From Rhizobium leguminosarum (GTDB lineage Bacteria > Pseudomonadota > Alphaproteobacteria > Rhizobiales > Rhizobiaceae), in assembly GCF_001652265.1 (NCBI RefSeq), contig NZ_LWBS01000461.1, positions 141,402-205,401 on the forward strand: DNA of 64,000 nucleotides. The letters run 5' to 3'. The position numbers were made by a program, and so were the translations under genes. Under the pieces are notes generated by a model that was given only the letters and a program-made list of their open reading frames with translations, did no database searches and was not told the origin of the DNA. Below are positions 1 through 64,000 of the stretch, piece after piece. Position 1 is the first letter of the stretch. Each line of letters begins with the position of its first letter.

Positions 1-1404
1 GTCGTCTCCGACATCCTGAAAGAGACGGATACGACCCGGCACGCAGATGTGCTTTTGCCCTCGCTCGGCTGGGGCGAAAAGGATGGCACCGTCACCAATT
101 CCGAACGGCGCATTTCAAGGCAGCGACCGTTTCTCGACGTCCCCGGCGATGCAAGGGCCGACTGGTGGCAGCTTGCGGAGGTGGGACGCCGCATGGGATT
201 TGCGGCCGCCTTCGATTTTGATGCGCCGGCCGCAATCTTCGACGAACACGCCGCGCTTTCCGCCTTCGAAAATAACGGCAGCCGCGACTTCGACATCGGC
301 GCGCGCGCCGGCATGAGCGGCGGCGCCTATGACGAACTGTCGCCCTTCCAGTGGCCGCAGGCGGCAGGGACAGAAGCAAGCATCACCCGCTTCTTCGCCG
401 AAGGTGGTTTCTTCCACCCCGATCGCAAGGCGCGTTTCGTCGCGGTCAAACCGCCCGCAACCGATCGCACCAATGCGGAGTACCCCTTTACGCTGAATAC
501 CGGGCGCATCCGCGACCAATGGCACACGATGACGCGAACCGGAAAGAGCGCGCGGCTTTCCGCCCATATCGCCGAACCCTTTGCCGAGATCCATCCGCGC
601 GACGCGATCGAGACCGGTATATCAAGTGCGGGCCTCGTCGAGATCGACAGCCCGCACGGCAAGGCAATCGTCAGGGCGCTGGTCACCGATCGCCAGGCGC
701 GCGGCGGCATCTTTGCGCCGATGCACTGGAACGACCAGTTCGCCGCAAGAGCGCGGATCGACGCCGTGGTCGCACCGATAACCGATCCTGTTTCCGGTCA
801 GCCGGCGTCGAAGAACGTTGCCGTCGCCGTCCGGCCGTTCCGCGCCACCCATTACGGTTTCGCCGTCTCTGCCACAAAACCTGCCACACCTGACGCCGCC
901 TATTGGGCGCTGGCAAAAGCCGCCGGCGGCTGGCGGCTGGAGCTTGCCTTCGGCGAAAACGTCGAAGACTGGACGGCCTGGTGCCGCGCGGTTTTCGCCA
1001 TTCCGGCAGAGATCGAACCGCTTGGTTATGCCGACCGGCAATCCGGCGACCTCAGGCTCGCCTTCTTCGATGGCGAGGTCTTGCTTGCCGCGCTGTTTCT
1101 TGCTCGCGAGCCCGTCGCTGTCGCGCGCAACTGGGCGATCTCACAGCTTTCAGCCTCGCATGGCGACCTCAGGAAACGCTTTGCGCTCGTTGCGGGTCGT
1201 CCCGGTGCCGGTAGGCCGGATCCGGGCGCCACCGTCTGCTCTTGCTTCAGTGTCGGGGTCAACCAGATCGCCGCTGCCGTGCGCGGCGGATGTCACAGCG
1301 TCGAGGCGGTCGGCAAGGAAACCAGTGCTGGAACCAATTGCGGCTCCTGCCGCAGCGAAATCGGCAGCATCATCGATCGCTGTCTTGCCGCAGCCGCGGA
1401 GTGA
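1..1404 (+). CDS. nasA: assimilatory nitrate reductase, C-terminal part (5' end outside window)
   Basis: The reading frame is open from base 1, so about 467 C-terminal residues of a molybdopterin oxidoreductase are present. The N-terminal Fe-S and Mo-bis-MGD parts lie upstream of the window. Visible pieces are the typical HADVLLPS..GEKDGTVTNSERRIS stretch, the NTGRIRDQWHTMTRTGK start of the molydop-binding domain, and a C-terminal BFD-like [2Fe-2S] domain with the motif VCSCFSVG followed by TNCGSC. That C-terminal domain is typical of NAD(P)H- or ferredoxin-linked assimilatory enzymes (NasA/NarB group). The protein is cytoplasmic and reduces nitrate to nitrite. The gene converges with the HAD gene. 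I am confident of the family; the symbol follows from the extra [2Fe-2S] domain. Confidence 0.9.
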   Translation, partial: VVSDILKETDTTRHADVLLPSLGWGEKDGTVTNSERRISRQRPFLDVPGDARADWWQLAEVGRRMGFAAAFDFDAPAAIFDEHAALSAFENNGSRDFDIGARAGMSGGAYDELSPFQWPQAAGTEASITRFFAEGGFFHPDRKARFVAVKPPATDRTNAEYPFTLNTGRIRDQWHTMTRTGKSARLSAHIAEPFAEIHPRDAIETGISSAGLVEIDSPHGKAIVRALVTDRQARGGIFAPMHWNDQFAARARIDAVVAPITDPVSGQPASKNVAVAVRPFRATHYGFAVSATKPATPDAAYWALAKAAGGWRLELAFGENVEDWTAWCRAVFAIPAEIEPLGYADRQSGDLRLAFFDGEVLLAALFLAREPVAVARNWAISQLSASHGDLRKRFALVAGRPGAGRPDPGATVCSCFSVGVNQIAAAVRGGCHSVEAVGKETSAGTNCGSCRSEIGSIIDRCLAAAAE

Positions 1405-1441
1405 ACTGCGCAGAAGCAAGCAGGACGCAGCCGGAGCACCG

Positions 1442-2119
1442 TCAGGCCGCGTTCGGGACGATCAGCATCCGGTGATCGGAAGAGATGCGGACCGAGATCT
1501 CGTCATAGGATGAAAGGGTCGGGTGCGGCGTCTCCATCTTTTGGTGATGTGTTGCCGTGATGACCATGACATCGGCACCCGCCGCCTCGCCGGCGGTAAT
1601 GCCGGCTGCGACATCCTCGAACACCAGGCAATCCTGCGTGCTGACGCCGAGGCGCTCGGCGCCCAGAATATAACATTGCGGGTCGGGTTTTCCGACCTTT
1701 ACGTCCTCCGCCGTCACCATGAATCTCGGCACCGGCAGGCCTGCCGCCTCCAGCCGTCGGTGAGCAAGGCGCAACGGCGAGGAGGTGACGATCGCCCAGC
1801 GATCCGGGGGCAGCGAGCTCAGAAAGGTCGCGGCGCCGGGAATGGCCACGACGTCGCTGACATCGGCGATCTCGGCCTCGGTCACCAGCTTCGATTCATG
1901 TTCGGGATCGACTCCAGGCAGGTTCAGCCGGGTGATCGTGTCAATGCCGCGCGATCCATGCATCTTCGGTAAAAAGGTGGCGACATCGAGCCCCTGACGC
2001 CTCGCCCAGTCGCTCCATACACGCTCGGCCGCACGGATCGAATTGAGGATGGTGCCGTCCATATCGAACAGGAAGGCGGCATAGGGCTTCTCGAAGCCAC
2101 GGGGCATCGGCATAGACAA
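1442..2119 (-). CDS. HAD-superfamily phosphatase (beta-phosphoglucomutase/phosphatase-like)
   Basis: A protein of 225 residues with all HAD motifs: FDMDGT (motif I, nucleophile Asp near residue 19), VTSS (motif II), VGKPDPQCY (motif III Lys) and VFEDVAAGI (motif IV acidic pair). The helical cap insertion between motifs I and II is the type seen in phosphoglycolate phosphatases and sugar-phosphate phosphatases. The substrate cannot be read from sequence. A TTG start at 2119 has an AAGGA about 8 bases upstream; an in-frame ATG at 2113 is the alternative. It stands alone, convergent with nasA. Confidence 0.85.
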   Translation of the reverse strand: MSMPMPRGFEKPYAAFLFDMDGTILNSIRAAERVWSDWARRQGLDVATFLPKMHGSRGIDTITRLNLPGVDPEHESKLVTEAEIADVSDVVAIPGAATFLSSLPPDRWAIVTSSPLRLAHRRLEAAGLPVPRFMVTAEDVKVGKPDPQCYILGAERLGVSTQDCLVFEDVAAGITAGEAAGADVMVITATHHQKMETPHPTLSSYDEISVRISSDHRMLIVPNAA

Positions 2120-2238
2120 AGGCTGAATCCTTCAGGGAAAGAGTCGGACGGTGGTCGCTATCGCGATGAAACGGCAAATTATTGGGTTTTGCAAGCTTTC
2201 GGGAGGATGGCAGTGACGCCTCCAAACCGCCTTCACCA

Positions 2239-2340
2239 GCATCGGCCCGAAAATCGGGATCGATTTTCGGCAAGCACGATGCGAGGATTGAAAGAGTTAG
2301 AGCGTCCTTTGTGCGTCCGAAAGGACGCACGGCGCTCTAA
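2239..2340. repeat. RIME-type composite palindromic repeat
   Basis: Two nested palindromes lie side by side. The first (2239-2282) has outer arms GCATCG/CGATGC and inner arms CCGAAAATCG-GGAT-CGATTTTCGG. The second (2297-2340) has outer arms TTAGAGCG/CGCTCTAA and inner arms GTGCGTCC-GAAA-GGACGCAC. The same two modules occur in reverse order at 60088-60197, and a divergent copy of the second at 58491-58532. This is the architecture of Rhizobium intergenic mosaic elements. The right edge runs into the stop codon of the neighbouring minus-strand gene. Confidence 0.75.
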
Positions 2341-2654
2341 AAAGCCGCAGTACCGGAGGTGACGTTCAAGACGCAGGAAAGCCGGAGGCCGATCGGGTCG
2401 TTGCACAGGTCATCGGCACTATCGGCGAGTTCCAGTGCGGCCGAAGCATCGGCGCGCACGTGGGCCTGCGTAGCCGGATCGACGCGCATCGGAGCCGCGG
2501 TCCAGAGCGAGGGACGGCTGACGTCGATCGCTGAAATTATAGGCTTGTCATTCCTGACGGCGTAGGAGGCGACCGCAATGCCACTCATCGTCAAGGTGAG
2601 TGCAAGTACGATCTGGAGACCGAGATCTGCGGCTTCGCGAACGGAGATGAACAT
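2337..2654 (-). CDS. small membrane-anchored hypothetical protein (shares a motif with the BA14K protein at 57.7 kb)
   Basis: A protein of 105 residues with one N-terminal hydrophobic segment (about residues 10-33), followed by a short periplasmic tail. The stretch SLWTAAPMRVDPATQ is closely similar to DLWTTTPVKVDPRQQ in the protein encoded at 57700-58281, which also follows a hydrophobic N-terminus. The two look like members of one rhizobial small envelope family. The stop codon TAG is part of the arm of a RIME repeat, so the native C-terminus may have been longer. No function can be assigned. Confidence 0.65.
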   Translation of the reverse strand: MFISVREAADLGLQIVLALTLTMSGIAVASYAVRNDKPIISAIDVSRPSLWTAAPMRVDPATQAHVRADASAALELADSADDLCNDPIGLRLSCVLNVTSGTAAF

Positions 2655-2866
2655 AGCGGCCTCATGCCACGGTTTTTTAGTATCTTCGCATGCAAGTAAG
2701 ACATGCGCTGGCGCCGATCCAGCGACATCGCCCGTTAAGGTTTACGCATAACCATGCTGGGATGCCGCGAGGCTTGAATGCAGGTTTTCGGTAAATTTCG
2801 GAACAATGATTCCATCAGGCAGTTACCCCTGGGTCATCCAAGATGAAAATCCAAGGAGGATATCCC

Positions 2867-3193
2867 ATGTCTAAGTCCCTTATCGCCGCTTCGCTGCTTG
2901 CGATCGGCATGGCGTCGTCAGCCTTTGCCCAGTCGAACCCCGATCCAATCGGGCCGACGAATGGCGGCTCGACTGATCCGAGTTCGGGTACCTATTCATC
3001 CGACTACACCAACGATGACAACGGTTTTCGTCCGGTACCTGGCTCGCCGGTCGATCCAACGACGACACAGAGCATCGGACGACCGCAGACGATGGAATGC
3101 CCCGGCATGCCGCAACAGATGTCCGGCGTCGACACGCGCGGCGGCGAGAGCGGCGCATCGATCAGCGAAGCCTGCCGCGAATACGACAACTAA
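2867..3193 (+). CDS. small secreted hypothetical protein
   Basis: The start at 2867 is chosen because AAGGAGGA lies about 8 bases upstream; an in-frame ATG at 2843 lies before this site. The 108-residue product starts with a clean Sec signal peptide (SLIAASLLAIGMASSAFA, cleavage after AFA). The mature part is rich in Gly, Pro, Ser, Thr and Asp and carries two Cys (ECPGMP and EACREYDN) that could form a disulfide. It resembles the many small Pro/Ser-rich exported proteins of Rhizobiales. A strong terminator follows directly, so it is probably monocistronic. Confidence 0.7.
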   Translation: MSKSLIAASLLAIGMASSAFAQSNPDPIGPTNGGSTDPSSGTYSSDYTNDDNGFRPVPGSPVDPTTTQSIGRPQTMECPGMPQQMSGVDTRGGESGASISEACREYDN

Positions 3194-3214
3194 GCGACAG
3201 ACTGCCGCTCTCAG

Positions 3215-3244
3215 AAAAGGCCGGTTCACGCCGGCCTTTTTCAT
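3215..3244 (+). terminator. rho-independent terminator after the small secreted protein gene
   Basis: AAAAGGCCGG-TTCACG-CCGGCCTTTT forms a 10-bp perfect stem with a 6-base loop and ends in a T run, 21 bases after the stop codon. The A-run/T-run symmetry allows action in both directions. Confidence 0.85.
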
Positions 3245-3272
3245 GTCGCCGACACCCGCCGGATGAAACTCT

Positions 3273-3300
3273 TGATCCGGGCGGTCCGTACATCCGTAGC
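3273..3300 (+). promoter_or_regulatory. candidate ECF11 (RpoE/ChrR-type) promoter upstream of cfa
   Basis: TGATCC at 3273-3278 and CGTAGC at 3295-3300 are separated by 16 bases. The same TGATCC-N16-CGTA arrangement precedes the chrR-like gene on the other strand (6445-6472). It matches what is known of promoters read by sigma-E of the RpoE-ChrR singlet-oxygen system. It lies just behind the terminator of the upstream gene and would give a leader of about 250 bases before cfa. The remaining bases 3301-3554 hold no convincing gene. Confidence 0.5.
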
Positions 3301-3554
3301 GGGTTGAAAAGAACACAGGCGGGAACGGCTTCATTGGCAAAGGGCGCGGCAAAACCGGTCATCCTCTGGCTGAAGGGTGCGCGCTACCTCAGGCGTCCGG
3401 CGCCTCCACCTGAAGTCAGCGTCCGGCAACCCCGCCCGCTTGCGGACGCGGCGGAATGACATTAGCCTTCAATACAATGGCCGGGGCCGGTCGAGCGCAT
3501 CGTCACGGATGTATCGCCGTCCCTAACCGGCAAGAAAACGCTGGAGGAGGAGAG

Positions 3555-4814
3555 ATGAGCAAGGCGCAGGACTGGAATCTGCTGGCCCGTGACGCGGTGA
3601 CGCTGACGGGGGAAAACATATCCCGTCTGGTGAAGGGTCTGCCCTTCAAGGCGAAGCTGGCGCTGCGCGGGCTTCTGCGCATGCAGCACGGTTCGCTTGC
3701 CGTCACCCTCCCCGACGGCCGCAGGCTGCTGATGGAGGGCAAGCAGCCCGGGCCGAAGGCGGCGCTCAGCCTCAACAACTGGAACCTTGCCTATCGGGCG
3801 CTGACGAGCGGCACGATCGGGGTCGCCGAGACCTATATGGACGGCGATTGGGACAGCCCCGACATCACCGCCTTTCTCGAACTCTTCCTCGTCAATGGCG
3901 AGGCCGCGCACGGCTATGCACACGGCAGGGGCGGCGTCGGCCGCCTCTTCGAGCGCGTCCGCCATTGGATGAACGCCAATACCAAAACGGGCTCGAAGCG
4001 CAACATTTCCGCCCATTACGATCTCGGCAATGATTTCTACAGGGAATGGCTCGATCCGAGCATGACCTATTCCTCGGCGCTCTATTCCACAGGCGCCAAC
4101 GATCTGCAATCGGCCCAGGATGCCAAATACCGGGCGCTCGCCGAGGCAACCGGCATCGGGCCCGGCGATCACGTGCTGGAGATCGGCTGCGGCTGGGGCG
4201 GTTTTGCCGAATTTGCCGCAAGCGAGCTGAACTGCAAGGTGACGGGGCTGACGATCAGCCGCGAGCAGCTCGCCTTTGCCGAGGAGCGTATCCGCAAGGC
4301 CGGCCTCGACGACCGCGTGGAATTCCGCTTCCAGGATTACCGCGATGAAGCAGGGCTCTACGACCGGATCGTCTCGATCGAGATGTTCGAAGCGGTCGGC
4401 GAGAAATACTGGCCGTCCTATTTCTCCAAGCTCCGGCAATGTCTGAAGCCGGGCGGCAAGGCTGGCCTGCAGATCATCACCATCCGGCCGGAATCCTTCG
4501 ACCAGTATCGCAGCAACCCCGACTTCATCCAGAAATATGTCTTTCCCGGCGGCATGCTGCCGACGCGCAACCATCTGGCCGAACTCGCCGGCAAGGTCGA
4601 TCTGTCGCTGGTCAAGGATTACGGCTTCGGGCTTGATTACGCGCGGACGCTTGCCGAATGGCGCGAGCGTTTCTGGTCGGTCTGGGAACGCATCCGCCCG
4701 ATGGGCTTCGACGAGCGTTTCAAGCGGCTCTGGGAATTCTATCTGTTCTATTGCGAGGCCGGCTTCCGTGCCCGCAATATCGACGTGCGCCAGGTCGTAT
4801 TCTCGCGCCGTTGA
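3555..4814 (+). CDS. cfa: cyclopropane-fatty-acyl-phospholipid synthase
   Basis: A SAM-dependent methyltransferase of 419 residues that adds a methylene bridge to unsaturated acyl chains of membrane phospholipids. The N-terminal lipid-binding region is followed by NISAHYDLGNDFYREWLD (family signature), the SAM site VLEIGCGWGGFAEFAA, and the motif SIEMFEAVGEKYW with the active-site region. The C-terminus ends in the family's helical part. The start at 3555 follows GGAGGAGGAGAG. The gene is convergent with the SDR gene, and the two stop codons abut (4812-4814 and 4815-4817). A TGATCC/CGTA promoter-like site upstream links it to the chrR-like gene. Confidence 0.92.
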   Translation: MSKAQDWNLLARDAVTLTGENISRLVKGLPFKAKLALRGLLRMQHGSLAVTLPDGRRLLMEGKQPGPKAALSLNNWNLAYRALTSGTIGVAETYMDGDWDSPDITAFLELFLVNGEAAHGYAHGRGGVGRLFERVRHWMNANTKTGSKRNISAHYDLGNDFYREWLDPSMTYSSALYSTGANDLQSAQDAKYRALAEATGIGPGDHVLEIGCGWGGFAEFAASELNCKVTGLTISREQLAFAEERIRKAGLDDRVEFRFQDYRDEAGLYDRIVSIEMFEAVGEKYWPSYFSKLRQCLKPGGKAGLQIITIRPESFDQYRSNPDFIQKYVFPGGMLPTRNHLAELAGKVDLSLVKDYGFGLDYARTLAEWRERFWSVWERIRPMGFDERFKRLWEFYLFYCEAGFRARNIDVRQVVFSRR

Positions 4815-5648
4815 TCATTCCGCCGCATGCGGTGTCACCGGATGGCGACCCGCCAATGACGGCCGCTCCCGCCAGCCGGTCACGCGGTTCACCAGCGTGA
4901 AATAAGCGCCATATGGGAGCAGCCGCGCGAGCTTCAGTATGGTAGTGAAGCGCTTCGGGAACGTGATCTCGAAGGCCTGCGATTTCAACCCGGCGGCAAT
5001 CTCCCGCGCGGCCTCCTCGACCGATACCAGAGCCGGCATCGGAAAGGCATTCTTCCTCGTCGCCGGCGTGTCGACGAAGCCCGGGCTGACGAGCTGGATG
5101 CGGATGCCCATCTTGTCGAGATCGAATTTCAGGCTTTCGGCCATATTGATCAGCGCCGCCTTGGTGGCGCCATAGGCAGCCCCCGTCGGCAAGCCGCCAT
5201 AGCCGGTGACGGAGGAAACGATGGCGATCTGTCCCTGCCCCTTCGCCTTCATATGGCGGATCGCCGGCAGCAGGCAGTTGACGACGCCGGAGAGGTTGAC
5301 GGCAAAACTCTTCTCGAAATCGGCGCGGTTCAGATCCTCGGCATGAACAGGCAGGTAGACGCCGGCATTGAGGATCGCCATGGCGAGCGTGCCGTGCTCA
5401 TATTCGATCGAGGCCATGGCATGCTCCATGTCCTCGGCGTCGGTGACGTCGCCGTCGAGCACAATGATACTGCCCGAAAGGTCATTGGCCTCGGCTTGCA
5501 GTTCGACCAGCTTTTCGTGGCTTCTGGCGGTGACGGCGACCTTGTATCCTTCGCCGGCGAGCTTTAACGCAAGCGCCCGGCCGATGCCTGAACTTGCGCC
5601 CGAAATCCAGACGATTCCATGTTCGGGATGGGCAATGAAATCACGCAT
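4815..5648 (-). CDS. short-chain dehydrogenase/reductase
   Basis: A classical SDR of 277 residues with the cofactor motif GASSGIGRAL (about residues 17-26), an LNAGVY loop, the catalytic Ser in IVSSVTG and the YGATK Tyr-Lys pair. A C-terminal tail of about 30 residues extends beyond the core. Genes of this type sit beside cfa in the RpoE regulon of Rhodobacter sphaeroides, where they have been linked to membrane lipid modification under singlet oxygen; the same role here is inference from context. It lies about 100 bases downstream of the chrR-like gene and has no TGATCC-N16-CGTA site of its own, so the two are probably co-transcribed. Confidence 0.85.
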   Translation of the reverse strand: MRDFIAHPEHGIVWISGASSGIGRALALKLAGEGYKVAVTARSHEKLVELQAEANDLSGSIIVLDGDVTDAEDMEHAMASIEYEHGTLAMAILNAGVYLPVHAEDLNRADFEKSFAVNLSGVVNCLLPAIRHMKAKGQGQIAIVSSVTGYGGLPTGAAYGATKAALINMAESLKFDLDKMGIRIQLVSPGFVDTPATRKNAFPMPALVSVEEAAREIAAGLKSQAFEITFPKRFTTILKLARLLPYGAYFTLVNRVTGWRERPSLAGRHPVTPHAAE

Positions 5649-5746
5649 GACATGTTCCTCCGGGCTGCCTGATCAATGCGAAAACAGGTCCGGAAGTTCC
5701 TCAACCCCTCCGGATTTACGGCTCTATCACACCATTGTGGCTGCTT

Positions 5747-6406
5747 TCAGCCGATCAGGTCGCCGATCATCTGACGAAAGGATCCGGTGAGCTTGACCGG
5801 TCCGTCCGATACGGCAAAGGCGATGCACGGCCCGTCCTTTTCGGCAATCGGCCGGTGGTCGACCGTCTCGTCGGCGATGGAGATGTCGCCGGGACCGAAA
5901 TGACCGCGTTCATCGTTGAAGGCGCCGTCCAGAATGAGGATCAGTTCCATGCCTTTGTGGGTGTGCGCCGGCAAGGCGCGACCCGGCCGGATCCACATCA
6001 GGCTGACCTCGCAGCCGTCCATGTCGAGCGAATATTCCCTGAAGCCCGGCAACCGCTTGCGCCAAGGCACGTTCTCAGCCTCGAAGCCCAAGAGATCGCG
6101 CAACGCTTGTGGAAACAGCGCATTTTCCGGCCGCGCGGCCGTCTGTGGCGCCGGGACGGGAGACGTAGAGGAAAAGATCGCCGCGAGCCGCCCGTCGCGA
6201 TCGGCAATGGCAACTTCAGGCGCGCTTTCCAAAGCCTCCCCGGCCAGCAGCTCGAGGCTGTTCACCAGGCTGCGATTGTCCGGTTTCATTTCCAGATGAG
6301 ACTGTACCAGCACACGCGCCGGCTCGGGCAAGGAGCCGGCAACATAATGCGCCATCAATGCATCAATCGTGTCGATCTGCTCGTGAACCATGTCGGTTTC
6401 GGTCAC
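5747..6406 (-). CDS. ChrR-like cupin anti-sigma factor with degenerate zinc site
   Basis: A protein of 219 residues with the two-domain layout of ChrR. The N-terminal anti-sigma domain has MAHYVAGSLPEPARVLVQSHL; the C-terminal cupin has PAHTHKGMELIL and a later VDHRP. In ChrR proteins the N-terminal zinc site ends HLxxCPxC. Here the sequence is HLEMKPDNR, so both Cys are replaced (Lys41 and Asn44). The cupin ligands (HxH, Glu, His) are all present. No sigma factor gene is adjacent, although rpoE and chrR are normally an operon. The start is a GTG at 6406; an ATG at 6391 is possible. Its present role as an anti-sigma factor is uncertain. Confidence 0.75.
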   Translation of the reverse strand: MTETDMVHEQIDTIDALMAHYVAGSLPEPARVLVQSHLEMKPDNRSLVNSLELLAGEALESAPEVAIADRDGRLAAIFSSTSPVPAPQTAARPENALFPQALRDLLGFEAENVPWRKRLPGFREYSLDMDGCEVSLMWIRPGRALPAHTHKGMELILILDGAFNDERGHFGPGDISIADETVDHRPIAEKDGPCIAFAVSDGPVKLTGSFRQMIGDLIG

Positions 6407-6444
6407 GCCCTGTTGCCGCGCTCCGTTTTCGCTTTGTCGTCATC

Positions 6445-6472
6445 CGTACGGGGAAAGTCAATCTTCGGATCA
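6445..6472 (-). promoter_or_regulatory. candidate ECF11 promoter upstream of the chrR-like gene
   Basis: Read on the minus strand, TGATCC (6472-6467) is followed after 16 bases by CGTACG (6450-6445). This is the same motif and spacing as in front of cfa. The -10-like box lies 39 bases before the GTG start, a normal distance for a short leader. Confidence 0.5.
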
Positions 6473-6631
6473 CCCCTCACACGGCGGGATTGCGGGCCGT
6501 GCGTCATTTTGGGGGAGGAAAGCAAATTTTATCGTGTCCGCCAGAGGCGTGGAATAGCATTTCTTGCCAACTCAGCCTTGTGAAGGGAAAAGACCGTTCC
6601 TAAAGTAAGAGTTCGAATAGAGGCAGATTCC

Positions 6632-7669
6632 ATGACCTTCCACCCCTCCGTCCTCGAAGCCATCGGCAACACGCCCCTGATCAAACTCAAGGGCGCCTCA
6701 GAGATGACCGGCTGCACCATTCTCGGCAAGGCGGAGTTCCTGAACCCCGGCCAGTCGGTAAAGGATCGCGCCGCGCTCTACATCATCCGCGACGCAGAGC
6801 GGAAGGGATTTCTTCGTCCGGGCGGCGTCATCGTTGAGGGTACGGCCGGCAATACCGGCATCGGGCTGACGCTGGTCGCCAAGGCGCTCGGTTACCGCAC
6901 CGTCATCGTCATCCCGGAAACGCAGAGCCAGGAAAAGAAAGACGCCCTGAAGCTGCTCGGCGCCGAACTCGTCGAAGTGCCCGCCGTTCCCTACAAGAAC
7001 CCGAACAACTACGTGAAGGTATCCGGGAGGCTTGCAGAGCAGCTGGCAAAGACCGAGCCGAACGGGGCAATCTGGGCAAACCAGTTCGACAACATTGCCA
7101 ACCGTCAGGCGCATGTCGAAACGACCGCCAGGGAAATCTGGAAAGACACCAACGGCAAGGTCGACGGCTTCATCTGCTCCGTCGGCTCCGGCGGCACGCT
7201 GGCAGGCGTGGCTGCCGGCCTCAAGGCTTTCAAGGCAGACGTCAAAATCGGCATCGCCGATCCCGACGGCGCCGCACTCTATGAGTTCTACCAGAACGGC
7301 GCGCTGAAATCCGAGGGATCCTCGATCACCGAGGGCATCGGCCAAGGCCGCATCACCGCCAATCTCGAGGGTTTCACGCCTGACTATGCCTATCGGATCC
7401 CGGATGCCGAAGCGCTTCCCTATCTCTTCGACCTCGTCGAGAACGAGGGCCTCTGCCTCGGCGGCTCGACAGCGATCAACATTGCCGGCGCGGTCAATCT
7501 CGCCCGGGATCTCGGACCTGGTCACACGGTGGTGACGATCCTCTGCGATTACGGCAACCGCTATCAGTCAAAACTCTTCAACCCGGATTTCCTGACGTCG
7601 AAGGGACTGCCCGTTCCGGGCTGGATGGCCAAGTCGCCCGATATCCACGTTCCCTACGAGCCCGTGTGA
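6632..7669 (+). CDS. cysK: cysteine synthase A (O-acetylserine sulfhydrylase)
   Basis: A fold-type II PLP enzyme of 345 residues. It shows the substrate loop IGNTPLIKL, the PLP lysine in NPGQSVKDRAA (Lys44), the phosphate-binding loop EGTAGNTGIGL and the C-terminal GGSTA motif. It makes cysteine from O-acetylserine and sulfide in the cytoplasm. It is somewhat longer than typical CysK (about 310-325), through its C-terminus. It heads a tight run with alaX (6 bases), sseA (18 bases) and a GNAT gene (5 bases), which suggests a cysteine/sulfur-linked operon. Confidence 0.88.
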   Translation: MTFHPSVLEAIGNTPLIKLKGASEMTGCTILGKAEFLNPGQSVKDRAALYIIRDAERKGFLRPGGVIVEGTAGNTGIGLTLVAKALGYRTVIVIPETQSQEKKDALKLLGAELVEVPAVPYKNPNNYVKVSGRLAEQLAKTEPNGAIWANQFDNIANRQAHVETTAREIWKDTNGKVDGFICSVGSGGTLAGVAAGLKAFKADVKIGIADPDGAALYEFYQNGALKSEGSSITEGIGQGRITANLEGFTPDYAYRIPDAEALPYLFDLVENEGLCLGGSTAINIAGAVNLARDLGPGHTVVTILCDYGNRYQSKLFNPDFLTSKGLPVPGWMAKSPDIHVPYEPV

Positions 7670-7675
7670 GACCCC

Positions 7676-8413
7676 ATGCCCGTCAATGCCCTCTACCGCG
7701 ACGACTTCTATCTCTCGACGTGCGAGGCGATCGTCACCGCCGTTCACGAAGACGGGGGCATCGAACTGGACCAGACCTGCTTCTACGCGACATCAGGTGG
7801 CCAACCTGGTGACACCGGCCTGTTCGAACGCGCCGACGGCAGCAAGATCGCGCTCGGCCAGACGAAGCATGGTCCAAGCAAAGATGTCATCATCCATGTG
7901 CCACTCGAAAACGAGCCACGGCCTGTGGTCGGCGAGACGCTGGTGCTGCACGTCGACTGGCCGCGCCGCTACAGGCTGATGCGCATGCACACGGCCTGCC
8001 ACCTGCTTTCCGTCGTCTGCTCCTATCCGATCACCGGGGCTGCCGTCGGCGAGGAGGAAAGCCGCGTCGACTTCGACATGATCGAGACGATCGACAAGGA
8101 CGCGGTGACGGCCAAGCTGATGGAACTGGTCGAGCAGAACCATCCGGTCACTCTGCAATGGATCACCGACGAGGAGCTTGTGGCCAATCCCGACATCGTC
8201 AAATCGAAGAACGTGCGCCCGCCGATGGGTCTTGGGCGCGTCAGCCTCGTCTGCATCGGCGAGAACTCCTCGATTGACAGCCAACCCTGCGGCGGCACAC
8301 ATGTTTCCGAGACTCAGGAAGTCGGCCAGATCCATATCGCCAAAATCGAGAAGAAGGGCAAAGAGAACCGGCGCTTCCGCATCCGCTTCGGCACGCCCGG
8401 CGACGAAGCCTGA
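7676..8413 (+). CDS. alanyl-tRNA editing protein (AlaX type)
   Basis: A free-standing homologue of the AlaRS editing domain, 245 residues, which hydrolyses Ser- (or Gly-) mischarged tRNA-Ala. Zinc ligands are visible in MRMHTACHLL (HxxxH) and SQPCGGTHV (CxxxH). The TSGGQPGDTG motif near residue 40 is the family hallmark. It lacks the catalytic domain of AlaRS, as expected for AlaX. Its place directly behind cysK suggests a link to serine/cysteine metabolism, where mis-acylation risk is high; that link is inference. Confidence 0.85.
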   Translation: MPVNALYRDDFYLSTCEAIVTAVHEDGGIELDQTCFYATSGGQPGDTGLFERADGSKIALGQTKHGPSKDVIIHVPLENEPRPVVGETLVLHVDWPRRYRLMRMHTACHLLSVVCSYPITGAAVGEEESRVDFDMIETIDKDAVTAKLMELVEQNHPVTLQWITDEELVANPDIVKSKNVRPPMGLGRVSLVCIGENSSIDSQPCGGTHVSETQEVGQIHIAKIEKKGKENRRFRIRFGTPGDEA

Positions 8414-8431
8414 CCATCAAGGGAGACCATC

Positions 8432-9301
8432 ATGAGTGAGACCAAGAGCCGTTTCGTCGTTTCGGCCGACTGGCTGCAGTCCGAGCTCGGCAAAGCTGAC
8501 CTGCGCGTGCTGGACGCCTCCTTCTATCTGCCGGCGCAGAAGCGCGATGCCGATGCCGAATATGCGGCCGGCCATATTCCCGGCGCCATCCGCTTCGATC
8601 AGGACAAGATCGCCGACCATTCGACGTCGCTGCCGCACACGATCCCCTCGCCCGATTATTTCGCCGCCGAAGTCGGCCGGCTCGGCATCAGCGAGAATGA
8701 TCGGATCGTCGTCTATGACGGCATCGGCCTGTTCGCCTCGCCGCGCGTCTGGTGGCTGTTCCGGGTGATGGGCGCGAAAAATGTCTTCGTGCTCGATGGC
8801 GGTCTCGACGGATGGAAGGCCGAGGGCCGTCCGCTGGAAACCGCAGCACCCAATCTTGCATCGGCGACCTTTACGCCAAATTTCGATGAAAGCCGCGTGG
8901 TGACGCTCGATAGGATGCGCGACATCGTCTCCAGCGGCGCGATGCAGATCGCCGATGCCCGCAGCGCCGGCCGCTTCGCAGCCGCCGAGCCCGAGCCGCG
9001 TGCCGGCATGCGCTCCGGCCATATGCCTGGCGCCCGCAGCCTGCCCTCCGGCGTCTTTGCCAGCCAGGGCCGTTTCAAGTCGCTGCCCGAACTCAAGCAG
9101 ACGATCGAGGATGCCGGCATCGATCTTTCGAAGCCTGTCGTCACCTCCTGCGGCTCGGGAATCACCGCCGCGATCATCACGCTGGCGCTGGAATCGCTCG
9201 GCCATCACGATAACAAGCTTTATGACGGCTCGTGGAGCGAATGGGGCAGCCGTGACGATACGCCCATCGTCACCGGTCCGCCGACGCCGGTCAAAGCCTG
9301 A
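8432..9301 (+). CDS. sseA: 3-mercaptopyruvate sulfurtransferase (two rhodanese domains)
   Basis: A protein of 289 residues with two rhodanese domains. The inactive N-terminal one has GHIPGAIRFDQD, and the catalytic C-terminal one has GHMPGARSLP and the loop CGSGITA. Cys240 carries the persulfide, and CG(S/T)G(V/I)TA distinguishes mercaptopyruvate sulfurtransferases from thiosulfate sulfurtransferases. It acts in cysteine breakdown and persulfide supply, consistent with its operon partner cysK. Confidence 0.88.
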   Translation: MSETKSRFVVSADWLQSELGKADLRVLDASFYLPAQKRDADAEYAAGHIPGAIRFDQDKIADHSTSLPHTIPSPDYFAAEVGRLGISENDRIVVYDGIGLFASPRVWWLFRVMGAKNVFVLDGGLDGWKAEGRPLETAAPNLASATFTPNFDESRVVTLDRMRDIVSSGAMQIADARSAGRFAAAEPEPRAGMRSGHMPGARSLPSGVFASQGRFKSLPELKQTIEDAGIDLSKPVVTSCGSGITAAIITLALESLGHHDNKLYDGSWSEWGSRDDTPIVTGPPTPVKA

Positions 9302-9306
9302 TCGCC

Positions 9307-9867
9307 ATGGGGAAGACACCCGCTTCGCTGAAAGCTCACATCACCCGGCTCGAAATGACGGCGCCGCCGAAGGCGAGCATGCCGGTGCCCGTCAATATTC
9401 AGACGGCGATCATGCGCGCTCCCGAGATCCCATTGCCCTACTACCGGTATCTCTACCGGCAGGTGGGTGCGCGATGGCAATGGGTGGATCGGCTGCGCAT
9501 GAGCGACGAGCAGCTTGCCGAGACATTGAACGACAAGCGCAACAATATCAGCGTTCTCTACGTGAACGGCGCGCCCGCCGGCTTCTACGAATATTTCTGC
9601 GAAGACGAGGATATGATCGAGCTCAGCCATTTCGGGCTGATCGAACATGCGCTCGGTCTCGGCATCGGCAAATGGTTCCTGCTGCAGGCGCTCTATGCCA
9701 TCTGGTCGCTCAATCCGAAGCGGGTCACCACCACCACCAATAATCTCGACCATCCGCGCGCGCTGCAGCTCTACCAGATGTACGGCTTCTCCCCCGTCTC
9801 GACCGGCACCGGCATCGTCCGGCCGCTCAGTGACAAGGAGCTTCTGGAGATTGCGCGGAAAAGCTGA
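9307..9867 (+). CDS. GNAT-family N-acetyltransferase
   Basis: A protein of 186 residues. The acetyl-CoA loop is GLGIGKWFL, preceded by the beta-4 strand (MIELSHFGL) and followed by TTTNNLDHPRALQLYQMYGF, a typical GNAT end. The acceptor substrate is unknown. It starts 5 bases after sseA and is the last gene of the cysK run. Confidence 0.8.
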   Translation: MGKTPASLKAHITRLEMTAPPKASMPVPVNIQTAIMRAPEIPLPYYRYLYRQVGARWQWVDRLRMSDEQLAETLNDKRNNISVLYVNGAPAGFYEYFCEDEDMIELSHFGLIEHALGLGIGKWFLLQALYAIWSLNPKRVTTTTNNLDHPRALQLYQMYGFSPVSTGTGIVRPLSDKELLEIARKS

Positions 9868-9897
9868 CGGCTTCTTTCCCGACGTAAGTGGAGGTGA

Positions 9898-10065
9898 CTA
9901 ACGCTGCGTCAGGCTGTTCGGGCGGCGTGGGTCGTTGCGTCGCTCGAAATCGAGCGTGCGGCCCGACTGTTCCTTCAGTTCCGCCACTTCCCGCCGCAGA
10001 GCCCTGAACTCTTCCAGTATTTCTGCGTTCTGTTGCGCCAGCAGCGCGAGATCGATGTCGGCCAA
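9898..10065 (-). CDS. small hypothetical coiled-coil protein
   Basis: A TTG start at 10065 with AAGGAG upstream gives a 55-residue protein. Residues 8-32 form a likely amphipathic coiled coil (LLAQQNAEILEEFRALRREV), followed by a basic Arg/Asn/Pro tail. An ATG at 10170 would give 90 residues but adds a low-quality N-terminus. The function is unknown. The gene is divergent from the DUF1203 gene. Confidence 0.5.
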   Translation of the reverse strand: MADIDLALLAQQNAEILEEFRALRREVAELKEQSGRTLDFERRNDPRRPNSLTQR

Positions 10066-10212
10066 GGCCTTCTCCTTTCGCCTTACAACATACGCCCAGA
10101 AGATACTCCGCTTTTCACTCTCCGGCGATCTCATATGTAGACGCAGGCAAGAATCGGGTGGCTTGCCCACTCGTCCCGGTGCATTTCATGGCAATCACAA
10201 AGGAGATCTGCC

Positions 10213-10716
10213 ATGACCGCCATTCGTTTTGTCGCGATGCCGACGACCGACGCCGAACACCTCTGGAACGGCGGCCGCGACGCCTATGACAGGCTGCCCG
10301 AGACGATCGTTTCCGACGGTCCCGGTCATCCCTGCCGCCATTGCCTTCAGAATATCGATGCCGGCGAGGAGTTGCTGGTCTTCGCCTGCCGGCCCTTCCC
10401 CGAACTGCAGCCCTATGCCGAAACCGGCCCGATCTTCCTGCACAAGCAGCCTTGTGCACGCTATACCGCCGAAGAGATCATGCCGCCGGTGCTGACGACG
10501 AGCCGTGACTTTATCGTCCGCGGCTACAGCGAGAACGACCGCATCGTCTACGGCACCGGCGCGGTGACTGCTATCGGCGATATTCCAGCCTATGGCGAAG
10601 AGCTGCTGGCCCGACCTGATATCGCCTATGTGCATGTGCGTTCCGCGCGCAATAACTGCTTCCAATGCCGGATCGACAAGGTAAAGGCGCCGGCCCTCGC
10701 GGAGACCGGCGCCTAA
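10213..10716 (+). CDS. DUF1203 domain-containing protein
   Basis: A protein of 167 residues, DUF1203 over its whole length. Recognisable features are HPCRHCLQNIDAGEELLVFACRPF, HKQPCARY and the C-terminal HVRSARNNCFQCRID. The conserved Cys pairs (CRHC, CFQC) suggest a metal or redox site, but no activity is established for the family. AAGGAG precedes the ATG. Confidence 0.8.
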   Translation: MTAIRFVAMPTTDAEHLWNGGRDAYDRLPETIVSDGPGHPCRHCLQNIDAGEELLVFACRPFPELQPYAETGPIFLHKQPCARYTAEEIMPPVLTTSRDFIVRGYSENDRIVYGTGAVTAIGDIPAYGEELLARPDIAYVHVRSARNNCFQCRIDKVKAPALAETGA

Positions 10717-10732
10717 CCTAGAGTCAGCTAGC

Positions 10733-11851
10733 TTACGCTACGTTCAGCACGCTTTCCGGCGCGAAGGCCTCGTAGCCCAGCGCATCGGCGACCGGCTTGC
10801 TGGTGATGCGGCCCTTGTGGACGTTGAGGCCGTTCCTCAGATGCCTGTCTTCGGCGATAGCGCGCAGGCCGCGGTCGGCAAGCGCCAGGCCATGAACCAA
10901 TGTGGCATTGTTCAGCGCGTGCGCCGAGGTGACCGGCACCGCGCCCGGCATGTTGGCGACGCAATAATGCACGACGCCGTCGACTTCGTAAGTCGGATCG
11001 GAATGGGTCGTCGCATGCGAGGTCTCGAAGCAGCCGCCCTGGTCGATGGCGACGTCGACGATGACGGAGCCCTTCTTCATGCCGGAGAGCATCTCGCGGG
11101 TGACGAGCTTCGGAGCGGCAGCGCCGGGGATCAGCACCGCGCCGATAATGAGATCGGCCGAGAAGACTTCCTCCTCAAGCGCCTGGATGCTGGAATAACG
11201 CGTGTGGATGCGGCCTGCGAGGATATCGTCAAGCTGGCGCAGGCGCGGCAGCGACTTGTCGAGGATGCTGACATCGGCGCCAAGGCCGGCGGCCATCCTG
11301 GCCGCATGCAGGCCAACGACGCCGCCGCCGATGACCGCGACCTTGGCCGGCAACACGCCGGGCACGCCGCCGAGCAGGACGCCGAGGCCACCATTGGCCT
11401 TCTGCAGGGCGGTCGCTCCTGCCTGGATCGACAGGCGTCCGGCGACCTCCGACATCGGCGCCAGCAACGGCAGGCCGCCGCGCTCGTCAGTCACCGTCTC
11501 ATAGGCGATCGCGGTGACGCCGGAGGCGATGAGACCCTTGGTCTGTTCGGGATCCGGCGCCAGATGCAGATAGGTGTAGAGAAGCTGGCCGTCACGGAGC
11601 TGCGCCCATTCGCCAGGCTGCGGCTCCTTCACCTTGACGATCATGTCGCACTTTTCGAAGATATCCATGGCGGAGGCGGCGATCTTCGCGCCAGCCGCGG
11701 CATAGGCGGCATCATCAGCGCCGATACCGACGCCTGCCTTGGTCTCCACCCAGACCTCGTGGCCGTGGGCAACATATTCTCGCACCGAAGCCGGCGTCAG
11801 GCCGACGCGATATTCATGATTCTTGATTTCCTTCGGGCAACCGACACGCAT
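10733..11851 (-). CDS. ald: alanine dehydrogenase
   Basis: NAD-dependent enzyme that converts L-alanine to pyruvate and ammonia. It shows [20 protein letters not shown] at the N-terminus, the catalytic Lys in VKVKEPQ, the NAD loop [15 protein letters not shown] and the IDQGGCFET motif. Length from the ATG at 11851 is 372, the family norm; an ATG at 11866 would add five residues and also has a Shine-Dalgarno. It is divergent from an Lrp/AsnC regulator that probably controls it (AldR arrangement). Confidence 0.92.
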
Positions 11852-11991
11852 GCGCGTTCCTCTCATTTTATCTCCGCGGCCGCGGATCTTTTCAGATGAG
11901 GAATCCAACCATCAAGACAGTGAAATGTCCTTGCAAAGACGATTTGCGGAGACGCGATTTTTCGGCGATTATTGCATTCATTCTATCTTTT

Positions 11992-12008
11992 TTCGAAGGT
12001 TCTTCGAA
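11992..12008. promoter_or_regulatory. perfect palindrome overlapping the lrp-type gene start
   Basis: TTCGAAG-GTT-CTTCGAA is a perfect 7-bp inverted repeat whose last base is the first base of the ATG at 12008. A regulator bound here would block its own translation start region and lies 140 bases from ald, so it is a candidate autoregulatory or ald operator. Confidence 0.4.
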
Positions 12009-12469
12009 TGGCTGATCTCGACACCATCGATCTTGCGATTCTCCGGGCATTGCAGGCCAATGCCCGCATCACCAATGCCGAACTTGCCGAAAGGATCGGA
12101 TTATCGCCTTCGGCCTGTTCGCGCCGGCTCGACATCTTGGAAAGAAGCGGCGTCATCGGCGGCTACCATGCGCGGCTTTCACACAAGGCGCTCGACTACA
12201 AGATGATCGCTATCGTGCATATCTCGCTCTCCGGCCAGTTTGCCAAGACGCTGGCGGAATTCGAGGCAGCGGTGAAGCTCTGCCCGAACGTGCTCGTCTG
12301 TTATCTGATGTCGGGCGAATACGACTATATCCTCAGGGTCGCCGCCCGGGACCTCGAGGACTATGAGCGCATTCACCGCGACTGGCTGTCGGCCCTTCCC
12401 CACGTCGTCAAGATCAATTCGAGCTTCGCGCTCAGAGAAATCATCGACAAGCCGAATGTCGGCCTTTGA
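12008..12469 (+). CDS. Lrp/AsnC-family regulator, probable regulator of ald
   Basis: A protein of 153 residues: an N-terminal winged HTH (NARITNAELAERIGLSPSACSRRLDILERSGVI split over residues 15-48) and a C-terminal RAM ligand domain with CYLMSGEYDYILRV. It is divergent from ald, the usual arrangement for the alanine-responsive activator of alanine dehydrogenase. The start at 12008 overlaps a perfect palindrome. Confidence 0.85.
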   Translation: MADLDTIDLAILRALQANARITNAELAERIGLSPSACSRRLDILERSGVIGGYHARLSHKALDYKMIAIVHISLSGQFAKTLAEFEAAVKLCPNVLVCYLMSGEYDYILRVAARDLEDYERIHRDWLSALPHVVKINSSFALREIIDKPNVGL

Positions 12470-12541
12470 GGCCTTGCATCTTTGCCGAAAGCCTGCCCAG
12501 ACTTTTCACGCTCGCGGGCGTTTCCCGCTCATTGGCAAGTC

Positions 12542-13423
12542 ATGACATCGAAGACCCAAGGCTATATTTTCGTTCTGCTGGCGCTCACCATCTTTTCACT
12601 GCAGGACGCCATCTCAAAACATCTGGCGACGGCCTATCCGCCGATCTTCGTGACGATGATCCGCTATTGGGCCTTTGCGCTTTTCACGATCATCCTCGCG
12701 TCGAAGATGCGCGGCGGCCTAAAGGCGACGGCCCGCACCAAACGCCCCTTCCTGCAGGTGACGCGCGGCGTTCTGCTTGCGATTCAGGTGGTTCTCGCCA
12801 TCACCTGCTTTGCCGTGATCGGCCTTGCCCGTTCACAGGCGATCTTTTCCGCGACGCCGATCCTGATCGCACTGCTGGCGATGCCGATCCTCGGCGAACG
12901 GGTCGGGTGGCGGCGGTGGTCAGCGATCGGCGCCGGACTTTTCGGGGTGCTGCTGATCCTGAAGCCGGAAGGCGAATTTTTCGACGTGAAGCTGCTTCTC
13001 GCCGTCATTTCCTGCTTCAACTTCGCCTTCTACGTCATCGCCACCCGTCTGGTCAGCCGGGACGATTCGTCGATGACCAGCTTCTTCTATACCGGCGTCG
13101 TCGGTGGCGTCACGATGACGCTGGTCGGGCCGTTCTACTGGAGCTGGATGGCGCCGGGCGACTGGGGCTGGATGGCGCTGGTCTGCATGACCAGCATCTC
13201 CAGCCATTATTTCCTGATCCGCGCCTACGATGTTCTCGATGCGGCCGCCGTCCAGCCGCTGACCTATCTGTCACTTGTCTACGCTTCTATCTTCGGCATG
13301 GTTATCTATGGCGAAACGCTCAGCTTCAACATGATCGTCGGCTCGGCGATCGTGGTCGCCGCCGGCATCTTCACCGTCTGGCGCGAACATGTGGTGGGAC
13401 GCAGGGCCACTGCTGCCAATTGA
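12542..13423 (+). CDS. DMT-superfamily (EamA) transporter
   Basis: An inner-membrane protein of 293 residues with about ten hydrophobic segments in two EamA repeats. The first repeat ends at ..FFDV; the second begins LLLAVISCFNFAFYVIATRLV and ends SFNMIVGSAIVVAAGIFTVW. Basic residues follow the last helix. The substrate is unknown; the family exports amino acids and other metabolites. A TTG start at 12482 is possible but adds a non-hydrophobic, unusual N-terminus. Confidence 0.85.
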   Translation: MTSKTQGYIFVLLALTIFSLQDAISKHLATAYPPIFVTMIRYWAFALFTIILASKMRGGLKATARTKRPFLQVTRGVLLAIQVVLAITCFAVIGLARSQAIFSATPILIALLAMPILGERVGWRRWSAIGAGLFGVLLILKPEGEFFDVKLLLAVISCFNFAFYVIATRLVSRDDSSMTSFFYTGVVGGVTMTLVGPFYWSWMAPGDWGWMALVCMTSISSHYFLIRAYDVLDAAAVQPLTYLSLVYASIFGMVIYGETLSFNMIVGSAIVVAAGIFTVWREHVVGRRATAAN

Positions 13424-13507
13424 CGTTTCACTGCAATTTTAGCCAAGCCCCTAAAACCATTTCAATTTTCCGGCGCTATGCTCCCTGGCTATATCAAGGG
13501 AGACAGT

Positions 13508-13912
13508 ATGACCCGCAACTTGAAAATCACGGCCCGAAAGGCCGATCGGAAAAACTGCCGCGTGTTCGGCCATGTCAAATACCTGAACAGCCAGGTGGAT
13601 GCCCGCATCCTCAACCTATCGCCAACCGGTGCCGCCCTGGAGATGAAGGGGCCGCTCCATGCCGCCTCCGGCAGCAAGGTGCGCATCGAGGCCGAAAACC
13701 TCGGGCTGCTCGAAGGTGTCATCCGCTGGAAGCATAATGGCCGCGTCGGCATCCAGTTCGACGTGAATTCGAATGCGCGGGCGCAGATCTCCTCCTATTT
13801 CCGCTTTTTCCATAAGGAGATGCGGCCGGTACTGGCAGTACGCCCGCTGGTTAGAACCGCCGTCAATGTCGAGCGGACTCCTCACTTAACAACATCGACA
13901 CCAAACTCGTAA
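13508..13912 (+). CDS. PilZ domain protein (probable c-di-GMP receptor)
   Basis: A protein of 134 residues consisting of a single PilZ domain. The N-terminal RKADRKNCR supplies the Arg-rich patch in place of a canonical RxxxR. ILNLSPTGAALEM matches the (D/N)xSxxG motif with N, S and G present. The C-terminus overlaps by 31 bases the tail of a gene remnant on the other strand. The ATG at 13508 follows AAGGGAGA. The downstream target is not evident. Confidence 0.75.
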   Translation: MTRNLKITARKADRKNCRVFGHVKYLNSQVDARILNLSPTGAALEMKGPLHAASGSKVRIEAENLGLLEGVIRWKHNGRVGIQFDVNSNARAQISSYFRFFHKEMRPVLAVRPLVRTAVNVERTPHLTTSTPNS

Positions 13913-14025
13913 GGTTGCCTGGCCTTTGCGCCGAAGGAGCGGCTGAGATCGCTCCAGTAGCTGCGGTTGACACTGACGCCGAGGATGACCGCGCCTTGCG
14001 TTTGCGGCAGCCTGACGCCGAGTGA
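13882..14025 (-). pseudogene. orphan C-terminal gene fragment
   Basis: On the minus strand, 47 codons directly after a stop (TAG at 14028-14026) read like a real protein end, with LPQTQGAVILGVSVNRSYW and, further on, SFGAKARQPYEFGVD. Amino acid composition and codon use fit coding sequence, but there is no start codon and no upstream continuation. I read it as the remains of a deleted gene; the family is not recognised. Confidence 0.35.
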
Positions 14026-14167
14026 CTAAACCATAAATTGCATTTCAGAGCCATGACGCTTTTCCGGCGGATTGTTTTGACGTCCTGTCATTTTCGCAGT
14101 GTACTCCTCGCCAAATCGTCCTAATTCTGACGGGCCGGACGATGCATGACCCTGAAGGAGAGTTTCC

Positions 14168-16156
14168 ATGTCTTCCATTTTCGATGTTGGCGTAATGAGC
14201 CGCCGTTCCCTGCTCGGCGGCCTCGCCGCCACTTCCGCCCTGGTGCTGCTGCATCCTTTCAGCGCCCGCGCCAGCGCCAACCAGGCGCATCTGAGGCTGA
14301 TGGAAACGACCGACATTCACGTCAATGTCCTCCCCTATGACTATTATGCCGACAAGCCGAACGACACGATGGGTCTTGCGCGCACCGGCACGATCATCGA
14401 CGGCATCCGCGCCGAGGCTATCAACTCACTGCTGATCGACAATGGCGACGTGCTGCAGGGCAATCCGATGGGCGACTACATGGCCTATCAGCACGGCATG
14501 AAGGACGGCGACGTCCATCCGGTGATCAAGGCGATGAACACGCTCGGCTATACGGTTGGCACGCTCGGCAATCACGAGTTCAACTACGGCCTCGACTTCA
14601 TGTTCAAGGTACTATCAGGCGCGAACTTCCCCTTCGTCTGCGCCAACCTGACCAAGGGTCAGCTCGCCTCGGACCCGAAGCAGGACGATCTCTTCTTCAA
14701 GCCCTACATCATCTTGGAAAAACAGATCAAAGACGGCGCCGGCAATGAGAGCCCCGTCAAGATCGGCTTCATCGGCTTCGTACCGCCGCAGATCATGCTC
14801 TGGGACATCAAGAACCTCGAAGGCAAGGCGCAGACGCGCGACATCGTCGAGGCCGCCAAGGCCTGGGTTTCTGCCATGAAGGAAGCCGGCGCCGATATCG
14901 TCATTGCGCTCTCGCATTCCGGCATCGACGGCAGCGCACCATCCGAAAAGATGGAGAACGCCTCGCTGCATCTCGCCGCCGTCGACGGGATCGACGCGAT
15001 CTTCACCGGCCACCAGCATCTCGTCTTCCCCGGCCCGAAGAGCTGGGACGGCGTCAACAATGCCGACCCCGTCAAGGGCACGCTGCACGGCAAGCCCGCC
15101 GTGATGGCCGGCTTCTGGGGCTCGCATCTCGGCCTTATCGACCTGCTGCTCGAAAAGGACGGCAACAGCTGGAAGATCGTCGATTTCACCTCGGAAGCAC
15201 GGCCGATCTATCATCGCGACGACAAGAAGAAGGTGGTCGCCGACTACGCCGACAGGAAGGACGTGATCGAAGCCGCCAAAGCCGAGCACGAGGCGACACT
15301 TGCCTATGTCCGCACCCCGGTCGGCAAGACGTCCGCGCCGCTCTATTCCTATTTCGCGCTGGTTGCCGACGATCCCTCGGTGCAGGTCGTCAGCCAAGCC
15401 CAGACCTGGTACATCAAGCAGATGCTCGCCGACACCGAGTTCAAGGATCTGCCGGTGCTTTCGGCGGCTGCCCCCTTCAAGGCCGGCGGTCGCGGCGGCG
15501 CCGACTACTATACCGATGTTCCGGCCGGCGATATCGCCATCAAGAACGTCGCCGACCTCTATCTCTACCCGAACACGGTGCAGGCTGTTGCCATCACCGG
15601 CGCCCAGGTGAAGAACTGGCTCGAAATGTCGGCCGGCATGTTCAATCACATCGAGGCCGGCTCGAAGGATGCGGCGCTGCTCAACACCGATTTCCCGTCC
15701 TACAATTTCGACGTGATCGACGGCGTCACCTACCAGATCGACCTGTCGCAGCCGCCGAAATATGATTCATCAGGCAAACCGATCCATCCGAACGTCAACC
15801 GCATCCAGAACCTCACCTTCAACGGCAAGCCGATCGATCCGGCTCAGAAATTCGTCGTCGTCTCGAACAACTACCGCGCCGGCGGCGGCGGCAATTTCCC
15901 TGAGATCACCGCGGATAAGGTGATCTTCCAGGCGCCTGATACCAACCGCGACGTCATCGTCCGCTATGTCCATGACCAGGGCACGATCAATCCGTCGGCC
16001 GACGCAAACTGGACCTTCAAGCCGCTCCCGGGCACGACCGCAACCTTCGAAAGCGGCCCGAAGGCGAAGCAGTTCCTCGCCGAGGTCAAAAGCGTGAAGA
16101 TCGAGGATGCCGGCGAAGGGGCCGACGGTTTCTCGAAGTTCAGGCTGGTTCTTTAG
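14168..16156 (+). CDS. cpdB: bifunctional 2',3'-cyclic-nucleotide 2'-phosphodiesterase/3'-nucleotidase
   Basis: A periplasmic metallo-phosphoesterase of 662 residues. A twin-arginine signal (MSRRSLLGGL) is followed by the metal-site motifs METTDIHVN, DNGDVLQGNP, GNHEFNYG and TGHQH. The C-terminal 5'-nucleotidase domain includes KAGGRGGADYYTDVP and NYRAGGGGNFP. It hydrolyses 2',3'-cyclic nucleotides and 3'-nucleotides for phosphate and nucleoside salvage. Use of Tat rather than Sec export is notable compared with enterobacterial CpdB. It converges with the lysR gene. Confidence 0.92.
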   Translation: MSSIFDVGVMSRRSLLGGLAATSALVLLHPFSARASANQAHLRLMETTDIHVNVLPYDYYADKPNDTMGLARTGTIIDGIRAEAINSLLIDNGDVLQGNPMGDYMAYQHGMKDGDVHPVIKAMNTLGYTVGTLGNHEFNYGLDFMFKVLSGANFPFVCANLTKGQLASDPKQDDLFFKPYIILEKQIKDGAGNESPVKIGFIGFVPPQIMLWDIKNLEGKAQTRDIVEAAKAWVSAMKEAGADIVIALSHSGIDGSAPSEKMENASLHLAAVDGIDAIFTGHQHLVFPGPKSWDGVNNADPVKGTLHGKPAVMAGFWGSHLGLIDLLLEKDGNSWKIVDFTSEARPIYHRDDKKKVVADYADRKDVIEAAKAEHEATLAYVRTPVGKTSAPLYSYFALVADDPSVQVVSQAQTWYIKQMLADTEFKDLPVLSAAAPFKAGGRGGADYYTDVPAGDIAIKNVADLYLYPNTVQAVAITGAQVKNWLEMSAGMFNHIEAGSKDAALLNTDFPSYNFDVIDGVTYQIDLSQPPKYDSSGKPIHPNVNRIQNLTFNGKPIDPAQKFVVVSNNYRAGGGGNFPEITADKVIFQAPDTNRDVIVRYVHDQGTINPSADANWTFKPLPGTTATFESGPKAKQFLAEVKSVKIEDAGEGADGFSKFRLVL

Positions 16157-16164
16157 GCGAAAAA

Positions 16165-16199
16165 AATGTCGACGAAGGCGCGGCACCCGCGCCTTCGTC
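16165..16199 (-). terminator. terminator of the lysR gene, shared with cpdB
   Basis: GACGAAGGCGCG-GCACC-CGCGCCTTCGTC is a 12-bp perfect stem (16171-16199). On the minus strand it is followed by a run of seven T (opposite 16161-16167), so it ends lysR transcription. Its outer base pair overlaps the lysR stop codon. It probably also stops cpdB read-through. Confidence 0.75.
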
Positions 16200-17166
16200 A
16201 TTCTGCCGCAAGCGGCGTAGCGGGTTCAGAAAGCTCCGCCATCCGAGCATGGAAATCGGCCTGGCTCGGGCAGGCGGAAAGCCGCGTGCGGAATGCGTCG
16301 ATCATCCAGGTGGCGGCAGGTCCGGGCGGGTTGGCGAGCTGGCGCACCGAATATATCGGATACTCCCCCTGTTCGTAGGCATCCAGATCGAGATGGACGA
16401 GCGTGCCACTGACGAGATCGTCATGGATCACGGAAGCCGGAAGGCCGCCCCAGCCAAGGCCGGCCTTGATGAGCTGGTGCTTCGTCGCAATATCGCTGAC
16501 GCGCCACGTCTTGTAGGAGAGAACGTTGAAATCGCGCCCCTTCGTCCGGCCCGAGGCATCGGTGACGACGAGTTGCACTTCCTCGCGCACGTCGCCCAGC
16601 GTCAGCGGCCGACCGATCTCGGCAAGCGGGTGGTTGCGCGCGGCAACGGGCAACATGAAGGAATGACCGATCCGTTCCGTGACGATCGAATCGTCCTGCT
16701 GGACGACTGCACCACCAATTCCGACGGTCGCCTTGCCGCTGAGGACGAGATCCATGACCATTCCGAGCTCACCGACATTGAGGCTTAACGAAACGGACGG
16801 AAACATCTCGCGAAATTCGCGCAGGACCTCCACCAAGGCTCGCGAAGGCACCATGACGCTGATGGCGACGGAAACCTCCGCTTCGAGCCCTTCTCTCAGG
16901 CTCTTGACGCGCGCCCGCATGACTTGCAGGTCGCCGAGAATGCGCCGCGCATCCTCCAGCATCGCCTTGCCCGCCTCCGTCAGCTTCGGCTGGCGCGCGC
17001 CGGAGCGCTCGAAAAGCGGCACTTCGAGCTGCGCCTCCAGATTGGCGATCGTATAGCTCACGACCGACTGCGCACGGTTCAGCGCCCGCGAGGCGGCCGA
17101 GAAGCTGCCGGTCTCGGCAACGGTCAAAAACACCTGCAATTGGTCCAAAGTCGGGTTCGGCAGCAT
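16198..17166 (-). CDS. LysR-family transcriptional regulator, divergent from azoR
   Basis: A protein of 322 residues with an N-terminal LysR HTH (LDQLQVFLTVAETGSFSAAS, then ALNRAQSVVSYTIANLEAQL) and a two-lobe co-inducer domain. It is divergent from the azoreductase gene and presumably its regulator. The spacer contains paired TCGATAG boxes. Confidence 0.88.
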   Translation of the reverse strand: MLPNPTLDQLQVFLTVAETGSFSAASRALNRAQSVVSYTIANLEAQLEVPLFERSGARQPKLTEAGKAMLEDARRILGDLQVMRARVKSLREGLEAEVSVAISVMVPSRALVEVLREFREMFPSVSLSLNVGELGMVMDLVLSGKATVGIGGAVVQQDDSIVTERIGHSFMLPVAARNHPLAEIGRPLTLGDVREEVQLVVTDASGRTKGRDFNVLSYKTWRVSDIATKHQLIKAGLGWGGLPASVIHDDLVSGTLVHLDLDAYEQGEYPIYSVRQLANPPGPAATWMIDAFRTRLSACPSQADFHARMAELSEPATPLAAE

Positions 17167-17169
17167 CTT

Positions 17170-17221
17170 CTATCCATTCCATCGATAGTCTTGATCGACA
17201 TTATCACCGTTTTTTCGATAG
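17170..17221. promoter_or_regulatory. candidate LysR operator between lysR and azoR
   Basis: CTATC-N9-GATAG (17170-17188) has the dyad and T-N11-A form typical of LysR recognition sites. The heptamer TCGATAG recurs 33 bases on (17182-17188 and 17215-17221), about three helical turns, as expected for a recognition and an activation site. Confidence 0.45.
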
Positions 17222-17305
17222 CAGGCCAGATCTATTTTCCTCATCGAGACTGCGGCTCGCCTCCCAGCAACGGGCCGTCAAATTCCATTCGAAAGGAAAT
17301 GCACC

Positions 17306-17920
17306 ATGTCGTCCATCCTTCTTCTGACGTCCAGCCCACGTGCCGAATCGCTCTCGACGCCGATCGCCGTCGATCTCGCCGAAAAGCTGAAGAGCCAGAA
17401 TCCGGGCAGCGTCGTCGTCCGCCGCGACCTTGCCGCCAACCCGCTGCCGCATATCGATGACCTCTTCACCGGCGCGATCCGCAAGCCGGCCGAGGCCCGC
17501 ACTGCTGAGGAAGCCGCAGCCGTCGAGACTTCCGACGAACTCGTCAACGAACTGCTCGCCGCCGACACGATCGTCATCAGCACCGGCCTCATCAACTTCA
17601 ACATCTATTCGTCGCTGAAGACCTGGATCGACAACGTCGCCCGCGCCGGCCTGACCTTCAAGTACACGGAAAGCGGCCCAGTCGGCCTCGCAACCGGCAA
17701 GAAGGTTTATGTCGTGCTCGCCTCGGGTGGCGTCTACTCGCAGGGTCCGGCCGCCGCCTTGAACCATGCCGTGCCTTACCTGAAGTCGGTTCTCGGTTTC
17801 CTCGGCATCAGCGATATCGAGACCATCTATGTCGAAGGGCTGGCCTTCGGTCCGGAAGCTGCCGAAAAGGCGATCGACGCCGCCAAGTCGCGCGTCCAGG
17901 AAATCGCGCTGGCCGCCTGA
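17306..17920 (+). CDS. azoR: FMN-dependent NADH-azoreductase
   Basis: A flavodoxin-fold quinone/azo reductase of 204 residues. It shows the FMN phosphate loop TSSPRAESLST near the N-terminus, FNIYSSLKTWIDNVARAGLTF around residue 95, and ASGGVYSQGP around residue 143. It performs two-electron reduction of quinones and azo compounds and protects against thiol and electrophile stress. It is divergent from a LysR regulator and ends in a strong terminator. Confidence 0.9.
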   Translation: MSSILLLTSSPRAESLSTPIAVDLAEKLKSQNPGSVVVRRDLAANPLPHIDDLFTGAIRKPAEARTAEEAAAVETSDELVNELLAADTIVISTGLINFNIYSSLKTWIDNVARAGLTFKYTESGPVGLATGKKVYVVLASGGVYSQGPAAALNHAVPYLKSVLGFLGISDIETIYVEGLAFGPEAAEKAIDAAKSRVQEIALAA

Positions 17921-17942
17921 TCGGCTCGTCGACGCTCCATGG

Positions 17943-17968
17943 AACGGCCGGCTTTTGCCGGCCGTTTT
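17943..17968 (+). terminator. rho-independent terminator after azoR
   Basis: AACGGCCGGC-TTTT-GCCGGCCGTT, a 10-bp perfect stem ending in TTTT, 22 bases past the azoR stop. It abuts the stop of the TetR remnant on the other strand. Confidence 0.85.
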
Positions 17969-18168
17969 CATTTGTCGATATCGGCGACAAAATCCCGGAC
18001 CGTTGCCAGGATTTCGGCCGAGAGTTCTTCAGCGGACGAGATCCTGGCAAGGCCGACGCCGCCGGCCATCATCGCGAAGGCCATGATCGCCTTTCGCCGC
18101 CTTTCTCCTTCGTCCGCTCCCGCAGCCTTGCTCGCCAAACGCGAAATTACGCCTGAGCCCGTCCGTCG
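17968..18168 (-). pseudogene. C-terminal remnant of a TetR-family regulator
   Basis: An open stretch of 66 codons on the minus strand, closed upstream by two in-frame stops (18171-18169 and a few codons earlier). Its end has ERRRKAIMAFAMMAGGVGLA and then SSAEELSAEILATVRDFV, which is the standard last two helices of TetR ligand domains. No HTH is left in any frame. It sits between azoR and the GGDEF gene and is a decayed gene, too fragmentary for ordinary annotation. Confidence 0.55.
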
Positions 18169-18300
18169 CTATTTCTCCTACGGACGCTTTCTTTCGTTCT
18201 TGCGTTGCACGGTGGGCAACACGAAATAGGACGATTGCCAAATTCAGGACGGCAAGCAGGAGCAATTCACAGAGCATGGTCTGGATTCCGGAGCCACGGG

Positions 18301-19572
18301 CTAACTGAGTTTCGCCACGCCAGAGCGGCCGACGACGCAGTTGCGGCCGCTCTTCTTTGCCGCGTAGAGCCTGCCGTCGGCAGCCGTCAGCACGGCGGTA
18401 AAATCGACGCCGTCCTCGTTGGCAGTCGCAACGCCGATGCTGACCGTGATCGGCCTGTCATCCGGCGTCTTGACGCTGGTTGCGATCGTCCAGCGCAGGC
18501 GCTCGGCAAGCAGCAGGCCTTCTTCGTGATCGGTGCCTGGACAGACGGCCACGAATTCCTCGCCGCCGAAGCGGAAGACACGATCACTCGAGCGCAACGT
18601 CGTGCCCAATCGGGCGGCGATCGCCTTCAGCACCTCGTCGCCCTGGAGATGGCCGTAGCCGTCATTGACATCCTTGAAGTGATCGGCGTCGATAATGAGG
18701 ATGGTGGCGAATGACCCCTGCTTCAGTGCCTCGAGCAGCATCAGCGGCGCTTCCATTTCCATGCGCGTCCGATCATAGACGCCGGTGAGCATGTCGCGGC
18801 CGGTGCGCTCCAGAAGATCGTTGTAGCGCTCGCGGAACGTCAGGTCGCCGAACACGTCGCTGATGGAGCGTGCGGACCCGCCCGCGCCGACACGGCGAAT
18901 ACGGTATTCATAGAATGCGAACATCGCCGCGTAGAGGCAGACGGCAAGCATTTTCGCCTTCCATCCGCCCCAGAATGCGCCGATCGGCACATCCAGGAAG
19001 TAATGCAGTGCGGCGAAGAAGCCGATCTGGTCGAAGGTCAGCAGCACGAAGCCCGAAATCAGGAAACGCAGGACGACGCGGCGGCGGAAGAAATCGCCGA
19101 GTTTTTCGTAAAGCAGGATGATGCCGAGCGAATCGACATAGAGCAGCGCCGTGCCCCAGACCATCAGCCAGCCCATCTCCTTGAGGAAATCGACGTCGGG
19201 CATGTGGTTGGTCGATATCTGCAGCGGCTGGTGCAACTGCAGCACCCAGGCAATAGCGACGGTGAGCAGGTTGCCGAGGAACAGGCCGTAGATCGGCTGG
19301 CGCACCGTCGCGGCATCTTCCTGCAGGTAAAGCATCAGGATCATCATCAGCTTGCCGGAGAAGAAGATGGATGAGCCCGGCGACACATCCCCGAACGGCA
19401 GCGAGACGTAGAAGACCGCCGCCAGATAGGTTTCCATGAAATGCATGACGCCGAGCGCTGTCAGGAAAACCCCGAGACCGAGCCGATGACGGAAATGCAG
19501 AAGCGTCACCATCAGCACGAAATAGGCGATGGCTTCGACGACGAAGAGAAGGAGGTTGAACGTCTCCATCAT
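18301..19572 (-). CDS. membrane-bound diguanylate cyclase (GGDEF)
   Basis: A protein of 423 residues. Residues 1-220 hold about seven hydrophobic segments, presumably an inner-membrane sensor. A short linker leads to a GGDEF domain with DADHFKDVNDGYGHLQGDEVL and the active motif FRFGGEEFVAV, so catalysis is expected to be intact. No RxxD inhibitory site is evident before the motif. It makes c-di-GMP; the PilZ protein at 13.5 kb is a possible receiver in the same neighbourhood. The signal is unknown. Confidence 0.88.
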   Translation of the reverse strand: MMETFNLLLFVVEAIAYFVLMVTLLHFRHRLGLGVFLTALGVMHFMETYLAAVFYVSLPFGDVSPGSSIFFSGKLMMILMLYLQEDAATVRQPIYGLFLGNLLTVAIAWVLQLHQPLQISTNHMPDVDFLKEMGWLMVWGTALLYVDSLGIILLYEKLGDFFRRRVVLRFLISGFVLLTFDQIGFFAALHYFLDVPIGAFWGGWKAKMLAVCLYAAMFAFYEYRIRRVGAGGSARSISDVFGDLTFRERYNDLLERTGRDMLTGVYDRTRMEMEAPLMLLEALKQGSFATILIIDADHFKDVNDGYGHLQGDEVLKAIAARLGTTLRSSDRVFRFGGEEFVAVCPGTDHEEGLLLAERLRWTIATSVKTPDDRPITVSIGVATANEDGVDFTAVLTAADGRLYAAKKSGRNCVVGRSGVAKLS

Positions 19573-19807
19573 GAGACCTCGGCTCCGGACGCTCGGCCTC
19601 CTGCTCGCGCGGCGATCGCGACGGCGAATCCTTTGGTCAATCGTCCGAAACAGTCAAACACGGGGGTGTCCTGCAAATTCTGCAGGCGATACCTTTCACC
19701 GCAATCCTTTAAGATTGCGTGAGTGAGAACGCGCTCGCTGGAGCCCACCCCGGTCACACACCGGAATAGTTGCAGCCGGTATTTAGGAGCTATGCCAGGA
19801 TCCCGAT

Positions 19808-20134
19808 TCAGACCTGACGAAGCTTCTCCCCGTCACCAAAGAGCGACGAACCATGCTGATCGATGATCTGCTGCGCCTTGCGCACCGTGCATTCGATCGC
19901 ATCGTCTGTGGACGTAAACAGATCGGCGCGGATGAAATTGCGCACCAGCACCTCGTCGCCGACCTTCTTTTCGATGCGGCCGGCAAGGCGATACTGGCTG
20001 CCTTCCCTACGCGGCTCGGCATAGATCGTGCAATCGCCGTAAAGCTGCGGCTCGCCGGAAGGGCCGGCCGCCTCCGAAGCCGGTTTGCCGCCGCCGGAGA
20101 ACATCGAAAAGATATTTGAAATGAACGAAGCCAT
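19808..20134 (-). CDS. HlyU-family protein
   Basis: A protein of 108 residues. It has a low-complexity N-terminus with Gly/Pro, then the HlyU core YGDCTIYAEPRREGSQYRLAG and VLVRNFIRADLF. Named after a Vibrio activator, but the alphaproteobacterial members are uncharacterised. It lies upstream of ilvA on the same strand with a 37-base gap to the ilvA stop; the transcription order is ilvA then this gene. Confidence 0.75.
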   Translation of the reverse strand: MASFISNIFSMFSGGGKPASEAAGPSGEPQLYGDCTIYAEPRREGSQYRLAGRIEKKVGDEVLVRNFIRADLFTSTDDAIECTVRKAQQIIDQHGSSLFGDGEKLRQV

Positions 20135-20171
20135 GCTCCGCCTTTAGCACGGCGATATCGCTGTCGCCAAG

Positions 20172-21443
20172 TCAAATGATCAGGTTGGCGAGGATCTCGT
20201 TTTCGGTAATATCCTCGTAACCCATGCCGGCTGCTTCGAAATTTCCGATCAACCGGGCGAAATTCTCCGGCGCCTTGGTTTCGATGCCGATCAGGATCGA
20301 GCCGAAATTGCGCGCCGATTTCTTCAGATATTCGAAGCGGGCGATATCGTCGTCGGGGCCGAGCAGATTGAGGAAATCCCGGAGCGCACCGGGGCGCTGG
20401 GCAAGCCGCAGGATGAAGTATTTCTTCAGCCCTGCGTAACGCATGGCTCTTTCCTTTACGTCAGGTAGACGCTCGAAATCGAAATTGCCGCCGGAGACGA
20501 CGGCGACGATGGTCTTGCCGCGGATCGCTTTGCCGTCCATCGCGGCGATCGCCGTCAGCGACAGGGCGCCGGCCGGCTCCAGCACGACGCCCTCGACATT
20601 CAGCATCTCCTGAATGGTGACGCAGATTGCGTTCTCCGGCATGAGTTGCACTTGGCTTGCCGGAAAATCGCGAAGAGCCGCAAAATTCAGGTCGCCGATG
20701 CGCGCCACTGCAGCGCCATCGACGAAATTGTCGACCTTGGGAAGCGTCGTCACCTTGCCCGCCTCGATGCTGCGCTTGAGACTCGGCGCACCGGCTGGTT
20801 CGGTGAAGACGAAAGCCGATTTCGGCACGGTGCCGTCGAGATAACTGGTGATGCCGGCGGCCAGTCCACCGCCGCCAACCGGCAGGACGACCATGTCGGG
20901 CACGGTTCCTTCCGGCAACTGCTGCATGATTTCGGCGGCGACGGTTGCCTGGCCTTCGATGATGTCGGCATGGTCGAAGGGCGGCACCATGACTCCACCG
21001 ACCGCCTCCACATGTTCGCGGGCGGCTTGGTAGCATTGGTCGAAGAAGTCGCCGAACAGCCGGATGGTGATGAATTCGGCGCCGAACATACGGGTCTTGT
21101 CGATCTTCTGTTGCGGTGTCGTCACTGGCATGAAGACGACGCCCGGCACGCCGAAATGGCGGCAGACGAAGGCAAAGCCCTGGGCGTGATTGCCAGCCGA
21201 GGCGCAGACGAAGGTCTTGCCGGCAGCACCCTGCCCGATCGCCTTGCGGAAGAAATTGAAGGCGCCGCGGATCTTGTAGGAGCGCACCGGCGACAGGTCC
21301 TCGCGCTTCAGCCAGATATCGGCTCCGTAGCGGGCCGAAAGGTGATCATTGAGCTGCAGCGGCGTTGCCGGAAAAAGGCTGCGCATCGCCTCTTCGGCGC
21401 TTTCGACATCAAGTCTCGTCACGGGCGTGGTCCATTCTCTCAA
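20172..21443 (-). CDS. ilvA: threonine ammonia-lyase (threonine dehydratase)
   Basis: A PLP enzyme that deaminates L-threonine to 2-oxobutanoate for isoleucine synthesis. The PLP lysine lies in SPVRSYKIRGAFNFF (Lys57 from the TTG), the Ser/Gly loop in SAGNHAQGFA and the phosphate loop in PVGGGGLAAG. Only one short C-terminal ACT-like domain (about 80 residues, KKYFILRLAQRPGALRDFL) is present, so it is the short, less regulated form. A GTG at 21422 is an alternative start that gives a more usual N-terminus. Confidence 0.88.
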   Translation of the reverse strand: MREWTTPVTRLDVESAEEAMRSLFPATPLQLNDHLSARYGADIWLKREDLSPVRSYKIRGAFNFFRKAIGQGAAGKTFVCASAGNHAQGFAFVCRHFGVPGVVFMPVTTPQQKIDKTRMFGAEFITIRLFGDFFDQCYQAAREHVEAVGGVMVPPFDHADIIEGQATVAAEIMQQLPEGTVPDMVVLPVGGGGLAAGITSYLDGTVPKSAFVFTEPAGAPSLKRSIEAGKVTTLPKVDNFVDGAAVARIGDLNFAALRDFPASQVQLMPENAICVTIQEMLNVEGVVLEPAGALSLTAIAAMDGKAIRGKTIVAVVSGGNFDFERLPDVKERAMRYAGLKKYFILRLAQRPGALRDFLNLLGPDDDIARFEYLKKSARNFGSILIGIETKAPENFARLIGNFEAAGMGYEDITENEILANLII

Positions 21444-21620
21444 TTAGCCACCGCCGCTATTGCACAGGCCGGCCGGCAAAAGAAAGTCCGTTTCGGCCGT
21501 TTCCGGTTCGCTCCCGGACCGGTTTGCTCCGAGGAAGGCTTTCTTAAGCCAATCGCGAAATTGGCGGCACATGAATTGATTTTAACTGTCAATGAAAAGG
21601 GCGGCCACTTATATGAAGCT

Positions 21621-21995
21621 ATGATGATCTTCAAATTCGCAAAACCGCTCGCCTGGCTGCTGCTCGCCTTCATCATCTTCGTCACGGTTTCGCCGATCGG
21701 AGAGAGGCCGGATACGGTCACCACGGTCGATGTCGACCGTGCGGCCGCCTATCTTCTCGTCGGCTTCGCCTTTGCGCTTGCCTATCCGAAACAGTGGAAA
21801 ACGGTGGCGGTGCTGCTGATCGTCGGCGCATTCGCCATCGAATGGCTGCAATATTTCGCGCCGACCCGCCATCCGCGCCTGCATGATGCGAGCATCAAGG
21901 CGATGGGTACAGCCCTCGGGCTGCTGGCCGGCTGGGTGATCAACAAATGGCGCGATACGAAGGCGCCAAACGCCCTTCCGTTCGCAGAACGCTGA
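21621..21995 (+). CDS. VanZ-like small membrane protein
   Basis: A protein of 124 residues with four hydrophobic segments. The pattern LAFIIFVTVSPIGERP at helix 1 and IEWLQYFAPTRHPRLHDASIKAMGT (read as IEWLQYF then RHPRLHDASIKA) is typical of VanZ-like proteins, which carry a conserved E-Q pair and a D-x-x-x-N/K signature. No activity is established. It is divergent from ilvA. Confidence 0.7.
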   Translation: MMIFKFAKPLAWLLLAFIIFVTVSPIGERPDTVTTVDVDRAAAYLLVGFAFALAYPKQWKTVAVLLIVGAFAIEWLQYFAPTRHPRLHDASIKAMGTALGLLAGWVINKWRDTKAPNALPFAER

Positions 21996-22011
21996 TTATC
22001 AGCGGGATCGG

Positions 22012-22143
22012 CTAGAAAGCGCGCAATTGCACCGCCCAGAAGAACAGTGGTATCGCGGCCATCGCAGTTGCGAGAACAAGCGCGACACTGGTCTTGAAGA
22101 CGCGGATGCGCCTAGTCCTTGCCCCACTCCAATCGTAAACCAT
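22012..22143 (-). CDS. 43-residue single-pass membrane protein
   Basis: An ATG at 22143 has GGGAG 8 bases upstream. It opens a 43-codon frame: a short basic N-terminus (ARTRRIRVFK) and one hydrophobic helix (TSVALVLATAMAAIPLFFWA). Positive-inside topology is consistent. The frame fills an otherwise empty interval between the VanZ gene and tRNA-Leu. The function is unknown. Confidence 0.5.
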   Translation of the reverse strand: MVYDWSGARTRRIRVFKTSVALVLATAMAAIPLFFWAVQLRAF

Positions 22144-22283
22144 CGTCTTACTCCCACAAGACAACACTTACTCAACCGCCGCGGCGCAATCCTTGCACCG
22201 AAAATGCCATATGCAAGCAATAGTGCGCTTTTATCCACAATATACACGCATAATACAAGCATATTCGAACGGGATTATGAAGG

Positions 22284-22368
22284 TGGTGCGGGCGACGGGG
22301 GTCGAACCCGTACAGCCAAGGCCGAGGGATTTTAAGTCCCTTGCGTCTACCAGTTTCGCCACGCCCGC
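22284..22368 (-). tRNA. tRNA-Leu (anticodon TAA)
   Basis: Acceptor stem GCGGGCG/CGCCCGC, D-loop with the leucine-type long variable arm, anticodon loop ACTTAAAAT (anticodon TAA) on the stem GGG/CCC, T-arm GGGTTCGACCC, discriminator A and an encoded CCA. The 85-nt length and variable arm fit a class II leucine tRNA. No integrase or island junction is seen next to it. Confidence 0.95.
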
Positions 22369-22532
22369 TTGCGGCGTTTTCAATATCTTGCGTCATGGGC
22401 GATGGGAAGAGCCGCAAGCCGTAAAAATCATGCTTGTTTTGGCCAGTTGCACCGCCGAATGATCCGTCACACATTTTCCGCCCAAAAGCCGCGGCCGATC
22501 AAGGGGCACTCGGTCTGTCGCGAGAGAAACGG

Positions 22533-22563
22533 AAAAGACGCGGCGAGCCTCACGCCCGCCGCG
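22533..22563 (-). terminator. terminator after wrbA
   Basis: On the minus strand, CGCGGCG and CGCCGCG form a GC-rich stem around an 11-base loop, followed by TCTTTT. It lies 25 bases past the wrbA stop codon. Confidence 0.6.
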
Positions 22564-22587
22564 CCTTTATCATTTCAGTATCAAAGA

Positions 22588-23184
22588 TCAGGCGAGCTTG
22601 GCAGCAAGCTTGGCGACGTGGGCGCCCTGGTATTTCGCGCCTTCCAGCTCGATCTCGGAAGGCTGGCGCGAGCCGTCACCATTGGTGATGGTGGAGGCGC
22701 CGTAAGGCGAGCCGCCCTTGACTTCCTCGGTGCCCATCTGGCCCTGGAAGGCATAAGGCAGGCCTGCAACGACCATGCCCTGGTGCAGGAAGGTCGGGAT
22801 GAAGCCGAGGATGGTCGATTCCTGACCGCCGTGCTGGGTGGCCGAAGAGGTGAAGACCGAACCGAGCTTGCCAACGAGTTTGCCGGCGAACCAGTGGCCG
22901 CCCGTCTGATCCCAGAAATTGCGCATCTGCGAGGCGACCGTGCCGAAGCGGGTGCCGGCGCCGACGATGATCGCATCATAGTCCGCCAGTTCGTCGACGG
23001 TGGCGATCGGAGCCGCCTGATCGACCTTGTAATAGGAAGCCTTGGCGACATCTTCCGGAACCAATTCGGGAACGCGCTTGACGGTGACCTCGGCACCGGC
23101 CGACTTCGCGCCTTCGGCAACGGCATAGGCCATGGTTTCGATATGGCCGTAAGCCGAATAATAAAGGACGAGAACCTTCGCCAT
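22588..23184 (-). CDS. wrbA: NAD(P)H:quinone oxidoreductase, WrbA family
   Basis: A tetrameric flavodoxin-like FMN protein of 198 residues that reduces quinones with two electrons. It has the FMN loop [11 protein letters not shown] at the N-terminus, [16 protein letters not shown] near residue 77 and [14 protein letters not shown] near residue 110. The ATG at 23184 has GGAGA upstream. Monocistronic, with its own terminator. Confidence 0.9.
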
Positions 23185-23339
23185 CTTCAATCTCCCTTGG
23201 AGCACTGGTTGAATTTCCTGAGGGAGTTCTATCAGCGCCTGTTCCGGAACACAGCCATGCCTTGAAGAACTCAGTGTTCAACATCCGTAGACGAAAATTC
23301 ACTTGCGTTTTCATTTCAGCAAAAATGAACGTATGCGCC

Positions 23340-23453
23340 GAACCGCATTCAGGTTTCAGGCTGGCTCGGCCTAAAACCTGAATGCGGTTCGCAATCAAAG
23401 AGTGAGAGCATGATGTCGTGCGAAAACCGCTTGCACTTTTCGGCATCATGCTC
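23340..23453. repeat. RIME-type palindromic repeats
   Basis: The first palindrome has arms GAACCGCATTCAGGTTT / AAACCTGAATGCGGTTC (17 bp perfect, 23340-23390). The second has arms GAGCATGATG / CATCATGCTC (23406-23453) with an inner CGAAAACCGCTTGCAC stretch. The second is the same family as 26707-26750 read in reverse (shared ACCGCT..GCAC..CTTTT core). It fills most of the wrbA-cinA spacer (23185-23517), which has no other feature. Confidence 0.7.
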
Positions 23454-23517
23454 TGGCTGTTTGCAAAGCGGCCGAACGGCACTACCTATTCACCAGCCTC
23501 AGATCACGGAACATCTC

Positions 23518-24294
23518 ATGAGCCAAGACATCGTCGTCACCGCCGCCATGCTCGCCATCGGCGACGAACTTCTTTCCGGCCGCACCAAGGATAAAAATGT
23601 CGGCCACCTCGCCGATTTGCTGACACTTTCCGGCATCGACCTCAAGGAGGTGCGCATCGTCGCCGACGACGAAGAGGCGATCGTCGAGGCGCTGAACGCG
23701 CTTCGCGGCAAATATGATTACGTCTTCACCTCGGGCGGTATCGGGCCGACGCATGACGACATCACCGCCGATGCCATCTCCAAGGCTTTCGGCGTGCCCT
23801 GCGAATATGACGAGACGGCCATGACGCTGCTTGCCGAGATGTACCGGCGCCGCGAGATGGAATTCACCGAAGCGCGCCAGCGCATGGCTCGCATGCCGCG
23901 AGGGGCTGTCCATATCGCCAATCCGGTCTCGACGGCGCCCGGCTTCATCATTGGCAACGTCCATGTCATGGCCGGCGTGCCGCAGGTCTTCCAGGCAATG
24001 GTCGACAATGTGCTGCCGACGCTTCGAACCGGCACGCCGGTACTTTCGCTCGCCATCGCCTGCCCTTACGGCGAAGGCGAGATCGGCACGCCCTTGACCG
24101 CTATCCAGAAAGCACATCCGGAAACCAGCATCGGTTCCTACCCGCGCTATATCGGCCAGAAATTCTCGACAGAGATCGTCGTACGCGGCCGCTCGCAGGC
24201 GGCAATCGATGCGGCCGGCGCCGAGGTGCAGGCGATGATCGACGCCATCCGCCGGAGGAAGGACATCGCCGAAAACTATTCCGCGGAGGCTTGA
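23518..24294 (+). CDS. CinA-type MoaB/MogA-like (molybdopterin-binding) domain protein
   Basis: A protein of 258 residues. It has AAMLAIGDELLSGRTKDKN at the N-terminus and FTSGGIGPTHDDIT, the hallmark of the CinA/MoaB-MogA fold. It lacks the C-terminal nicotinamide-nucleotide amidase domain of full CinA, so it is the stand-alone N-terminal type. The activity may be ADP-ribose pyrophosphatase-like, as shown for the CinA N-domain; for this protein that is inference. Confidence 0.82.
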   Translation: MSQDIVVTAAMLAIGDELLSGRTKDKNVGHLADLLTLSGIDLKEVRIVADDEEAIVEALNALRGKYDYVFTSGGIGPTHDDITADAISKAFGVPCEYDETAMTLLAEMYRRREMEFTEARQRMARMPRGAVHIANPVSTAPGFIIGNVHVMAGVPQVFQAMVDNVLPTLRTGTPVLSLAIACPYGEGEIGTPLTAIQKAHPETSIGSYPRYIGQKFSTEIVVRGRSQAAIDAAGAEVQAMIDAIRRRKDIAENYSAEA

Positions 24295-24402
24295 AGGAAC
24301 GCCGGAACTCAAAGGCCATCCTTGATCCCTATCAAGGAACAGGAGAACGGTCCGGTGCATTCCTTCCCTCGCGCACGCCATTTCAGCGCAAGGAGAATTG
24401 AT

Positions 24403-25245
24403 ATGTCTTACAAAACCATTCTCGCCATTCTCGATACATCAGACAATAGTGCTGCGGTTGCCGATTTCGCCTTTGCCATTGCTGCTGAAAGCGGCGCCTA
24501 TGTGATCGGCCTGCATGCCGAAATCATCTCCGCCGTGCCGCTGGTGGCGCCGATGGAAATCCCCGATCCCGTTGCCGTGCAGGCGCTGCAGGACATGGCG
24601 CATAGCGAAACGATTGCCGTGGAGCGCATCTTCAGGGCGAAAGCGGAGGCGGCTGGCGCCTCCTTCGAATGGCGCAGCTTTGCCACATCCACCGGATACG
24701 GCTCCGCACCGCTGATCGAAAGTGCCCGCAGCGCCGACCTCTTGATCGCCTCACAGGCAGACCCGGCCAGACCTTCCGACAGCCACGTCGACGTCGACAG
24801 CTTTCTCTTCGAAAGCGGCCGTCCGGTGCTGATGATCCCCTATACCATCCGCCAGCCGAAGCCGATCAAGCGCGTGCTGATCGCCTGGAACGGCTCGAAG
24901 GAGGCGGCGCGCGCGACCTTCGACGCGCTGCCGATCCTCAAAGCCGCCGACGAGGTCGAGATCTTTTCGGTCGATCCGGCCGACACAGCGCTGCAATCGC
25001 CGCTGACGGCTGGCGCCGACATCGCCGCGACGCTTGCACGTCATGGCGTGAAGACGACGCTTTCGACGGCACAAAGTGTGGACAAAAGCGCATCGCATGT
25101 CATCGAGAACCGGCTTTCGGACAGCAGCATCGATCTTCTCGTCATGGGCGCCTATACACATTCCTGGCTCTGGCAGATGATCTTCGGCGGCACGACCAAG
25201 ACCCTGCTGCAATCGATGACGGCGCTGACCCTGTTATCGCGTTGA
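24403..25245 (+). CDS. universal stress protein, tandem UspA domains
   Basis: A protein of 280 residues with two Usp domains. The first starts YKTILAILDTSDNSAA; the second starts KPIKRVLIAWNGSKEAARA and ends LLVMGAYTHSWLWQMIFGGTTKTLL. The second domain keeps the G-x2-G-x9-G(S/T) type ATP-binding loop (GAYTHS..FGGTTKT), while the first is degenerate. The ATG at 24403 follows AAGGAGAA. Confidence 0.85.
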   Translation: MSYKTILAILDTSDNSAAVADFAFAIAAESGAYVIGLHAEIISAVPLVAPMEIPDPVAVQALQDMAHSETIAVERIFRAKAEAAGASFEWRSFATSTGYGSAPLIESARSADLLIASQADPARPSDSHVDVDSFLFESGRPVLMIPYTIRQPKPIKRVLIAWNGSKEAARATFDALPILKAADEVEIFSVDPADTALQSPLTAGADIAATLARHGVKTTLSTAQSVDKSASHVIENRLSDSSIDLLVMGAYTHSWLWQMIFGGTTKTLLQSMTALTLLSR

Positions 25246-25424
25246 TTGGCTGCTCTTGCCTTTTGCCGGCAAATCCCGCTAATTGCGGCGACCGATGACA
25301 GCTTCGAGCCTCGGCCCATCTCGCGCAGTTCCGGCTGCGCGATTTGCGTTTTGCCAATCGCCGCTTCAAGCCGTCCGGTCGCCGACAAACGGCGTGTCGT
25401 TTTTTCATGCCGCGGAGCAGCCCG

Positions 25425-25919
25425 ATGTCCCTTCCCGATAAAGCCTTTCCCGTTTCCTGGGATCAGTTCCACCGCGACGCGCGCGCCCTTGCCTGGCGGC
25501 TTGCCGGCCTTGATCAAACATTCAAGGCGATCGTCTGCATCACCCGCGGCGGCCTCGTTCCGGCTGCGATCATTTCGCGCGAACTGAATATCCGGCTGAT
25601 CGAGACCGTCTGCGTCGCTTCCTATCATGACTATGTGAACCAGGGCGACATGGTGCTGCTCAAGGGAATAGCGCCCGAACTTATGGAAAATGGCGGCGAA
25701 AGCGTGCTGGTCGTTGACGATCTGACGGATACCGGCAAGACCGCCGCGCAGGTGCGCACCATGCTGCCTAGGGCACATTTCGCCTGCGTCTACGCCAAGC
25801 CGAAAGGCGTGCCGACCGTCGACACCTTCATCACCGAGGTGAGCCAGGATACCTGGATCTATTTCCCCTGGGACATGGGCTTCACCTATCAGGAGCCGAT
25901 CGCCAAGGGCGCGGGCTGA
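25425..25919 (+). CDS. gpt: xanthine (xanthine-guanine) phosphoribosyltransferase
   Basis: A type I PRTase of 164 residues. The PRPP-binding motif is [14 protein letters not shown] (about residues 93-106) and the flexible loop follows [19 protein letters not shown] and ITRGGLVPA. It salvages guanine and xanthine to GMP/XMP. The C-terminal WIYFPWDMG is typical for the bacterial Gpt group. Confidence 0.88.
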
Positions 25920-26113
25920 TTGCCACCGATCAAAACGCGCAACCATCGTATTTACTACTTGAAATTGTTCCAGATTTTGTCGGCGAGGTTTTCGGAATCC
26001 GCTATCCGGATCTGCACATCTATTTTATCTTTTGCTCATAAGCTCGACAGATGCGAATCGTGTCGGGTTGCGCCCCAAGCGTGCGGCGAACAATACGGGT
26101 ATAGGGAAGCAAG

Positions 26114-26704
26114 ATGGCTCGATGGGGGCATATAGGAGCGGTTGTGACTGTCGGGCTGGCGACTTTTCTGTTGCCGCTGGCGCGCGTCCAGGCTGAGCCT
26201 GCCTACATTCCCGTCGTGCATGACTATGTCGAGAAGCGGATCCGACCAATGGTGGAAACGCCATTGGTGCTGAAGGCCATTGCCGAGCAGAACGCGAAAT
26301 TCGGCAATGTCAGCGAAATGGATATGCGGGTACTCGATGAGACCTACCGGTCGGAAGTCAATCAGCACCACCTGCAGATGGTCAAGCTGCTGCTCGACAA
26401 ATCCGTGTCGCAGTACCTGAGGGAAAGACAGGATGCTTCGCAGGGTGCGATTCTCGAATTTTTCGTCACGGACTCGCATGGGCTGAATGTCGGGCAGAGC
26501 ACCATCACCGCCGACTTCTGGCAGGGCGACGAGGAGAAATATCTCCAAACCTTCGCCAGCGGCTCCCGCGAGATCTTCATCGACCGGGCGGAACGCAATG
26601 AATCCACCCAGAATCTCGAGACGCAGGCGAGCTTTGTCGTCATGGACGAAGAGAACAGGCCGATCGGCGTCGCCATCGTCACCATCGCCATCGATGCGCT
26701 TTAA
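26114..26704 (+). CDS. secreted Cache-like (sensor domain) hypothetical protein
   Basis: A protein of 196 residues with a signal peptide (GHIGAVVTVGLATFLLPLARVQA, cut near residue 27). The remaining 170 residues resemble a single Cache/PDC-type ligand domain: a long N-terminal helix (VVHDYVEKRIRPMVETPLVL), then ILEFFVTDSHGLNVGQST, TADFWQGDEEKYLQT and a final strand VAIVTIAIDAL. No transmembrane or signalling domain is attached, so it may act as a periplasmic ligand-binding partner. A RIME repeat starts 2 bases after the stop. Confidence 0.65.
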   Translation: MARWGHIGAVVTVGLATFLLPLARVQAEPAYIPVVHDYVEKRIRPMVETPLVLKAIAEQNAKFGNVSEMDMRVLDETYRSEVNQHHLQMVKLLLDKSVSQYLRERQDASQGAILEFFVTDSHGLNVGQSTITADFWQGDEEKYLQTFASGSREIFIDRAERNESTQNLETQASFVVMDEENRPIGVAIVTIAIDAL

Positions 26705-26706
26705 AA

Positions 26707-26750
26707 GCATGTCGCGCAAAAGTGTGCAGCGGTTTGCGACAACGACATGC
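26707..26750. repeat. RIME-type palindrome
   Basis: Outer arms GCATGTCG / CGACATGC, inner arms CGCGCAAA / TTTGCG. It is the reverse-oriented relative of the second palindrome at 23406-23453 (shared core around GTGCAGCGGTTT). It lies directly after the stop codon of the secreted protein gene and could serve as a 3' stem-loop. Confidence 0.65.
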
Positions 26751-26930
26751 GTAAGAACAAGAGCGCTGATTTCACCGGCGAATCGGCATGCTCATTTGCG
26801 CCGGAAATGCCATCATAAGATTTGCCGCAGGATGATTTTTTGCCATTCAGAGGTTTTCCTTAGCCGGCAACGCCTGCAAGCCATTGTAATTTCAGCGCTC
26901 CCCGGCTTTCCCCAATCTCCACAGGCGCAT

Positions 26931-26946
26931 CCACAACATGTTGTGG
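26931..26946. promoter_or_regulatory. perfect palindrome, NrdR-box-like
   Basis: CCACAACATGTTGTGG is a perfect 16-bp palindrome. NrdR boxes have the form CCACAATATATTGTGG, which differs in the centre only. It is 405 bases before nrdJ. Confidence 0.4.
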
Positions 26947-27175
26947 TTAGCAATCAATTAAAAGCCAGCCCTTGACGGAATCAGCTGTTTCAAACTTTAC
27001 TGATCCTGATGTTGCGGCGGCGACAGGACCGGAGGTAACGAGCCCGGTTCCCTTTTGAAAATTAGGACGCGGAATCAGGGCGATGGACCGGGAACGGTTC
27101 AGGCCCGACAGGATTTTTGCGCGGTTTTCAGCCTCCAAAAAAAGTGACATCGGGGCTGGCGATAATAAGCTGTTA

Positions 27176-27191
27176 ATACTATATTTAGTGT
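27176..27191. promoter_or_regulatory. NrdR-box-like site upstream of nrdJ
   Basis: ATACTATATTTAGTGT matches the NrdR consensus ACACTATATATAGTGT at 14 of 16 positions. NrdR represses ribonucleotide reductase genes in most bacteria. The usual second box about 31 bp away is not evident; the other candidate is 245 bp upstream. Confidence 0.5.
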
Positions 27192-27350
27192 TTGCAGCCA
27201 CCATCACCACAAGATACAGGAAGGACATCTCCGGATGACACCCCTGTCACAATACGGAAACGAGACTGGCTGCGCGACGACAAAGTGCCGCCGGATAGAA
27301 ATTTTGCGCCTGAGGTCGCGGGGACCGGGCGCCAACGCGAGGTCAAGACA

Positions 27351-30300
27351 ATGCGCATCGAACGTCGTTTCACGAAGGCCGGCCAAGGCGCCTATGCGGA
27401 TATCGAATTCCGCAAGGCGACGAGCGAGATCAAGAACCCCGATGGTTCGGTCGTGTTCCGCCTCGAGAATATCGACGTTCCCGCGCAGTTCTCCCAGGTC
27501 GCGACCGACGTGCTGGCACAGAAGTATTTCCGCAAGGCCGGCGTTCCCACCCGGCTGAAGAAGGTCGAGGAAAACGATGTTCCCTCCTTCCTGTGGCGCT
27601 CCGTTCCCGACGATGCTGCGCTGAAGACCCTGTCCAAGGACGAGCAGACCGGCTCCGAAATCGATGCGCGCCAGGTCTTTGACCGCCTTGCCGGCACTTG
27701 GACCTATTGGGGCTGGAAGGGCGGCTATTTCTCCTCCGAGGAAGATGCTTCGGCCTTCAAGGACGAACTTGCCTATATGCTCGCCACCCAGCGCGTCGCC
27801 CCGAACTCGCCGCAGTGGTTCAACACCGGCCTGCACTGGGCCTATGGCATCGACGGTCCCGGCCAGGGCCATTTCTACGTCGACCCCTTCACCGGCAAGC
27901 TGACCAAGTCGAAGTCGGCTTACGAACACCCGCAGCCGCATGCCTGCTTCATCCAGTCCGTCGAGGACGATCTCGTCAACGAAGGCGGCATCATGGACCT
28001 CTGGGTGCGTGAGGCGCGCCTGTTCAAATACGGCTCCGGCACCGGCTCCAACTTCTCGATGCTGCGCGGCGAAGGCGAAAAGCTTTCCGGCGGCGGCCGC
28101 TCCTCCGGCCTGATGAGCTTCCTGAAGATCGGCGACCGTGCCGCCGGCGCCATCAAATCGGGCGGCACGACGCGCCGCGCCGCCAAGATGGTGGTCGTCG
28201 ACATCGACCATCCGGATATCGAGGAATACATCAACTGGAAGGTCAAGGAAGAGCAGAAGGTTGCGGCTCTCGTGACCGGCTCGAAGGTCGTCGCCAAGCA
28301 TCTGAAGGGGATCATGAAGGCCTGCTTCAATTGCGAAGGCGGCGACAACGGCGATTGCTACGACCCCAACAAGAACCCTGCCCTGAAGCGCGAAATCCGC
28401 GCCGCCAAGAAGGACCAGGTTCCCGAGAACTACGTCCAGCGCGTCATCCAGTTCGCCCGCCAGGGCTACAAGGATCTCCAATTCAAGACCTACGACACCG
28501 ATTGGGATTCGGAAGCCTACCTCACGGTATCCGGCCAGAACTCCAACAATTCCGTCTCGATCAAGGACGACTTCCTGCGCGCCGTCGAGAATGATGGCGA
28601 ATGGAACCTGACCGCCCGCAAGGACGGCCGGGTGATGAAGACGCTGAAGGCCCGCGATCTCTGGGAAACCATTTCCTACGCTGCCTGGGCCTCGGCCGAT
28701 CCCGGCATCCATTTCAACACGACGATGAACGACTGGCACACTTCGCCGGCCGGCGGCCCGATCCGCGGCTCGAACCCGTGCTCGGAATACATGTTCCTCG
28801 ACGACACGGCCTGCAACCTTGCCTCGCTGAACCTGCTGCAGTTCAAGGACAAGGCCACCAAGCGTATCAACATCGCCGATTACGAACACGCGGTTCGCCT
28901 GTGGACCGTCGTGCTCGAAGTCTCGGTGATGATGGCGCAGTTCCCGTCGAAGCGCATCGCCGAACTCTCCTACGAATACCGCACGCTCGGCCTCGGCTAC
29001 GCCAATATCGGCGGCCTGCTGATGTCAACAGGCATTCCCTACGACTCCGCTGAAGCCCGCGCCATCGCAGGCTCGCTGACTGCGATCATGACCGGCATCT
29101 GCTATGCGACCTCGGCTGAAATGGCTGCCGAACTTGGGCCCTTCCCGAACTTCGCGCCGAACCGCGAGAGCATGCTCAAGGTCATTCGCAACCATCGCCG
29201 TGCAGCACATGGCGAGAGCTCCGGCTATGAGGCGCTGTCGATCAACCCGGTCGCGCTGATCCATTCGGAAAACCCGGACCAGGATCTCGTCGCCCACGCC
29301 AAATCGGCCTGGGACAAGGCGCTCGAGCTTGGCGAACAGCATGGCTACCGCAATGCCCAGGTCTCGGTTATCGCGCCCACCGGCACGATCGGTCTCGTCA
29401 TGGATTGCGACACGACGGGCATCGAGCCCGACTTCGCCCTCGTCAAGTTCAAGAAGCTCGCCGGCGGCGGTTACTTCAAGATCATCAACCGCGCCGTGCC
29501 CGACGCGCTGCGCACGCTCGGCTATTCGGAAAGCCAGATCGCCGAAATCGAGGCCTATGCCGTCGGCCACGGCAACCTAAACCAGGCGCCGGCTATCAAT
29601 CCGTCGACGCTGAAGACCAAGGGCTTCACCGACGAGAAGGTGGAAGCCGTCAACGCCGCGCTGAAGAGCGCCTTCGACATCAAGTTCGTCTTCAACCAAT
29701 GGACGCTCGGGGCCGACTTCCTGAAGGAGACGCTGAAGGTTTCCGACGAACAGCTCGGCGACATGAGCTTCAGCCTGCTCGACCATATCGGCTTCTCGAA
29801 GAAGGACATCGAAGCCGCCAACATCCATGTCTGCGGTGCGATGACGCTGGAAGGCGCGCCCTTCCTGAAGGCGGAACACCTGCCGGTCTTCGACTGCGCC
29901 AATCCATGCGGCAAGATCGGCAAGCGCTACCTCTCGGTCGAAAGCCATATCCGCATGATGGCGGCTGCCCAGCCGTTCATCTCGGGCGCGATTTCCAAGA
30001 CGATCAACATGCCGAACGAGGCGACCGTCGAGGATTGCAAGAACGCCTACATGCTGTCGTGGAAGCTTGGCCTCAAGGCCAACGCGCTCTATCGCGACGG
30101 CTCGAAGCTGTCGCAGCCGCTCAATTCCTCGCTGATCGAGGACGAGGACGACGAGGATGCGCTGGAGGAACTGCTGCAGGCGCCGCTGGCCGCCCAGGCC
30201 GTCACCATCACCGAGAAGATCATCGAGCGGGTGGTCGAACGAGTTTCGCGCGAACGCGAAAAGCTGCCGAACCGCCGCCAGGGCTATACCCAGAAGGCCG

Positions 30301-31166
30301 CCGTCGGCGGACATAAGGTCTATCTGCGCACCGGCGAATTCGGTGACGGCCGCATCGGCGAGATCTTCATCGACATGCACAAGGAAGGCGCTGCCTTCCG
30401 TGCGATGATGAACAATTTCGCCATCGCCATCTCGCTCGGCCTGCAATATGGCGTGCCGCTCGAGGAATATGTCGAGGCCTTCACCTTCACCAAGTTCGAG
30501 CCGGCCGGCATGGTCATCGGCAATGACGCGATCAAAAACGCCACCTCGATCCTCGACTATGTCTTCCGCGAGCTGGCCGTCTCCTATCTCGGCCGCCATG
30601 ACCTGGCGCATGTCGATACGTCGGACTTCTCGAACACGGCGCTCGGCAAGGGCATCCAGGAAGGCAAGACCAACCTGCTCTCCACCGGCTGGACCCGCGG
30701 CTACAAGCCGACGCTGGTGTCCGGCACCGGCGGCGAACGCCAGGCGGGCGAACCCAAAGGTGCGGCCACCGCCGCCCCTGCCCGCGCCGCTTCCACCGGC
30801 TCCGTGACCGCCTTTGCCGGCGCGGCTGCCCGCAAGCTGGAGCCGACGGCCGCCATCGCCACCTCCGAAATCGTCGCCTTCAAGCGCGATTATGAAGAGC
30901 GCGCCAAGGAACTGGCAGAAGAGATCGCCGAAGAGGTGACCGAGGAACTCACCAGCGACGCAACGGCCCTGTTCTCCGACAAGGCGGCAGCCGACGCGGC
31001 ATCGGCGAAATCCGAAGCCAAGAAGCGCGAAGCCGAACGCCGCCAGCGCTCGATCATGCAGGGCTATACCGGCAACATGTGCTCAGAGTGCCAGAACTTC
31101 ACGATGGTGCGGAATGGGACGTGCGAGAAGTGCGATACGTGCGGTGCGACGAGCGGGTGCAGCTGA
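27351..31166 (+). CDS. nrdJ: vitamin B12-dependent (class II) ribonucleoside-diphosphate reductase
   Basis: A class II reductase of 1271 residues that makes deoxyribonucleotides with adenosylcobalamin, with or without oxygen. Visible features are [15 protein letters not shown], the catalytic-site strand [20 protein letters not shown], the [19 protein letters not shown] loop and a C-terminal Cys-rich tail ([21 protein letters not shown]) that likely binds zinc or re-reduces the active site. The Asp/Glu-rich stretch near residue 930 ([13 protein letters not shown]) and the Ala-rich linker before the tail are normal for alphaproteobacterial NrdJ. The ATG at 27351 has GAGG upstream. Confidence 0.94.
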
Positions 31167-31268
31167 GTAGGCTTCTTGTCGTTCGACTGGACTGCGTCCG
31201 CTGAAGCATTGCAGGGCCAATTGATTGGATTCTTCCGTTCAAACCCTCTGAGACGCACAAAATTTAAG

Positions 31269-31292
31269 TTTCAGGCGCTCAGGCGCCTGAAA
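31269..31292. terminator. hairpin downstream of nrdJ
   Basis: TTTCAGGCGC-TCAG-GCGCCTGAAA is a 10-bp perfect stem with a tetraloop, 103 bases after the nrdJ stop. There is no long T run on either strand, so termination is plausible but weak; it could be a short repeat. The rest of 31167-31450 shows no gene. Confidence 0.4.
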
Positions 31293-31450
31293 ATAGCCGG
31301 AAGAACAAAACAGGACCAGCAATTCAGTCTTGTTCATAAAGTCTCCAGGCGGACGCAGATTCAGCCCTCACCATGAGGGGCAGGCGCACGGCGTAGTAGC
31401 TGCGGCTATCGATGAAATGGCACCGGCTACTGCGCCGCCATCTTTTCGGT

Positions 31451-32065
31451 TCAGTTCGTCGCCTTCCGGGGCGCGAGTTCCGTCTCGATCAGGATCGTCA
31501 CCTCGTCGCTAACTGCCGGCACATAAAGGCTGAGGCCCCATTCGCTGCGTTTGATCTTGGCAATGGCAGAAAAGCCAAGCTTCGGCGTCTTGTCCATCGG
31601 GTGTTCAGCCATCGAGCCGTTGAACGTGACGTCGATCGTCACTGGACGTGTCTGGCCGCGAAATGTGAGGTCGCCCGTCACCTGCCCCCTGTTCTCAGCA
31701 GTCAACTTGACCTCGGTCGAGAGGAAACTGATCGGCTGCGCCGCGAGAAAGTTGCCGTCATGGCCGATCTTTTTGTCAAAATCCTCGACCTCGGGAAATG
31801 GGAAGTCGGTGCGTACCGAGGTCGGATCGATACTGGCCGACACTCTTGAAGCCGCCGGATTCTCCGCATCCCAGATGAGTTCAACGTTCATCTTGGTGAA
31901 GCGAGCCGTATAGTTCGACAGCCCGAAATGACCAACTTTCCAGGTGACGCTAGAATGGGCAGGGTCGGATACATAGGCGCCCGAAGGCGCCGGCGCCGGC
32001 TTGCTCTGGGGGAAGGCAGGCGTGGCGAACAGAGCCCAAAGCGTCAGAAGATGCAGGTATCTCAT
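31451..32065 (-). CDS. YceI-family periplasmic lipid-binding protein
   Basis: A protein of 204 residues with a signal peptide (YLHLLTLWALFATPAFPQS) and a YceI lipocalin-like barrel: DPAHSSVTWKVGHFGLSNYT at the start, DLTFRGQTRPVTIDVTFNG in the middle and IKRSEWGLSLYVPAVSDEV near the end. The family binds isoprenoid-type lipids in the periplasm. The ATG at 32065 is favoured because GAAAGG lies 8 bases upstream. It follows the FMO gene by 48 bases and is probably co-transcribed. Confidence 0.85.
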   Translation of the reverse strand: MRYLHLLTLWALFATPAFPQSKPAPAPSGAYVSDPAHSSVTWKVGHFGLSNYTARFTKMNVELIWDAENPAASRVSASIDPTSVRTDFPFPEVEDFDKKIGHDGNFLAAQPISFLSTEVKLTAENRGQVTGDLTFRGQTRPVTIDVTFNGSMAEHPMDKTPKLGFSAIAKIKRSEWGLSLYVPAVSDEVTILIETELAPRKATN

Positions 32066-32113
32066 AAACATAGCCTTTCTGGGTAGATTTGCATGGGCCA
32101 ATGATTGAAGTGT

Positions 32114-33655
32114 TCAAGCCGCCGTCTGAACCGGGCGAAGCTTGAGGAGTTGGCGTATGCCCTCTTCTTCTGCGGTGAAATCGTCGGTTATGATCGCCCG
32201 GAAGGCGGCGGCCGCAGCCTTTGTCTTTGGCGGCGCATCCGGCAAAGCGTCCGGCCCTTGCAGACGAAAGGAGATCGGCGACAATGGCCCGAAGAGCAGC
32301 GCCCGTTCGAGGTCCGGCCAAGCAGTTAGGTCCGGCTCTACACCGGCATTGCGGGCGAAAGTGAGCGCCGCCACATGCATCGGTAGGTTGATCGGCCCCG
32401 AGCGTGTGGCGCGGCTGCGTTCGACCCCAACATACATTGCCGCCCGTGCCGGGAGTAACTGGCTGCTTCCGAAGCACTGGGCTACCCAGCGCGCCTGCAG
32501 TTCGAGAACTGGGAAGGCCGGCCCAATCAGATCGAACAGGCCGAGGAAGGCAAGCCCTGGCAGATCAGGATGGAAGGTGTGATCGTGAAGATCGGCGCCA
32601 TAACCATCGAGCCGGATCGTCCGGATGATATCCTCCGAAAGCCAAGGCATCGACAGGCGGTAACCGGTGCCAAAGAGGATGGCGTCTACATTGACGCTCG
32701 TCCCATCGCGGAACCAGACGGTGTGACCATCGACCCGCTCCATCCATGGCGTCACAGCGATGCGCCCCTCCGCCACCGCCGGCAGAAAACCCTGCGATTG
32801 AGAGATGCCAGCCACAAAGGCATTGCCTTCCGGCCTCGGTGCGCCGAACTGGTCGGGGGAGCCGGCCATTTTGAGGATCTTCATGGTCAGGCCTTCAGCC
32901 AGCATTTCCGGTGGCAGCACGCTTTCCATCAGCACGGCAGCACGACTGAACATCACGTGATCTGTGGGCACCCCGGCGATCACTTTCGGTAGGATATAGC
33001 GCTGCCGGCGGTTACTGGAGACCACCTGGGCCGCACCGCCGAGCGCGATATCGGAGGCGATTTCCAACGCACTGATCGAGCAGCCGGCCACAAGCACCTT
33101 GCGGCCGCGATAACGCTCCGAACCGTTATATTGGGCAGTGTGGACGGCACCTAGAGCTCCTGCGAAACTATCGAGGCCAGGTACTGCTGGCAGATCGGGC
33201 AGGTTCTGCCGTCCCGTCGCGACGACCACCCGCTGGAAAACTTCCGAACGCACCTCCCTGTCTTCGGCCGAACGGATCAACCAGCCATTGTCAGCCCGCT
33301 CGAGCCGCTCGACCCGCGTCTTCAGTCTCAGATGCGGCAACAGGCCCAAGGTGAAGGCATAACGTTCGAGGTAATCAAGCATCTCCTCCTGCCGCGGGTA
33401 GGCGGCGCTTTCGGAGGTGTGGTCGAGATCGGAAAAGGCCGTCATCACGCGGCTGGTATTGCTGCGCATGCCGGGCCAGATAGCGCTGGCTGCCGAGGCG
33501 GAATTCCATTGGCCACCGAGGCGGGACGAGGCCTCGAAAATGATGGGCACCAGCCCGCGGGCGATGAGGTAACGCGCGGCAGCGAGGCCGGCGGGACCGG
33601 CGCCAATCACGGCGACCGCATTTTCAGGCATGTTGACATGGTTCTTGGTAGACAT
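32114..33655 (-). CDS. flavin-containing monooxygenase-like FAD/NAD(P) oxidoreductase
   Basis: A protein of 513 residues. The FAD loop GAGPAGLAAARYLIARG is near residue 18, EASSRLGGQWN follows, the second nucleotide site is VAGCSISALEIASDIA near residue 190, and the ATGxxxxP-like FGTGYRLSMPWL lies near residue 325. The FMO fingerprint FxGxxxHxxxY is changed to a longer FAGALGAVHTAQY. Substrates of such enzymes are soft nucleophiles (N or S) or ketones; none can be named here. It is divergent from two PNPOx-fold genes and upstream of yceI. Confidence 0.8.
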   Translation of the reverse strand: MSTKNHVNMPENAVAVIGAGPAGLAAARYLIARGLVPIIFEASSRLGGQWNSASAASAIWPGMRSNTSRVMTAFSDLDHTSESAAYPRQEEMLDYLERYAFTLGLLPHLRLKTRVERLERADNGWLIRSAEDREVRSEVFQRVVVATGRQNLPDLPAVPGLDSFAGALGAVHTAQYNGSERYRGRKVLVAGCSISALEIASDIALGGAAQVVSSNRRQRYILPKVIAGVPTDHVMFSRAAVLMESVLPPEMLAEGLTMKILKMAGSPDQFGAPRPEGNAFVAGISQSQGFLPAVAEGRIAVTPWMERVDGHTVWFRDGTSVNVDAILFGTGYRLSMPWLSEDIIRTIRLDGYGADLHDHTFHPDLPGLAFLGLFDLIGPAFPVLELQARWVAQCFGSSQLLPARAAMYVGVERSRATRSGPINLPMHVAALTFARNAGVEPDLTAWPDLERALLFGPLSPISFRLQGPDALPDAPPKTKAAAAAFRAIITDDFTAEEEGIRQLLKLRPVQTAA

Positions 33656-33788
33656 CAGCTTGCTCCTTGTTCGATGGAAGCGCTTTAGCCGGTTCGGAAA
33701 ATATCGTTTCCTAAAAGCTCATTAAGTTGCGTCGTGGGAATCTTAAAACCTGCCTAACTGCGCTATGAACAGTCGAAGGGGACGTTTG

Positions 33789-34259
33789 ATGTTCGGGGAC
33801 AAAATCGCAGGCTTCATAGGGAGCCCGGTGATGCAGATCATCGGTAGTTCGAACGCCGCACGCCGGCCGGAAATCGGCCGAGCCGTGGGTGCATGGACTT
33901 CCGCCGAAAGCGACACGATCGACCTCGTGACCTCCGCCTTGCAATGGCCCGAAACCATCGCCAATCTGCGCGAGAACGGGAGAATTGCCGTCACTTTTGC
34001 CCGGCCGGCGGATTACGTCTCCTATCAGCTAAAGGGACAGGCCACTATACGACCCGCAGAATCGCACGAGGTGGAGCGCTCTTCGCAATACATCGTCGCG
34101 ATGGTTTCGACACAGATGAGACTTGGCCTGCTGCCGGAACTGATCATGCCGGTGCTTTCCAACCGGGACCCGATGCTGATCACGATGCGCGTTGCCTCAG
34201 TCTTCGTTCAGACGCCAGGCTCGCACGCCGGCGAGCGTATCTGGAGCACGACCCCATGA
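33789..34259 (+). CDS. pyridoxamine 5'-phosphate oxidase-fold protein
   Basis: A split-barrel flavin- or heme-binding fold protein of 156 residues, with WTSAESDTIDLVTSALQWPETIAN and NGRIAVTFARPADYVSYQLKG as the core strands. The ATG at 33789 is preceded by AAGGGG; an ATG at 33765 is possible. The TGA overlaps the ATG of the next gene (ATGA at 34256-34259), so the two are translationally coupled and probably form a pair. Confidence 0.72.
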   Translation: MFGDKIAGFIGSPVMQIIGSSNAARRPEIGRAVGAWTSAESDTIDLVTSALQWPETIANLRENGRIAVTFARPADYVSYQLKGQATIRPAESHEVERSSQYIVAMVSTQMRLGLLPELIMPVLSNRDPMLITMRVASVFVQTPGSHAGERIWSTTP

Positions 34260-35605
34260 CGCGGATGTCCAGTAAGCTGACCTTGGCTGATCTCGAAGCC
34301 TGTTTCGAAGGCGTCATTCCCTCGATCATCTCGACGGCGGATGCCGACGGTCTGCCGAACATTTCCTATCTCTCGCATGTCGCAATGGTCGATGATCGGC
34401 ATGTGGCGCTTTCCAATCAGTTCTTCGCCAAGACCGCCGCCAACATCCGCCTGAACCCACACGCGATGTTGCTTCTGGTGGATGCCCGCAATTCTGCACA
34501 ATTCCGGTTGCAACTGGTTTTTGCCCACACCCTCGAAACAGGGCCGCTGTTCGAGCACATCTCGCTGCAGATCGACGCAAGCAGCGCTCAGGTCGGCATG
34601 GCGGGCATTATGAAGCTGCGCAATCTCGATGTCTTTCGCGTCGTGAGCATCGAAGCGATCCCCTCCCAGGTCGAGGCCGCCGAACCCCTAGGGCTGAAAC
34701 GGAACCGGTTGATCGCCGCGGCCAAGATTGCCGACGCAATCGCCGCGGAAGCGGACGCGGACGGGATAATCGACGCCATGCTGGAAGGTCTTCGCACAGA
34801 GTTCGGTTTCGAGCACGGCTTGTTGCTGCAACTTGATGAAGGGCGCAATCAGCTCATCACCATCGGCAGCATCGGCTATGCCCCGTCCGGCATTGGATCG
34901 GATATTCCTGTCGACGAAGGCGTGATCGGCGCCGCTGCCGCCGGTAGGCGCCTCGTCAAGCTCAGTGACATGAGCCGCATCCGCCGCTTCGGCGCGGCTG
35001 TGCGCGACTCCTCTGCCGACGAAAACCGCACGCGGGCGATCCCGCTCCCTGGCATGCCGGACGCGATGAGCCAGATCGCCGTGCCGCTGATCGCCGCCGG
35101 TTCGATACGCGGCGTCCTCTTCCTCGAAAGCCGCGACCGTATCGCATTCACAGGCGAGGATGAGGCGGCACTTTCGGTAATTGCTAGACAGGCGGCCATG
35201 GCACTGGCCCTAAGCGAGAAACTTTCGCTCGAAACCGAACCGCAGCAATTGGTCCGGGCGGAACTTCCGACGTCCGAGAAGACGGTACAGGTTGTCCATC
35301 ATCGTTTCGACGACAGCGTTTTTGTCGATGGCGATTACGTCATCAAGGGGATTGCGGGCAGACTGCTCGCCTCGATGCTGGAACAACACCAGGAAAGTGG
35401 TCGCGTGGAATTCACCAACCGCGAGATCCGGCTCGACGCGGCGCTGAAACTGCCCGACTTCAAGGATAATCTGGAAACACGGCTGCTGCTTCTCCGCCGG
35501 CGGCTTGACGAAAAACGGCTTCCGATCCGGCTGAGCCGCCTTGGCCGCGGCCGGATAGGCCTTCTCATTGAAGGCGCTCTACGGCTCAGCAAGGACGTCG
35601 TATGA
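34256..35605 (+). CDS. PNPOx-fold / GAF / C-terminal DNA-binding-like fusion protein
   Basis: A protein of 449 residues in three parts. Residues 1-150: PNPOx-like split barrel (GVIPSIISTADADGLPNISYLSHVA). Residues 160-320: GAF domain (FEHGLLLQLDEGRNQLITIGS ... AVPLIAAGSIRGVLFLESR, split). Residues 355-449: VDGDYVIKGIAGRLLASMLEQ, then FTNREIRLD..LKLPDFKDNLETRLLLLRRRL, which looks like a winged-helix output domain. It may be a flavin- or ligand-sensing regulator of the neighbouring flavoenzymes; that is inference. It is coupled to the upstream PNPOx gene through ATGA. Confidence 0.65.
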   Translation: MTRMSSKLTLADLEACFEGVIPSIISTADADGLPNISYLSHVAMVDDRHVALSNQFFAKTAANIRLNPHAMLLLVDARNSAQFRLQLVFAHTLETGPLFEHISLQIDASSAQVGMAGIMKLRNLDVFRVVSIEAIPSQVEAAEPLGLKRNRLIAAAKIADAIAAEADADGIIDAMLEGLRTEFGFEHGLLLQLDEGRNQLITIGSIGYAPSGIGSDIPVDEGVIGAAAAGRRLVKLSDMSRIRRFGAAVRDSSADENRTRAIPLPGMPDAMSQIAVPLIAAGSIRGVLFLESRDRIAFTGEDEAALSVIARQAAMALALSEKLSLETEPQQLVRAELPTSEKTVQVVHHRFDDSVFVDGDYVIKGIAGRLLASMLEQHQESGRVEFTNREIRLDAALKLPDFKDNLETRLLLLRRRLDEKRLPIRLSRLGRGRIGLLIEGALRLSKDVV

Positions 35606-35950
35606 AGGGCTGAGTGGCTAATGACGATGAGTGTGTTCGACTGTTCCTGGCTGATTATCGAAGTCTGTGCAATGAGTCCGTGAGCCTCAATGCGACGAAG
35701 CCCGTGACAATCACGGGCGCGACGATCAACAGCTTTGACGAGAGCATTTCAGACTACCCAGCAGCAGCCAAATCAATGCACAAGGGACAATCTTCTGGCA
35801 AGCGGCACAATCAGAAGTGTTGATACACGGTAACCGCGGGTTCCTTGCCGCGATCGTCAGACCCCAGTCCACCGGTGCGTGCCGGCCATGGATGCGAGAG
35901 CCGGAGGAAGAAGGGAACGCTTCTTCGGATTCATCGCCGTCGGTCTGCCG
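35606..35950. other. intergenic region without recognisable gene
   Basis: 345 bases between the PNPOx-GAF gene and maiA. Short frames on both strands lack Shine-Dalgarno sequences and recognisable content. Codon composition differs from the flanks; it may be a degraded region. Confidence 0.4.
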
Positions 35951-36583
35951 TTACGGTTTCACGCGGTCGGGATGCGCCGCCTGGAAGACCGGCAGGTCTG
36001 CGCATCTGGCGTCGATATCGACGATGCGTTTGAAAGCGGTCAACTCAACGCCCCAGCGGCGGGCGTTGTAGACCTGGGGAACAAGGCAGAGGTCCGCCAT
36101 GGTCGGCGTGTCTCCAAAGCTGAACGCGCCATCGGCTTCGCCGATCATGGCTTCCAGCTTGCCCAGCCCGTCTGCGATGAAATGTTTCATCCATTGCTCG
36201 CGAGCATCGGCCTTCTCGGTCATGCTCATCAGATGCGACACGACATGCAGGTTGCAGATCGGATGGATGTCCATGGCGACCGCATATGCGAGGGCGCGGA
36301 CTTTCTGGCGATCAGCAATGTCAGGTGGCAGCAATCCGCATTCCGGCCGAAGCTCGGCCAGATATTCGACGATTGCCAGCGATTGCGTCAGTGTTTTCCC
36401 GTCGATCACCAATGTCGGCACCAGTCCCTGCGGGTTGAGGGCCAGATATTCCGGGGTCTTGTGCGCCCCTTCCAACAGGTTGACGGACACGGTCTTGTAA
36501 TCGACGCCCAAGAGATTGAGCGCGATGCGGACGCGATAGCTCGCCGATGATCGCCAGTAGTCGTAAAGGACGACCTCGTTCAT
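35951..36583 (-). CDS. maiA: maleylacetoacetate isomerase
   Basis: A zeta-class GST-fold enzyme of 210 residues. The glutathione-activating motif SSASYRVRIAL is near the N-terminus, NPQGLVPTL and the SNAIL-like QSLAIVEYL follow, and the C-terminal helical domain has FSFGDTPTMADLCLVPQVYNA. It converts 4-maleylacetoacetate to 4-fumarylacetoacetate. Its ATG overlaps the fahA TGA (ATGA), and it is the last gene of the hppD operon. Confidence 0.93.
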   Translation of the reverse strand: MNEVVLYDYWRSSASYRVRIALNLLGVDYKTVSVNLLEGAHKTPEYLALNPQGLVPTLVIDGKTLTQSLAIVEYLAELRPECGLLPPDIADRQKVRALAYAVAMDIHPICNLHVVSHLMSMTEKADAREQWMKHFIADGLGKLEAMIGEADGAFSFGDTPTMADLCLVPQVYNARRWGVELTAFKRIVDIDARCADLPVFQAAHPDRVKP

Positions 36584-37605
36584 TGCGTCCCGGCCCCTTG
36601 GTATTTTTCGACCGTCTGCTCGATCGCGCCGAAGATCGAATGGCCGGCCTTATCCTTCATCTCGATGCGGACCTGATCGCCGAACTGCATGAAGGGACTC
36701 CTCGGGGATCCGGCATCGATGGCTTCGATCATCCTGATCTCGGCAATGCAGGAGTAGCCGTCTCCTCCCTCTTCCACCGGCTTGCCCGGTCCGCCGTCCA
36801 GCTTATTCGATACCGTTCCCGAGCCGATGATCGTACCGGCTGCGAGATTGCGGGTTTTGGCGGCATGGGCGATCAGTTGACCAAAATCGAACGTCATGTC
36901 GATGCCGGCGTTCGCCTTGCCGAATGGCTTGCCGTTCAAGCTTACCAGCAGCGGGAGATGCAGCTTGCCGCCGTCCCAGGCATCTTCAAGTTCGTCCGGC
37001 GTCACCGCGACCGGAGAGAATGCCGATGCCGGCTTGGACTGGAAGAAACCAAATCCTTTCGCCAGTTCGTCCGGGATCAGACCGCGCAGCGACACGTCGT
37101 TGACGAGCATCACCAGGCGGATGGCATCGCGCCCGGCCTGCGGGCTGGAACCCATGGCAACGTCGCCTGTGATGACGGCGACCTCTCCTTCCATGTCGAT
37201 CCCATAGGCCTCGTCGGCCATCGTGATCGGGTCGCGCGGCGCGACGAAAGCGTCCGACCCGCCCTGATAGATCAGCGGATCGGTCCAGAAGCTCGCCGGC
37301 ATCTCGGCGCCGCGTGCCTTGCGCACCAGTTCGACGTGGTTGACGTAGGCGGAACCGTCGGCCCATTGGTAGGCGCGCGGCAAAGGTGACGTTGCGTCAT
37401 GTTCGTGAAACCGGATCGTCGGCTGAGCGCCCGTCTCGACGCCTTCGGCAATGAGCGCGAGCCTCGGAGCCACATGCTCCCAGTCGTCGAGCGCCGCCTG
37501 CAATGTGCGGGCGATATGACCGACCTCGGAACAGCGGGTCAGGTCGCGGGAAACGACGACGAGCCGGCCATCCCGCGTGGAGTCTTTTAACGTCGCAAGT
37601 TTCAT
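36580..37605 (-). CDS. fahA: fumarylacetoacetase
   Basis: A protein of 341 residues of the FAH fold. The metal site is MEGEVAVITGDV (Glu and Asp), preceded by DPLIYQGGSD, and followed by RDAIRLVMLVNDVSLRGLIP and GTIIGSGTVSNK. It hydrolyses fumarylacetoacetate to fumarate and acetoacetate, the last step of tyrosine degradation. It belongs to the short bacterial type rather than the 420-residue animal type. The start at 37605 (MKLATLKD) is the family norm; it lies 40 bases after hmgA. Confidence 0.9.
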   Translation of the reverse strand: MKLATLKDSTRDGRLVVVSRDLTRCSEVGHIARTLQAALDDWEHVAPRLALIAEGVETGAQPTIRFHEHDATSPLPRAYQWADGSAYVNHVELVRKARGAEMPASFWTDPLIYQGGSDAFVAPRDPITMADEAYGIDMEGEVAVITGDVAMGSSPQAGRDAIRLVMLVNDVSLRGLIPDELAKGFGFFQSKPASAFSPVAVTPDELEDAWDGGKLHLPLLVSLNGKPFGKANAGIDMTFDFGQLIAHAAKTRNLAAGTIIGSGTVSNKLDGGPGKPVEEGGDGYSCIAEIRMIEAIDAGSPRSPFMQFGDQVRIEMKDKAGHSIFGAIEQTVEKYQGAGTQ

Positions 37606-37645
37606 GTCCGAAATCCCGTGCCGGAGGACGACTTCACTTGATGCA

Positions 37646-39007
37646 TCATTTGATGCCGGGGGTTCCGTCAAACTTGCGTTCCAGGCCATCCCAGCATTCC
37701 AGGTAATTATCCTGCAGCGTTTCGAGCTCGGCTGCGTATTTCGCCAGTTGCTGCGGGTACCTGGTCTCGAACATGAAGGCCATGGTGTGATCGAGCTTCA
37801 CCGGTTTGAGCTCGGTATTGGATGCCTTCTCGAAGGCGAGCGCGTCCGGCCCATGGGGAAGCATCATGTTGTGCAGGCTCATGCCGCCCGGCACGAAGCC
37901 CTCCTCCTTGGCGTCATACTGGCCATGGATCAGACCCATGAATTCGCTCATGATGTTGCGGTGGTACCAGGGCGGACGGAACGTGTGTTCGGCGACCAGC
38001 CAGCGCGGCGGAAAGATCACGAAATCGACATTCGCCGTACCGGCATCTTCGGTCGGCGCGGTCAGCACCGAAAAAATCGACGGATCGGGATGATCGAAGC
38101 GGATCGCTCCCACAGGAGAGAACGTCCGCAAGTCGTATTTGAACGGGGCATAGTTGCCGTGCCAGGCCACCACATCCAGCGGCGAATGGCCGATGTCCGT
38201 GACATAGAATTTTCCGCACCATTTCACATGCACGCGGCAGGGCGTTTCCTTGTCCTCGAATGCGGCAACAGGTGTCTTGAAGTCGCGCGGGTTTGCCAGG
38301 CAGTTGGCGCCGATCGGTCCGCGGTCCGGCAGGGTGAATTTCGCGCCGTAGTTCTCGCATATATAGCCACGCCAGACCGTCTGCTCGCCGCCCTTCAGAA
38401 TCTTGAACATCATGCCGCGGGGGATGAGGCATATTTCCAGGGGCTCGACATCCATGATGCCCATTTCGGTGAACACTCTGATGGCGCCGAGCTGCGGCAC
38501 GATCAGCAGCTCACCATCGGCGTTGAAGAAATAGTCGTCGACCATGTCCTCATTGAAGAGATAGGCATGGGCCGACATCCCCACCTGAGTGGTGGCATCG
38601 CCTGCCGTCGTGATGGTCCGCACCCCCTCGAGAAACGTCAGTCTCTCCGAGGGTGCGGGGATGGGATCCCAGCGAAGCTGGCCGAGCGGAAGCGAATGTT
38701 CGTCAAGGCAAGGCGCGGTTTTCCAGAGCGGATAAGACGCGTTGGAGAAGCGGCGGGTATGGCGCACGCTTGGGCGAATGCGGTAAAGCCAGGACCTTTC
38801 GTTGGTCCCGCGCGGCGCGGTGAACGGCGAGCCGGAAAGCTGCTCCGCATAAAGACCATAGTTGCATTTCTGCGGGCTGTTCTGGCCCTGCGGCAAGGCG
38901 CCGGGAAGCGACTCGGTTTCGAAGTCATTGCCGAACCCCGGCATGTATTTCAGCGTGTTTGCCGTCGCGGCCTCACCATCCGACGTCTGGATCGATGTCT
39001 GGTCCAT
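37646..39007 (-). CDS. hmgA: homogentisate 1,2-dioxygenase
   Basis: A cupin-fold Fe(II) enzyme of 453 residues that opens the ring of homogentisate. Family marks are [12 protein letters not shown] at the N-terminus, the iron ligands in [40 protein letters not shown] (split), and [16 protein letters not shown]. The ATG at 39007 follows GGGGAGGAG. A perfect hairpin stands between it and hppD. Confidence 0.94.
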
Positions 39008-39030
39008 GCTCACTCCTCCCCGAAAACTCC

Positions 39031-39058
39031 AGCGCCGCGCGGAAAGATGCGCGGCGCT
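39031..39058. other. intercistronic hairpin between hppD and hmgA
   Basis: AGCGCCGCGC / GCGCGGCGCT, a 10-bp perfect stem with an 8-base loop, between the hppD stop and the hmgA Shine-Dalgarno. No U run follows in the transcript sense except GGAGTTTTC, so it may tune rather than end transcription, or protect the hppD 3' end. Confidence 0.5.
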
Positions 39059-39065
39059 AGTGAGT

Positions 39066-40175
39066 TTACTCCGCTGCAGTCCCGATGACACCACGCTTGA
39101 TCTGATCGGCCTCGATCGACTCGAAGAGAGCCCGGAAATTGCCTTCGCCGAACCCCTCGTCGCCCTTGCGCTGGATGAATTCGAAGAAGATCGGGCCGAT
39201 GACGGTCTTGGAGAAGATCTGCAGCAGGATTTTCGTCATGCCGCCATCCACCACACCTTCGCCATCGATGAGGATGCCGTGTTTCTTCATGCGTTCGATC
39301 GGTTCGCTATGCCCGTTCACGCGTTCATAGGACATGTCGTAATAGGTCTCCGGCGGACCCGGCATGAAGCGCAGACCGTTGTCGGCAAGCCTGTCGGTGG
39401 CGTCGTAGATGTCCTCCGTTCCAACGGCGATATGCTGAATGCCCTCGCCCTTGTACTTCTTCAGATATTCCTCGATCTGGCTGGTGTCGTCCTTCGATTC
39501 ATTCAGCGGAATGCGGATTTTGCCGCAGGGCGAGGTGATGGCGCGGCTCACCAGACCGGTGATGCGCCCATCGATATCGAAGAAGTGGATCTGCTTGAAA
39601 TTGAAGAGGTTGCGGTAAAAATCCCACCACTTGTCCATGTTGCCGCGGAAGACGTTGTGCGTCAGATGGTCTAGATAATAGAAGCCGATCCCCTGGGGAT
39701 GCGGGTTGCGCTCGCCGAGCCAATCGAACTCGGCATCGTAAGCCGATCCCTTGGCACCATAGGTCTCGACGAAATAGAGCAGCGAGCCGCCGATGCCGAC
39801 AATCGCCGGGACGTCGAGCGTCTTGTCGTCCCCTTCATAGGGAACAGCACCTTTCGACACCGCGTGGTCGAAAGCGTGCTGGGCGTCGACGACGCGCCAG
39901 GCCATCGATGGGGCGCAGGGACCATGATTTGCGACGAACCGCGCCGCATGGCTGCCGGGTTCCGCATTCAGCAGATAATTGATGTCACCCTGTCGCCAGA
40001 CGGTGATGTCTTTCGTCTTGTGTTTGGCAACGGCAACGTAGCCCATGCGTGTGAAGAGCTCGCGCAGCGTCTCGGGCTCGGGATGGGCGAATTCGACGAA
40101 TTCGAAGCCGTCGGTGCCGGCCGGATTGTCGGCGGTGATTTCCGAGGGCGGCGCATCATGCGGGAACGGACCCAT
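39066..40175 (-). CDS. hppD: 4-hydroxyphenylpyruvate dioxygenase
   Basis: A two-domain vicinal-oxygen-chelate Fe(II) enzyme of 369 residues that makes homogentisate. Iron ligands lie in [10 protein letters not shown] (His), [14 protein letters not shown] (His) and the Glu of [24 protein letters not shown] (split). The ATG at 40175 follows GGAGGAAAG. It heads the operon hppD-hmgA-fahA-maiA and is divergent from an AsnC-type regulator. Confidence 0.95.
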
Positions 40176-40230
40176 TTTCTTTCCTCCAGAGGAGATGGCA
40201 TTTGATATGCAAAGTGTGGCCCAAAACGCG

Positions 40231-40245
40231 TGCAAAGTTCTTGCA
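40231..40245. promoter_or_regulatory. candidate AsnC-type operator in the hppD control region
   Basis: TGCAA-AGTTC-TTGCA is a perfect 5-bp inverted repeat. The TGCAAAG half also occurs at 40208-40214. It lies 56 bases upstream of hppD and 61 before the divergent regulator gene. Confidence 0.4.
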
Positions 40246-40305
40246 TTCTTCATACCGGCGGAAGATATTCTGCACGATCCGTGAGTGTTTTGGAGATTTG
40301 GTGCA

Positions 40306-40806
40306 ATGGATGAACCGCTCGACAGATTGGACCTGCGCCTGCTTCAGGAACTTCAAAAGGACGGCAGGCTGACGAACAACGAGCTGGGCGAGCGGATCGC
40401 GCTTTCGCCGTCGCAATGCTCGCGCCGGCGGACGAGACTGGAGGCTGAAGGATATATCCGCAGCTACCGGGCTCACCTCGATCGGCAGAGGCTGGGTCTC
40501 GACATGCTGGTGGTCATTTCCGTGACGCTTGCGACCCACAACAGAGACAATGCCCGCCGGTTTTCGCAACTGATCAACGGACTGCCGGAAGTTCTTGAGG
40601 CCTATGCGCTGACCGGTGAAATGGATTATCACCTGACGGTGGCGACCCGTGGGCTTGCCGACCTCTCGAAATTCGTCAACGACGTGCTGTTGCCCCACGA
40701 GTCGGTACAGCACGTGAAGACGTCAATCGTCCTCGATACGCTGAAGACATTCGAAGGCTTTCCGATACACATGCCAGGCGGTTGGCATGGTGACAGCACG
40801 CGGTAA
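40306..40806 (+). CDS. Lrp/AsnC-family regulator of the hppD operon
   Basis: A protein of 166 residues: winged HTH (DGRLTNNELGERIALSPSQC, SRRRTRLEAEGYI) and RAM domain (EAYALTGEMDYHLTVATRG). It is divergent from hppD, so control of tyrosine degradation is the natural inference. It is slightly longer at the C-terminus than typical Lrp. Confidence 0.87.
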   Translation: MDEPLDRLDLRLLQELQKDGRLTNNELGERIALSPSQCSRRRTRLEAEGYIRSYRAHLDRQRLGLDMLVVISVTLATHNRDNARRFSQLINGLPEVLEAYALTGEMDYHLTVATRGLADLSKFVNDVLLPHESVQHVKTSIVLDTLKTFEGFPIHMPGGWHGDSTR

Positions 40807-40825
40807 TCCGGGTTGTAAGCGTCAG

Positions 40826-41287
40826 TCAGAGCGGCAGTTCGGTCGAGAATTTTAGCTCGCGCAGCACGAAGCTCGAGACGACGGTGCGCACATGCGGGTT
40901 GCGCATGAGATAGCGGGTCATGAAGGCTTCGTAGCTTTCCACATCGCTTGCCCTTATCTTCAGCATGTAGTCGAAGGCGCCTGACAAAGCGTAGCACTCC
41001 ATGATCTCCGGCCGCTCCAGCACCATCGAAGCGAAAGAGGCGACCGCCTCCTCGTGGTGATCCTCCAGCGTCACATGCGCGATCACGCAGAGCTTGAGAT
41101 CGAGTTTTCCAGGATCGAGCAGCGTCACACGCTTGCGGATGACGCCGTCGGCTTCCAGTTCCTGGATCTTTCGCCATGCCGAGCTTTGGGACATGCCGGC
41201 CTTTTCCGCCAAGTCGGCCAGCGAAAGGCTGCCGTCGGCCTGAACGAGCTGCAGAAGCTTGCGGCGAAAATTCCAAGGTTCTTTCAT
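40826..41287 (-). CDS. Lrp/AsnC-family regulator of phhA
   Basis: A protein of 153 residues. The HTH lies in DGSLSLADLAEKAGMSQSSA and WRKIQELEADGVI; the RAM domain has MECYALSGAFDYMLKIRAS. It is divergent from phhA. It converges with the other AsnC gene (19-base gap), so the two regulators sit tail to tail between their targets. Confidence 0.87.
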   Translation of the reverse strand: MKEPWNFRRKLLQLVQADGSLSLADLAEKAGMSQSSAWRKIQELEADGVIRKRVTLLDPGKLDLKLCVIAHVTLEDHHEEAVASFASMVLERPEIMECYALSGAFDYMLKIRASDVESYEAFMTRYLMRNPHVRTVVSSFVLRELKFSTELPL

Positions 41288-41410
41288 TTTCTGCATCTCA
41301 TTCGGGAATATTTGCCACCATTATGGCGATAGCCAGCATGAAAGGAAAGAAAATCCTCCAAACTCGGATCATAATGGCAGCAATAGCGCCGTGCCTAGGA
41401 GGATCAGCAC

Positions 41411-42202
41411 ATGACCAAGGAAAGCAGCTACACAGCCAAACTGCCCGGGCCGGATGGCTTATACGATTACACCCCTGATGAAGATGCGATCTGGGGCGAA
41501 CTTTATCGGCGTCAGATGAAACTGCTTTCCAATACCGCCTGCCGCGAATATCTGGACGGCGTCAAAATGCTGGGGCTCAAGCCCGATAAGGTGCCTCAGC
41601 TTCTCGATGTGAACAGACGCCTAAACGAGACCACCGGCTTCGGTGTCGAAGGCGTGCCGGCGCTCATTCCGCCCTCGCGCTTTTATGAACTTCTGTCGCA
41701 AGGCAAATTCCCGCTTGCAACCTTCCTGCGCCGTCGCGAGCATATCGACTATATCGAGGAACCGGACCTGTTCCACGAGGTCTTCGGCCACTGCCCAATG
41801 CTCACCAACCGGAGCTATGCCAATTTCGTCCGGCATTTCGGTGAAACAGCCGTCCGCCTCGGCAAGGGCTATTCATGGCATCTCTTCCGGATCTTCTGGT
41901 TCACCGTCGAATTCGGCCTGATCAATACGCCGCAGGGACGCCGCTGCTTCGGCGCGGGCATCGTCTCATCGCCCAGCGAAGCGAAGGCGGCAATGGAAGG
42001 CAAGGCCTGCGAATTCCGGCCGTTCGATCTGCTGAGCGTGCTGAGAACGCCCTACCGGATCGATATCCTCCAGCCGATCTACTATGTCATCGACAGCTTC
42101 GCCGATCTTGAAGCGATCGTGGAGCAGGATATCGAGGCCACGATCCTCAAGGCAAAATCGCTGGGAGATTTCGCCCCCGCATTCGAAGTCAAAGCGTCGT
42201 GA
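41411..42202 (+). CDS. phhA: phenylalanine 4-monooxygenase
   Basis: A pterin- and Fe(II)-dependent hydroxylase of 263 residues that makes tyrosine from phenylalanine. The iron ligands are in PDLFHEVFGHCPML (HExxxH) and the Glu of WFTVEFGLI. It is the short bacterial form without the ACT domain. It follows AGGAGGATCAGCAC. The pterin dehydratase gene (phhB) is not adjacent. Confidence 0.95.
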   Translation: MTKESSYTAKLPGPDGLYDYTPDEDAIWGELYRRQMKLLSNTACREYLDGVKMLGLKPDKVPQLLDVNRRLNETTGFGVEGVPALIPPSRFYELLSQGKFPLATFLRRREHIDYIEEPDLFHEVFGHCPMLTNRSYANFVRHFGETAVRLGKGYSWHLFRIFWFTVEFGLINTPQGRRCFGAGIVSSPSEAKAAMEGKACEFRPFDLLSVLRTPYRIDILQPIYYVIDSFADLEAIVEQDIEATILKAKSLGDFAPAFEVKAS

Positions 42203-42350
42203 TAGCGGACGATGGACAGCGCGATCTGATTTCGCCCGCCAAGTCACGCAACGGCGATTTCGGCAAACAGGGGACCTGTTTCCATGGTCGCAATGAAAGC
42301 CCTGCGACCACGCTTCTTGCTGTCTCAGTTGAGCCACCTCCGGGGGTGAC

Positions 42351-43058
42351 TTACGCGGCGCTCGAACCGACCGCGGGCTGTCTGGCGGACAGCAGTTTGA
42401 CCAGGGCCTGCGCTCCGGCAGTCGAAGAAGCCGGGTTCTGTCCGGTGATCAACCGGCCGTCCGTGATGGCAAAGCTCTGCCAGTTCGGCGCTTTTTCATA
42501 GAGTCCGCCGAGCCGTTTCAATTCATCTTCAACCAGGAACGGCACGACATCGGTGAGCTGAACCTCTTCCTCTTCGCTGTTCGCAAACCCTGTGACGCGC
42601 TTTCCCTTGACGATCGGCGCGCCCTTATATGTCACCCGATGCAGCACGGCAGGTGCATGACAGACGGCGGCAACCGGCTTGCAGAAATTGTAGAAAGACT
42701 CGATCAGGGAGATTGAATCCGGGTTGTCGACCAGATCCCACATCGGTCCGTGGCCGCCCGGATAGAACACCGCGTCGAAATCCTCCGAGCGCATGTCCGC
42801 CAGCTTCAAGGTGCTGGCGAAATCCTTCTGCGCCGCTGCGTCCTGCTTGAAGCGAGTCATCGCCTCCGTCTGGTTTTCCGGCAGATCGCTCTTCGGGTCG
42901 ACCGGCGGCTGACCGCCCTTGGGCGAGGCGAGGACGAGTTCAACGCCGGCATCGCGAAAGACATAATAGGGTGCAGCACCTTCTTCGAGCCAGAAGCCCG
43001 TCTTTCGGCCGGTGCTGCCAAGAATGTCATGGGACGTAAACACCATCAGGATCTTCAT
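42351..43058 (-). CDS. DJ-1/PfpI-superfamily protein (class I glutamine amidotransferase-like)
   Basis: A protein of 235 residues. The acid near residue 18-19 (TGRKTGFWLEE) and the nucleophile elbow AAVCHAPAVL belong to the Hsp31-like/YajL group, for which glyoxalase III or chaperone-like activities are known. FYPGGHGPMWDL precedes the elbow. It is the first gene after the operator-like site A (43141-43172), 86 bases upstream, and probably belongs to the same regulon as the SDR and epoxide hydrolase. Confidence 0.85.
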   Translation of the reverse strand: MKILMVFTSHDILGSTGRKTGFWLEEGAAPYYVFRDAGVELVLASPKGGQPPVDPKSDLPENQTEAMTRFKQDAAAQKDFASTLKLADMRSEDFDAVFYPGGHGPMWDLVDNPDSISLIESFYNFCKPVAAVCHAPAVLHRVTYKGAPIVKGKRVTGFANSEEEEVQLTDVVPFLVEDELKRLGGLYEKAPNWQSFAITDGRLITGQNPASSTAGAQALVKLLSARQPAVGSSAA

Positions 43059-43138
43059 CTGTCGACTCCTTCTTGTTCGACCGCAGTCAGAACCGGCTGC
43101 GTGAAGAGAAATATGGCAAGTTTCCGCTCGTACCACAG

Positions 43139-43645
43139 TTACACCTTGGTATCGGCGGTACCTTGGTATTGGCTGCCTTTCACCCTGCTCCCAAAGATCA
43201 AACGTTGGTAGTCCGCAAGCATCTTGGGGTCTTCGACGGAACCATGGTGGTGGAGTTGCCGCCAGGTGTCGTTCATTCGAACGAACCAGCGTGTCGTGCG
43301 AAAGGCGACATCGAGCCTCTCCTCAGGTGTCTCGCATCGGCCTTTTTCGCGGCCGACAAAGAGGTGCCAGTCTTCTCCGCCCTGGCTCGTGAAGTCGTGG
43401 AACGCCACCTGCACCTTCGCCTGACCTTCGAAAAGCCTGGAATACCCCTCGGCAATCGCGCTCCAGCCGCGTCGGATTCCGCCGATGGGATTGTCCATGC
43501 TCGGAGCCTCGCCCTCGACCCAGACAGCTTCCAGCGCCCTCATGTCGGCAGCGTTGAACGCCCTGTAGAACTCTTTCAGCGCGTCTAGAGGACCGTCGCC
43601 GGTCTTCGCCTCGTTTCCCGTTATCTCTCGGAGATGCGTCTGCAT
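43139..43645 (-). CDS. NTF2-like (SnoaL/YybH-type) protein
   Basis: A cone-fold domain protein of 168 residues with LDALKEFYRAFNAADMRALEAVW at the N-terminus, MDNPIGGIRRGWSAIAEGYSR and RTTRWFVRMNDTWRQLHHHGS. The ligand or reaction is unknown. Its last ten or so codons are the DNA of operator-like site A, which explains the odd tail (QYQGTADTKV). It is divergent from the SDR across site B. Confidence 0.72.
   Translation of the reverse strand: MQTHLREITGNEAKTGDGPLDALKEFYRAFNAADMRALEAVWVEGEAPSMDNPIGGIRRGWSAIAEGYSRLFEGQAKVQVAFHDFTSQGGEDWHLFVGREKGRCETPEERLDVAFRTTRWFVRMNDTWRQLHHHGSVEDPKMLADYQRLIFGSRVKGSQYQGTADTKV
43141..43172. promoter_or_regulatory. operator-like site A (upstream of the DJ-1 gene, inside the NTF2-like 3' end)
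   Basis: Core GGTATC-GGC-GGTACC with the direct repeat ACCTTGGTAT twice (43143-43152 and 43160-43169). It shares GGTATCGGC..ACCTT with sites B and C. It is 86 bases from the DJ-1 start codon. Confidence 0.5.
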
Positions 43646-43796
43646 GTCAGAACCTCTTTCCGCTTGGTTTCAAAGGAGCGCCGGCCCGGGCCGGCTTGCT
43701 GAAGATGCGGAAAGGGGAAAGCGGATTCCATTAGACGATGGTGTCGTCAACGCGCGGGCTCGGTTTCCTCCGGTGATCAGCGCTCGGTCCCGCCAT

Positions 43797-43833
43797 CCGA
43801 CCCAAAGGTATCGGCAACACCTTCGTACAATAG
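43797..43833. promoter_or_regulatory. operator-like site B between the NTF2-like and SDR genes
   Basis: 37 bases that match site C (48885-48921) at 32 positions, with the core GGTATC-GGC-AACACC and the flank CCAAAGG. It lies 157 bases from the NTF2-like start and 162 from the SDR start. The rest of the 349-base spacer has no gene. Confidence 0.6.
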
Positions 43834-43994
43834 GCGGCAACCGTTTTTGGCGAGATGTTCGTAGCAGAACGGCAACGGAGACGTCGAAACCGTTCCCGGC
43901 TGAAGGCCGGATCAGCACACAACTCGCGATCGAGGCAGCACCCGGCAATTGGTGGGGGGCGGCTGGTCGATGCGTACCAGTAACGGAGGCGGAA

Positions 43995-44720
43995 ATGAGC
44001 CTGCACAAGACAGTGGTGATCACCGGCGCATCCCAAGGGATTGGCGCCGGCCTCGTGAAGACCTTCCTCGACAAGGGATACAATGTCGTCGGGACATCAA
44101 GACGCATCAGCGAGACGACGGTGTTTGAGCGCAATGACAGGCTGGCGTTGATCGATGGCGACGTCGCCGATCCGGAGACCGCCGAGCGTGTGGCGCAGCG
44201 GGCCGTCGAGCGGTTCGGGTCGATCAACGCGCTGGTCAACAACGCCGGCATCTTCGTCACCAAGCCTTTCCTCGACTACACGATCGATGACTTTCGGCGC
44301 CTCACAGCGACCAACGTCGAAGGCTTCCTTCACTTCACCAAGTGCGCTGTCAGGCAGATGCTTCGTCAGAAGTCTGGAGGAAGCGTCGTCACCATCACGT
44401 CGTCGCTGACGGATCATCCCATCGCCGGCGTGACGGCGTCCGTGCCGATGATCACGAAAGGCGGCCTCAATGCCATCACCAAGAGCCTGGCGCTGGAATT
44501 CGCCAGGGATAACATCCGGGTCAATGCGGTGTCGCCGGGTGTGGTCGATACGCCGCTGCATGCGACGAACCCAAAGGATTATCTCAAGTCGCTTTCGCCG
44601 ATGGGAACAATCACGGCCGTCCAGGAGATCGTCGACGGCGTCGTTTATCTGACCGAGTCAGCGAATATCACCGGGGAGGTGCTGCACGTCGACAACGGCG
44701 CACATTTGGGAAAATGGTAG
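43995..44720 (+). CDS. SDR-family protein with catalytic Tyr replaced
   Basis: An SDR of 241 residues. The cofactor loop GASQGIGAGLV, NNAG (LVNNAGIF) and the Ser of TITSSLTDH are present. The YxxxK motif reads PMITK: Pro151 stands where Tyr is expected and Lys155 is kept. The C-terminal ITGEVLHVDNGAHLGKW is normal for classical SDRs. It therefore may not be a standard dehydrogenase. The start at 43995 follows GGAGGCGG. The TAG lies inside the start of the RidA gene (7-base overlap). Confidence 0.82.
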   Translation: MSLHKTVVITGASQGIGAGLVKTFLDKGYNVVGTSRRISETTVFERNDRLALIDGDVADPETAERVAQRAVERFGSINALVNNAGIFVTKPFLDYTIDDFRRLTATNVEGFLHFTKCAVRQMLRQKSGGSVVTITSSLTDHPIAGVTASVPMITKGGLNAITKSLALEFARDNIRVNAVSPGVVDTPLHATNPKDYLKSLSPMGTITAVQEIVDGVVYLTESANITGEVLHVDNGAHLGKW

Positions 44721-45184
44721 GCCGCGACCCGGAGGGGCGCCTACAGGAACTGGGGATCGTGCTGCCTCCCCCGCCGACGCCTTTCGGCGCCTATGTCGAG
44801 GCGATCCAGTCAGGGCCGCTGCTGTTCCTGAGCGGCATGCTTCCGGTGGTCGGCCACGATCCCGTCTACTTCGGGCGGGTCGGCGAGGAGCTTTCCACTC
44901 TTCAAGGCTATGATGCCGCGCGCACCGCCTGCCTCAGCGGCATAGCGGCCGCGAGGTCGCACCTGGGATCGTTGAACTCCGTTCGTCGCATTTTCAAGCT
45001 CGGCGTCTATATCGCGACATCCGACACGTTCCGCGAACATCCGAAGGTGGCAGACGGCGCCTCCGAGCTTCTGCTCGACATCTTCGGAGCGGAAATGATT
45101 CCGCCGCGCATCGTTCTCGGCGTCACCAGCATCCCGCTCGGAATGCCCGTCGAAATCGAACTCATTCTTGAAATCGAGCCCTAG
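44714..45184 (+). CDS. RidA-family (YjgF/UK114) protein
   Basis: A protein of 156 residues with PPPPTPFGAYVEAIQSGPLL, LFLSGMLPV and the C-terminal GMPVEIELILEIEP. The conserved Arg that binds the carboxylate of imines in true RidA (usually in a C(I/V)R..L context) is not obvious, so it may belong to a Rid subfamily (Rid1-7) other than RidA. It overlaps the SDR stop by 7 bases and is co-transcribed. Confidence 0.8.
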   Translation: MVGRDPEGRLQELGIVLPPPPTPFGAYVEAIQSGPLLFLSGMLPVVGHDPVYFGRVGEELSTLQGYDAARTACLSGIAAARSHLGSLNSVRRIFKLGVYIATSDTFREHPKVADGASELLLDIFGAEMIPPRIVLGVTSIPLGMPVEIELILEIEP

Positions 45185-45223
45185 CGAGGATTTCGCTGGC
45201 CAACCCCAGACATGGAGACAATC

Positions 45224-46228
45224 ATGACACTCACATCATCGAAAAGGTTGCAGTCCCGGCTCGCTCTCGCCGTCGTCGCCGCCTCATCCACATTTCTGAC
45301 AGCCGCGGCGCTCCTAATGCTGCCGGCACTTGCGCTCTCCGGCCAGTCGCCGGTCAAGCCGGACAGCACGGCACAATCAAAGCCCGAGTTCGAAACGCCA
45401 CATGAATCCCAGATCAAAGTGGACAGGCGGACGCCGGCCTATTGGCGCGTGACATTCGAAAACCCTCCGTTCAATATTTTCGGTCCGGAGACCATTCCGC
45501 AACTCGAGAAGGTTATCGCCGACATCGAGACCGATCCGAACCTCAGGGTCGTCGTGTTCGACAGCGACGTGCCGGGCTTTTTCCTGACCCATTACAATTT
45601 CACGCCGCCTCTGGAGGAGTCGACAAGCCTTCCGTCAGGACGCACCGGTCTTCATCCGCTTCCCGATATGCTGGTGCGATTGAGCAAGGCGCCAGTCGTA
45701 TCGATCGCCTTGATCCGTGGACGCGCCACCGGGGTCGGAAGCGAACTCGCTCTGGCGAGCGACATGCGTTTTGCGAGCCGGGAAAAGGCAATTCTGTCAC
45801 AATGGGAGGTCGGTGCCGGCTTCGTGCCGGGCGGCGGCCCCATGGCACGGCTTCCCAGACTGATGGGCCGAGGGCGTGCGCTCGAAGTCCTGCTCGGATC
45901 CGACGACATCAACGGCGAACTGGCCGAGCAATATGGTTACGTGAACCGTTCGTTCGCAGACGACAAGCTCGACCCCTTCGTCGACGCCCTTGCAGCGCGC
46001 ATCTCGGGATTTGACCGGGGAGCCATCGCGGATACGAAACGGCTGGTCGATTTCGCCAGCCTGCCGACCGACCCGGAAATCGGTGCCGGCTGGGACGCCT
46101 TCATTTCCTCGGTCCAGCGCCCCGTCGCGCAAAAGAACATCGGCAGGTTGATGGAGATGGGCCTGCAGACGAACCCCGACATCGAGTCTAGGCTCGGCCA
46201 TTACACGCAGACTTTGGCCGACAAGTAG
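45224..46228 (+). CDS. enoyl-CoA hydratase/isomerase-fold protein with N-terminal membrane or export signal
   Basis: A crotonase-fold protein of 334 residues preceded by a hydrophobic segment (LALAVVAASSTFLTAAALLMLPALALS) that looks like a signal peptide or anchor. The fold core has WRVTFENPPFNIFGPETIPQ, the oxyanion-hole region VPGFFLTHYNF and IRGRATGVGSELALASDMRF. CoA enzymes are cytoplasmic, so an exported member is unexpected; the substrate may not be a CoA ester. The start at 45224 follows GGAG. Confidence 0.72.
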   Translation: MTLTSSKRLQSRLALAVVAASSTFLTAAALLMLPALALSGQSPVKPDSTAQSKPEFETPHESQIKVDRRTPAYWRVTFENPPFNIFGPETIPQLEKVIADIETDPNLRVVVFDSDVPGFFLTHYNFTPPLEESTSLPSGRTGLHPLPDMLVRLSKAPVVSIALIRGRATGVGSELALASDMRFASREKAILSQWEVGAGFVPGGGPMARLPRLMGRGRALEVLLGSDDINGELAEQYGYVNRSFADDKLDPFVDALAARISGFDRGAIADTKRLVDFASLPTDPEIGAGWDAFISSVQRPVAQKNIGRLMEMGLQTNPDIESRLGHYTQTLADK

Positions 46229-46383
46229 GCTGAAAAGGCGTCCCATGTGAACCGGCAGGTCGCATGGGCGCCTACCTCAATATTCGGCAACGGTGTCCTT
46301 GTGATGCCACAGAATCCACTTCACGGGCAGCGCAGGCCTCGGCTTGCGAACCTGCACATCACCATGAACAACGGAGAAATGAC

Positions 46384-46917
46384 ATGCAGAGCGTTGAGAA
46401 CCAGATCGTCGATTCAAGCTTTTCCGCCATCATCAATGCCCCGATCGAGAAGATCGACATCCCTCAATGGTGCTTCACCTTATCCGAGAAGGACTACCAG
46501 GGTTGCTCTCCGGCCCACATCGCCGCCGGCTTCACCACGGCGCCGGACGGCAGGCGGATGTCGATCAATGTCGAGACCATCGGCGGCAGTCTGATGGTCC
46601 AACATTACGTCGAGACGCTCGGCGAGAAGGATCATCTGATCCTCGACTCCGACTCGGACGTGTTCACACCGTCGGGCCGCACGACCATCCATGTGACCTG
46701 GGAGCTGAGTGCCAAGCGGATCGACGAGGCGAGATGCGAGTTCACCAACCGCGTCAGGTCCTACGCGACTGACGAGATGCTCTCCTTCCTCGACCGCCAG
46801 GGGATTCCATTCGACATCTTCCGGACGAAGCGCCAGCCGATGTCCATCGCCCATAACAAGGGCGAGACGCCGCTCTTCGCCGCGAATATCGAGCGCGCAG
46901 CGCTCCGCAACAGCTGA
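46384..46917 (+). CDS. hypothetical protein, SRPBCC-like
   Basis: A protein of 177 residues with no signal peptide. INAPIEKIDIPQWCFTLSEKDYQ and the strands MSINVETIGGSLMVQHYVET and GRTTIHVTWELSAKRIDEAR suggest an SRPBCC (START-like) helix-grip fold. The assignment is by pattern only. It lies 155 bases after the crotonase gene, with a weak relative of the operator motif (46280-46303) about 80 bases upstream. Confidence 0.55.
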   Translation: MQSVENQIVDSSFSAIINAPIEKIDIPQWCFTLSEKDYQGCSPAHIAAGFTTAPDGRRMSINVETIGGSLMVQHYVETLGEKDHLILDSDSDVFTPSGRTTIHVTWELSAKRIDEARCEFTNRVRSYATDEMLSFLDRQGIPFDIFRTKRQPMSIAHNKGETPLFAANIERAALRNS

Positions 46918-46950
46918 CCGTCTAAATCCAGTTGCCGTACGGAGAGCACC

Positions 46951-47574
46951 ATGAAACCCCTGTCCTACGATCCAAACAACACCGGCCTGCTGGTCGTCGA
47001 TCCCTATAATGATTTCATTTCCGAGGGCGGAAAGATCTGGCCTCGGATCAAGGAGGTGGCGGAAGCCAACAACTGCGTGCCACACATGCAGCAGGTTTTG
47101 ACCGCAGCGCGTGCTGCAAAGCTTCGCGTCTTTTTCGCCATGCATCATCGGTACCGGGAAGGCGATTATGAGAACTGGAAATTTGTGGCACCGATCCAGC
47201 GCGCCGCGTGGCACCGCAGAAGTTTCGAGTGCGGGACTTGGGGCGGAGAATTCCGTGCCGAGTTCGTTCCGGCCGCAGGCGAGATCGTCGCGTCCGAACA
47301 CTGGTGCTCAAGCGGATTTGCCAACACCGATCTCGATTTGCAGCTGAAGCGGCACGGCATCGAGAGGATCATCGTCATCGGGCTGGTCGCTCACACCTGC
47401 ATCGAAGCCACGGTGCGCTTTGCCGCCGAACTCGGCTACGACGTCACGGTGGTGAGGGACGCGGTTGCGGACTACTCGGACGAGATGATGCACGCGGCGT
47501 TGGAAATCAACATGCCCAACTACGCCAGCGCCATCGTGAACACGAGCGATGTTGTTGAAGCGCTTGCAGCGTGA
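46951..47574 (+). CDS. isochorismatase-family cysteine hydrolase
   Basis: A protein of 207 residues. The catalytic Asp is in LLVVDPYNDFIS (Asp17), and the Cys nucleophile in VAHTCIEATVRFAAELGY near residue 150. A Lys between them, expected as third catalytic residue, is not clearly placed. Reactions in the family include hydrolysis of amides such as carbamoyl compounds and nicotinamide. It follows the SRPBCC-like gene by 33 bases and is probably co-transcribed. Confidence 0.85.
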   Translation: MKPLSYDPNNTGLLVVDPYNDFISEGGKIWPRIKEVAEANNCVPHMQQVLTAARAAKLRVFFAMHHRYREGDYENWKFVAPIQRAAWHRRSFECGTWGGEFRAEFVPAAGEIVASEHWCSSGFANTDLDLQLKRHGIERIIVIGLVAHTCIEATVRFAAELGYDVTVVRDAVADYSDEMMHAALEINMPNYASAIVNTSDVVEALAA

Positions 47575-47756
47575 CAAGAGCGTCGCGCGGCGCCAAAGAG
47601 GCCCTCGGCGGAGACATTCTGCCGGGAGCGAGCGCACGCCTTCAAGCGTGAACAAAGCTTATTGTCTGCTCAGTCGGACAAACGGAGACGTTCCTTGCGC
47701 GGGCATCACAGGCGTTCGGCACGGCCTTCATCGACCATCGCCGATTATCGCAGCAA

Positions 47757-47784
47757 CGATCGAACCGACACCATGGGACAATGG
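47757..47784. promoter_or_regulatory. weak relative of the operator motif upstream of the VOC gene
   Basis: CGACACC-A-TGG-GA-CAAT matches the right half of sites B and C (CGACACC-T-TGG-TG-CAAT) but lacks the GGTATC left half. It is 77 bases before the ATG. Support is weak. Confidence 0.25.
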
Positions 47785-47860
47785 ACGGCCGCCCTGGGCT
47801 GACGCATCGTTCGCTGCGTCACGTGCAATGCCCATCACGCTCATTACGGGAGAATTGAAA

Positions 47861-48529
47861 ATGTCCATCCAGGAACGCAACAGGATTGCCGCAGAGAAGG
47901 TGCATGACGTCGACATGAAGCTCGAAGTCGTGGTTATTCCGGTTTCCGACGTCGATCGCGCAAAGGCCTTCTACACCGGGCTTGGCTGGAGGCTGGACGC
48001 CGACGTTTCCGGCGCGAGCGGGTTCCGGGTGGTTCAGTTGACGCCGCCTGGCTCGCCGTGCTCGGTGATCTTCGGCAGCGGCGTCACCTCCGCCAAGCCG
48101 GGTTCAGTGCAAGGACTTCATCTTATCGTTTCCGACATCGAGAAGGCTCACGCGGCACTGGCCGCCCGCGGCGTCGAGATGAGCGGTGTCTTTCATGATG
48201 TCGGCGGCGTTTTCCATCATCAGGACGAGGCCGGTCGTCTTGCAGGCCCGCATCCAACCCGCGGCAGTTACTCATCTTTCGCATCGTTCAGCGATCCCGA
48301 TGGAAACGGCTGGCTCTTCCAGGAGGTGACGGCCAGGCTGCCAGGCCGGATCGACGCAACCGGTGCGGCATTCTCATCGGAGAGCGATCTTGCAAGCGCG
48401 TTGCGCCGCGCCGCGGCCGCCCACGGCGAACACGAGAAGCGCACCGGCGGCAATCATGATGAGAACTGGCCGGACTGGTATGCGCAGTACATGATCGCCG
48501 AGCGCTCAGGACGGCCGTTGCCCGACTGA
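47861..48529 (+). CDS. VOC-superfamily (glyoxalase/dioxygenase-like) protein
   Basis: A protein of 222 residues. One VOC module spans about residues 18-150: KLEVVVIPVSDVDRAKAFYTG with GLHLIVSDIEKAHAALAARGVE, and FASFSDPDGNGWLFQEVT. The C-terminal 60 residues (SDLASALRRAAAAHGEHEKR ... NWPDWYAQYMIAE) form an extra helical region often seen in VOC proteins of unknown function. Substrate and metal use are unknown. Confidence 0.8.
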   Translation: MSIQERNRIAAEKVHDVDMKLEVVVIPVSDVDRAKAFYTGLGWRLDADVSGASGFRVVQLTPPGSPCSVIFGSGVTSAKPGSVQGLHLIVSDIEKAHAALAARGVEMSGVFHDVGGVFHHQDEAGRLAGPHPTRGSYSSFASFSDPDGNGWLFQEVTARLPGRIDATGAAFSSESDLASALRRAAAAHGEHEKRTGGNHDENWPDWYAQYMIAERSGRPLPD

Positions 48530-48980
48530 CGGATTTTGTACTGCCGGCATGGGCCATGAGAGTCTTGGAAGAGGCTTCCGGCGCTGCTCACAGGCAAGGC
48601 CGCTGCAACTGTCACGATCGACGCTGGATTGGGCGCCATCTGCGATGATGGCGGCCTTCTCCTCTTTTGCCATGATCGAACTCCCCTCGCCCAGTTCGAT
48701 CGGATTTTAGCCGACTGAACGAGCGAGAGATCCCCGCTTTGGCCACGACATCAATGATCTCGCCCTCACAGCCTTCGCACTTGAGACGAGGGAGAACCTG
48801 CCGCTTCAATGGAGCCGGCCTCGTTGCTCCGCCAATGTCGACCTGTTCGACTCCAAAGGTCCTCTTTGCCGTCCGTATGCGGAACCGATCCAATGGTATC
48901 GGCGACACCTTGGTGCAATAGAACCTCGCCTCCGCACATGAGAGCTTCGGCGCGTCGAAATTCTGAACCAGGAGACCCCC
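48530..48980. other. intergenic region with operator-like site C
   Basis: 451 bases between the VOC and epoxide hydrolase genes. Short frames on the minus strand (starting near 48674 with a Shine-Dalgarno-like GAGGGGAG) give no recognisable protein, and I treat them as remnants or chance. The right end carries site C. Confidence 0.4.
48885..48921. promoter_or_regulatory. operator-like site C upstream of the epoxide hydrolase gene
   Basis: Core GGTATC-GGC-GACACC, a 15-base near-palindrome, inside 37 bases that match site B at 32 positions. CCGAT/ATCGG forms an overlapping second dyad. It is 59 bases before the GTG start. Confidence 0.6.
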
Positions 48981-50267
48981 GTGGCATCCATCTCATCCTC
49001 AGTCACTCGCCGCACTCTTTTGGCAACCGCCGCGGCCGCGGGCGCGCTCAGCGTCCTTCCATCATCGATCGCCCTGGCCAAAGCCGGTGGCGCGGAAATT
49101 CGTCCCTTCACATACAAGGCGACCGATGCCCAACTCGACGATCTCCGCCGCCGCATCGAAGCAACGCGCTTTCCGGAGCGCGAGATCGTCAATGACACTA
49201 CCCAAGGGGTTCAGTCCGCGACCATCCAAAAGCTCGCCAGGTATTGGGCCAAGGACTATGACTGGCGAAAGGTCGAAGCCAGGCTGAACGCCCTGCCCCA
49301 GTTCACGACCAAGATCGACGGCGTCGACATCCACTTCATCCACGTGAAGGCCAAGCGCGACGGCGCCCTGCCCATCATCGTGACACACGGATGGCCGGGG
49401 TCGATCATCGAGCAGATGAAGATTATCGAGCCCCTTACCAATCCGACTGCACACAGTGGCTCGGCGTCAGATGCTTTCGACGTCGTCATCCCTTCGATCC
49501 CTGGCTACGGCTTCTCTGGAAAGCCGACCGAGAAAGGCTGGGATCCGATCCGGATCGCGCATGCCTGGATCGAACTCATGAAACGCCTCGGCTACTCGAA
49601 ATATGTCGCTCAGGGCGGCGACTGGGGCGACGCCGTGACTGAACAGATGGCACTGATCGCCCCGCCGGAACTGGTCGGCATCCACGTCAATATGCCGGCC
49701 ACCGTTCCGGACAATATCGCCACCGCGCTGCGGCCGGGAGGCACCAAGCCTGCAGGACTGTCGGCCGACGAGGAACACGCCTACAACCAACTCGACGACT
49801 TCTACAAACATGGCCTCGGCTACGCGATCGAAATGGCAAACCGCCCGCAGACCTTGGTCGGCATTGCGGATTCACCCGTTGGCCTTGCCGCCTGGATGAT
49901 CGATCACGACATCCGGAGCTACGAGCTGATCGCCCGCGTCTTCGACGGCGAGACGGAAGGCCTGACACGAGATGATATCCTTGACAATGTGACCCTCTAC
50001 TGGCTCACGAACACGGCCGTCTCGTCGGCACGCCTTTACTGGGAGAACAAGCTTGAATTCTTCGCTGTGAAGAATGTCACGATTCCGGTGGCGGTCAGCG
50101 TATTTCCCGACGAAATCTATGCGGCGCCCCGGAGCTGGACGGAGCGGGCCTACCCGAACCTGATATACTACAACAGGCTCGTGAAGGGCGGGCACTTCGC
50201 AGCTTGGGAGCAGACGACGGTGTTCTGCGAAGAGCTCCGCACTGCGTTCCGTTCGGTCAGAACGTAA
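48981..50267 (+). CDS. Tat-exported epoxide hydrolase-family alpha/beta hydrolase
   Basis: A protein of 428 residues. The twin-arginine signal VTRRTLLATAAAAGAL is followed by an EHN domain (residues 40-145) with RPFTYKATDAQLDDLRRRI and VDIHFIHVKA. The hydrolase core has HGWPGSIIEQ (oxyanion hole), the nucleophile in GGDWGD near residue 216, and the catalytic His in KGGHFAAWEQ near the C-terminus. Related enzymes open epoxides or juvenile-hormone-like esters. The GTG start at 48981 has AGGAG upstream. Site C precedes it. Confidence 0.88.
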   Translation: MASISSSVTRRTLLATAAAAGALSVLPSSIALAKAGGAEIRPFTYKATDAQLDDLRRRIEATRFPEREIVNDTTQGVQSATIQKLARYWAKDYDWRKVEARLNALPQFTTKIDGVDIHFIHVKAKRDGALPIIVTHGWPGSIIEQMKIIEPLTNPTAHSGSASDAFDVVIPSIPGYGFSGKPTEKGWDPIRIAHAWIELMKRLGYSKYVAQGGDWGDAVTEQMALIAPPELVGIHVNMPATVPDNIATALRPGGTKPAGLSADEEHAYNQLDDFYKHGLGYAIEMANRPQTLVGIADSPVGLAAWMIDHDIRSYELIARVFDGETEGLTRDDILDNVTLYWLTNTAVSSARLYWENKLEFFAVKNVTIPVAVSVFPDEIYAAPRSWTERAYPNLIYYNRLVKGGHFAAWEQTTVFCEELRTAFRSVRT

Positions 50268-50291
50268 ACACGCTTCGGCCGCCTGCCTGGT

Positions 50292-50307
50292 CGCCGGTTT
50301 TCCGGCG
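50292..50307 (+). terminator. possible weak terminator after the epoxide hydrolase gene
   Basis: CGCCGG-TTTT-CCGGCG, a 6-bp stem with a tetraloop, lies inside a longer GGCCGCC/GGCGGCC dyad, 25 bases past the stop. No T run follows. Confidence 0.3.
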
Positions 50308-50398
50308 GCCTTCCTCCACGTGTTGGGGACTGACGTCGATCCACCCCTGATTCCGGTAGCGACGCAGGGATTTTGTACAGCAATTTCCTTTCTTTGGT

Positions 50399-53245
50399 TC
50401 AGCCCAGACCGTCAATCAGCATCTTTGCTCGTGATAGTTTGGCACTAGAAAACCCCTCCGTGAACTGTTCGTAGATCGGAAGAAGAATATCGCGAGCCGA
50501 TCCGCCTCCACCATTGCGATCGAGGAACTCGACGAGGCTGGTTCCTGCCGAAATCTGCCAGTAAATTCCGCCTTGCGCGGAGGCCCGCTGCATTGCCTGT
50601 TGGTACAAATTTTGGACATCAGAGGCGTCGCTGATGTTCTGGGCGGCTAGTATCTCGCCCTTCCTTCTCAAGATCTCGGGCACCATCCACCGGTAGCCTT
50701 TTTGCTCTGAGAAATGCAGAGCATTTCCGATTTCCTGAAGCGCCTCATTAAAACGACCGGCCGCCTGCAACGCAGACGCAAGCTCGCATAAGAAAAAAGG
50801 GTAAAAAAGCAGGTACGCTGCTTCACGCATCTCACCAATGCCGGATCGAAGAGCGTCGATGCCGTTCATAGGATTGCCTGTTCTGGACGCCAGACTTCCC
50901 TTCACGCACAGGCCAACCGCGTGAAATGGGCGCAGGCCATGCTGCAATGCGTGGTCGAGCAACTCTTCGCCGTATTCCTTGGCTCGATGCACTTCGTCAA
51001 GGCTTAGCGAAACGAAGGCAGCCGACCATGCGAGGGCAACACATAAGACGAATGGCTGCCTTGTTTCGCGCGCTTCCCGGATCGACTCCTCAGCCATCCG
51101 AACCGCCGCGTCCAACTGACCGCGTGAGATCAGGTTCACCGTATTGTGGGCCATGGCGGACGTCCGAACGTCGGCTCCCAGCCTCAGCATATCTTTGCGG
51201 CGATTGTCGAAGGGGAAATGCCTCGCCGCCCAATCAAGCCGCTCGCCAGCTTCCTGGTGCTCCGCCTGATAGGTTTGAGGGATTCCCACGAGCCATGCGG
51301 CCGTAGCGCGGGACTGTATGTCCCGTCCCTTGACGACTTGCTCGTATTCACGCGCAAACGCCAGCGCGTCTTCCAGTTCCATCGATCGGGCAGAGAACAG
51401 CCAGAGTGCGCATGTCACACGCTGCTGGTAATCAAAGTCATCGAATGCCTTTGCCAGCGACAAGGCACCGGTCAGCACGTCCCTGCCGCGATGGCTCATG
51501 CCTTGGGTGTAAATCAGCGCGAATCCGAGAGCGCATCGCAAGACCATCTCCGTGCGGCTTCCGCTCTCCTCCCCGATCTGTTCGAGCGCTTTTTCCGCCC
51601 AGTCGCCAGCCTCGGAAACAAGCGATATCGCAGTCCAGAAATCGCTCGTGGTGGCGGCGAGCCTTACGCCTAGAATTCCGTCCCCATCCGGCGAAAGAGC
51701 CCATCTCAACGCGGCACGCAAATTGTCGATCTCCCGGCGATAGCGACCAATTTCTTCGATCGCAGCCTGAAGATGGCGCTCCTCCGAAAACGGGTGAAAG
51801 AATGACAGAAAGTACTTCGCCAGCCTCCGCATGGCGCGTTGGTAGTTGTCGCGAACCCCGAGTTTTTCGCGCGCGTACACCCGCACGGTTTCGAGGAGAC
51901 GCCAGCGAGGACCTGTTTCCGCTCCTTCGAATGTCACCAGAGACTTCGAGACGAGATTAGAAATCCCGAGAGCCGCTTCCGCCTCGGTTTCCCCACTCAC
52001 CGCCACGGCGGCATCCAGTGTAAAGCCGGCCGGGAAGATCGCTAGATTGCGAAGCAGCTGGCGTTCGGCTTCCGGCAACAATTCATAGCTCCAATCCAGC
52101 GCCGCGCGGAGCGTCTGATGACGAGGCAGAGCCGTCCTACGGCCGCCGGTCAGCAGGACAAAGCGATCGTCCAGTCGGCCTGCGATCTGTTGGAGACCGA
52201 GGGTCGCAGCGCGGGCGGCGGCAAATTCGATGGCGAGCGGAATTCCATCGAGATGCCGACATATCGTCGCGATGGCAGACAGCCTTTCCTCGCTTGGCGA
52301 AAAATCCCATAGCAAGGCCCGGGTGCGAGCGATGAAGAGCTGGACTGCACTATGTTCCAAAGCGTTGCCGAGATCCTCGCTCGCCGGAACGTCGAGTGGG
52401 GGAACACGGTAAGCGAATTCGCCCTCGACACGGAGAAGCTCTCGGCTTGTCGCGAGCACCGATACGTTCTGGCAAGCGCGAACGATCACCTCGACCATCG
52501 CGGCGGCTGCGTCGATGACGTGTTCGCAGTTGTCGATCACCAACAACATCTTCCTCGTTCCGATGGCGCGCGCCACCAGCTCGGCGGAAATGTCGTCTCC
52601 CTGAAGATGCAAATCGAGGGCTTGGGCCAGCGTTGTGGGAACAAGGCCTGGATCCGACAGGGATACAAGTTCTACGAAGAAGGCGTCGCCGTCCAGCGAT
52701 GGCAGCAAACGGCGGGCGATTTCCGATGCAAGCACGGTCTTTCCGATACCGCCAGGGCCGGTCAGCGTAACAACTCGGTAGGCAGAAGTCAGGTTCAGGA
52801 CTTGAGTAATCGTCGTCTCGCGGCCTACCAGATCAGACATCGAGGCCGGAATATTCGTAAAAAACGAATTCTCAGTCGACCGCGGTTGGATCGGAGGCGT
52901 CGGCGCCGGCGCGTGTGCCGGTTTACGATGGCACGTCCACTCGCCAAGGATGCGATAGCCTCGACCAGAAATGGTCTTCAGCAAATTCCTGTCTTTTCCG
53001 AGCGCCTTACGAATTGCCGATATGTGAACCTGAATCGTATTGTCTTCGACGACGAGTCCGGGCCAGACCCGCTTCATAAGGTCGTCTTTGGATACAATAC
53101 CGCCTTCCGAAACCACAAGTGTTTCCAGAATTTCGAATGCCCGACTGCCGATGGGTACTGGCGCTCCCAAGGCACGCAGCTCTCGCTTCGCGAGGTCAAG
53201 CTCCCAACCGCAGAACTCGAAAAGGCCTAGCTCGATCTGTCCCAA
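50399..53245 (-). CDS. wHTH / NB-ARC-type NTPase / helical-repeat transcriptional regulator
   Basis: A protein of 948 residues in three parts. An OmpR-like winged helix (about 8-100, with SRAFEILETLVVSEGGIVSK and YRILGEW) is followed by a STAND-type NTPase with Walker A LTGPGGIGKTVLA and Walker B MLLVIDNCEHV (about 160-240). The TPR-like helical C-terminus runs from about residue 470 to the end. Such one-component regulators bind a ligand through the repeats. No membrane segment is visible. It converges with the epoxide hydrolase gene and is the best local candidate to act on sites A-C. Confidence 0.82.
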   Translation of the reverse strand: MGQIELGLFEFCGWELDLAKRELRALGAPVPIGSRAFEILETLVVSEGGIVSKDDLMKRVWPGLVVEDNTIQVHISAIRKALGKDRNLLKTISGRGYRILGEWTCHRKPAHAPAPTPPIQPRSTENSFFTNIPASMSDLVGRETTITQVLNLTSAYRVVTLTGPGGIGKTVLASEIARRLLPSLDGDAFFVELVSLSDPGLVPTTLAQALDLHLQGDDISAELVARAIGTRKMLLVIDNCEHVIDAAAAMVEVIVRACQNVSVLATSRELLRVEGEFAYRVPPLDVPASEDLGNALEHSAVQLFIARTRALLWDFSPSEERLSAIATICRHLDGIPLAIEFAAARAATLGLQQIAGRLDDRFVLLTGGRRTALPRHQTLRAALDWSYELLPEAERQLLRNLAIFPAGFTLDAAVAVSGETEAEAALGISNLVSKSLVTFEGAETGPRWRLLETVRVYAREKLGVRDNYQRAMRRLAKYFLSFFHPFSEERHLQAAIEEIGRYRREIDNLRAALRWALSPDGDGILGVRLAATTSDFWTAISLVSEAGDWAEKALEQIGEESGSRTEMVLRCALGFALIYTQGMSHRGRDVLTGALSLAKAFDDFDYQQRVTCALWLFSARSMELEDALAFAREYEQVVKGRDIQSRATAAWLVGIPQTYQAEHQEAGERLDWAARHFPFDNRRKDMLRLGADVRTSAMAHNTVNLISRGQLDAAVRMAEESIREARETRQPFVLCVALAWSAAFVSLSLDEVHRAKEYGEELLDHALQHGLRPFHAVGLCVKGSLASRTGNPMNGIDALRSGIGEMREAAYLLFYPFFLCELASALQAAGRFNEALQEIGNALHFSEQKGYRWMVPEILRRKGEILAAQNISDASDVQNLYQQAMQRASAQGGIYWQISAGTSLVEFLDRNGGGGSARDILLPIYEQFTEGFSSAKLSRAKMLIDGLG

Positions 53246-53510
53246 AGCACTCTCTCATCCGTCCAAGCAATGGAATTTAGCGCTATAAAACCATAGGAAC
53301 GCCCCCTATTCCAAGGGCACGGGGCCGCGCTCCAAAGCAGCGATTCAGATTTTTTCAGAATCTCTCATAGCACTTAAGTGCCATTTTGAATCGCTATCCA
53401 CTAAAAGAAATTCCAGCAGCGATCGCGACAATCAACAGTCGGACGCGAGTACAATTCAATTTCAATATCTTTGCCTACAGACTTCTCGACACAATTCAAG
53501 GAGAATGGCA

Positions 53511-54164
53511 ATGTACACTGGCAACCACGGTCATGCCACAACGCACAAAGGGCAGAAACGCTCGCCAGAAGACGCAATCGTCTTCATTTTGAGTGACGAC
53601 GATAATATCTCCTCGGCGTTGAACGCAGACATCTGCTTACAGGGTTGGCGGCCGCACTTTTATAAATCCAGAACGGAACTTCTGCCATGCGCCGAGGCGG
53701 ATGTTCTCGGTTGCGTTGTTCTTGACGCGAGACTATCCGATCTGACCGCGTCTCATCTGACACATCTGATATGTTCGCATGCAATCCGTTGCCCGGTAAT
53801 CGTCCTCACCGGCCATGGCGGGCAAGCGATGACTGTAAACGCAACGAAATTTCATGTCACCTTCATACCGCAGCCGTTCGACTTGAACGCTCTCACGGAA
53901 AAGATTCGTGCGGCCATTCAGGCCACGATGGAGATAGGTCGCCTGGAGGGAAACTACCGGACGCTTACGCCGCGAGAGCGGGAAGTCATGAAGTTCGTCG
54001 CCGAGGGGCTACTGAACAAGCAGGTGGCGTTCAAATTGAACATTAGCGAGATCACAGTGAAGGCTCATCGCGGTCAGGTGATGAGGAAGATGAACGCCCG
54101 CACGTTGCCGCATCTGGTAAACATGGCAGCGAAGCTCGATATCGGTGTGGGATCCGTGCATTAG
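53511..54164 (+). CDS. FixJ-like LuxR-type regulator with degenerate receiver
   Basis: A protein of 217 residues. The receiver has the acidic group SDDDN and the phospho-acceptor candidate VVLDARLSD (Asp72), but the conserved Lys before the last helix is Gln (IPQPF, Gln121). The C-terminal GerE HTH is intact (LTPREREVMKFVAEGLLNKQ, then ISEITVKAHRGQVMRKMNAR). The start at 53511 fits AAGGAG; the upstream ATG is too close to it. No partner kinase is adjacent. It is divergent from the 948-residue regulator. Confidence 0.8.
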   Translation: MYTGNHGHATTHKGQKRSPEDAIVFILSDDDNISSALNADICLQGWRPHFYKSRTELLPCAEADVLGCVVLDARLSDLTASHLTHLICSHAIRCPVIVLTGHGGQAMTVNATKFHVTFIPQPFDLNALTEKIRAAIQATMEIGRLEGNYRTLTPREREVMKFVAEGLLNKQVAFKLNISEITVKAHRGQVMRKMNARTLPHLVNMAAKLDIGVGSVH

Positions 54165-54259
54165 TTTGTGGTCTGACAGACGGTCGGGGACACCGGGAAG
54201 CGCCCGACATCCTATCGGCTGCGAGTCCGAGAAGGGACCGGAATAGAAATAATTCCCTC

Positions 54260-55264
54260 TCACTTTGGAGCGGCGGAACTGCCTGTGACGAAGTCTACCA
54301 CGACCCCTGGCTTGACCATAGCGGCCAACTCTTCGGCATCCCAGTTCGTCAGCCGCACGCAGCCATGCGATCCCACCTTGTCGATGAGCTTCGGTTCCGG
54401 TGTCCCGTGGATTCCATAGGTCGGTTCGGTCAGGTCGATCCAGACCGTGCCGACCGGACCGTTCGGCCCTTTCGGGATCGTCAGGACTTTGTCGTTCTTT
54501 CCCTGCTTGAAGTTGCGCTTCGGGTCATATCTGTAGACCGGCATCCGGGCCACGCCCTTGACCTTGTGCTTGCCTGACGGCGCCGGATTGTCTTGGCTTC
54601 CGATCGTCGCAGGATAGACCGCAAGCAGCGATCCGTCCGCGGCATAGGCGAGCACCTGTCCCGTCTTCCTGTCAGCCTCGATCCTCTTGACCTTTCCTTG
54701 CTTTGGAGGGCCGGGATCCACGACCCACACCGTATCGCCAGGAGCAAACTGCGAAGCTGGGTTGAGCGCATGCACGAGATCGATACCCATATGAAACCGC
54801 TCGGATAACTTCTCGGCAACGCTCGTATATCCCAAGCTCTGCATCTTTGCCTTCTCGCCATAGTCTTCGGGAATCCTGTCAACGAGATCCTTGGCATCCT
54901 CTGCCGAGACGACATAGCTTTCAACGATCGGGGCAACGACGGGAGCATTGCCGTCCAGGCGGGAGACGACGTCCGGATCCGGCCTGCCATCGACAGGGAG
55001 ATTGTTCATAGCCTCGAAGCCGGCGACGGCCTTGTTGACGTTCTCCCCGTATAATCCATCGATCACACCGGGAGACGCGCCTGCACGGTCGAGCAGGACC
55101 TGAAGGCGGACCAACGCCGGGTCTGGATCTGCAGGCTTAGGCTTCCCTGCCCCAATGGACGCAATCGACGCGGTATTGATTGCTTCGGGTCGGAGTTCCC
55201 GCGCGGCAGCATCGCCAACGAAGATGGTGAGAGCGAGCAGCGACATCGGCAGGGCTGTTTTCAT
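54260..55264 (-). CDS. L,D-transpeptidase (YkuD) with peptidoglycan-binding domain
   Basis: A protein of 334 residues with a signal peptide (MKTALPMSLLALTIFVGDAAA). A PG_binding_1 domain (about 50-105: RLQVLLDRAGASPGVIDGLYG) precedes a LysM-like linker and the YkuD domain. The catalytic motif is HGTPEPKLI...SHGCVRLTNWDA with the Cys nucleophile and both conserved His. It makes 3-3 crosslinks or anchors outer-membrane proteins to peptidoglycan in the periplasm. It is divergent from a LysR gene. Confidence 0.9.
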   Translation of the reverse strand: MKTALPMSLLALTIFVGDAAARELRPEAINTASIASIGAGKPKPADPDPALVRLQVLLDRAGASPGVIDGLYGENVNKAVAGFEAMNNLPVDGRPDPDVVSRLDGNAPVVAPIVESYVVSAEDAKDLVDRIPEDYGEKAKMQSLGYTSVAEKLSERFHMGIDLVHALNPASQFAPGDTVWVVDPGPPKQGKVKRIEADRKTGQVLAYAADGSLLAVYPATIGSQDNPAPSGKHKVKGVARMPVYRYDPKRNFKQGKNDKVLTIPKGPNGPVGTVWIDLTEPTYGIHGTPEPKLIDKVGSHGCVRLTNWDAEELAAMVKPGVVVDFVTGSSAAPK

Positions 55265-55392
55265 GGACGACAAATGGCCGGCGCCGCAACTTGTTCCTGT
55301 GCAAACCGAGCCGGGCGGGTGTTCACGATGATTTCAATATCGAGTTTCTGCAAATTCGGTACAACCGCCATTCGATCCGAAGGAGCTCGTGA

Positions 55393-56286
55393 ATGCCACG
55401 CGAGAGCGTCAATGACCTGATGGCCTTTCTGGCAGTCGCCCGAGAGAAGAATTTTACGCGGGCGGCGGCGAAGCTGGGCGTATCTCAATCGGCGCTCAGC
55501 CATATTGTCCGCCAGCTCGAAACGCGGCTCGGACTCCGGCTTCTGACCCGTACCACGCGGGCCGTTTCGCTGACCGAAGCGGGAGAACGATTGTTCCAAG
55601 GCGTGGGACCACACTTCGATGAAATCGATGCTCAGCTGGACGCTCTCACCGAGCTCCGGGACCGCCCTGCCGGCAACATCCGCATTACGGCATCCGACCA
55701 TGCGATAAAGTGGATCATCTGGCCGAAGCTCCAGCGCTTCCTGCCCAACAACCCTGACATCAAGGTGGAGCTGATACGCGAGAACGGGCTGTCCGACATC
55801 GTGACCGAGCGCTTCGACGGGGGTGTCCGGATGGGAGAGCAGGTGGCGAAAGACATGATCTCGACACGCATCGGGCCTGATTTCCCCTTTGCCGTTGTCG
55901 GCGCGCCCTCATATTTCGACGGCAAGGGGGTTCCGGAGCATCCGCAGGACCTTGTCCGCCACAACTGCATCAACGAGCGCCTGCCGACATATGGCGGCTT
56001 CTGGGCATGGGAGTTCGAAGACAACGGCAAAGAGATCAGGATCAGGGTCGAGGGACAGCTTGCCTTCAATAACTCCTATCAGAGTGTGGAAGCGGCGCTG
56101 GAAGGACTTGGCCTAGCGTACGTGCCGGAAGACGTCGCGCTACCTCATATCGCGGAAGGCCGTCTGAGACGCGTGCTGGAAGCCTTTTCGCCACACTGGG
56201 ATGGCTACCATCTCTACTATCCCAGCAGAAGGCAGTCCTCTCCGGCTTTCGTGGCGCTCGTGGACGCCCTGCGCCACCGAGCCTGA
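55393..56286 (+). CDS. LysR-family transcriptional regulator
   Basis: A protein of 297 residues. The HTH is MAFLAVAREKNFTRAAAKLG plus SQSALSHIVRQLETRLGLRLL, and the effector domain resembles the CrgA/AaeR group (RPAGNIRITASDHAIKWII, VRMGEQVAKDMISTRIGPD). It is divergent from the L,D-transpeptidase gene; the target and inducer are unknown. Confidence 0.88.
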   Translation: MPRESVNDLMAFLAVAREKNFTRAAAKLGVSQSALSHIVRQLETRLGLRLLTRTTRAVSLTEAGERLFQGVGPHFDEIDAQLDALTELRDRPAGNIRITASDHAIKWIIWPKLQRFLPNNPDIKVELIRENGLSDIVTERFDGGVRMGEQVAKDMISTRIGPDFPFAVVGAPSYFDGKGVPEHPQDLVRHNCINERLPTYGGFWAWEFEDNGKEIRIRVEGQLAFNNSYQSVEAALEGLGLAYVPEDVALPHIAEGRLRRVLEAFSPHWDGYHLYYPSRRQSSPAFVALVDALRHRA

Positions 56287-56345
56287 CGATCGACGTCGGG
56301 CATAGTCATCCACTTTTCTACGGCAAGCAGCGGTCACGTCTTCGC

Positions 56346-57215
56346 CTATTTCCTGGCCTCACGCGATCTTGCCGTGCGACGGGCCGGCCTCAGTTCCTCG
56401 ATCGTCGGCAGCCACCACTCGGCGTTCTGAACCGGAAGCAATTTCGCGGGCCAAGTGCGGATGAGTTCTTCGAATGTGGGCGCCCGCCAACATCCCCAGA
56501 CGTGATCCTCGGTAACGCCGGGATAGAAGTCCACAACGACATCCGGGTCGACCAGTTCGCCTGAGACTTCGGTAAAGACGACGATTCCATAGGCGATGAC
56601 CACAGGACGTCCTATTGGCGGCAGGTCGTCGCTCCGAAGCGGGTAACGATGACGCTTTCGTTCCGCAGAGCGGAGCTTGCTGCGCATCTCCTGTTCGGTC
56701 CCCTTCCTCTCCTCGGCGCGACGTCGTCTCTCCTCCGGCTCGTTTCTGCGAGCCGCCGCCTCGATCTCAGGCCATCTGCGTCGGAGCTCCTCATAGGACC
56801 GGAAGGGAACGTGCCATATCCTGCGATCGCCGTCCCACCGTGAGAATGGCACCTCGTGCAATTCGTCGACGACGGTCTTCGAGTACGGCGTGCGGATTCG
56901 AAAGCCTGCCTTGCCGAGTTCAAGATATGGACTGTCGATGGGATCGAAGGCGAAGGCGTCGCGTCCCTTCGCATCCGCATGGGCGTCGGCTTCGGCCTCG
57001 ATCTCGGCAAGCCATCGCCCGATGCGACGCGACGCCGTCCGCCCGGGAACGAACCAGGCCTTGCGGGCATCGCTCCAGCGGGCACGGGGGAAGCGTCTTC
57101 GGAATTGCTCGACGGTCATCCGGTCGTAAGGAAAAGAAATGTCCGCGCCGGGCTTCGAACCGTCTTCGCCGGACGGCGCCTTGTTGTGATCAGTCGCAGA
57201 TTTCGTTTCGGTCAT
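56346..57215 (-). CDS. hypothetical protein with two HARP-like repeats
   Basis: About 289 residues from the ATG at 57215. Two repeats of about 50 residues are visible: FPYDRMTVEQFRRRFPRARW with DARKAWFVP, and IRTPYSKTVVDELHEVPFSRW with DRRIWHVPF. Both follow the Y-x-hydrophobic..W-D-x-x-R-x-W-x-x-P pattern of the HARP domain of SMARCAL1-type helicases. A charged linker and a Trp-rich C-terminal part (VWGCWRAPTFEELIRTWP) follow. No helicase domain is present. It lacks a Shine-Dalgarno and is probably coupled to the upstream gene (61 bases). Confidence 0.55.
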   Translation of the reverse strand: MTETKSATDHNKAPSGEDGSKPGADISFPYDRMTVEQFRRRFPRARWSDARKAWFVPGRTASRRIGRWLAEIEAEADAHADAKGRDAFAFDPIDSPYLELGKAGFRIRTPYSKTVVDELHEVPFSRWDGDRRIWHVPFRSYEELRRRWPEIEAAARRNEPEERRRRAEERKGTEQEMRSKLRSAERKRHRYPLRSDDLPPIGRPVVIAYGIVVFTEVSGELVDPDVVVDFYPGVTEDHVWGCWRAPTFEELIRTWPAKLLPVQNAEWWLPTIEELRPARRTARSREARK

Positions 57216-57276
57216 GGAAGGAGAACGCTGACGCGCGGCGATCGGTTTCCGGTGAGGCGCTCGCTTGGCCGCCCTC

Positions 57277-57591
57277 TCAGTGAATTGTCTTCGACGGCTT
57301 CTCCGCATGCGAAATGCCATCGAGCGTCGCGATAAGCTTTTCGAATTCGTTCAAGACACGATTGAACTCGGCGTCCTGCATGTTGGTGATTTCGGATATC
57401 GTCGAGGACACGGACGCAATCAGCCTGTCGATCCAAACACAGCGCTCGGCCGGCACATTTGCGAGAACCTCCCGCCGATGCGTCTTCAGCTCCCGGAGGA
57501 TGCGAACGATAAGGGCTCCCCGGTCCGCTCGGCTCAAGAGCGGAAGCCTCGTCTGCGCCTGCTGGATTTCCGTTATCAGCGTCGTCGCCAT
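57277..57591 (-). CDS. small helical hypothetical protein
   Basis: A protein of 104 residues, mainly helical by pattern: LITEIQQAQTRLPLLSRADR then LIASVSSTISEITNMQDAEF. It has no signal peptide or membrane segment. The ATG at 57591 follows GGAGG by 6 bases. It lies upstream of the HARP-like gene in the same run and is of unknown function. Confidence 0.6.
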   Translation of the reverse strand: MATTLITEIQQAQTRLPLLSRADRGALIVRILRELKTHRREVLANVPAERCVWIDRLIASVSSTISEITNMQDAEFNRVLNEFEKLIATLDGISHAEKPSKTIH

Positions 57592-57699
57592 CCCTGACCT
57601 CCAACCCTTTTGCAACCAGGTATCACAACCGTAGCGTTTGCAACACGGACTTTAGTCCGTGGCCAGGTCGTGCAATTGAGGACGCACCATACGACCGCA

Positions 57700-58281
57700 T
57701 CAATTGCTTGTCGCAACGAGATCCGACACGTCGCAGCTGCGCCGCGGTCCTTCCCATGGTTGATACGTATTGTCTTCCGGTCGATACGACTTGTAGCGAG
57801 CGGCGCACCGGGCTGCCGCCTCTGCATTCACTTTCGTGCCGCCGCTCTCATCGGCCTCGGCGACGATCCGCTGAAAAGGCGAAATGCACTCGCGGGTCTC
57901 GCCGCCATAGGATCGATAGCTGTTGGTCGCGGGATCGAAAGAGCGGTAACGGTCCGCACACCAAGCAAGGTGCTCGGCCGAAAGTCTTGGCTGTGGCGTC
58001 TGAACTTTGGTCGACAGGCGATCAGAATCCGGTGTCTCCTTTGACGTCGCGATCGTCGGCGCTTCGGTCACATAGCTGGAATAGAGAGGCGGAATTCGTT
58101 CATAGTGCTGCTGGCGAGGATCGACTTTCACCGGCGTCGTGGTCCAGAGATCGCGCGATGCAAGGTCATTGAAGGTATGAGATTTCGAATCCGCCACCAC
58201 GTGGGAGGCGACAGATGCTGCCGCCATGGTCGCCCCGACGGAGCTTAAGATTCCAAAGACAAGGGAGGCGATGGCTTTCAT
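57700..58281 (-). CDS. BA14K-like envelope protein with two repeats
   Basis: A protein of 193 residues with a hydrophobic N-terminus (IASLVFGILSSVGATMAAAS). Two copies of the BA14K pattern follow: AWCADRYRSFDPATNSYRSY and RCAARYKSYRPEDNTYQPW, each closing with a second Cys. BA14K proteins of Brucella are lectin-like and immunoreactive. The segment DLWTTTPVKVDPRQQ is shared with the protein at 2337-2654. Its ATG overlaps the stop of the 55-residue gene upstream (ATGA). Confidence 0.75.
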   Translation of the reverse strand: MKAIASLVFGILSSVGATMAAASVASHVVADSKSHTFNDLASRDLWTTTPVKVDPRQQHYERIPPLYSSYVTEAPTIATSKETPDSDRLSTKVQTPQPRLSAEHLAWCADRYRSFDPATNSYRSYGGETRECISPFQRIVAEADESGGTKVNAEAAARCAARYKSYRPEDNTYQPWEGPRRSCDVSDLVATSN

Positions 58282-58445
58282 TGTCCCGACCCCTCCCATT
58301 GAGCCTGTGGAACCCAGACGCGGCCCGTCGTGCTGCTATGTCTGCCGCCGGTGGCGACAAGCACGGCGAGAATGCCGGCGATTGCCAGCAGGATGACGAT
58401 CAGGGGCAAGGCCAGGCCACCGGATTTCTCTTCGGAATAGATCAT
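58278..58445 (-). CDS. 55-residue single-pass membrane protein
   Basis: The ATG at 58445 has GGAGAGG upstream. The product has a short N-terminus (MIYSEEKSGG), one membrane helix (ALPLIVILLAIAGILAVLVA) and a polar tail (TGGRHSSTTGRVWVPQAQW). The TGA overlaps the start of the BA14K gene as ATGA, so the two are translationally coupled. It is small enough to be missed by automatic annotation. Confidence 0.6.
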   Translation of the reverse strand: MIYSEEKSGGLALPLIVILLAIAGILAVLVATGGRHSSTTGRVWVPQAQWEGSGQ

Positions 58446-58490
58446 GTTCCTCTCCTCTGCCCCGACGGCGCCGAGCCGTCGGGGCGCCGG

Positions 58491-58532
58491 CTAGAGCCTT
58501 CTTCGCGCGTCCTATTGGACGTGCGGCGCTCT
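58491..58532. repeat. degenerate RIME-type palindrome
   Basis: Outer arms AGAGC/GCTCT, inner CGCGCGTCC-TATT-GGACG. It is related to the second module at 2297-2340. Its end supplies the TAG stop of the Ser-rich gene, as at 2337. Confidence 0.55.
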
Positions 58533-59394
58533 ATGCCGCGATGATGTAAACGATCGTAAATGCAGAAGGATCGACGATGACGATCCGGCCATCTGCTAGG
58601 AGGAAGAAACGGTAGGCCTTGTACTGCGGTACAATTTCCACGATCCGCGGCGGCAACGGCTCGAGCCTGATCTTCTTCGGGATGGTGGTGCCGACCGAGA
58701 CCGTGAAATCCGCCTCGCGAACAGGCTCGACATGAACCTCCTTCACAATGCTGCGGATTTCCGTCTGCTGCTCGACGGAAATGTTCACATTGGTGGTGTT
58801 ACTCGTCTCGGTCTTCGTGGTGTTCTGAGTGTTGCTATCGACGGATGTGTTGTTAGTCTTGCTGTTCGACTGGGTCTCAGTCGAGCCGCTGGAAGACTTC
58901 GCGTCGCCGGACTTCTGGGTTTCACCGGAGCCAGTCGACGTGCCAGTGTCCTGGCTGTCGGCAGGCTTCTGGCTTTCCGTCGAGGACTGTCCCGACTCGG
59001 AAGACTTCGAACTGTCCGGGCTTCCGCCAGGGGCCTCCGTGCCTGCGGCGCCGGAGCCGGTTTCGGTCGAGCTTCCGGACTGGGTCTTAGCACCGGGCTG
59101 AGTTGTGGTCTGACCGGAGGAGCCATCCGTTGAGGTTCCGGACGACGCTCCCGACGAGCTTCCGTCGGAGCCGGAAGGTTGCTGCGCATCCTGGCTACTC
59201 GATGCTCCCGCGCCACCCGAGGAGGTGGCGCCGCCCGCACCCGGTTTCTGGGTCGCACCACCGCTGGATTGGCCGTTTTGGGCACCCTTCTTGGGAAGAA
59301 TCGGCGCTTCCTGCGCCGCAACGGAGATGATGCCGACCGGCGAAACGCCGATCGAAAGTGCCGTCACCAGCATGGTGAGTGTCTTGGTCTTCAT
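58531..59394 (-). CDS. Ser/Thr/Gly-rich secreted DUF1236 protein
   Basis: A protein of 287 residues. The signal peptide TLTMLVTALSIGVSPVGIIS and cleavage near SVAAQ are followed by about 170 residues of low complexity (Ser, Gly, Thr, Gln, Asp). The C-terminal DUF1236 part is VREADFTVSVGTTIPKKIRL and then YKAYRFFLLADGRIVIVDP. It is probably an extended cell-surface or periplasmic linker protein. Repetitive DNA here is a risk for assembly and copy-length variation. Confidence 0.75.
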   Translation of the reverse strand: MKTKTLTMLVTALSIGVSPVGIISVAAQEAPILPKKGAQNGQSSGGATQKPGAGGATSSGGAGASSSQDAQQPSGSDGSSSGASSGTSTDGSSGQTTTQPGAKTQSGSSTETGSGAAGTEAPGGSPDSSKSSESGQSSTESQKPADSQDTGTSTGSGETQKSGDAKSSSGSTETQSNSKTNNTSVDSNTQNTTKTETSNTTNVNISVEQQTEIRSIVKEVHVEPVREADFTVSVGTTIPKKIRLEPLPPRIVEIVPQYKAYRFFLLADGRIVIVDPSAFTIVYIIAA

Positions 59395-59511
59395 AACAAT
59401 CTCTCTGCTTTTTGGGCCGCACGACGACGCTGCCGCCCGTCGTGCGGCGGTTCTCAGATTCTAACGATGATATTAGGGGGCAAGACGCGGCAGAGACCGC
59501 GTAAGATCAGG

Positions 59512-59910
59512 TCACTTGATGACCTGGATCACCTTGCGGGACGATGGTTCGACGATGACACGTTCATCGTTGACCACCGCGTAAGCATAGGTCGGGTCAT
59601 CCGGAACAGGCGTCACGACGACCGTCTCCGGCAGCGGCTGGCCGACGACAATCTTCTCCTTCACGACCACGCGCGCCGATGGTGCCGGAGCCTCGCGGAC
59701 ATAGGTGACGACCTTTGGCGGCGGTGGATCGATCGCCGTACCAACCACTGCGCCGGCAACGCCGCCGACAGCGGCACCGACGGGGCCGCCGACGATCGCA
59801 CCGGTCACCGCGCCACCCGCCGCACCATTGACCGTCGAGGACTGGGCGAATGCAACGCCCGACATGAGGGTCGCGGCAGTTGCCGCACCGACGATAAGCT
59901 TGGAGAGCAT
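59512..59910 (-). CDS. secreted DUF1236 protein
   Basis: A protein of 132 residues with a signal peptide (SKLIVGAATAATLMSGVAFA), a Gly/Ala-rich stretch like a glycine-zipper (GGAVTGAIVGGPVGAAVGGV) and a C-terminal DUF1236 (VVVKEKIVVGQPLPETVVV, YAVVNDERVIVEPSSRKVI). The glycine-zipper could insert into membranes. The ATG at 59910 follows AAGGAG. It lies upstream of the Ser-rich DUF1236 gene on the same strand. Confidence 0.78.
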   Translation of the reverse strand: MLSKLIVGAATAATLMSGVAFAQSSTVNGAAGGAVTGAIVGGPVGAAVGGVAGAVVGTAIDPPPPKVVTYVREAPAPSARVVVKEKIVVGQPLPETVVVTPVPDDPTYAYAVVNDERVIVEPSSRKVIQVIK

Positions 59911-60087
59911 TTTTTTCTCCTTCTGTTTCAAGGCGGCCTTCGTGACCGCTGCGAGACCAACTAGCTGATGGCGGCGTCGTTCCACGCCCCGGACCTCAGT
60001 CCGATAGGCCTCGGCCATTGGTCCCAAACCCATTTCCGTGTCCGTTGCCGGCTCTATTTCAGGATCAAAGGGCCCTGTGTCGCGGGC

Positions 60088-60197
60088 TACAGCACCGCGC
60101 GTCTTTTGAGACGCGCAAAGGACGCTGTAACACTTTGAATTACTGCATAATTTGCCCTTAAATCGATGTCGATTTGAGGAATGAGTAATTATGCAGG
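60088..60197. repeat. RIME-type composite repeat (inverted relative to 2239-2340)
   Basis: Module 1 (60088-60129) has outer arms TACAGC/GCTGTA and inner GCGCGTCT-TTTG-AGACGCGC. Module 2 (about 60143-60195) has outer TGCATAATT/AATTATGCA and inner CCTTAAATCGA/TCGATTTGAGG. The order is reversed relative to 2239-2340. Module 2 covers an ATG at 60181, which argues against using it as a start. The interval 59911-60216 has no other gene. Confidence 0.7.
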
Positions 60198-60216
60198 AGG
60201 CAGGAGACCAAAGGAG

Positions 60217-60483
60217 ATGGCACGATCCAATCGCCGGGAAGCTGGACGCAGGCGTCTGGCGATGCGTTTGCCGCATATGCGGAAGCTGATCATGGCAGCG
60301 TGCGACCCGTTGCAGCTCGAACTTTTCGAGGCCTACCAGATGGCAGTCGAAGCGCGGGACATTCTTCGAGGGCAGCCGTTCAATTCGAACCTGGTGCGGG
60401 AATACGACGAGACCTGCCTCGAGATCGAGCAGCACGTCATCCGCGCGATGCAAGAACCCTCCTACGCGCAGCGCAGTAGCTGA
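60217..60483 (+). CDS. small basic hypothetical protein
   Basis: A protein of 88 residues with a basic N-terminus (MARSNRREAGRRRLAMRL) and a helical core (MRKLIMAACDPLQLELFEAY, EYDETCLEIEQHVIRAM). The ATG at 60217 is chosen because the in-frame ATG at 60181 lies inside a repeat. The family is unknown. Confidence 0.5.
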   Translation: MARSNRREAGRRRLAMRLPHMRKLIMAACDPLQLELFEAYQMAVEARDILRGQPFNSNLVREYDETCLEIEQHVIRAMQEPSYAQRSS

Positions 60484-60576
60484 AGTCCGGTGAGCCGTCA
60501 TACTCGGCGGACAGAGCTTTTGGACATTTCATTGGGAGAATCGCGCGATTGATCCGCTGGCCTGCACCAAGCGGCG

Positions 60577-61425
60577 TTACGAAACGCGACCGACGACGAC
60601 GAACGCGCTCATGCCACCGCACGGACGGACTCCGTGGCGCGATTCCACCTGCTCGGTCACCGCATCAACTATATCTGAAATGCGCTCCGGCGCCCGCCTT
60701 TCGATCTCTCCCCTGAGCGGAGTGCCTTGGCAGAAGGCCGCAGCGACGTCATGCGCGGCTGCGACGGAGGTCAACTCGATCCGATCGCAGGAAACTGCAT
60801 CAAATCCCGCCGAAGACACCTGTGCCTTGATCAAGGGTATATCGTAGTAGGAATATGGCAGGCGCCTGAGAAAATCCGGTGGATCGAACGGAAAAAGATT
60901 TGCCAGACATTCGTCCACAGATCTTGCAAAGTCATTGGCCGAGAGTGAATCCCACGTGGTGAACAGGAAACGACCTCCGCTTCGCAAGACTCTTGCGGCC
61001 TCGCCATAGGCCTTCAACTTATCAGGAAAGAACATCACGCCGAACTGGCAGACGACGAGATCGAACATCGAAGGCGCGAATGGGAGATTTTGCGCATCGG
61101 CGTGCATCCAGTGAGTCCGCGACATCGTCAGCGACGGTGCGCCGACGTCGATCATCGCCTGACTGAGATCGGTGGCAACGAGTTCTGTTGCATGATCGAG
61201 TGTCGCCCGCAAAGCGCGTGTCAATGCGCCGGTCCCCGCAGCGACATCAAGAACGCTGCCCGGTTTCAATCGCTCGGCGACGGTTGCCACCTCCGACGCA
61301 TAGGGCTCATAGAGGATAGGCACGAGAAGGCTATCGTAAAACTCGGCGACGCCTTCCTCGAATGGCGCGAGAGAAGGGGCCGATGCGGCGTGGGCGCCGC
61401 CTTCGATATCCATGGAAATCGTCAC
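60577..61425 (-). CDS. class I SAM-dependent methyltransferase
   Basis: A protein of 282 residues with motif I VLDVAAGTGALTRAL, the acidic residue in VATDLSQAMI, and motif IV DLVVCQFGVMFFPD. It resembles the ubiquinone/menaquinone-type methyltransferases in fold, but the C-terminal half is divergent and no substrate is evident. The GTG at 61425 follows GGAGG. Confidence 0.8.
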   Translation of the reverse strand: MTISMDIEGGAHAASAPSLAPFEEGVAEFYDSLLVPILYEPYASEVATVAERLKPGSVLDVAAGTGALTRALRATLDHATELVATDLSQAMIDVGAPSLTMSRTHWMHADAQNLPFAPSMFDLVVCQFGVMFFPDKLKAYGEAARVLRSGGRFLFTTWDSLSANDFARSVDECLANLFPFDPPDFLRRLPYSYYDIPLIKAQVSSAGFDAVSCDRIELTSVAAAHDVAAAFCQGTPLRGEIERRAPERISDIVDAVTEQVESRHGVRPCGGMSAFVVVGRVS

Positions 61426-61589
61426 TCACAAGCCTCCAAAACCGGGTTCGTCGGCCAGCAAAATATGCCTGAATCTGCTGATGTCTACAGGGGTCAGACC
61501 TTGGTCCCAATCTTCTCCGACCGAAGTCCCCGGAGTGGAACGCGCGTCGGACTCGCGCCGTTTCGAACGATACCGAAGGAGATCCGAAC

Positions 61590-61766
61590 ATGCACCAGAG
61601 TCATAGATCCCGAGTGAATGACGCTTGCAATGTGTCCGTCTTCGCACTTGTTATCGTTTTGGCCGCCCTTCTCTACGTCTTCGGCGCAGCCATATCAGGC
61701 GATACCGTCGGGTTAACCCAAAGCATAAGAGGCGCCGAGGTGTTCGACACCAGGAATGTGCCCTGA
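61590..61766 (+). CDS. 58-residue single-pass membrane protein
   Basis: The ATG at 61590 has AAGGAG 8 bases upstream. It opens a 58-codon frame with a polar N-terminus (MHQSHRSRVNDAC), one membrane helix (NVSVFALVIVLAALLYVFGAA) and a polar tail (SGDTVGLTQSIRGAEVFDT). It lies 63 bases before the sensor kinase and may be its partner; that is only proximity. Confidence 0.55.
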   Translation: MHQSHRSRVNDACNVSVFALVIVLAALLYVFGAAISGDTVGLTQSIRGAEVFDTRNVP

Positions 61767-61829
61767 AGCTGTTTGGAAAACTCTAAAGACGCGGTAGGTT
61801 AATCGGGCAGTCTCTTACCGGTATCAAAA

Positions 61830-63218
61830 ATGAATTGGCTTCGCCGTTGGAATGCTCGCTCACTCGCCTCCCAGTTCTTCATCGCGGGTGGGCTCATTTC
61901 GATTGCTGCCATGGTCGTGGTGGGCTTTTTTGTAAGCCACCTCATAGACGAGACCGTCATCCACAATTCGGGCGCGGCGACGGCGCTGTATGTGGACAGC
62001 GTAATCGCGCCGCTACTTCCCGATATGCAAACAGAGTCACTGCTGGACGACGCGAGTGCACAGGCTCTCGACGAGACGCTCGGTCAAGGTGCACTCGGCA
62101 AGCGCCTTGTTTCGTTCAAGCTGTGGCGAGGCGACGGCACCATCCTCTATGCGAACGAGAAGGCGCTGGTAGGCAGGAAGTTTGCGGTCAGCGACAAGCT
62201 GCAGAGGGCATTCGCAGGGTCTCTCGTCGCCCGCTACGAAATCGCCAGCGATCCGGAAAGCGACAAGGAGCGCGCGCTCGGCAAGCCGCTGATGGAGATC
62301 TATAACCCGGTGCTCCAGCCATGGTCCGGACAGGCGGTCGCCGTCCTGGAGTTCTACGAGACGGCTGAAGGACTGGGCGATAGTCTGGCGCATGCCAGGC
62401 TCCGGAGTTGGGGCGCCGTCGCCGCTCTTACGGCGACCTTTTTCATTGTTCTTTCCATTCTGGTGTTCCGAGGTAGCCGCACAATCGAGGCGCAGCGCAA
62501 GGATCTCAAAGAACGTGTCACCGAATTGTCTGCACTGCTGGCGGAAAACCGCGGCCTGCAGCGCCGGCTGCAGCGCGCCTCGCAGCGGGCGGCAGCGCTG
62601 AATGAAACATATTTGCGCAGCATCGGTGCCGATCTGCACGACGGTCCGGCCCAGCACATCGCCTATGCCTCATTACGGCTAGACAGCGACTTGTTGGTCA
62701 ACGCTTCCACCGAGCCTGAGGCGCGAGAAAAGGAGCTTGCCTGGATACGCTCGAGCCTAGCCGAGGCGATGACGGAGATTCGCAATATCTGCAGAGGGCT
62801 GGTGCTGCCGCAGATCGAGAAATCCTCAATCAAAGAGATCGTCACGCGGGTCGTCGAAGCGCATCAACACAAGACCGAAACCCCTGTCGAAACGATTATC
62901 GACGAGGATGGACCGGAACTTCCTCCTGCCGTGAAGATCTGTATCTATCGCTTCATTCAGGAGGCCTTGAACAACGCCTACCGCCACGGCGGTGGCGTTC
63001 AGCAGGCTGTCAGGGCAGTCTCGCGCAAGGGGCATGTCCGTGTCGAGGTCAGCGATCACGGCGACGGCTTCGATCCGACCGAGGTAAGGCCAACGAGCCT
63101 CGGCCTCGTGGGGTTGCGGGAGCGTATCGACAGCCTGGGAGGATCCTTCGACATCAAGACGGGCGAAGGAGGAACGACCGTGACAATGACCTTCGAGCCA
63201 ATGGAAGTAGGAGAGTAG
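61830..63218 (+). CDS. NarL-type sensor histidine kinase
   Basis: A protein of 462 residues. There are two membrane helices (about 14-38 and 190-212) around a periplasmic sensor of about 150 residues without recognised ligand motifs. A coiled coil (LKERVTELSALLAENRGLQRR) leads to the HisKA_3 site ADLHDGPAQH (His270). The HATPase_c domain has the N-box (FIQEALNNAYRHGG), G1 (DHGDGFD) and G2 (GLVGLRERI). It is two bases from the response regulator, so they form one operon. Confidence 0.9.
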   Translation: MNWLRRWNARSLASQFFIAGGLISIAAMVVVGFFVSHLIDETVIHNSGAATALYVDSVIAPLLPDMQTESLLDDASAQALDETLGQGALGKRLVSFKLWRGDGTILYANEKALVGRKFAVSDKLQRAFAGSLVARYEIASDPESDKERALGKPLMEIYNPVLQPWSGQAVAVLEFYETAEGLGDSLAHARLRSWGAVAALTATFFIVLSILVFRGSRTIEAQRKDLKERVTELSALLAENRGLQRRLQRASQRAAALNETYLRSIGADLHDGPAQHIAYASLRLDSDLLVNASTEPEAREKELAWIRSSLAEAMTEIRNICRGLVLPQIEKSSIKEIVTRVVEAHQHKTETPVETIIDEDGPELPPAVKICIYRFIQEALNNAYRHGGGVQQAVRAVSRKGHVRVEVSDHGDGFDPTEVRPTSLGLVGLRERIDSLGGSFDIKTGEGGTTVTMTFEPMEVGE

Positions 63219-63220
63219 AC

Positions 63221-63844
63221 ATGGCATCAATCACCATCGGCGTCGTGGACGATCATCCGCTTTTTCGCGAGGGTGTAACGCGTAGCCTCTCCGAGATCAG
63301 CGGCTTTATCGTGGTTGGTGAGGGGGCCAGCAGCGATGACGCGGCGATGATCGCTTCGGACAGCCACCCCGACATCATGCTCCTCGATGTCTCGATGCCC
63401 GGCGGCGGGCTGTCTGCGATCAGTGACGTATTGGCGCGGAGCCCGACGACGAAAGTACTGATGTTGACGGTATCCGAGGAGGTGGACACGTTGCTTGGAG
63501 CTCTGCAACGGGGCGCAATGGGCTACGTCCTGAAAGGTGTCGGTTCGCGTGGCCTCGCCGAAGCAATCCAAACCATTCTGCGTGGATCGCGATATATCTC
63601 GCCGACGATGTCGGCAAAGGTCATGGAGAATTCACTGAATGGCGGAACCTCCGACAAAACCAATCTGACGCCACGCGAGCGCGAGGTGATGGATCTTGTC
63701 GCTCAAGGCTTATCAAACAAGCATATCGGCTTGCGTCTCAGCCTGCAGGAAAAGACGGTGAAGCACCATATGACCCAGATTCTGAGCAAGCTCGGTGCCT
63801 CGAACAGGACTGAAGCGGCTCTGCAATGGCGGGAACGGCGCTGA
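63221..63844 (+). CDS. NarL/FixJ-type response regulator
   Basis: A protein of 207 residues. The receiver is complete: acidic pair VVDDH, phospho-acceptor MLLDVSMPGG (Asp56), Thr in MLTVSEE and Lys in YVLKGVG. The C-terminal HTH (LTPREREVMDLVAQGLSNKH, SLQEKTVKHHMTQILSKLGA) is intact. It is the partner of the kinase before it. The target genes are not in the window. Confidence 0.92.
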   Translation: MASITIGVVDDHPLFREGVTRSLSEISGFIVVGEGASSDDAAMIASDSHPDIMLLDVSMPGGGLSAISDVLARSPTTKVLMLTVSEEVDTLLGALQRGAMGYVLKGVGSRGLAEAIQTILRGSRYISPTMSAKVMENSLNGGTSDKTNLTPREREVMDLVAQGLSNKHIGLRLSLQEKTVKHHMTQILSKLGASNRTEAALQWRERR

Positions 63845-63950
63845 AAGAGGTTATTGCTCCGGCTATCACGCTCTAGGCTCCAAACCCAATCAAGCCATTG
63901 ATCAAAATGGATCGCTGTGATTCATTGTGATGACAATGGGAGTTTTGATG

Positions 63951-64000
63951 ATGGCAGGAGAGTTCTGGCTTGATGATCAGCAGTGGGCGGTGATTGCGCC
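63951..64000 (+). mobile_element. 5' start of an IS5-like transposase gene (continues beyond the window)
   Basis: The frame from the ATG at 63951 reads MAGEFWLDDQQWAVIAP, a typical N-terminus of IS5-group transposases of Rhizobium. The window ends within it. The element's left terminal repeat would lie between 63845 and 63947 and could not be fixed here. An ATG at 63948 is in frame. Confidence 0.6.

Follow-up and report, generated by a model that had tools for sequence, protein, structure and literature searches.

A conserved operator at five promoters of a Rhizobium leguminosarum enzyme cluster and its candidate StyR/FixJ-type regulator

Results

The window, a stretch of 64,000 nucleotides of Rhizobium leguminosarum DNA, contains a cluster of detoxification-type enzyme genes that begins with a DJ-1/PfpI-family gene (42351-43136, minus strand; likely ATG at 43058) and an NTF2/SnoaL-like gene (43139-43645, minus strand). 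On the plus strand follow an SDR oxidoreductase (43995-44720), a RidA/YjgF-family gene (44714-45184), an enoyl-CoA hydratase/isomerase-family gene (45212-46228), the conserved gene U176 (46387-46917; unmatched in Pfam and NCBIfam at the thresholds applied), an isochorismatase-family hydrolase (46951-47574), a VOC/glyoxalase-fold gene (47861-48529), and an epoxide hydrolase with EHN and alpha/beta hydrolase domains (48981-50267). Beyond them lie two divergent neighbors: a minus-strand gene for a 948-residue winged-helix protein with weak AAA/NB-ARC ATPase matches (50399-53245), and a plus-strand gene for our proposed regulator, a StyR/FixJ-type LuxR protein with a GerE domain and a degenerate receiver (53505-54164).

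A first-pass annotation had pointed to three similar operator-like sites, and all three were where it had placed them when the coordinates were rechecked. Sites B (43797-43833, plus strand), ahead of the SDR-RidA-enoyl-CoA hydratase transcription unit, and C (48885-48921, plus strand), with two inverted units ahead of the epoxide hydrolase gene, are full operators; site A (43136-43172, minus strand), with the DJ-1 gene downstream, is a diverged operator with two ACCAAGGT boxes 17 bp apart. On recomputation, B and C agreed at 32 of 37 positions between unrelated flanks, whereas 37-mers from 1,449 random pairs of 350-bp window stretches agreed at 26 positions at best. In a scan of the window with a PWM built from 57 readings of the site, all outside the window, the top three hits were C, B, and A (55.9, 52.8, and 32.7, respectively), against a best score of 3.3 in eight simulated windows and 7.9 in the reversed window. 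The right end of A is poor: its 13.5 bits fall short of the highest score in 40 simulated windows, 19.7.

Two more sites, which the first-pass annotation had missed, stand out with the half-PWM only: the 19-bp half-sites D (43728-43746, minus strand; 24.2 bits), ahead of the NTF2 gene, and E (47766-47784, plus strand; 25.4 bits), ahead of the VOC/glyoxalase gene. Scored with the full PWM, E reaches 7.2, less than the top hit in the reversed window. Because these two units precede the NTF2 and VOC genes, five transcription units share the operator. The core GGTATCGGC-N3-ACCTT, thought to be confined to the cluster, does occur exactly three times in the window, but the 9-mer GGTATCGGC is also present at 11720-11728 (minus strand), there without the rest of the site. 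The claim that the sites are non-coding needs a similar correction, as site A lies over the final codons of the NTF2/SnoaL open reading frame; four NTF2 homologues have their C-terminal end 13-14 residues earlier than the window copy, so this overlap falls in a tail peculiar to that copy.

The conserved operator, with the consensus CCAWGGTRTCGSCGAYACCWTSGTRCAATRG, is wider than the core first described, has a nearly invariant right end (CAATRG), and is asymmetric. As read from the sequence, the functional unit is the 19 bp of the right half, CRAYACCWTSGTNCAATRG. The earlier proposal that a single dimer sits on a single near-palindrome probably does not hold: the 19-bp half stands alone ahead of two genes, and the dyad therefore looks like two inverted units. 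A -10-like element lies downstream in fixed register at all five window sites. Among 56 distinct places that bear the operator, A54 was present in 35 and T58 in 35, and both are present at all five window promoters, with sites A, D, and E lying outside the set in which the register appeared. From this register, an ACC-WT-SGT box is predicted at about -43. TRCAAT was at first taken for the -10, a reading abandoned once the A54/T58 register appeared, and MerR-like and LysR-box readings of the dyad were rejected on spacing, which we infer did not fit.

This anatomy bears on two other explanations. One is that the conserved 32 bp serve chiefly as a promoter recognized by an alternative sigma factor and not as an activator site, as might be suggested by an asymmetric right half that is found alone ahead of two genes and keeps a constant spacing to a weak -10. 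We consider this very unlikely: B, C, and other long sites have a second inverted unit upstream, the distance from unit to -10 would exceed that of one sigma factor's -35/-10 pair, and the linked gene encodes a LuxR-type regulator rather than a sigma factor. The other is that a repressor encoded elsewhere, for example of the TetR or MarR type, binds the dyad. A dyad such as GGTRTC-GSC-GAYACC does resemble repressor operators, yet half-sites occur alone, the site lies upstream of the predicted -10 and not over it, and a repressor gene is not consistently seen beside the sites (a weak point, as its scope is the recognized ORFs); such a repressor is hardly to be expected.

In the 8.18-Mb, 472-contig assembly of the same genome, the GGTATCGGC-N3-ACCTT core occurs three times, always in this cluster, which also holds all four exact half-site matches (the good units); the reversed pattern gave none. 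The operator is not a mobile repeat, an explanation that we rejected because the flanks of B and C are unrelated and no further good copies were found in the genome.

The loci examined yielded 60 operator readings at up to four mismatches, 59 once near-copies were removed, corresponding to 56 distinct places since three dyads were read on both strands. The loci that bear them are mostly from Rhizobiaceae and relatives, and half-sites are also found in epoxide-hydrolase loci of Variovorax, Lysobacter, Acidobacteriota, and others. Across 80 epoxide-hydrolase loci (1.56 Mb), 46 matches were obtained at up to eight mismatches against one in reversed sequences, with a consensus written from some of the same sites. 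The first gene downstream was recognized for 43 of the 59 readings (18 epoxide hydrolases, 16 SDRs, and nine others), two of the 16 SDRs being only 28% identical. In other rhizobia, orthologous genes carry the operator; across all the loci it stands most commonly ahead of epoxide-hydrolase or SDR genes. Within 300 bp ahead of the gene, no half-site of at least 15 bits was found in relatives for NTF2 (L045, L167, and L168), VOC (L045), or DJ-1 (L236), and the best ahead of the VOC gene of L167 over the same distance reached 12.2 bits. Conservation, uniqueness in the genome, and orthologous targets together support the first-pass view that a real conserved operator ties the enzyme cluster together, and a literature search found no publication describing the operator or regulon.

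Two shorter probes were dropped. The palindrome GGTRTCGSCGAYACC, which can encode Gly-Ile-Gly-Asp-Thr, matched in 63 of 297 genomes compared with four for the reversed pattern; it was discarded as evidence because only two of the 30 loci that it recruited (L128 and L129) have the long site. A loose core gave 41 matches in the 297 genomes, A, B, and C among them, and 24 when reversed.

Which protein might act at these sites? On Rhizobium plasmids, the operator lies between divergent LysR and epoxide-hydrolase genes, an arrangement seen in L047 and, with LysR genes 75-88% identical to that of L047, in L048, L168, L170, and L171, as well as in L046 by translated search. A LysR-type regulator that uses the site as a divergent operator is nonetheless highly improbable. 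The window has a single LysR match, only 28% identical and away from the sites, B and C included; no match at E 1e-10 was found in the operator carriers L167, L169, L172, or L173, and the operator also serves SDR and DJ-1 genes with no adjoining LysR gene. When LysR matches of any kind are counted, six of the 13 site loci have one, as do 19 of the 68 others.

The first-pass annotation had favored the 948-residue protein (50399-53245), which lies beside the cluster and contains a Trans_reg_C domain of the OmpR type. A divergent wHTH/LuxR pair is retained near sites in R. etli p42f, R. bangladeshense, and Sinorhizobium B11, and wHTH relatives are present in the site-bearing loci L045, L261, and L267. 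Direct binding by this wHTH-STAND protein is unlikely, however. Because genes can be missed in ORF maps where frames overlap, the regulators were counted again by translated search, and the wHTH count was unchanged: relatives occur in two of 13 site loci, one of them the window, compared with 16 of the 68 loci that lack a site, and in three of eight plasmid loci, whereas StyR/FixJ-type regulators track the sites. Moreover, binders of this kind follow a rule of 11-bp direct repeats, and the operator units are inverted. The protein may instead be an upstream input.

The regulator of the sites is most likely the LuxR protein encoded at 53505-54164. Its GerE domain scores 73.2 bits (PF00196, cut-off 23.5), and its receiver 31.5 bits (PF00072, cut-off 30.2), compared with 84-94 for three cluster relatives. 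In the receiver alignment the phospho-acceptor Asp and the Thr align, with the first acidic residue replaced by Ser and the conserved Lys by Gln, residues to which we assign their presumed roles in the receiver pocket. Because the receiver is degenerate, the regulator's input may be rewired.

For 35 sites in nine records, a full-length StyR/FixJ-type gene lies within 5 kb of 10 (0.37 expected), within 15 kb of 22 (1.06 expected), and within 25 kb of 26 (1.75 expected), the last in eight of the nine records, and the gene order regulator-site-SDR is found in L237, L259, and L260. The 80 epoxide-hydrolase loci comprise seven with half-site and regulator, eight with the half-site only, none with the regulator only, and 65 with neither (Fisher p 2e-6, and 1.5e-5 and 6e-5 at two other thresholds, with relatedness ignored, thresholds set after seeing the data, and two of the seven coinciding loci, L045 and L112, having supplied sequences to the GerE profile). 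A strong regulator match was absent from the examined stretch in eight of the 15 half-site loci, on the R. leguminosarum 9B plasmid (W01) a site is present and a regulator match is not, and in G681 the two are 61 kb apart. Any other gene that moves together with the cluster would fit the linkage as well; the kinases, for instance, are present in seven of 13 site loci and six of 68 others. In many relatives, a canonical StyR-like regulator and PAS histidine kinases are encoded near the cluster, with the kinases adjoining the regulator in L112 and L169. No kinase match was found in the window; the best in the genome (assembly 93% complete) is 44% identical and on another contig, beside other FixJ-type genes.

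Discussion

We consider it likely that the LuxR protein runs a local regulon of five promoters, with the sites as its activator operators. The 19-bp unit is followed by 17 bp and then by what would be a weak extended -10 (site positions 50-58, with A54 and T58), in promoters without a recognizable -35. A StyR/FixJ-type LuxR dimer would bind the ACC-WT-SGT box about 43 bp ahead of the predicted start and recruit RNA polymerase, and at the SDR and epoxide hydrolase promoters a second dimer may occupy the inverted upstream unit. The sites, their conservation, the register, the target genes, and the linkage are observed; binding, activation, stoichiometry, and input are proposed from sequence. In relatives, the PAS histidine kinases that adjoin the regulator are presumably its phosphate source. 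In this strain the input is probably different, given the degenerate receiver, the failure to find a close kinase relative, and the wHTH-STAND protein as divergent neighbor.

The closest solved relative of the proposed regulator is 1yio (E 6.6e-72 with an alignment, 4.6e-27 with the window protein alone), which we take to be StyR, the title of the database entry being response regulatory protein. StyR activates from STY2 at about -40, and a further upstream site at the styA promoter can be occupied together with it (PMC2442086). The StyS/StyR system of Pseudomonas styA would resemble the window regulon in its activating position, about -40 against a predicted -43, and shares with it a link to epoxide-related metabolism. 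It differs in its target genes and in the placement of STY1 at -110/-90, where the window units are inverted and adjacent; the window regulator also lacks a neighboring kinase, and its receiver is degenerate. FixL/FixJ of rhizobia is similar in the FixJ-family receiver and GerE architecture (5xso), but its targets are not those of the window regulon, and FixJ, the best NCBIfam match of the window regulator, scores 117.6 bits, far below the 255-bit cut-off. The STY box sequence is absent from the text of PMC2442086.

It is possible, if on balance doubtful, that two input circuits run the same operator and regulon, the receiver having decayed here, the kinase having been lost from the cluster, and the wHTH-STAND protein having become the new sensor. 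If so, the sensor has been swapped with the DNA code conserved, and the decayed receiver would offer a natural example of the way in which regulons may exchange sensors. The set of epoxide hydrolase, SDR, RidA, DJ-1, VOC, and isochorismatase enzymes, which recurs in rhizobial plasmids, gains a defined operator, a promoter register, and a candidate regulator, and its inducing signal becomes testable with one reporter.

Long operators in the enzyme cluster

The three operator-like sites of the first-pass annotation were found where it had placed them: site A in front of the DJ-1 gene (43136..43172, minus strand), site B in front of an SDR gene (43797..43833, plus strand) and site C in front of the epoxide hydrolase gene (48885..48921, plus strand). 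Sites B and C are indeed identical at 32 of 37 bases, compared with a maximum of 26 of 37 in 1,449 random pairs of 350-bp window stretches, and their flanks are unrelated (24 and 30 identical of 100 bases). The 8.18-Mb assembly has exactly three copies of the core described for them, every one inside the enzyme cluster; the annotation noticed no GGTATCGGC elsewhere in the 64 kb, but there is one extra copy at 11720. Site A shares bases with the 3' end of the NTF2 ORF; in four homologues the reading frame stops 13-14 residues sooner.

Further operators were collected from 80 loci that surround genes related to the window's epoxide hydrolase, from pattern-searched genomes, and from 13 plasmid records retrieved with site C (17 places, all Rhizobium or Sinorhizobium; eight of the records were inspected). 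At up to 4 mismatches there were 60 readings, or 59 once near-copies were removed, representing 56 distinct places since three dyads had been read on both strands. Columns 2 to 32 are mostly under strong constraint (exceptions 3, 13 and 26); at the right end, CAATRG hardly varies, and it has no mirror copy on the left side. The 80 loci contain 46 matches at up to 8 mismatches, versus one in reversed sequences. The long operator is rare: within the order, 8 of 397 genomes have it at up to 3 mismatches, our own included, and five of the seven other carriers are doubtful 3-mismatch matches. A short palindrome was found in 63 genomes of a 297-genome family sample, versus 4 for the reversed pattern; we dropped it as evidence because the long site was present in only 2 of 30 loci inspected.

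A recognised gene is first downstream in 43 of 59 readings: epoxide hydrolase (18), SDR (16, two of them only 28% identical), DJ-1, VOC, ECH and LysR (two each) and U176 (one). The last, at 46387-46917, encodes a 176-aa protein without Pfam or NCBIfam match that is 82-89% identical in several cluster relatives. On the opposite side a gene was recognised at 32 of 59 readings, most commonly nitronate monooxygenase (8), VOC (7) and LysR (6). The cluster is mostly kept, with gene order unchanged, in R. etli p42f, R. bangladeshense and Sinorhizobium B11. At 36000-42200 of the window are ORFs resembling tyrosine/homogentisate catabolism, two Lrp/AsnC-type regulators and phenylalanine hydroxylase, all named by eye only.

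The 19-bp right half and its promoter register

The predicted unit of the operator is its right half. A profile built on positions 14-32, with the window left out of the training set, scored 31.5 at C, 30.0 at B, 25.4 at half-site E (47766-47784, plus strand; 76 bp from the VOC start codon) and 24.2 at half-site D (43728-43746, minus strand; 82 bp from the NTF2 start codon), where the highest score among 40 simulated windows was 19.7; the right half of site A is weak (13.5). Full-profile scores are modest for D (9.7) and E (7.2), and the reversed window reaches 7.9. The pattern CRAYACCWTSGNNYAATRG matches exactly at B, C, D and E and nowhere else in the whole genome; as it was written so as to admit D and E, the evidence lies in its uniqueness, not in the match. 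Across the class, 4 of 387 genomes had the 19-bp unit, our own counted. L074, L082, L092, L111 and L115, which are epoxide-hydrolase loci from Variovorax, a Capsulimonas MAG, an Acidobacteriota MAG, Lysobacter and Acidobacterium, also contain the half-site, and a StyR-like gene accompanies it in four of these loci. In all, five promoters of the window, not three, would carry the element.

Downstream, the conspicuous columns are A54 and T58 (each 35 of 56 places), G49 (33) and G51 (28). All five window promoters have both A54 and T58; A, D and E were absent from the defining set, and by our own arithmetic, with base frequencies of 0.20 each, the chance of both bases at all three is ~6e-5. In half-site loci of more distant bacteria, TGG-TNTNAT-like sequences were seen by eye at the predicted -10 register. 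From the A54/T58 register we infer that the box (ACC-WT-SGT) would be centred near -43, a position that would suit an activator in contact with polymerase.

A candidate regulator

The first-pass annotation had proposed the 948-residue wHTH-STAND protein (50399..53245, minus strand) as regulator, a role that its distribution does not favour. By translated search (called ORFs gave similar counts), its relatives were found in 2 of the 13 loci that have a site versus 16 of 68 others around epoxide hydrolase; the window itself is counted among the 13, as are L049 and L074, whose sites are weak. Kinase relatives occur in 7 of the 13 versus 6 of the 68. For relatives of the window's StyR/FixJ-type LuxR protein (53505..54164, plus strand), the counts are 5 of 13 versus 6 of 68, plus 6 of 8 plasmid loci. 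This LuxR protein is most likely the regulator. Most cluster relatives share its recognition region, NKQ[VI]-x-x-x-L-x-IS-x-ITVKAHR, and among the 80 loci 7 have a half-site with a strong regulator match, 8 a half-site alone and none a regulator alone. A second, more distant GerE-domain ORF lies near the contig end (62720-63841).

Regulator and site were both searched genome-wide in 25 genomes or records. Sites were found in 10, all chosen as carriers, and not in the remaining 15, of which 14 also have members of this large family; best regulator scores overlap (204-273 bits in these 14 versus 260-317 in the nine carriers with a match). The independent evidence for the putative regulator-site link is position. 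In nine records, a full-length regulator gene lies within 5 kb of 10 of 35 sites (0.37 expected) and within 15 kb of 22 (1.06 expected), and 8 of the 9 records have at least one site no more than 25 kb from such a gene. In R. tubonense, sites lie 42-117 bp from the matched ends of three regulator genes and are followed by an SDR gene. One contig of this species (L259, 247-3508) holds a compact unit of short-kinase-match ORF, StyR-like regulator, site and SDR gene; in the genome as a whole there are several clusters, and 13 separate sites were counted when up to 3 mismatches were allowed.

In the receiver of the window protein the phospho-acceptor Asp is retained, with Ser at an acidic pocket position and Gln for the conserved Lys, and the domain scores 31.5 bits versus 84-94 in three cluster relatives. 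The first acidic residue is also missing from the other three aligned wHTH-linked relatives, two of which have Arg for Lys. The genome yielded no kinase closely related to those of the clusters (best 44%, elsewhere), in an assembly that is 93% complete and with the window ending at a contig end. Because the receiver is degenerate and a close kinase relative is lacking, our guess is that the signal might here be supplied by the wHTH-STAND protein. Separately, ORFs of ~1840-1880 residues whose kinase part matches the cluster kinases lie within site or regulator loci (L048, L055, L074 and L243).

The operator was not found in the literature searched. As read from sequence, the sites point to a real regulon of a known regulator type.
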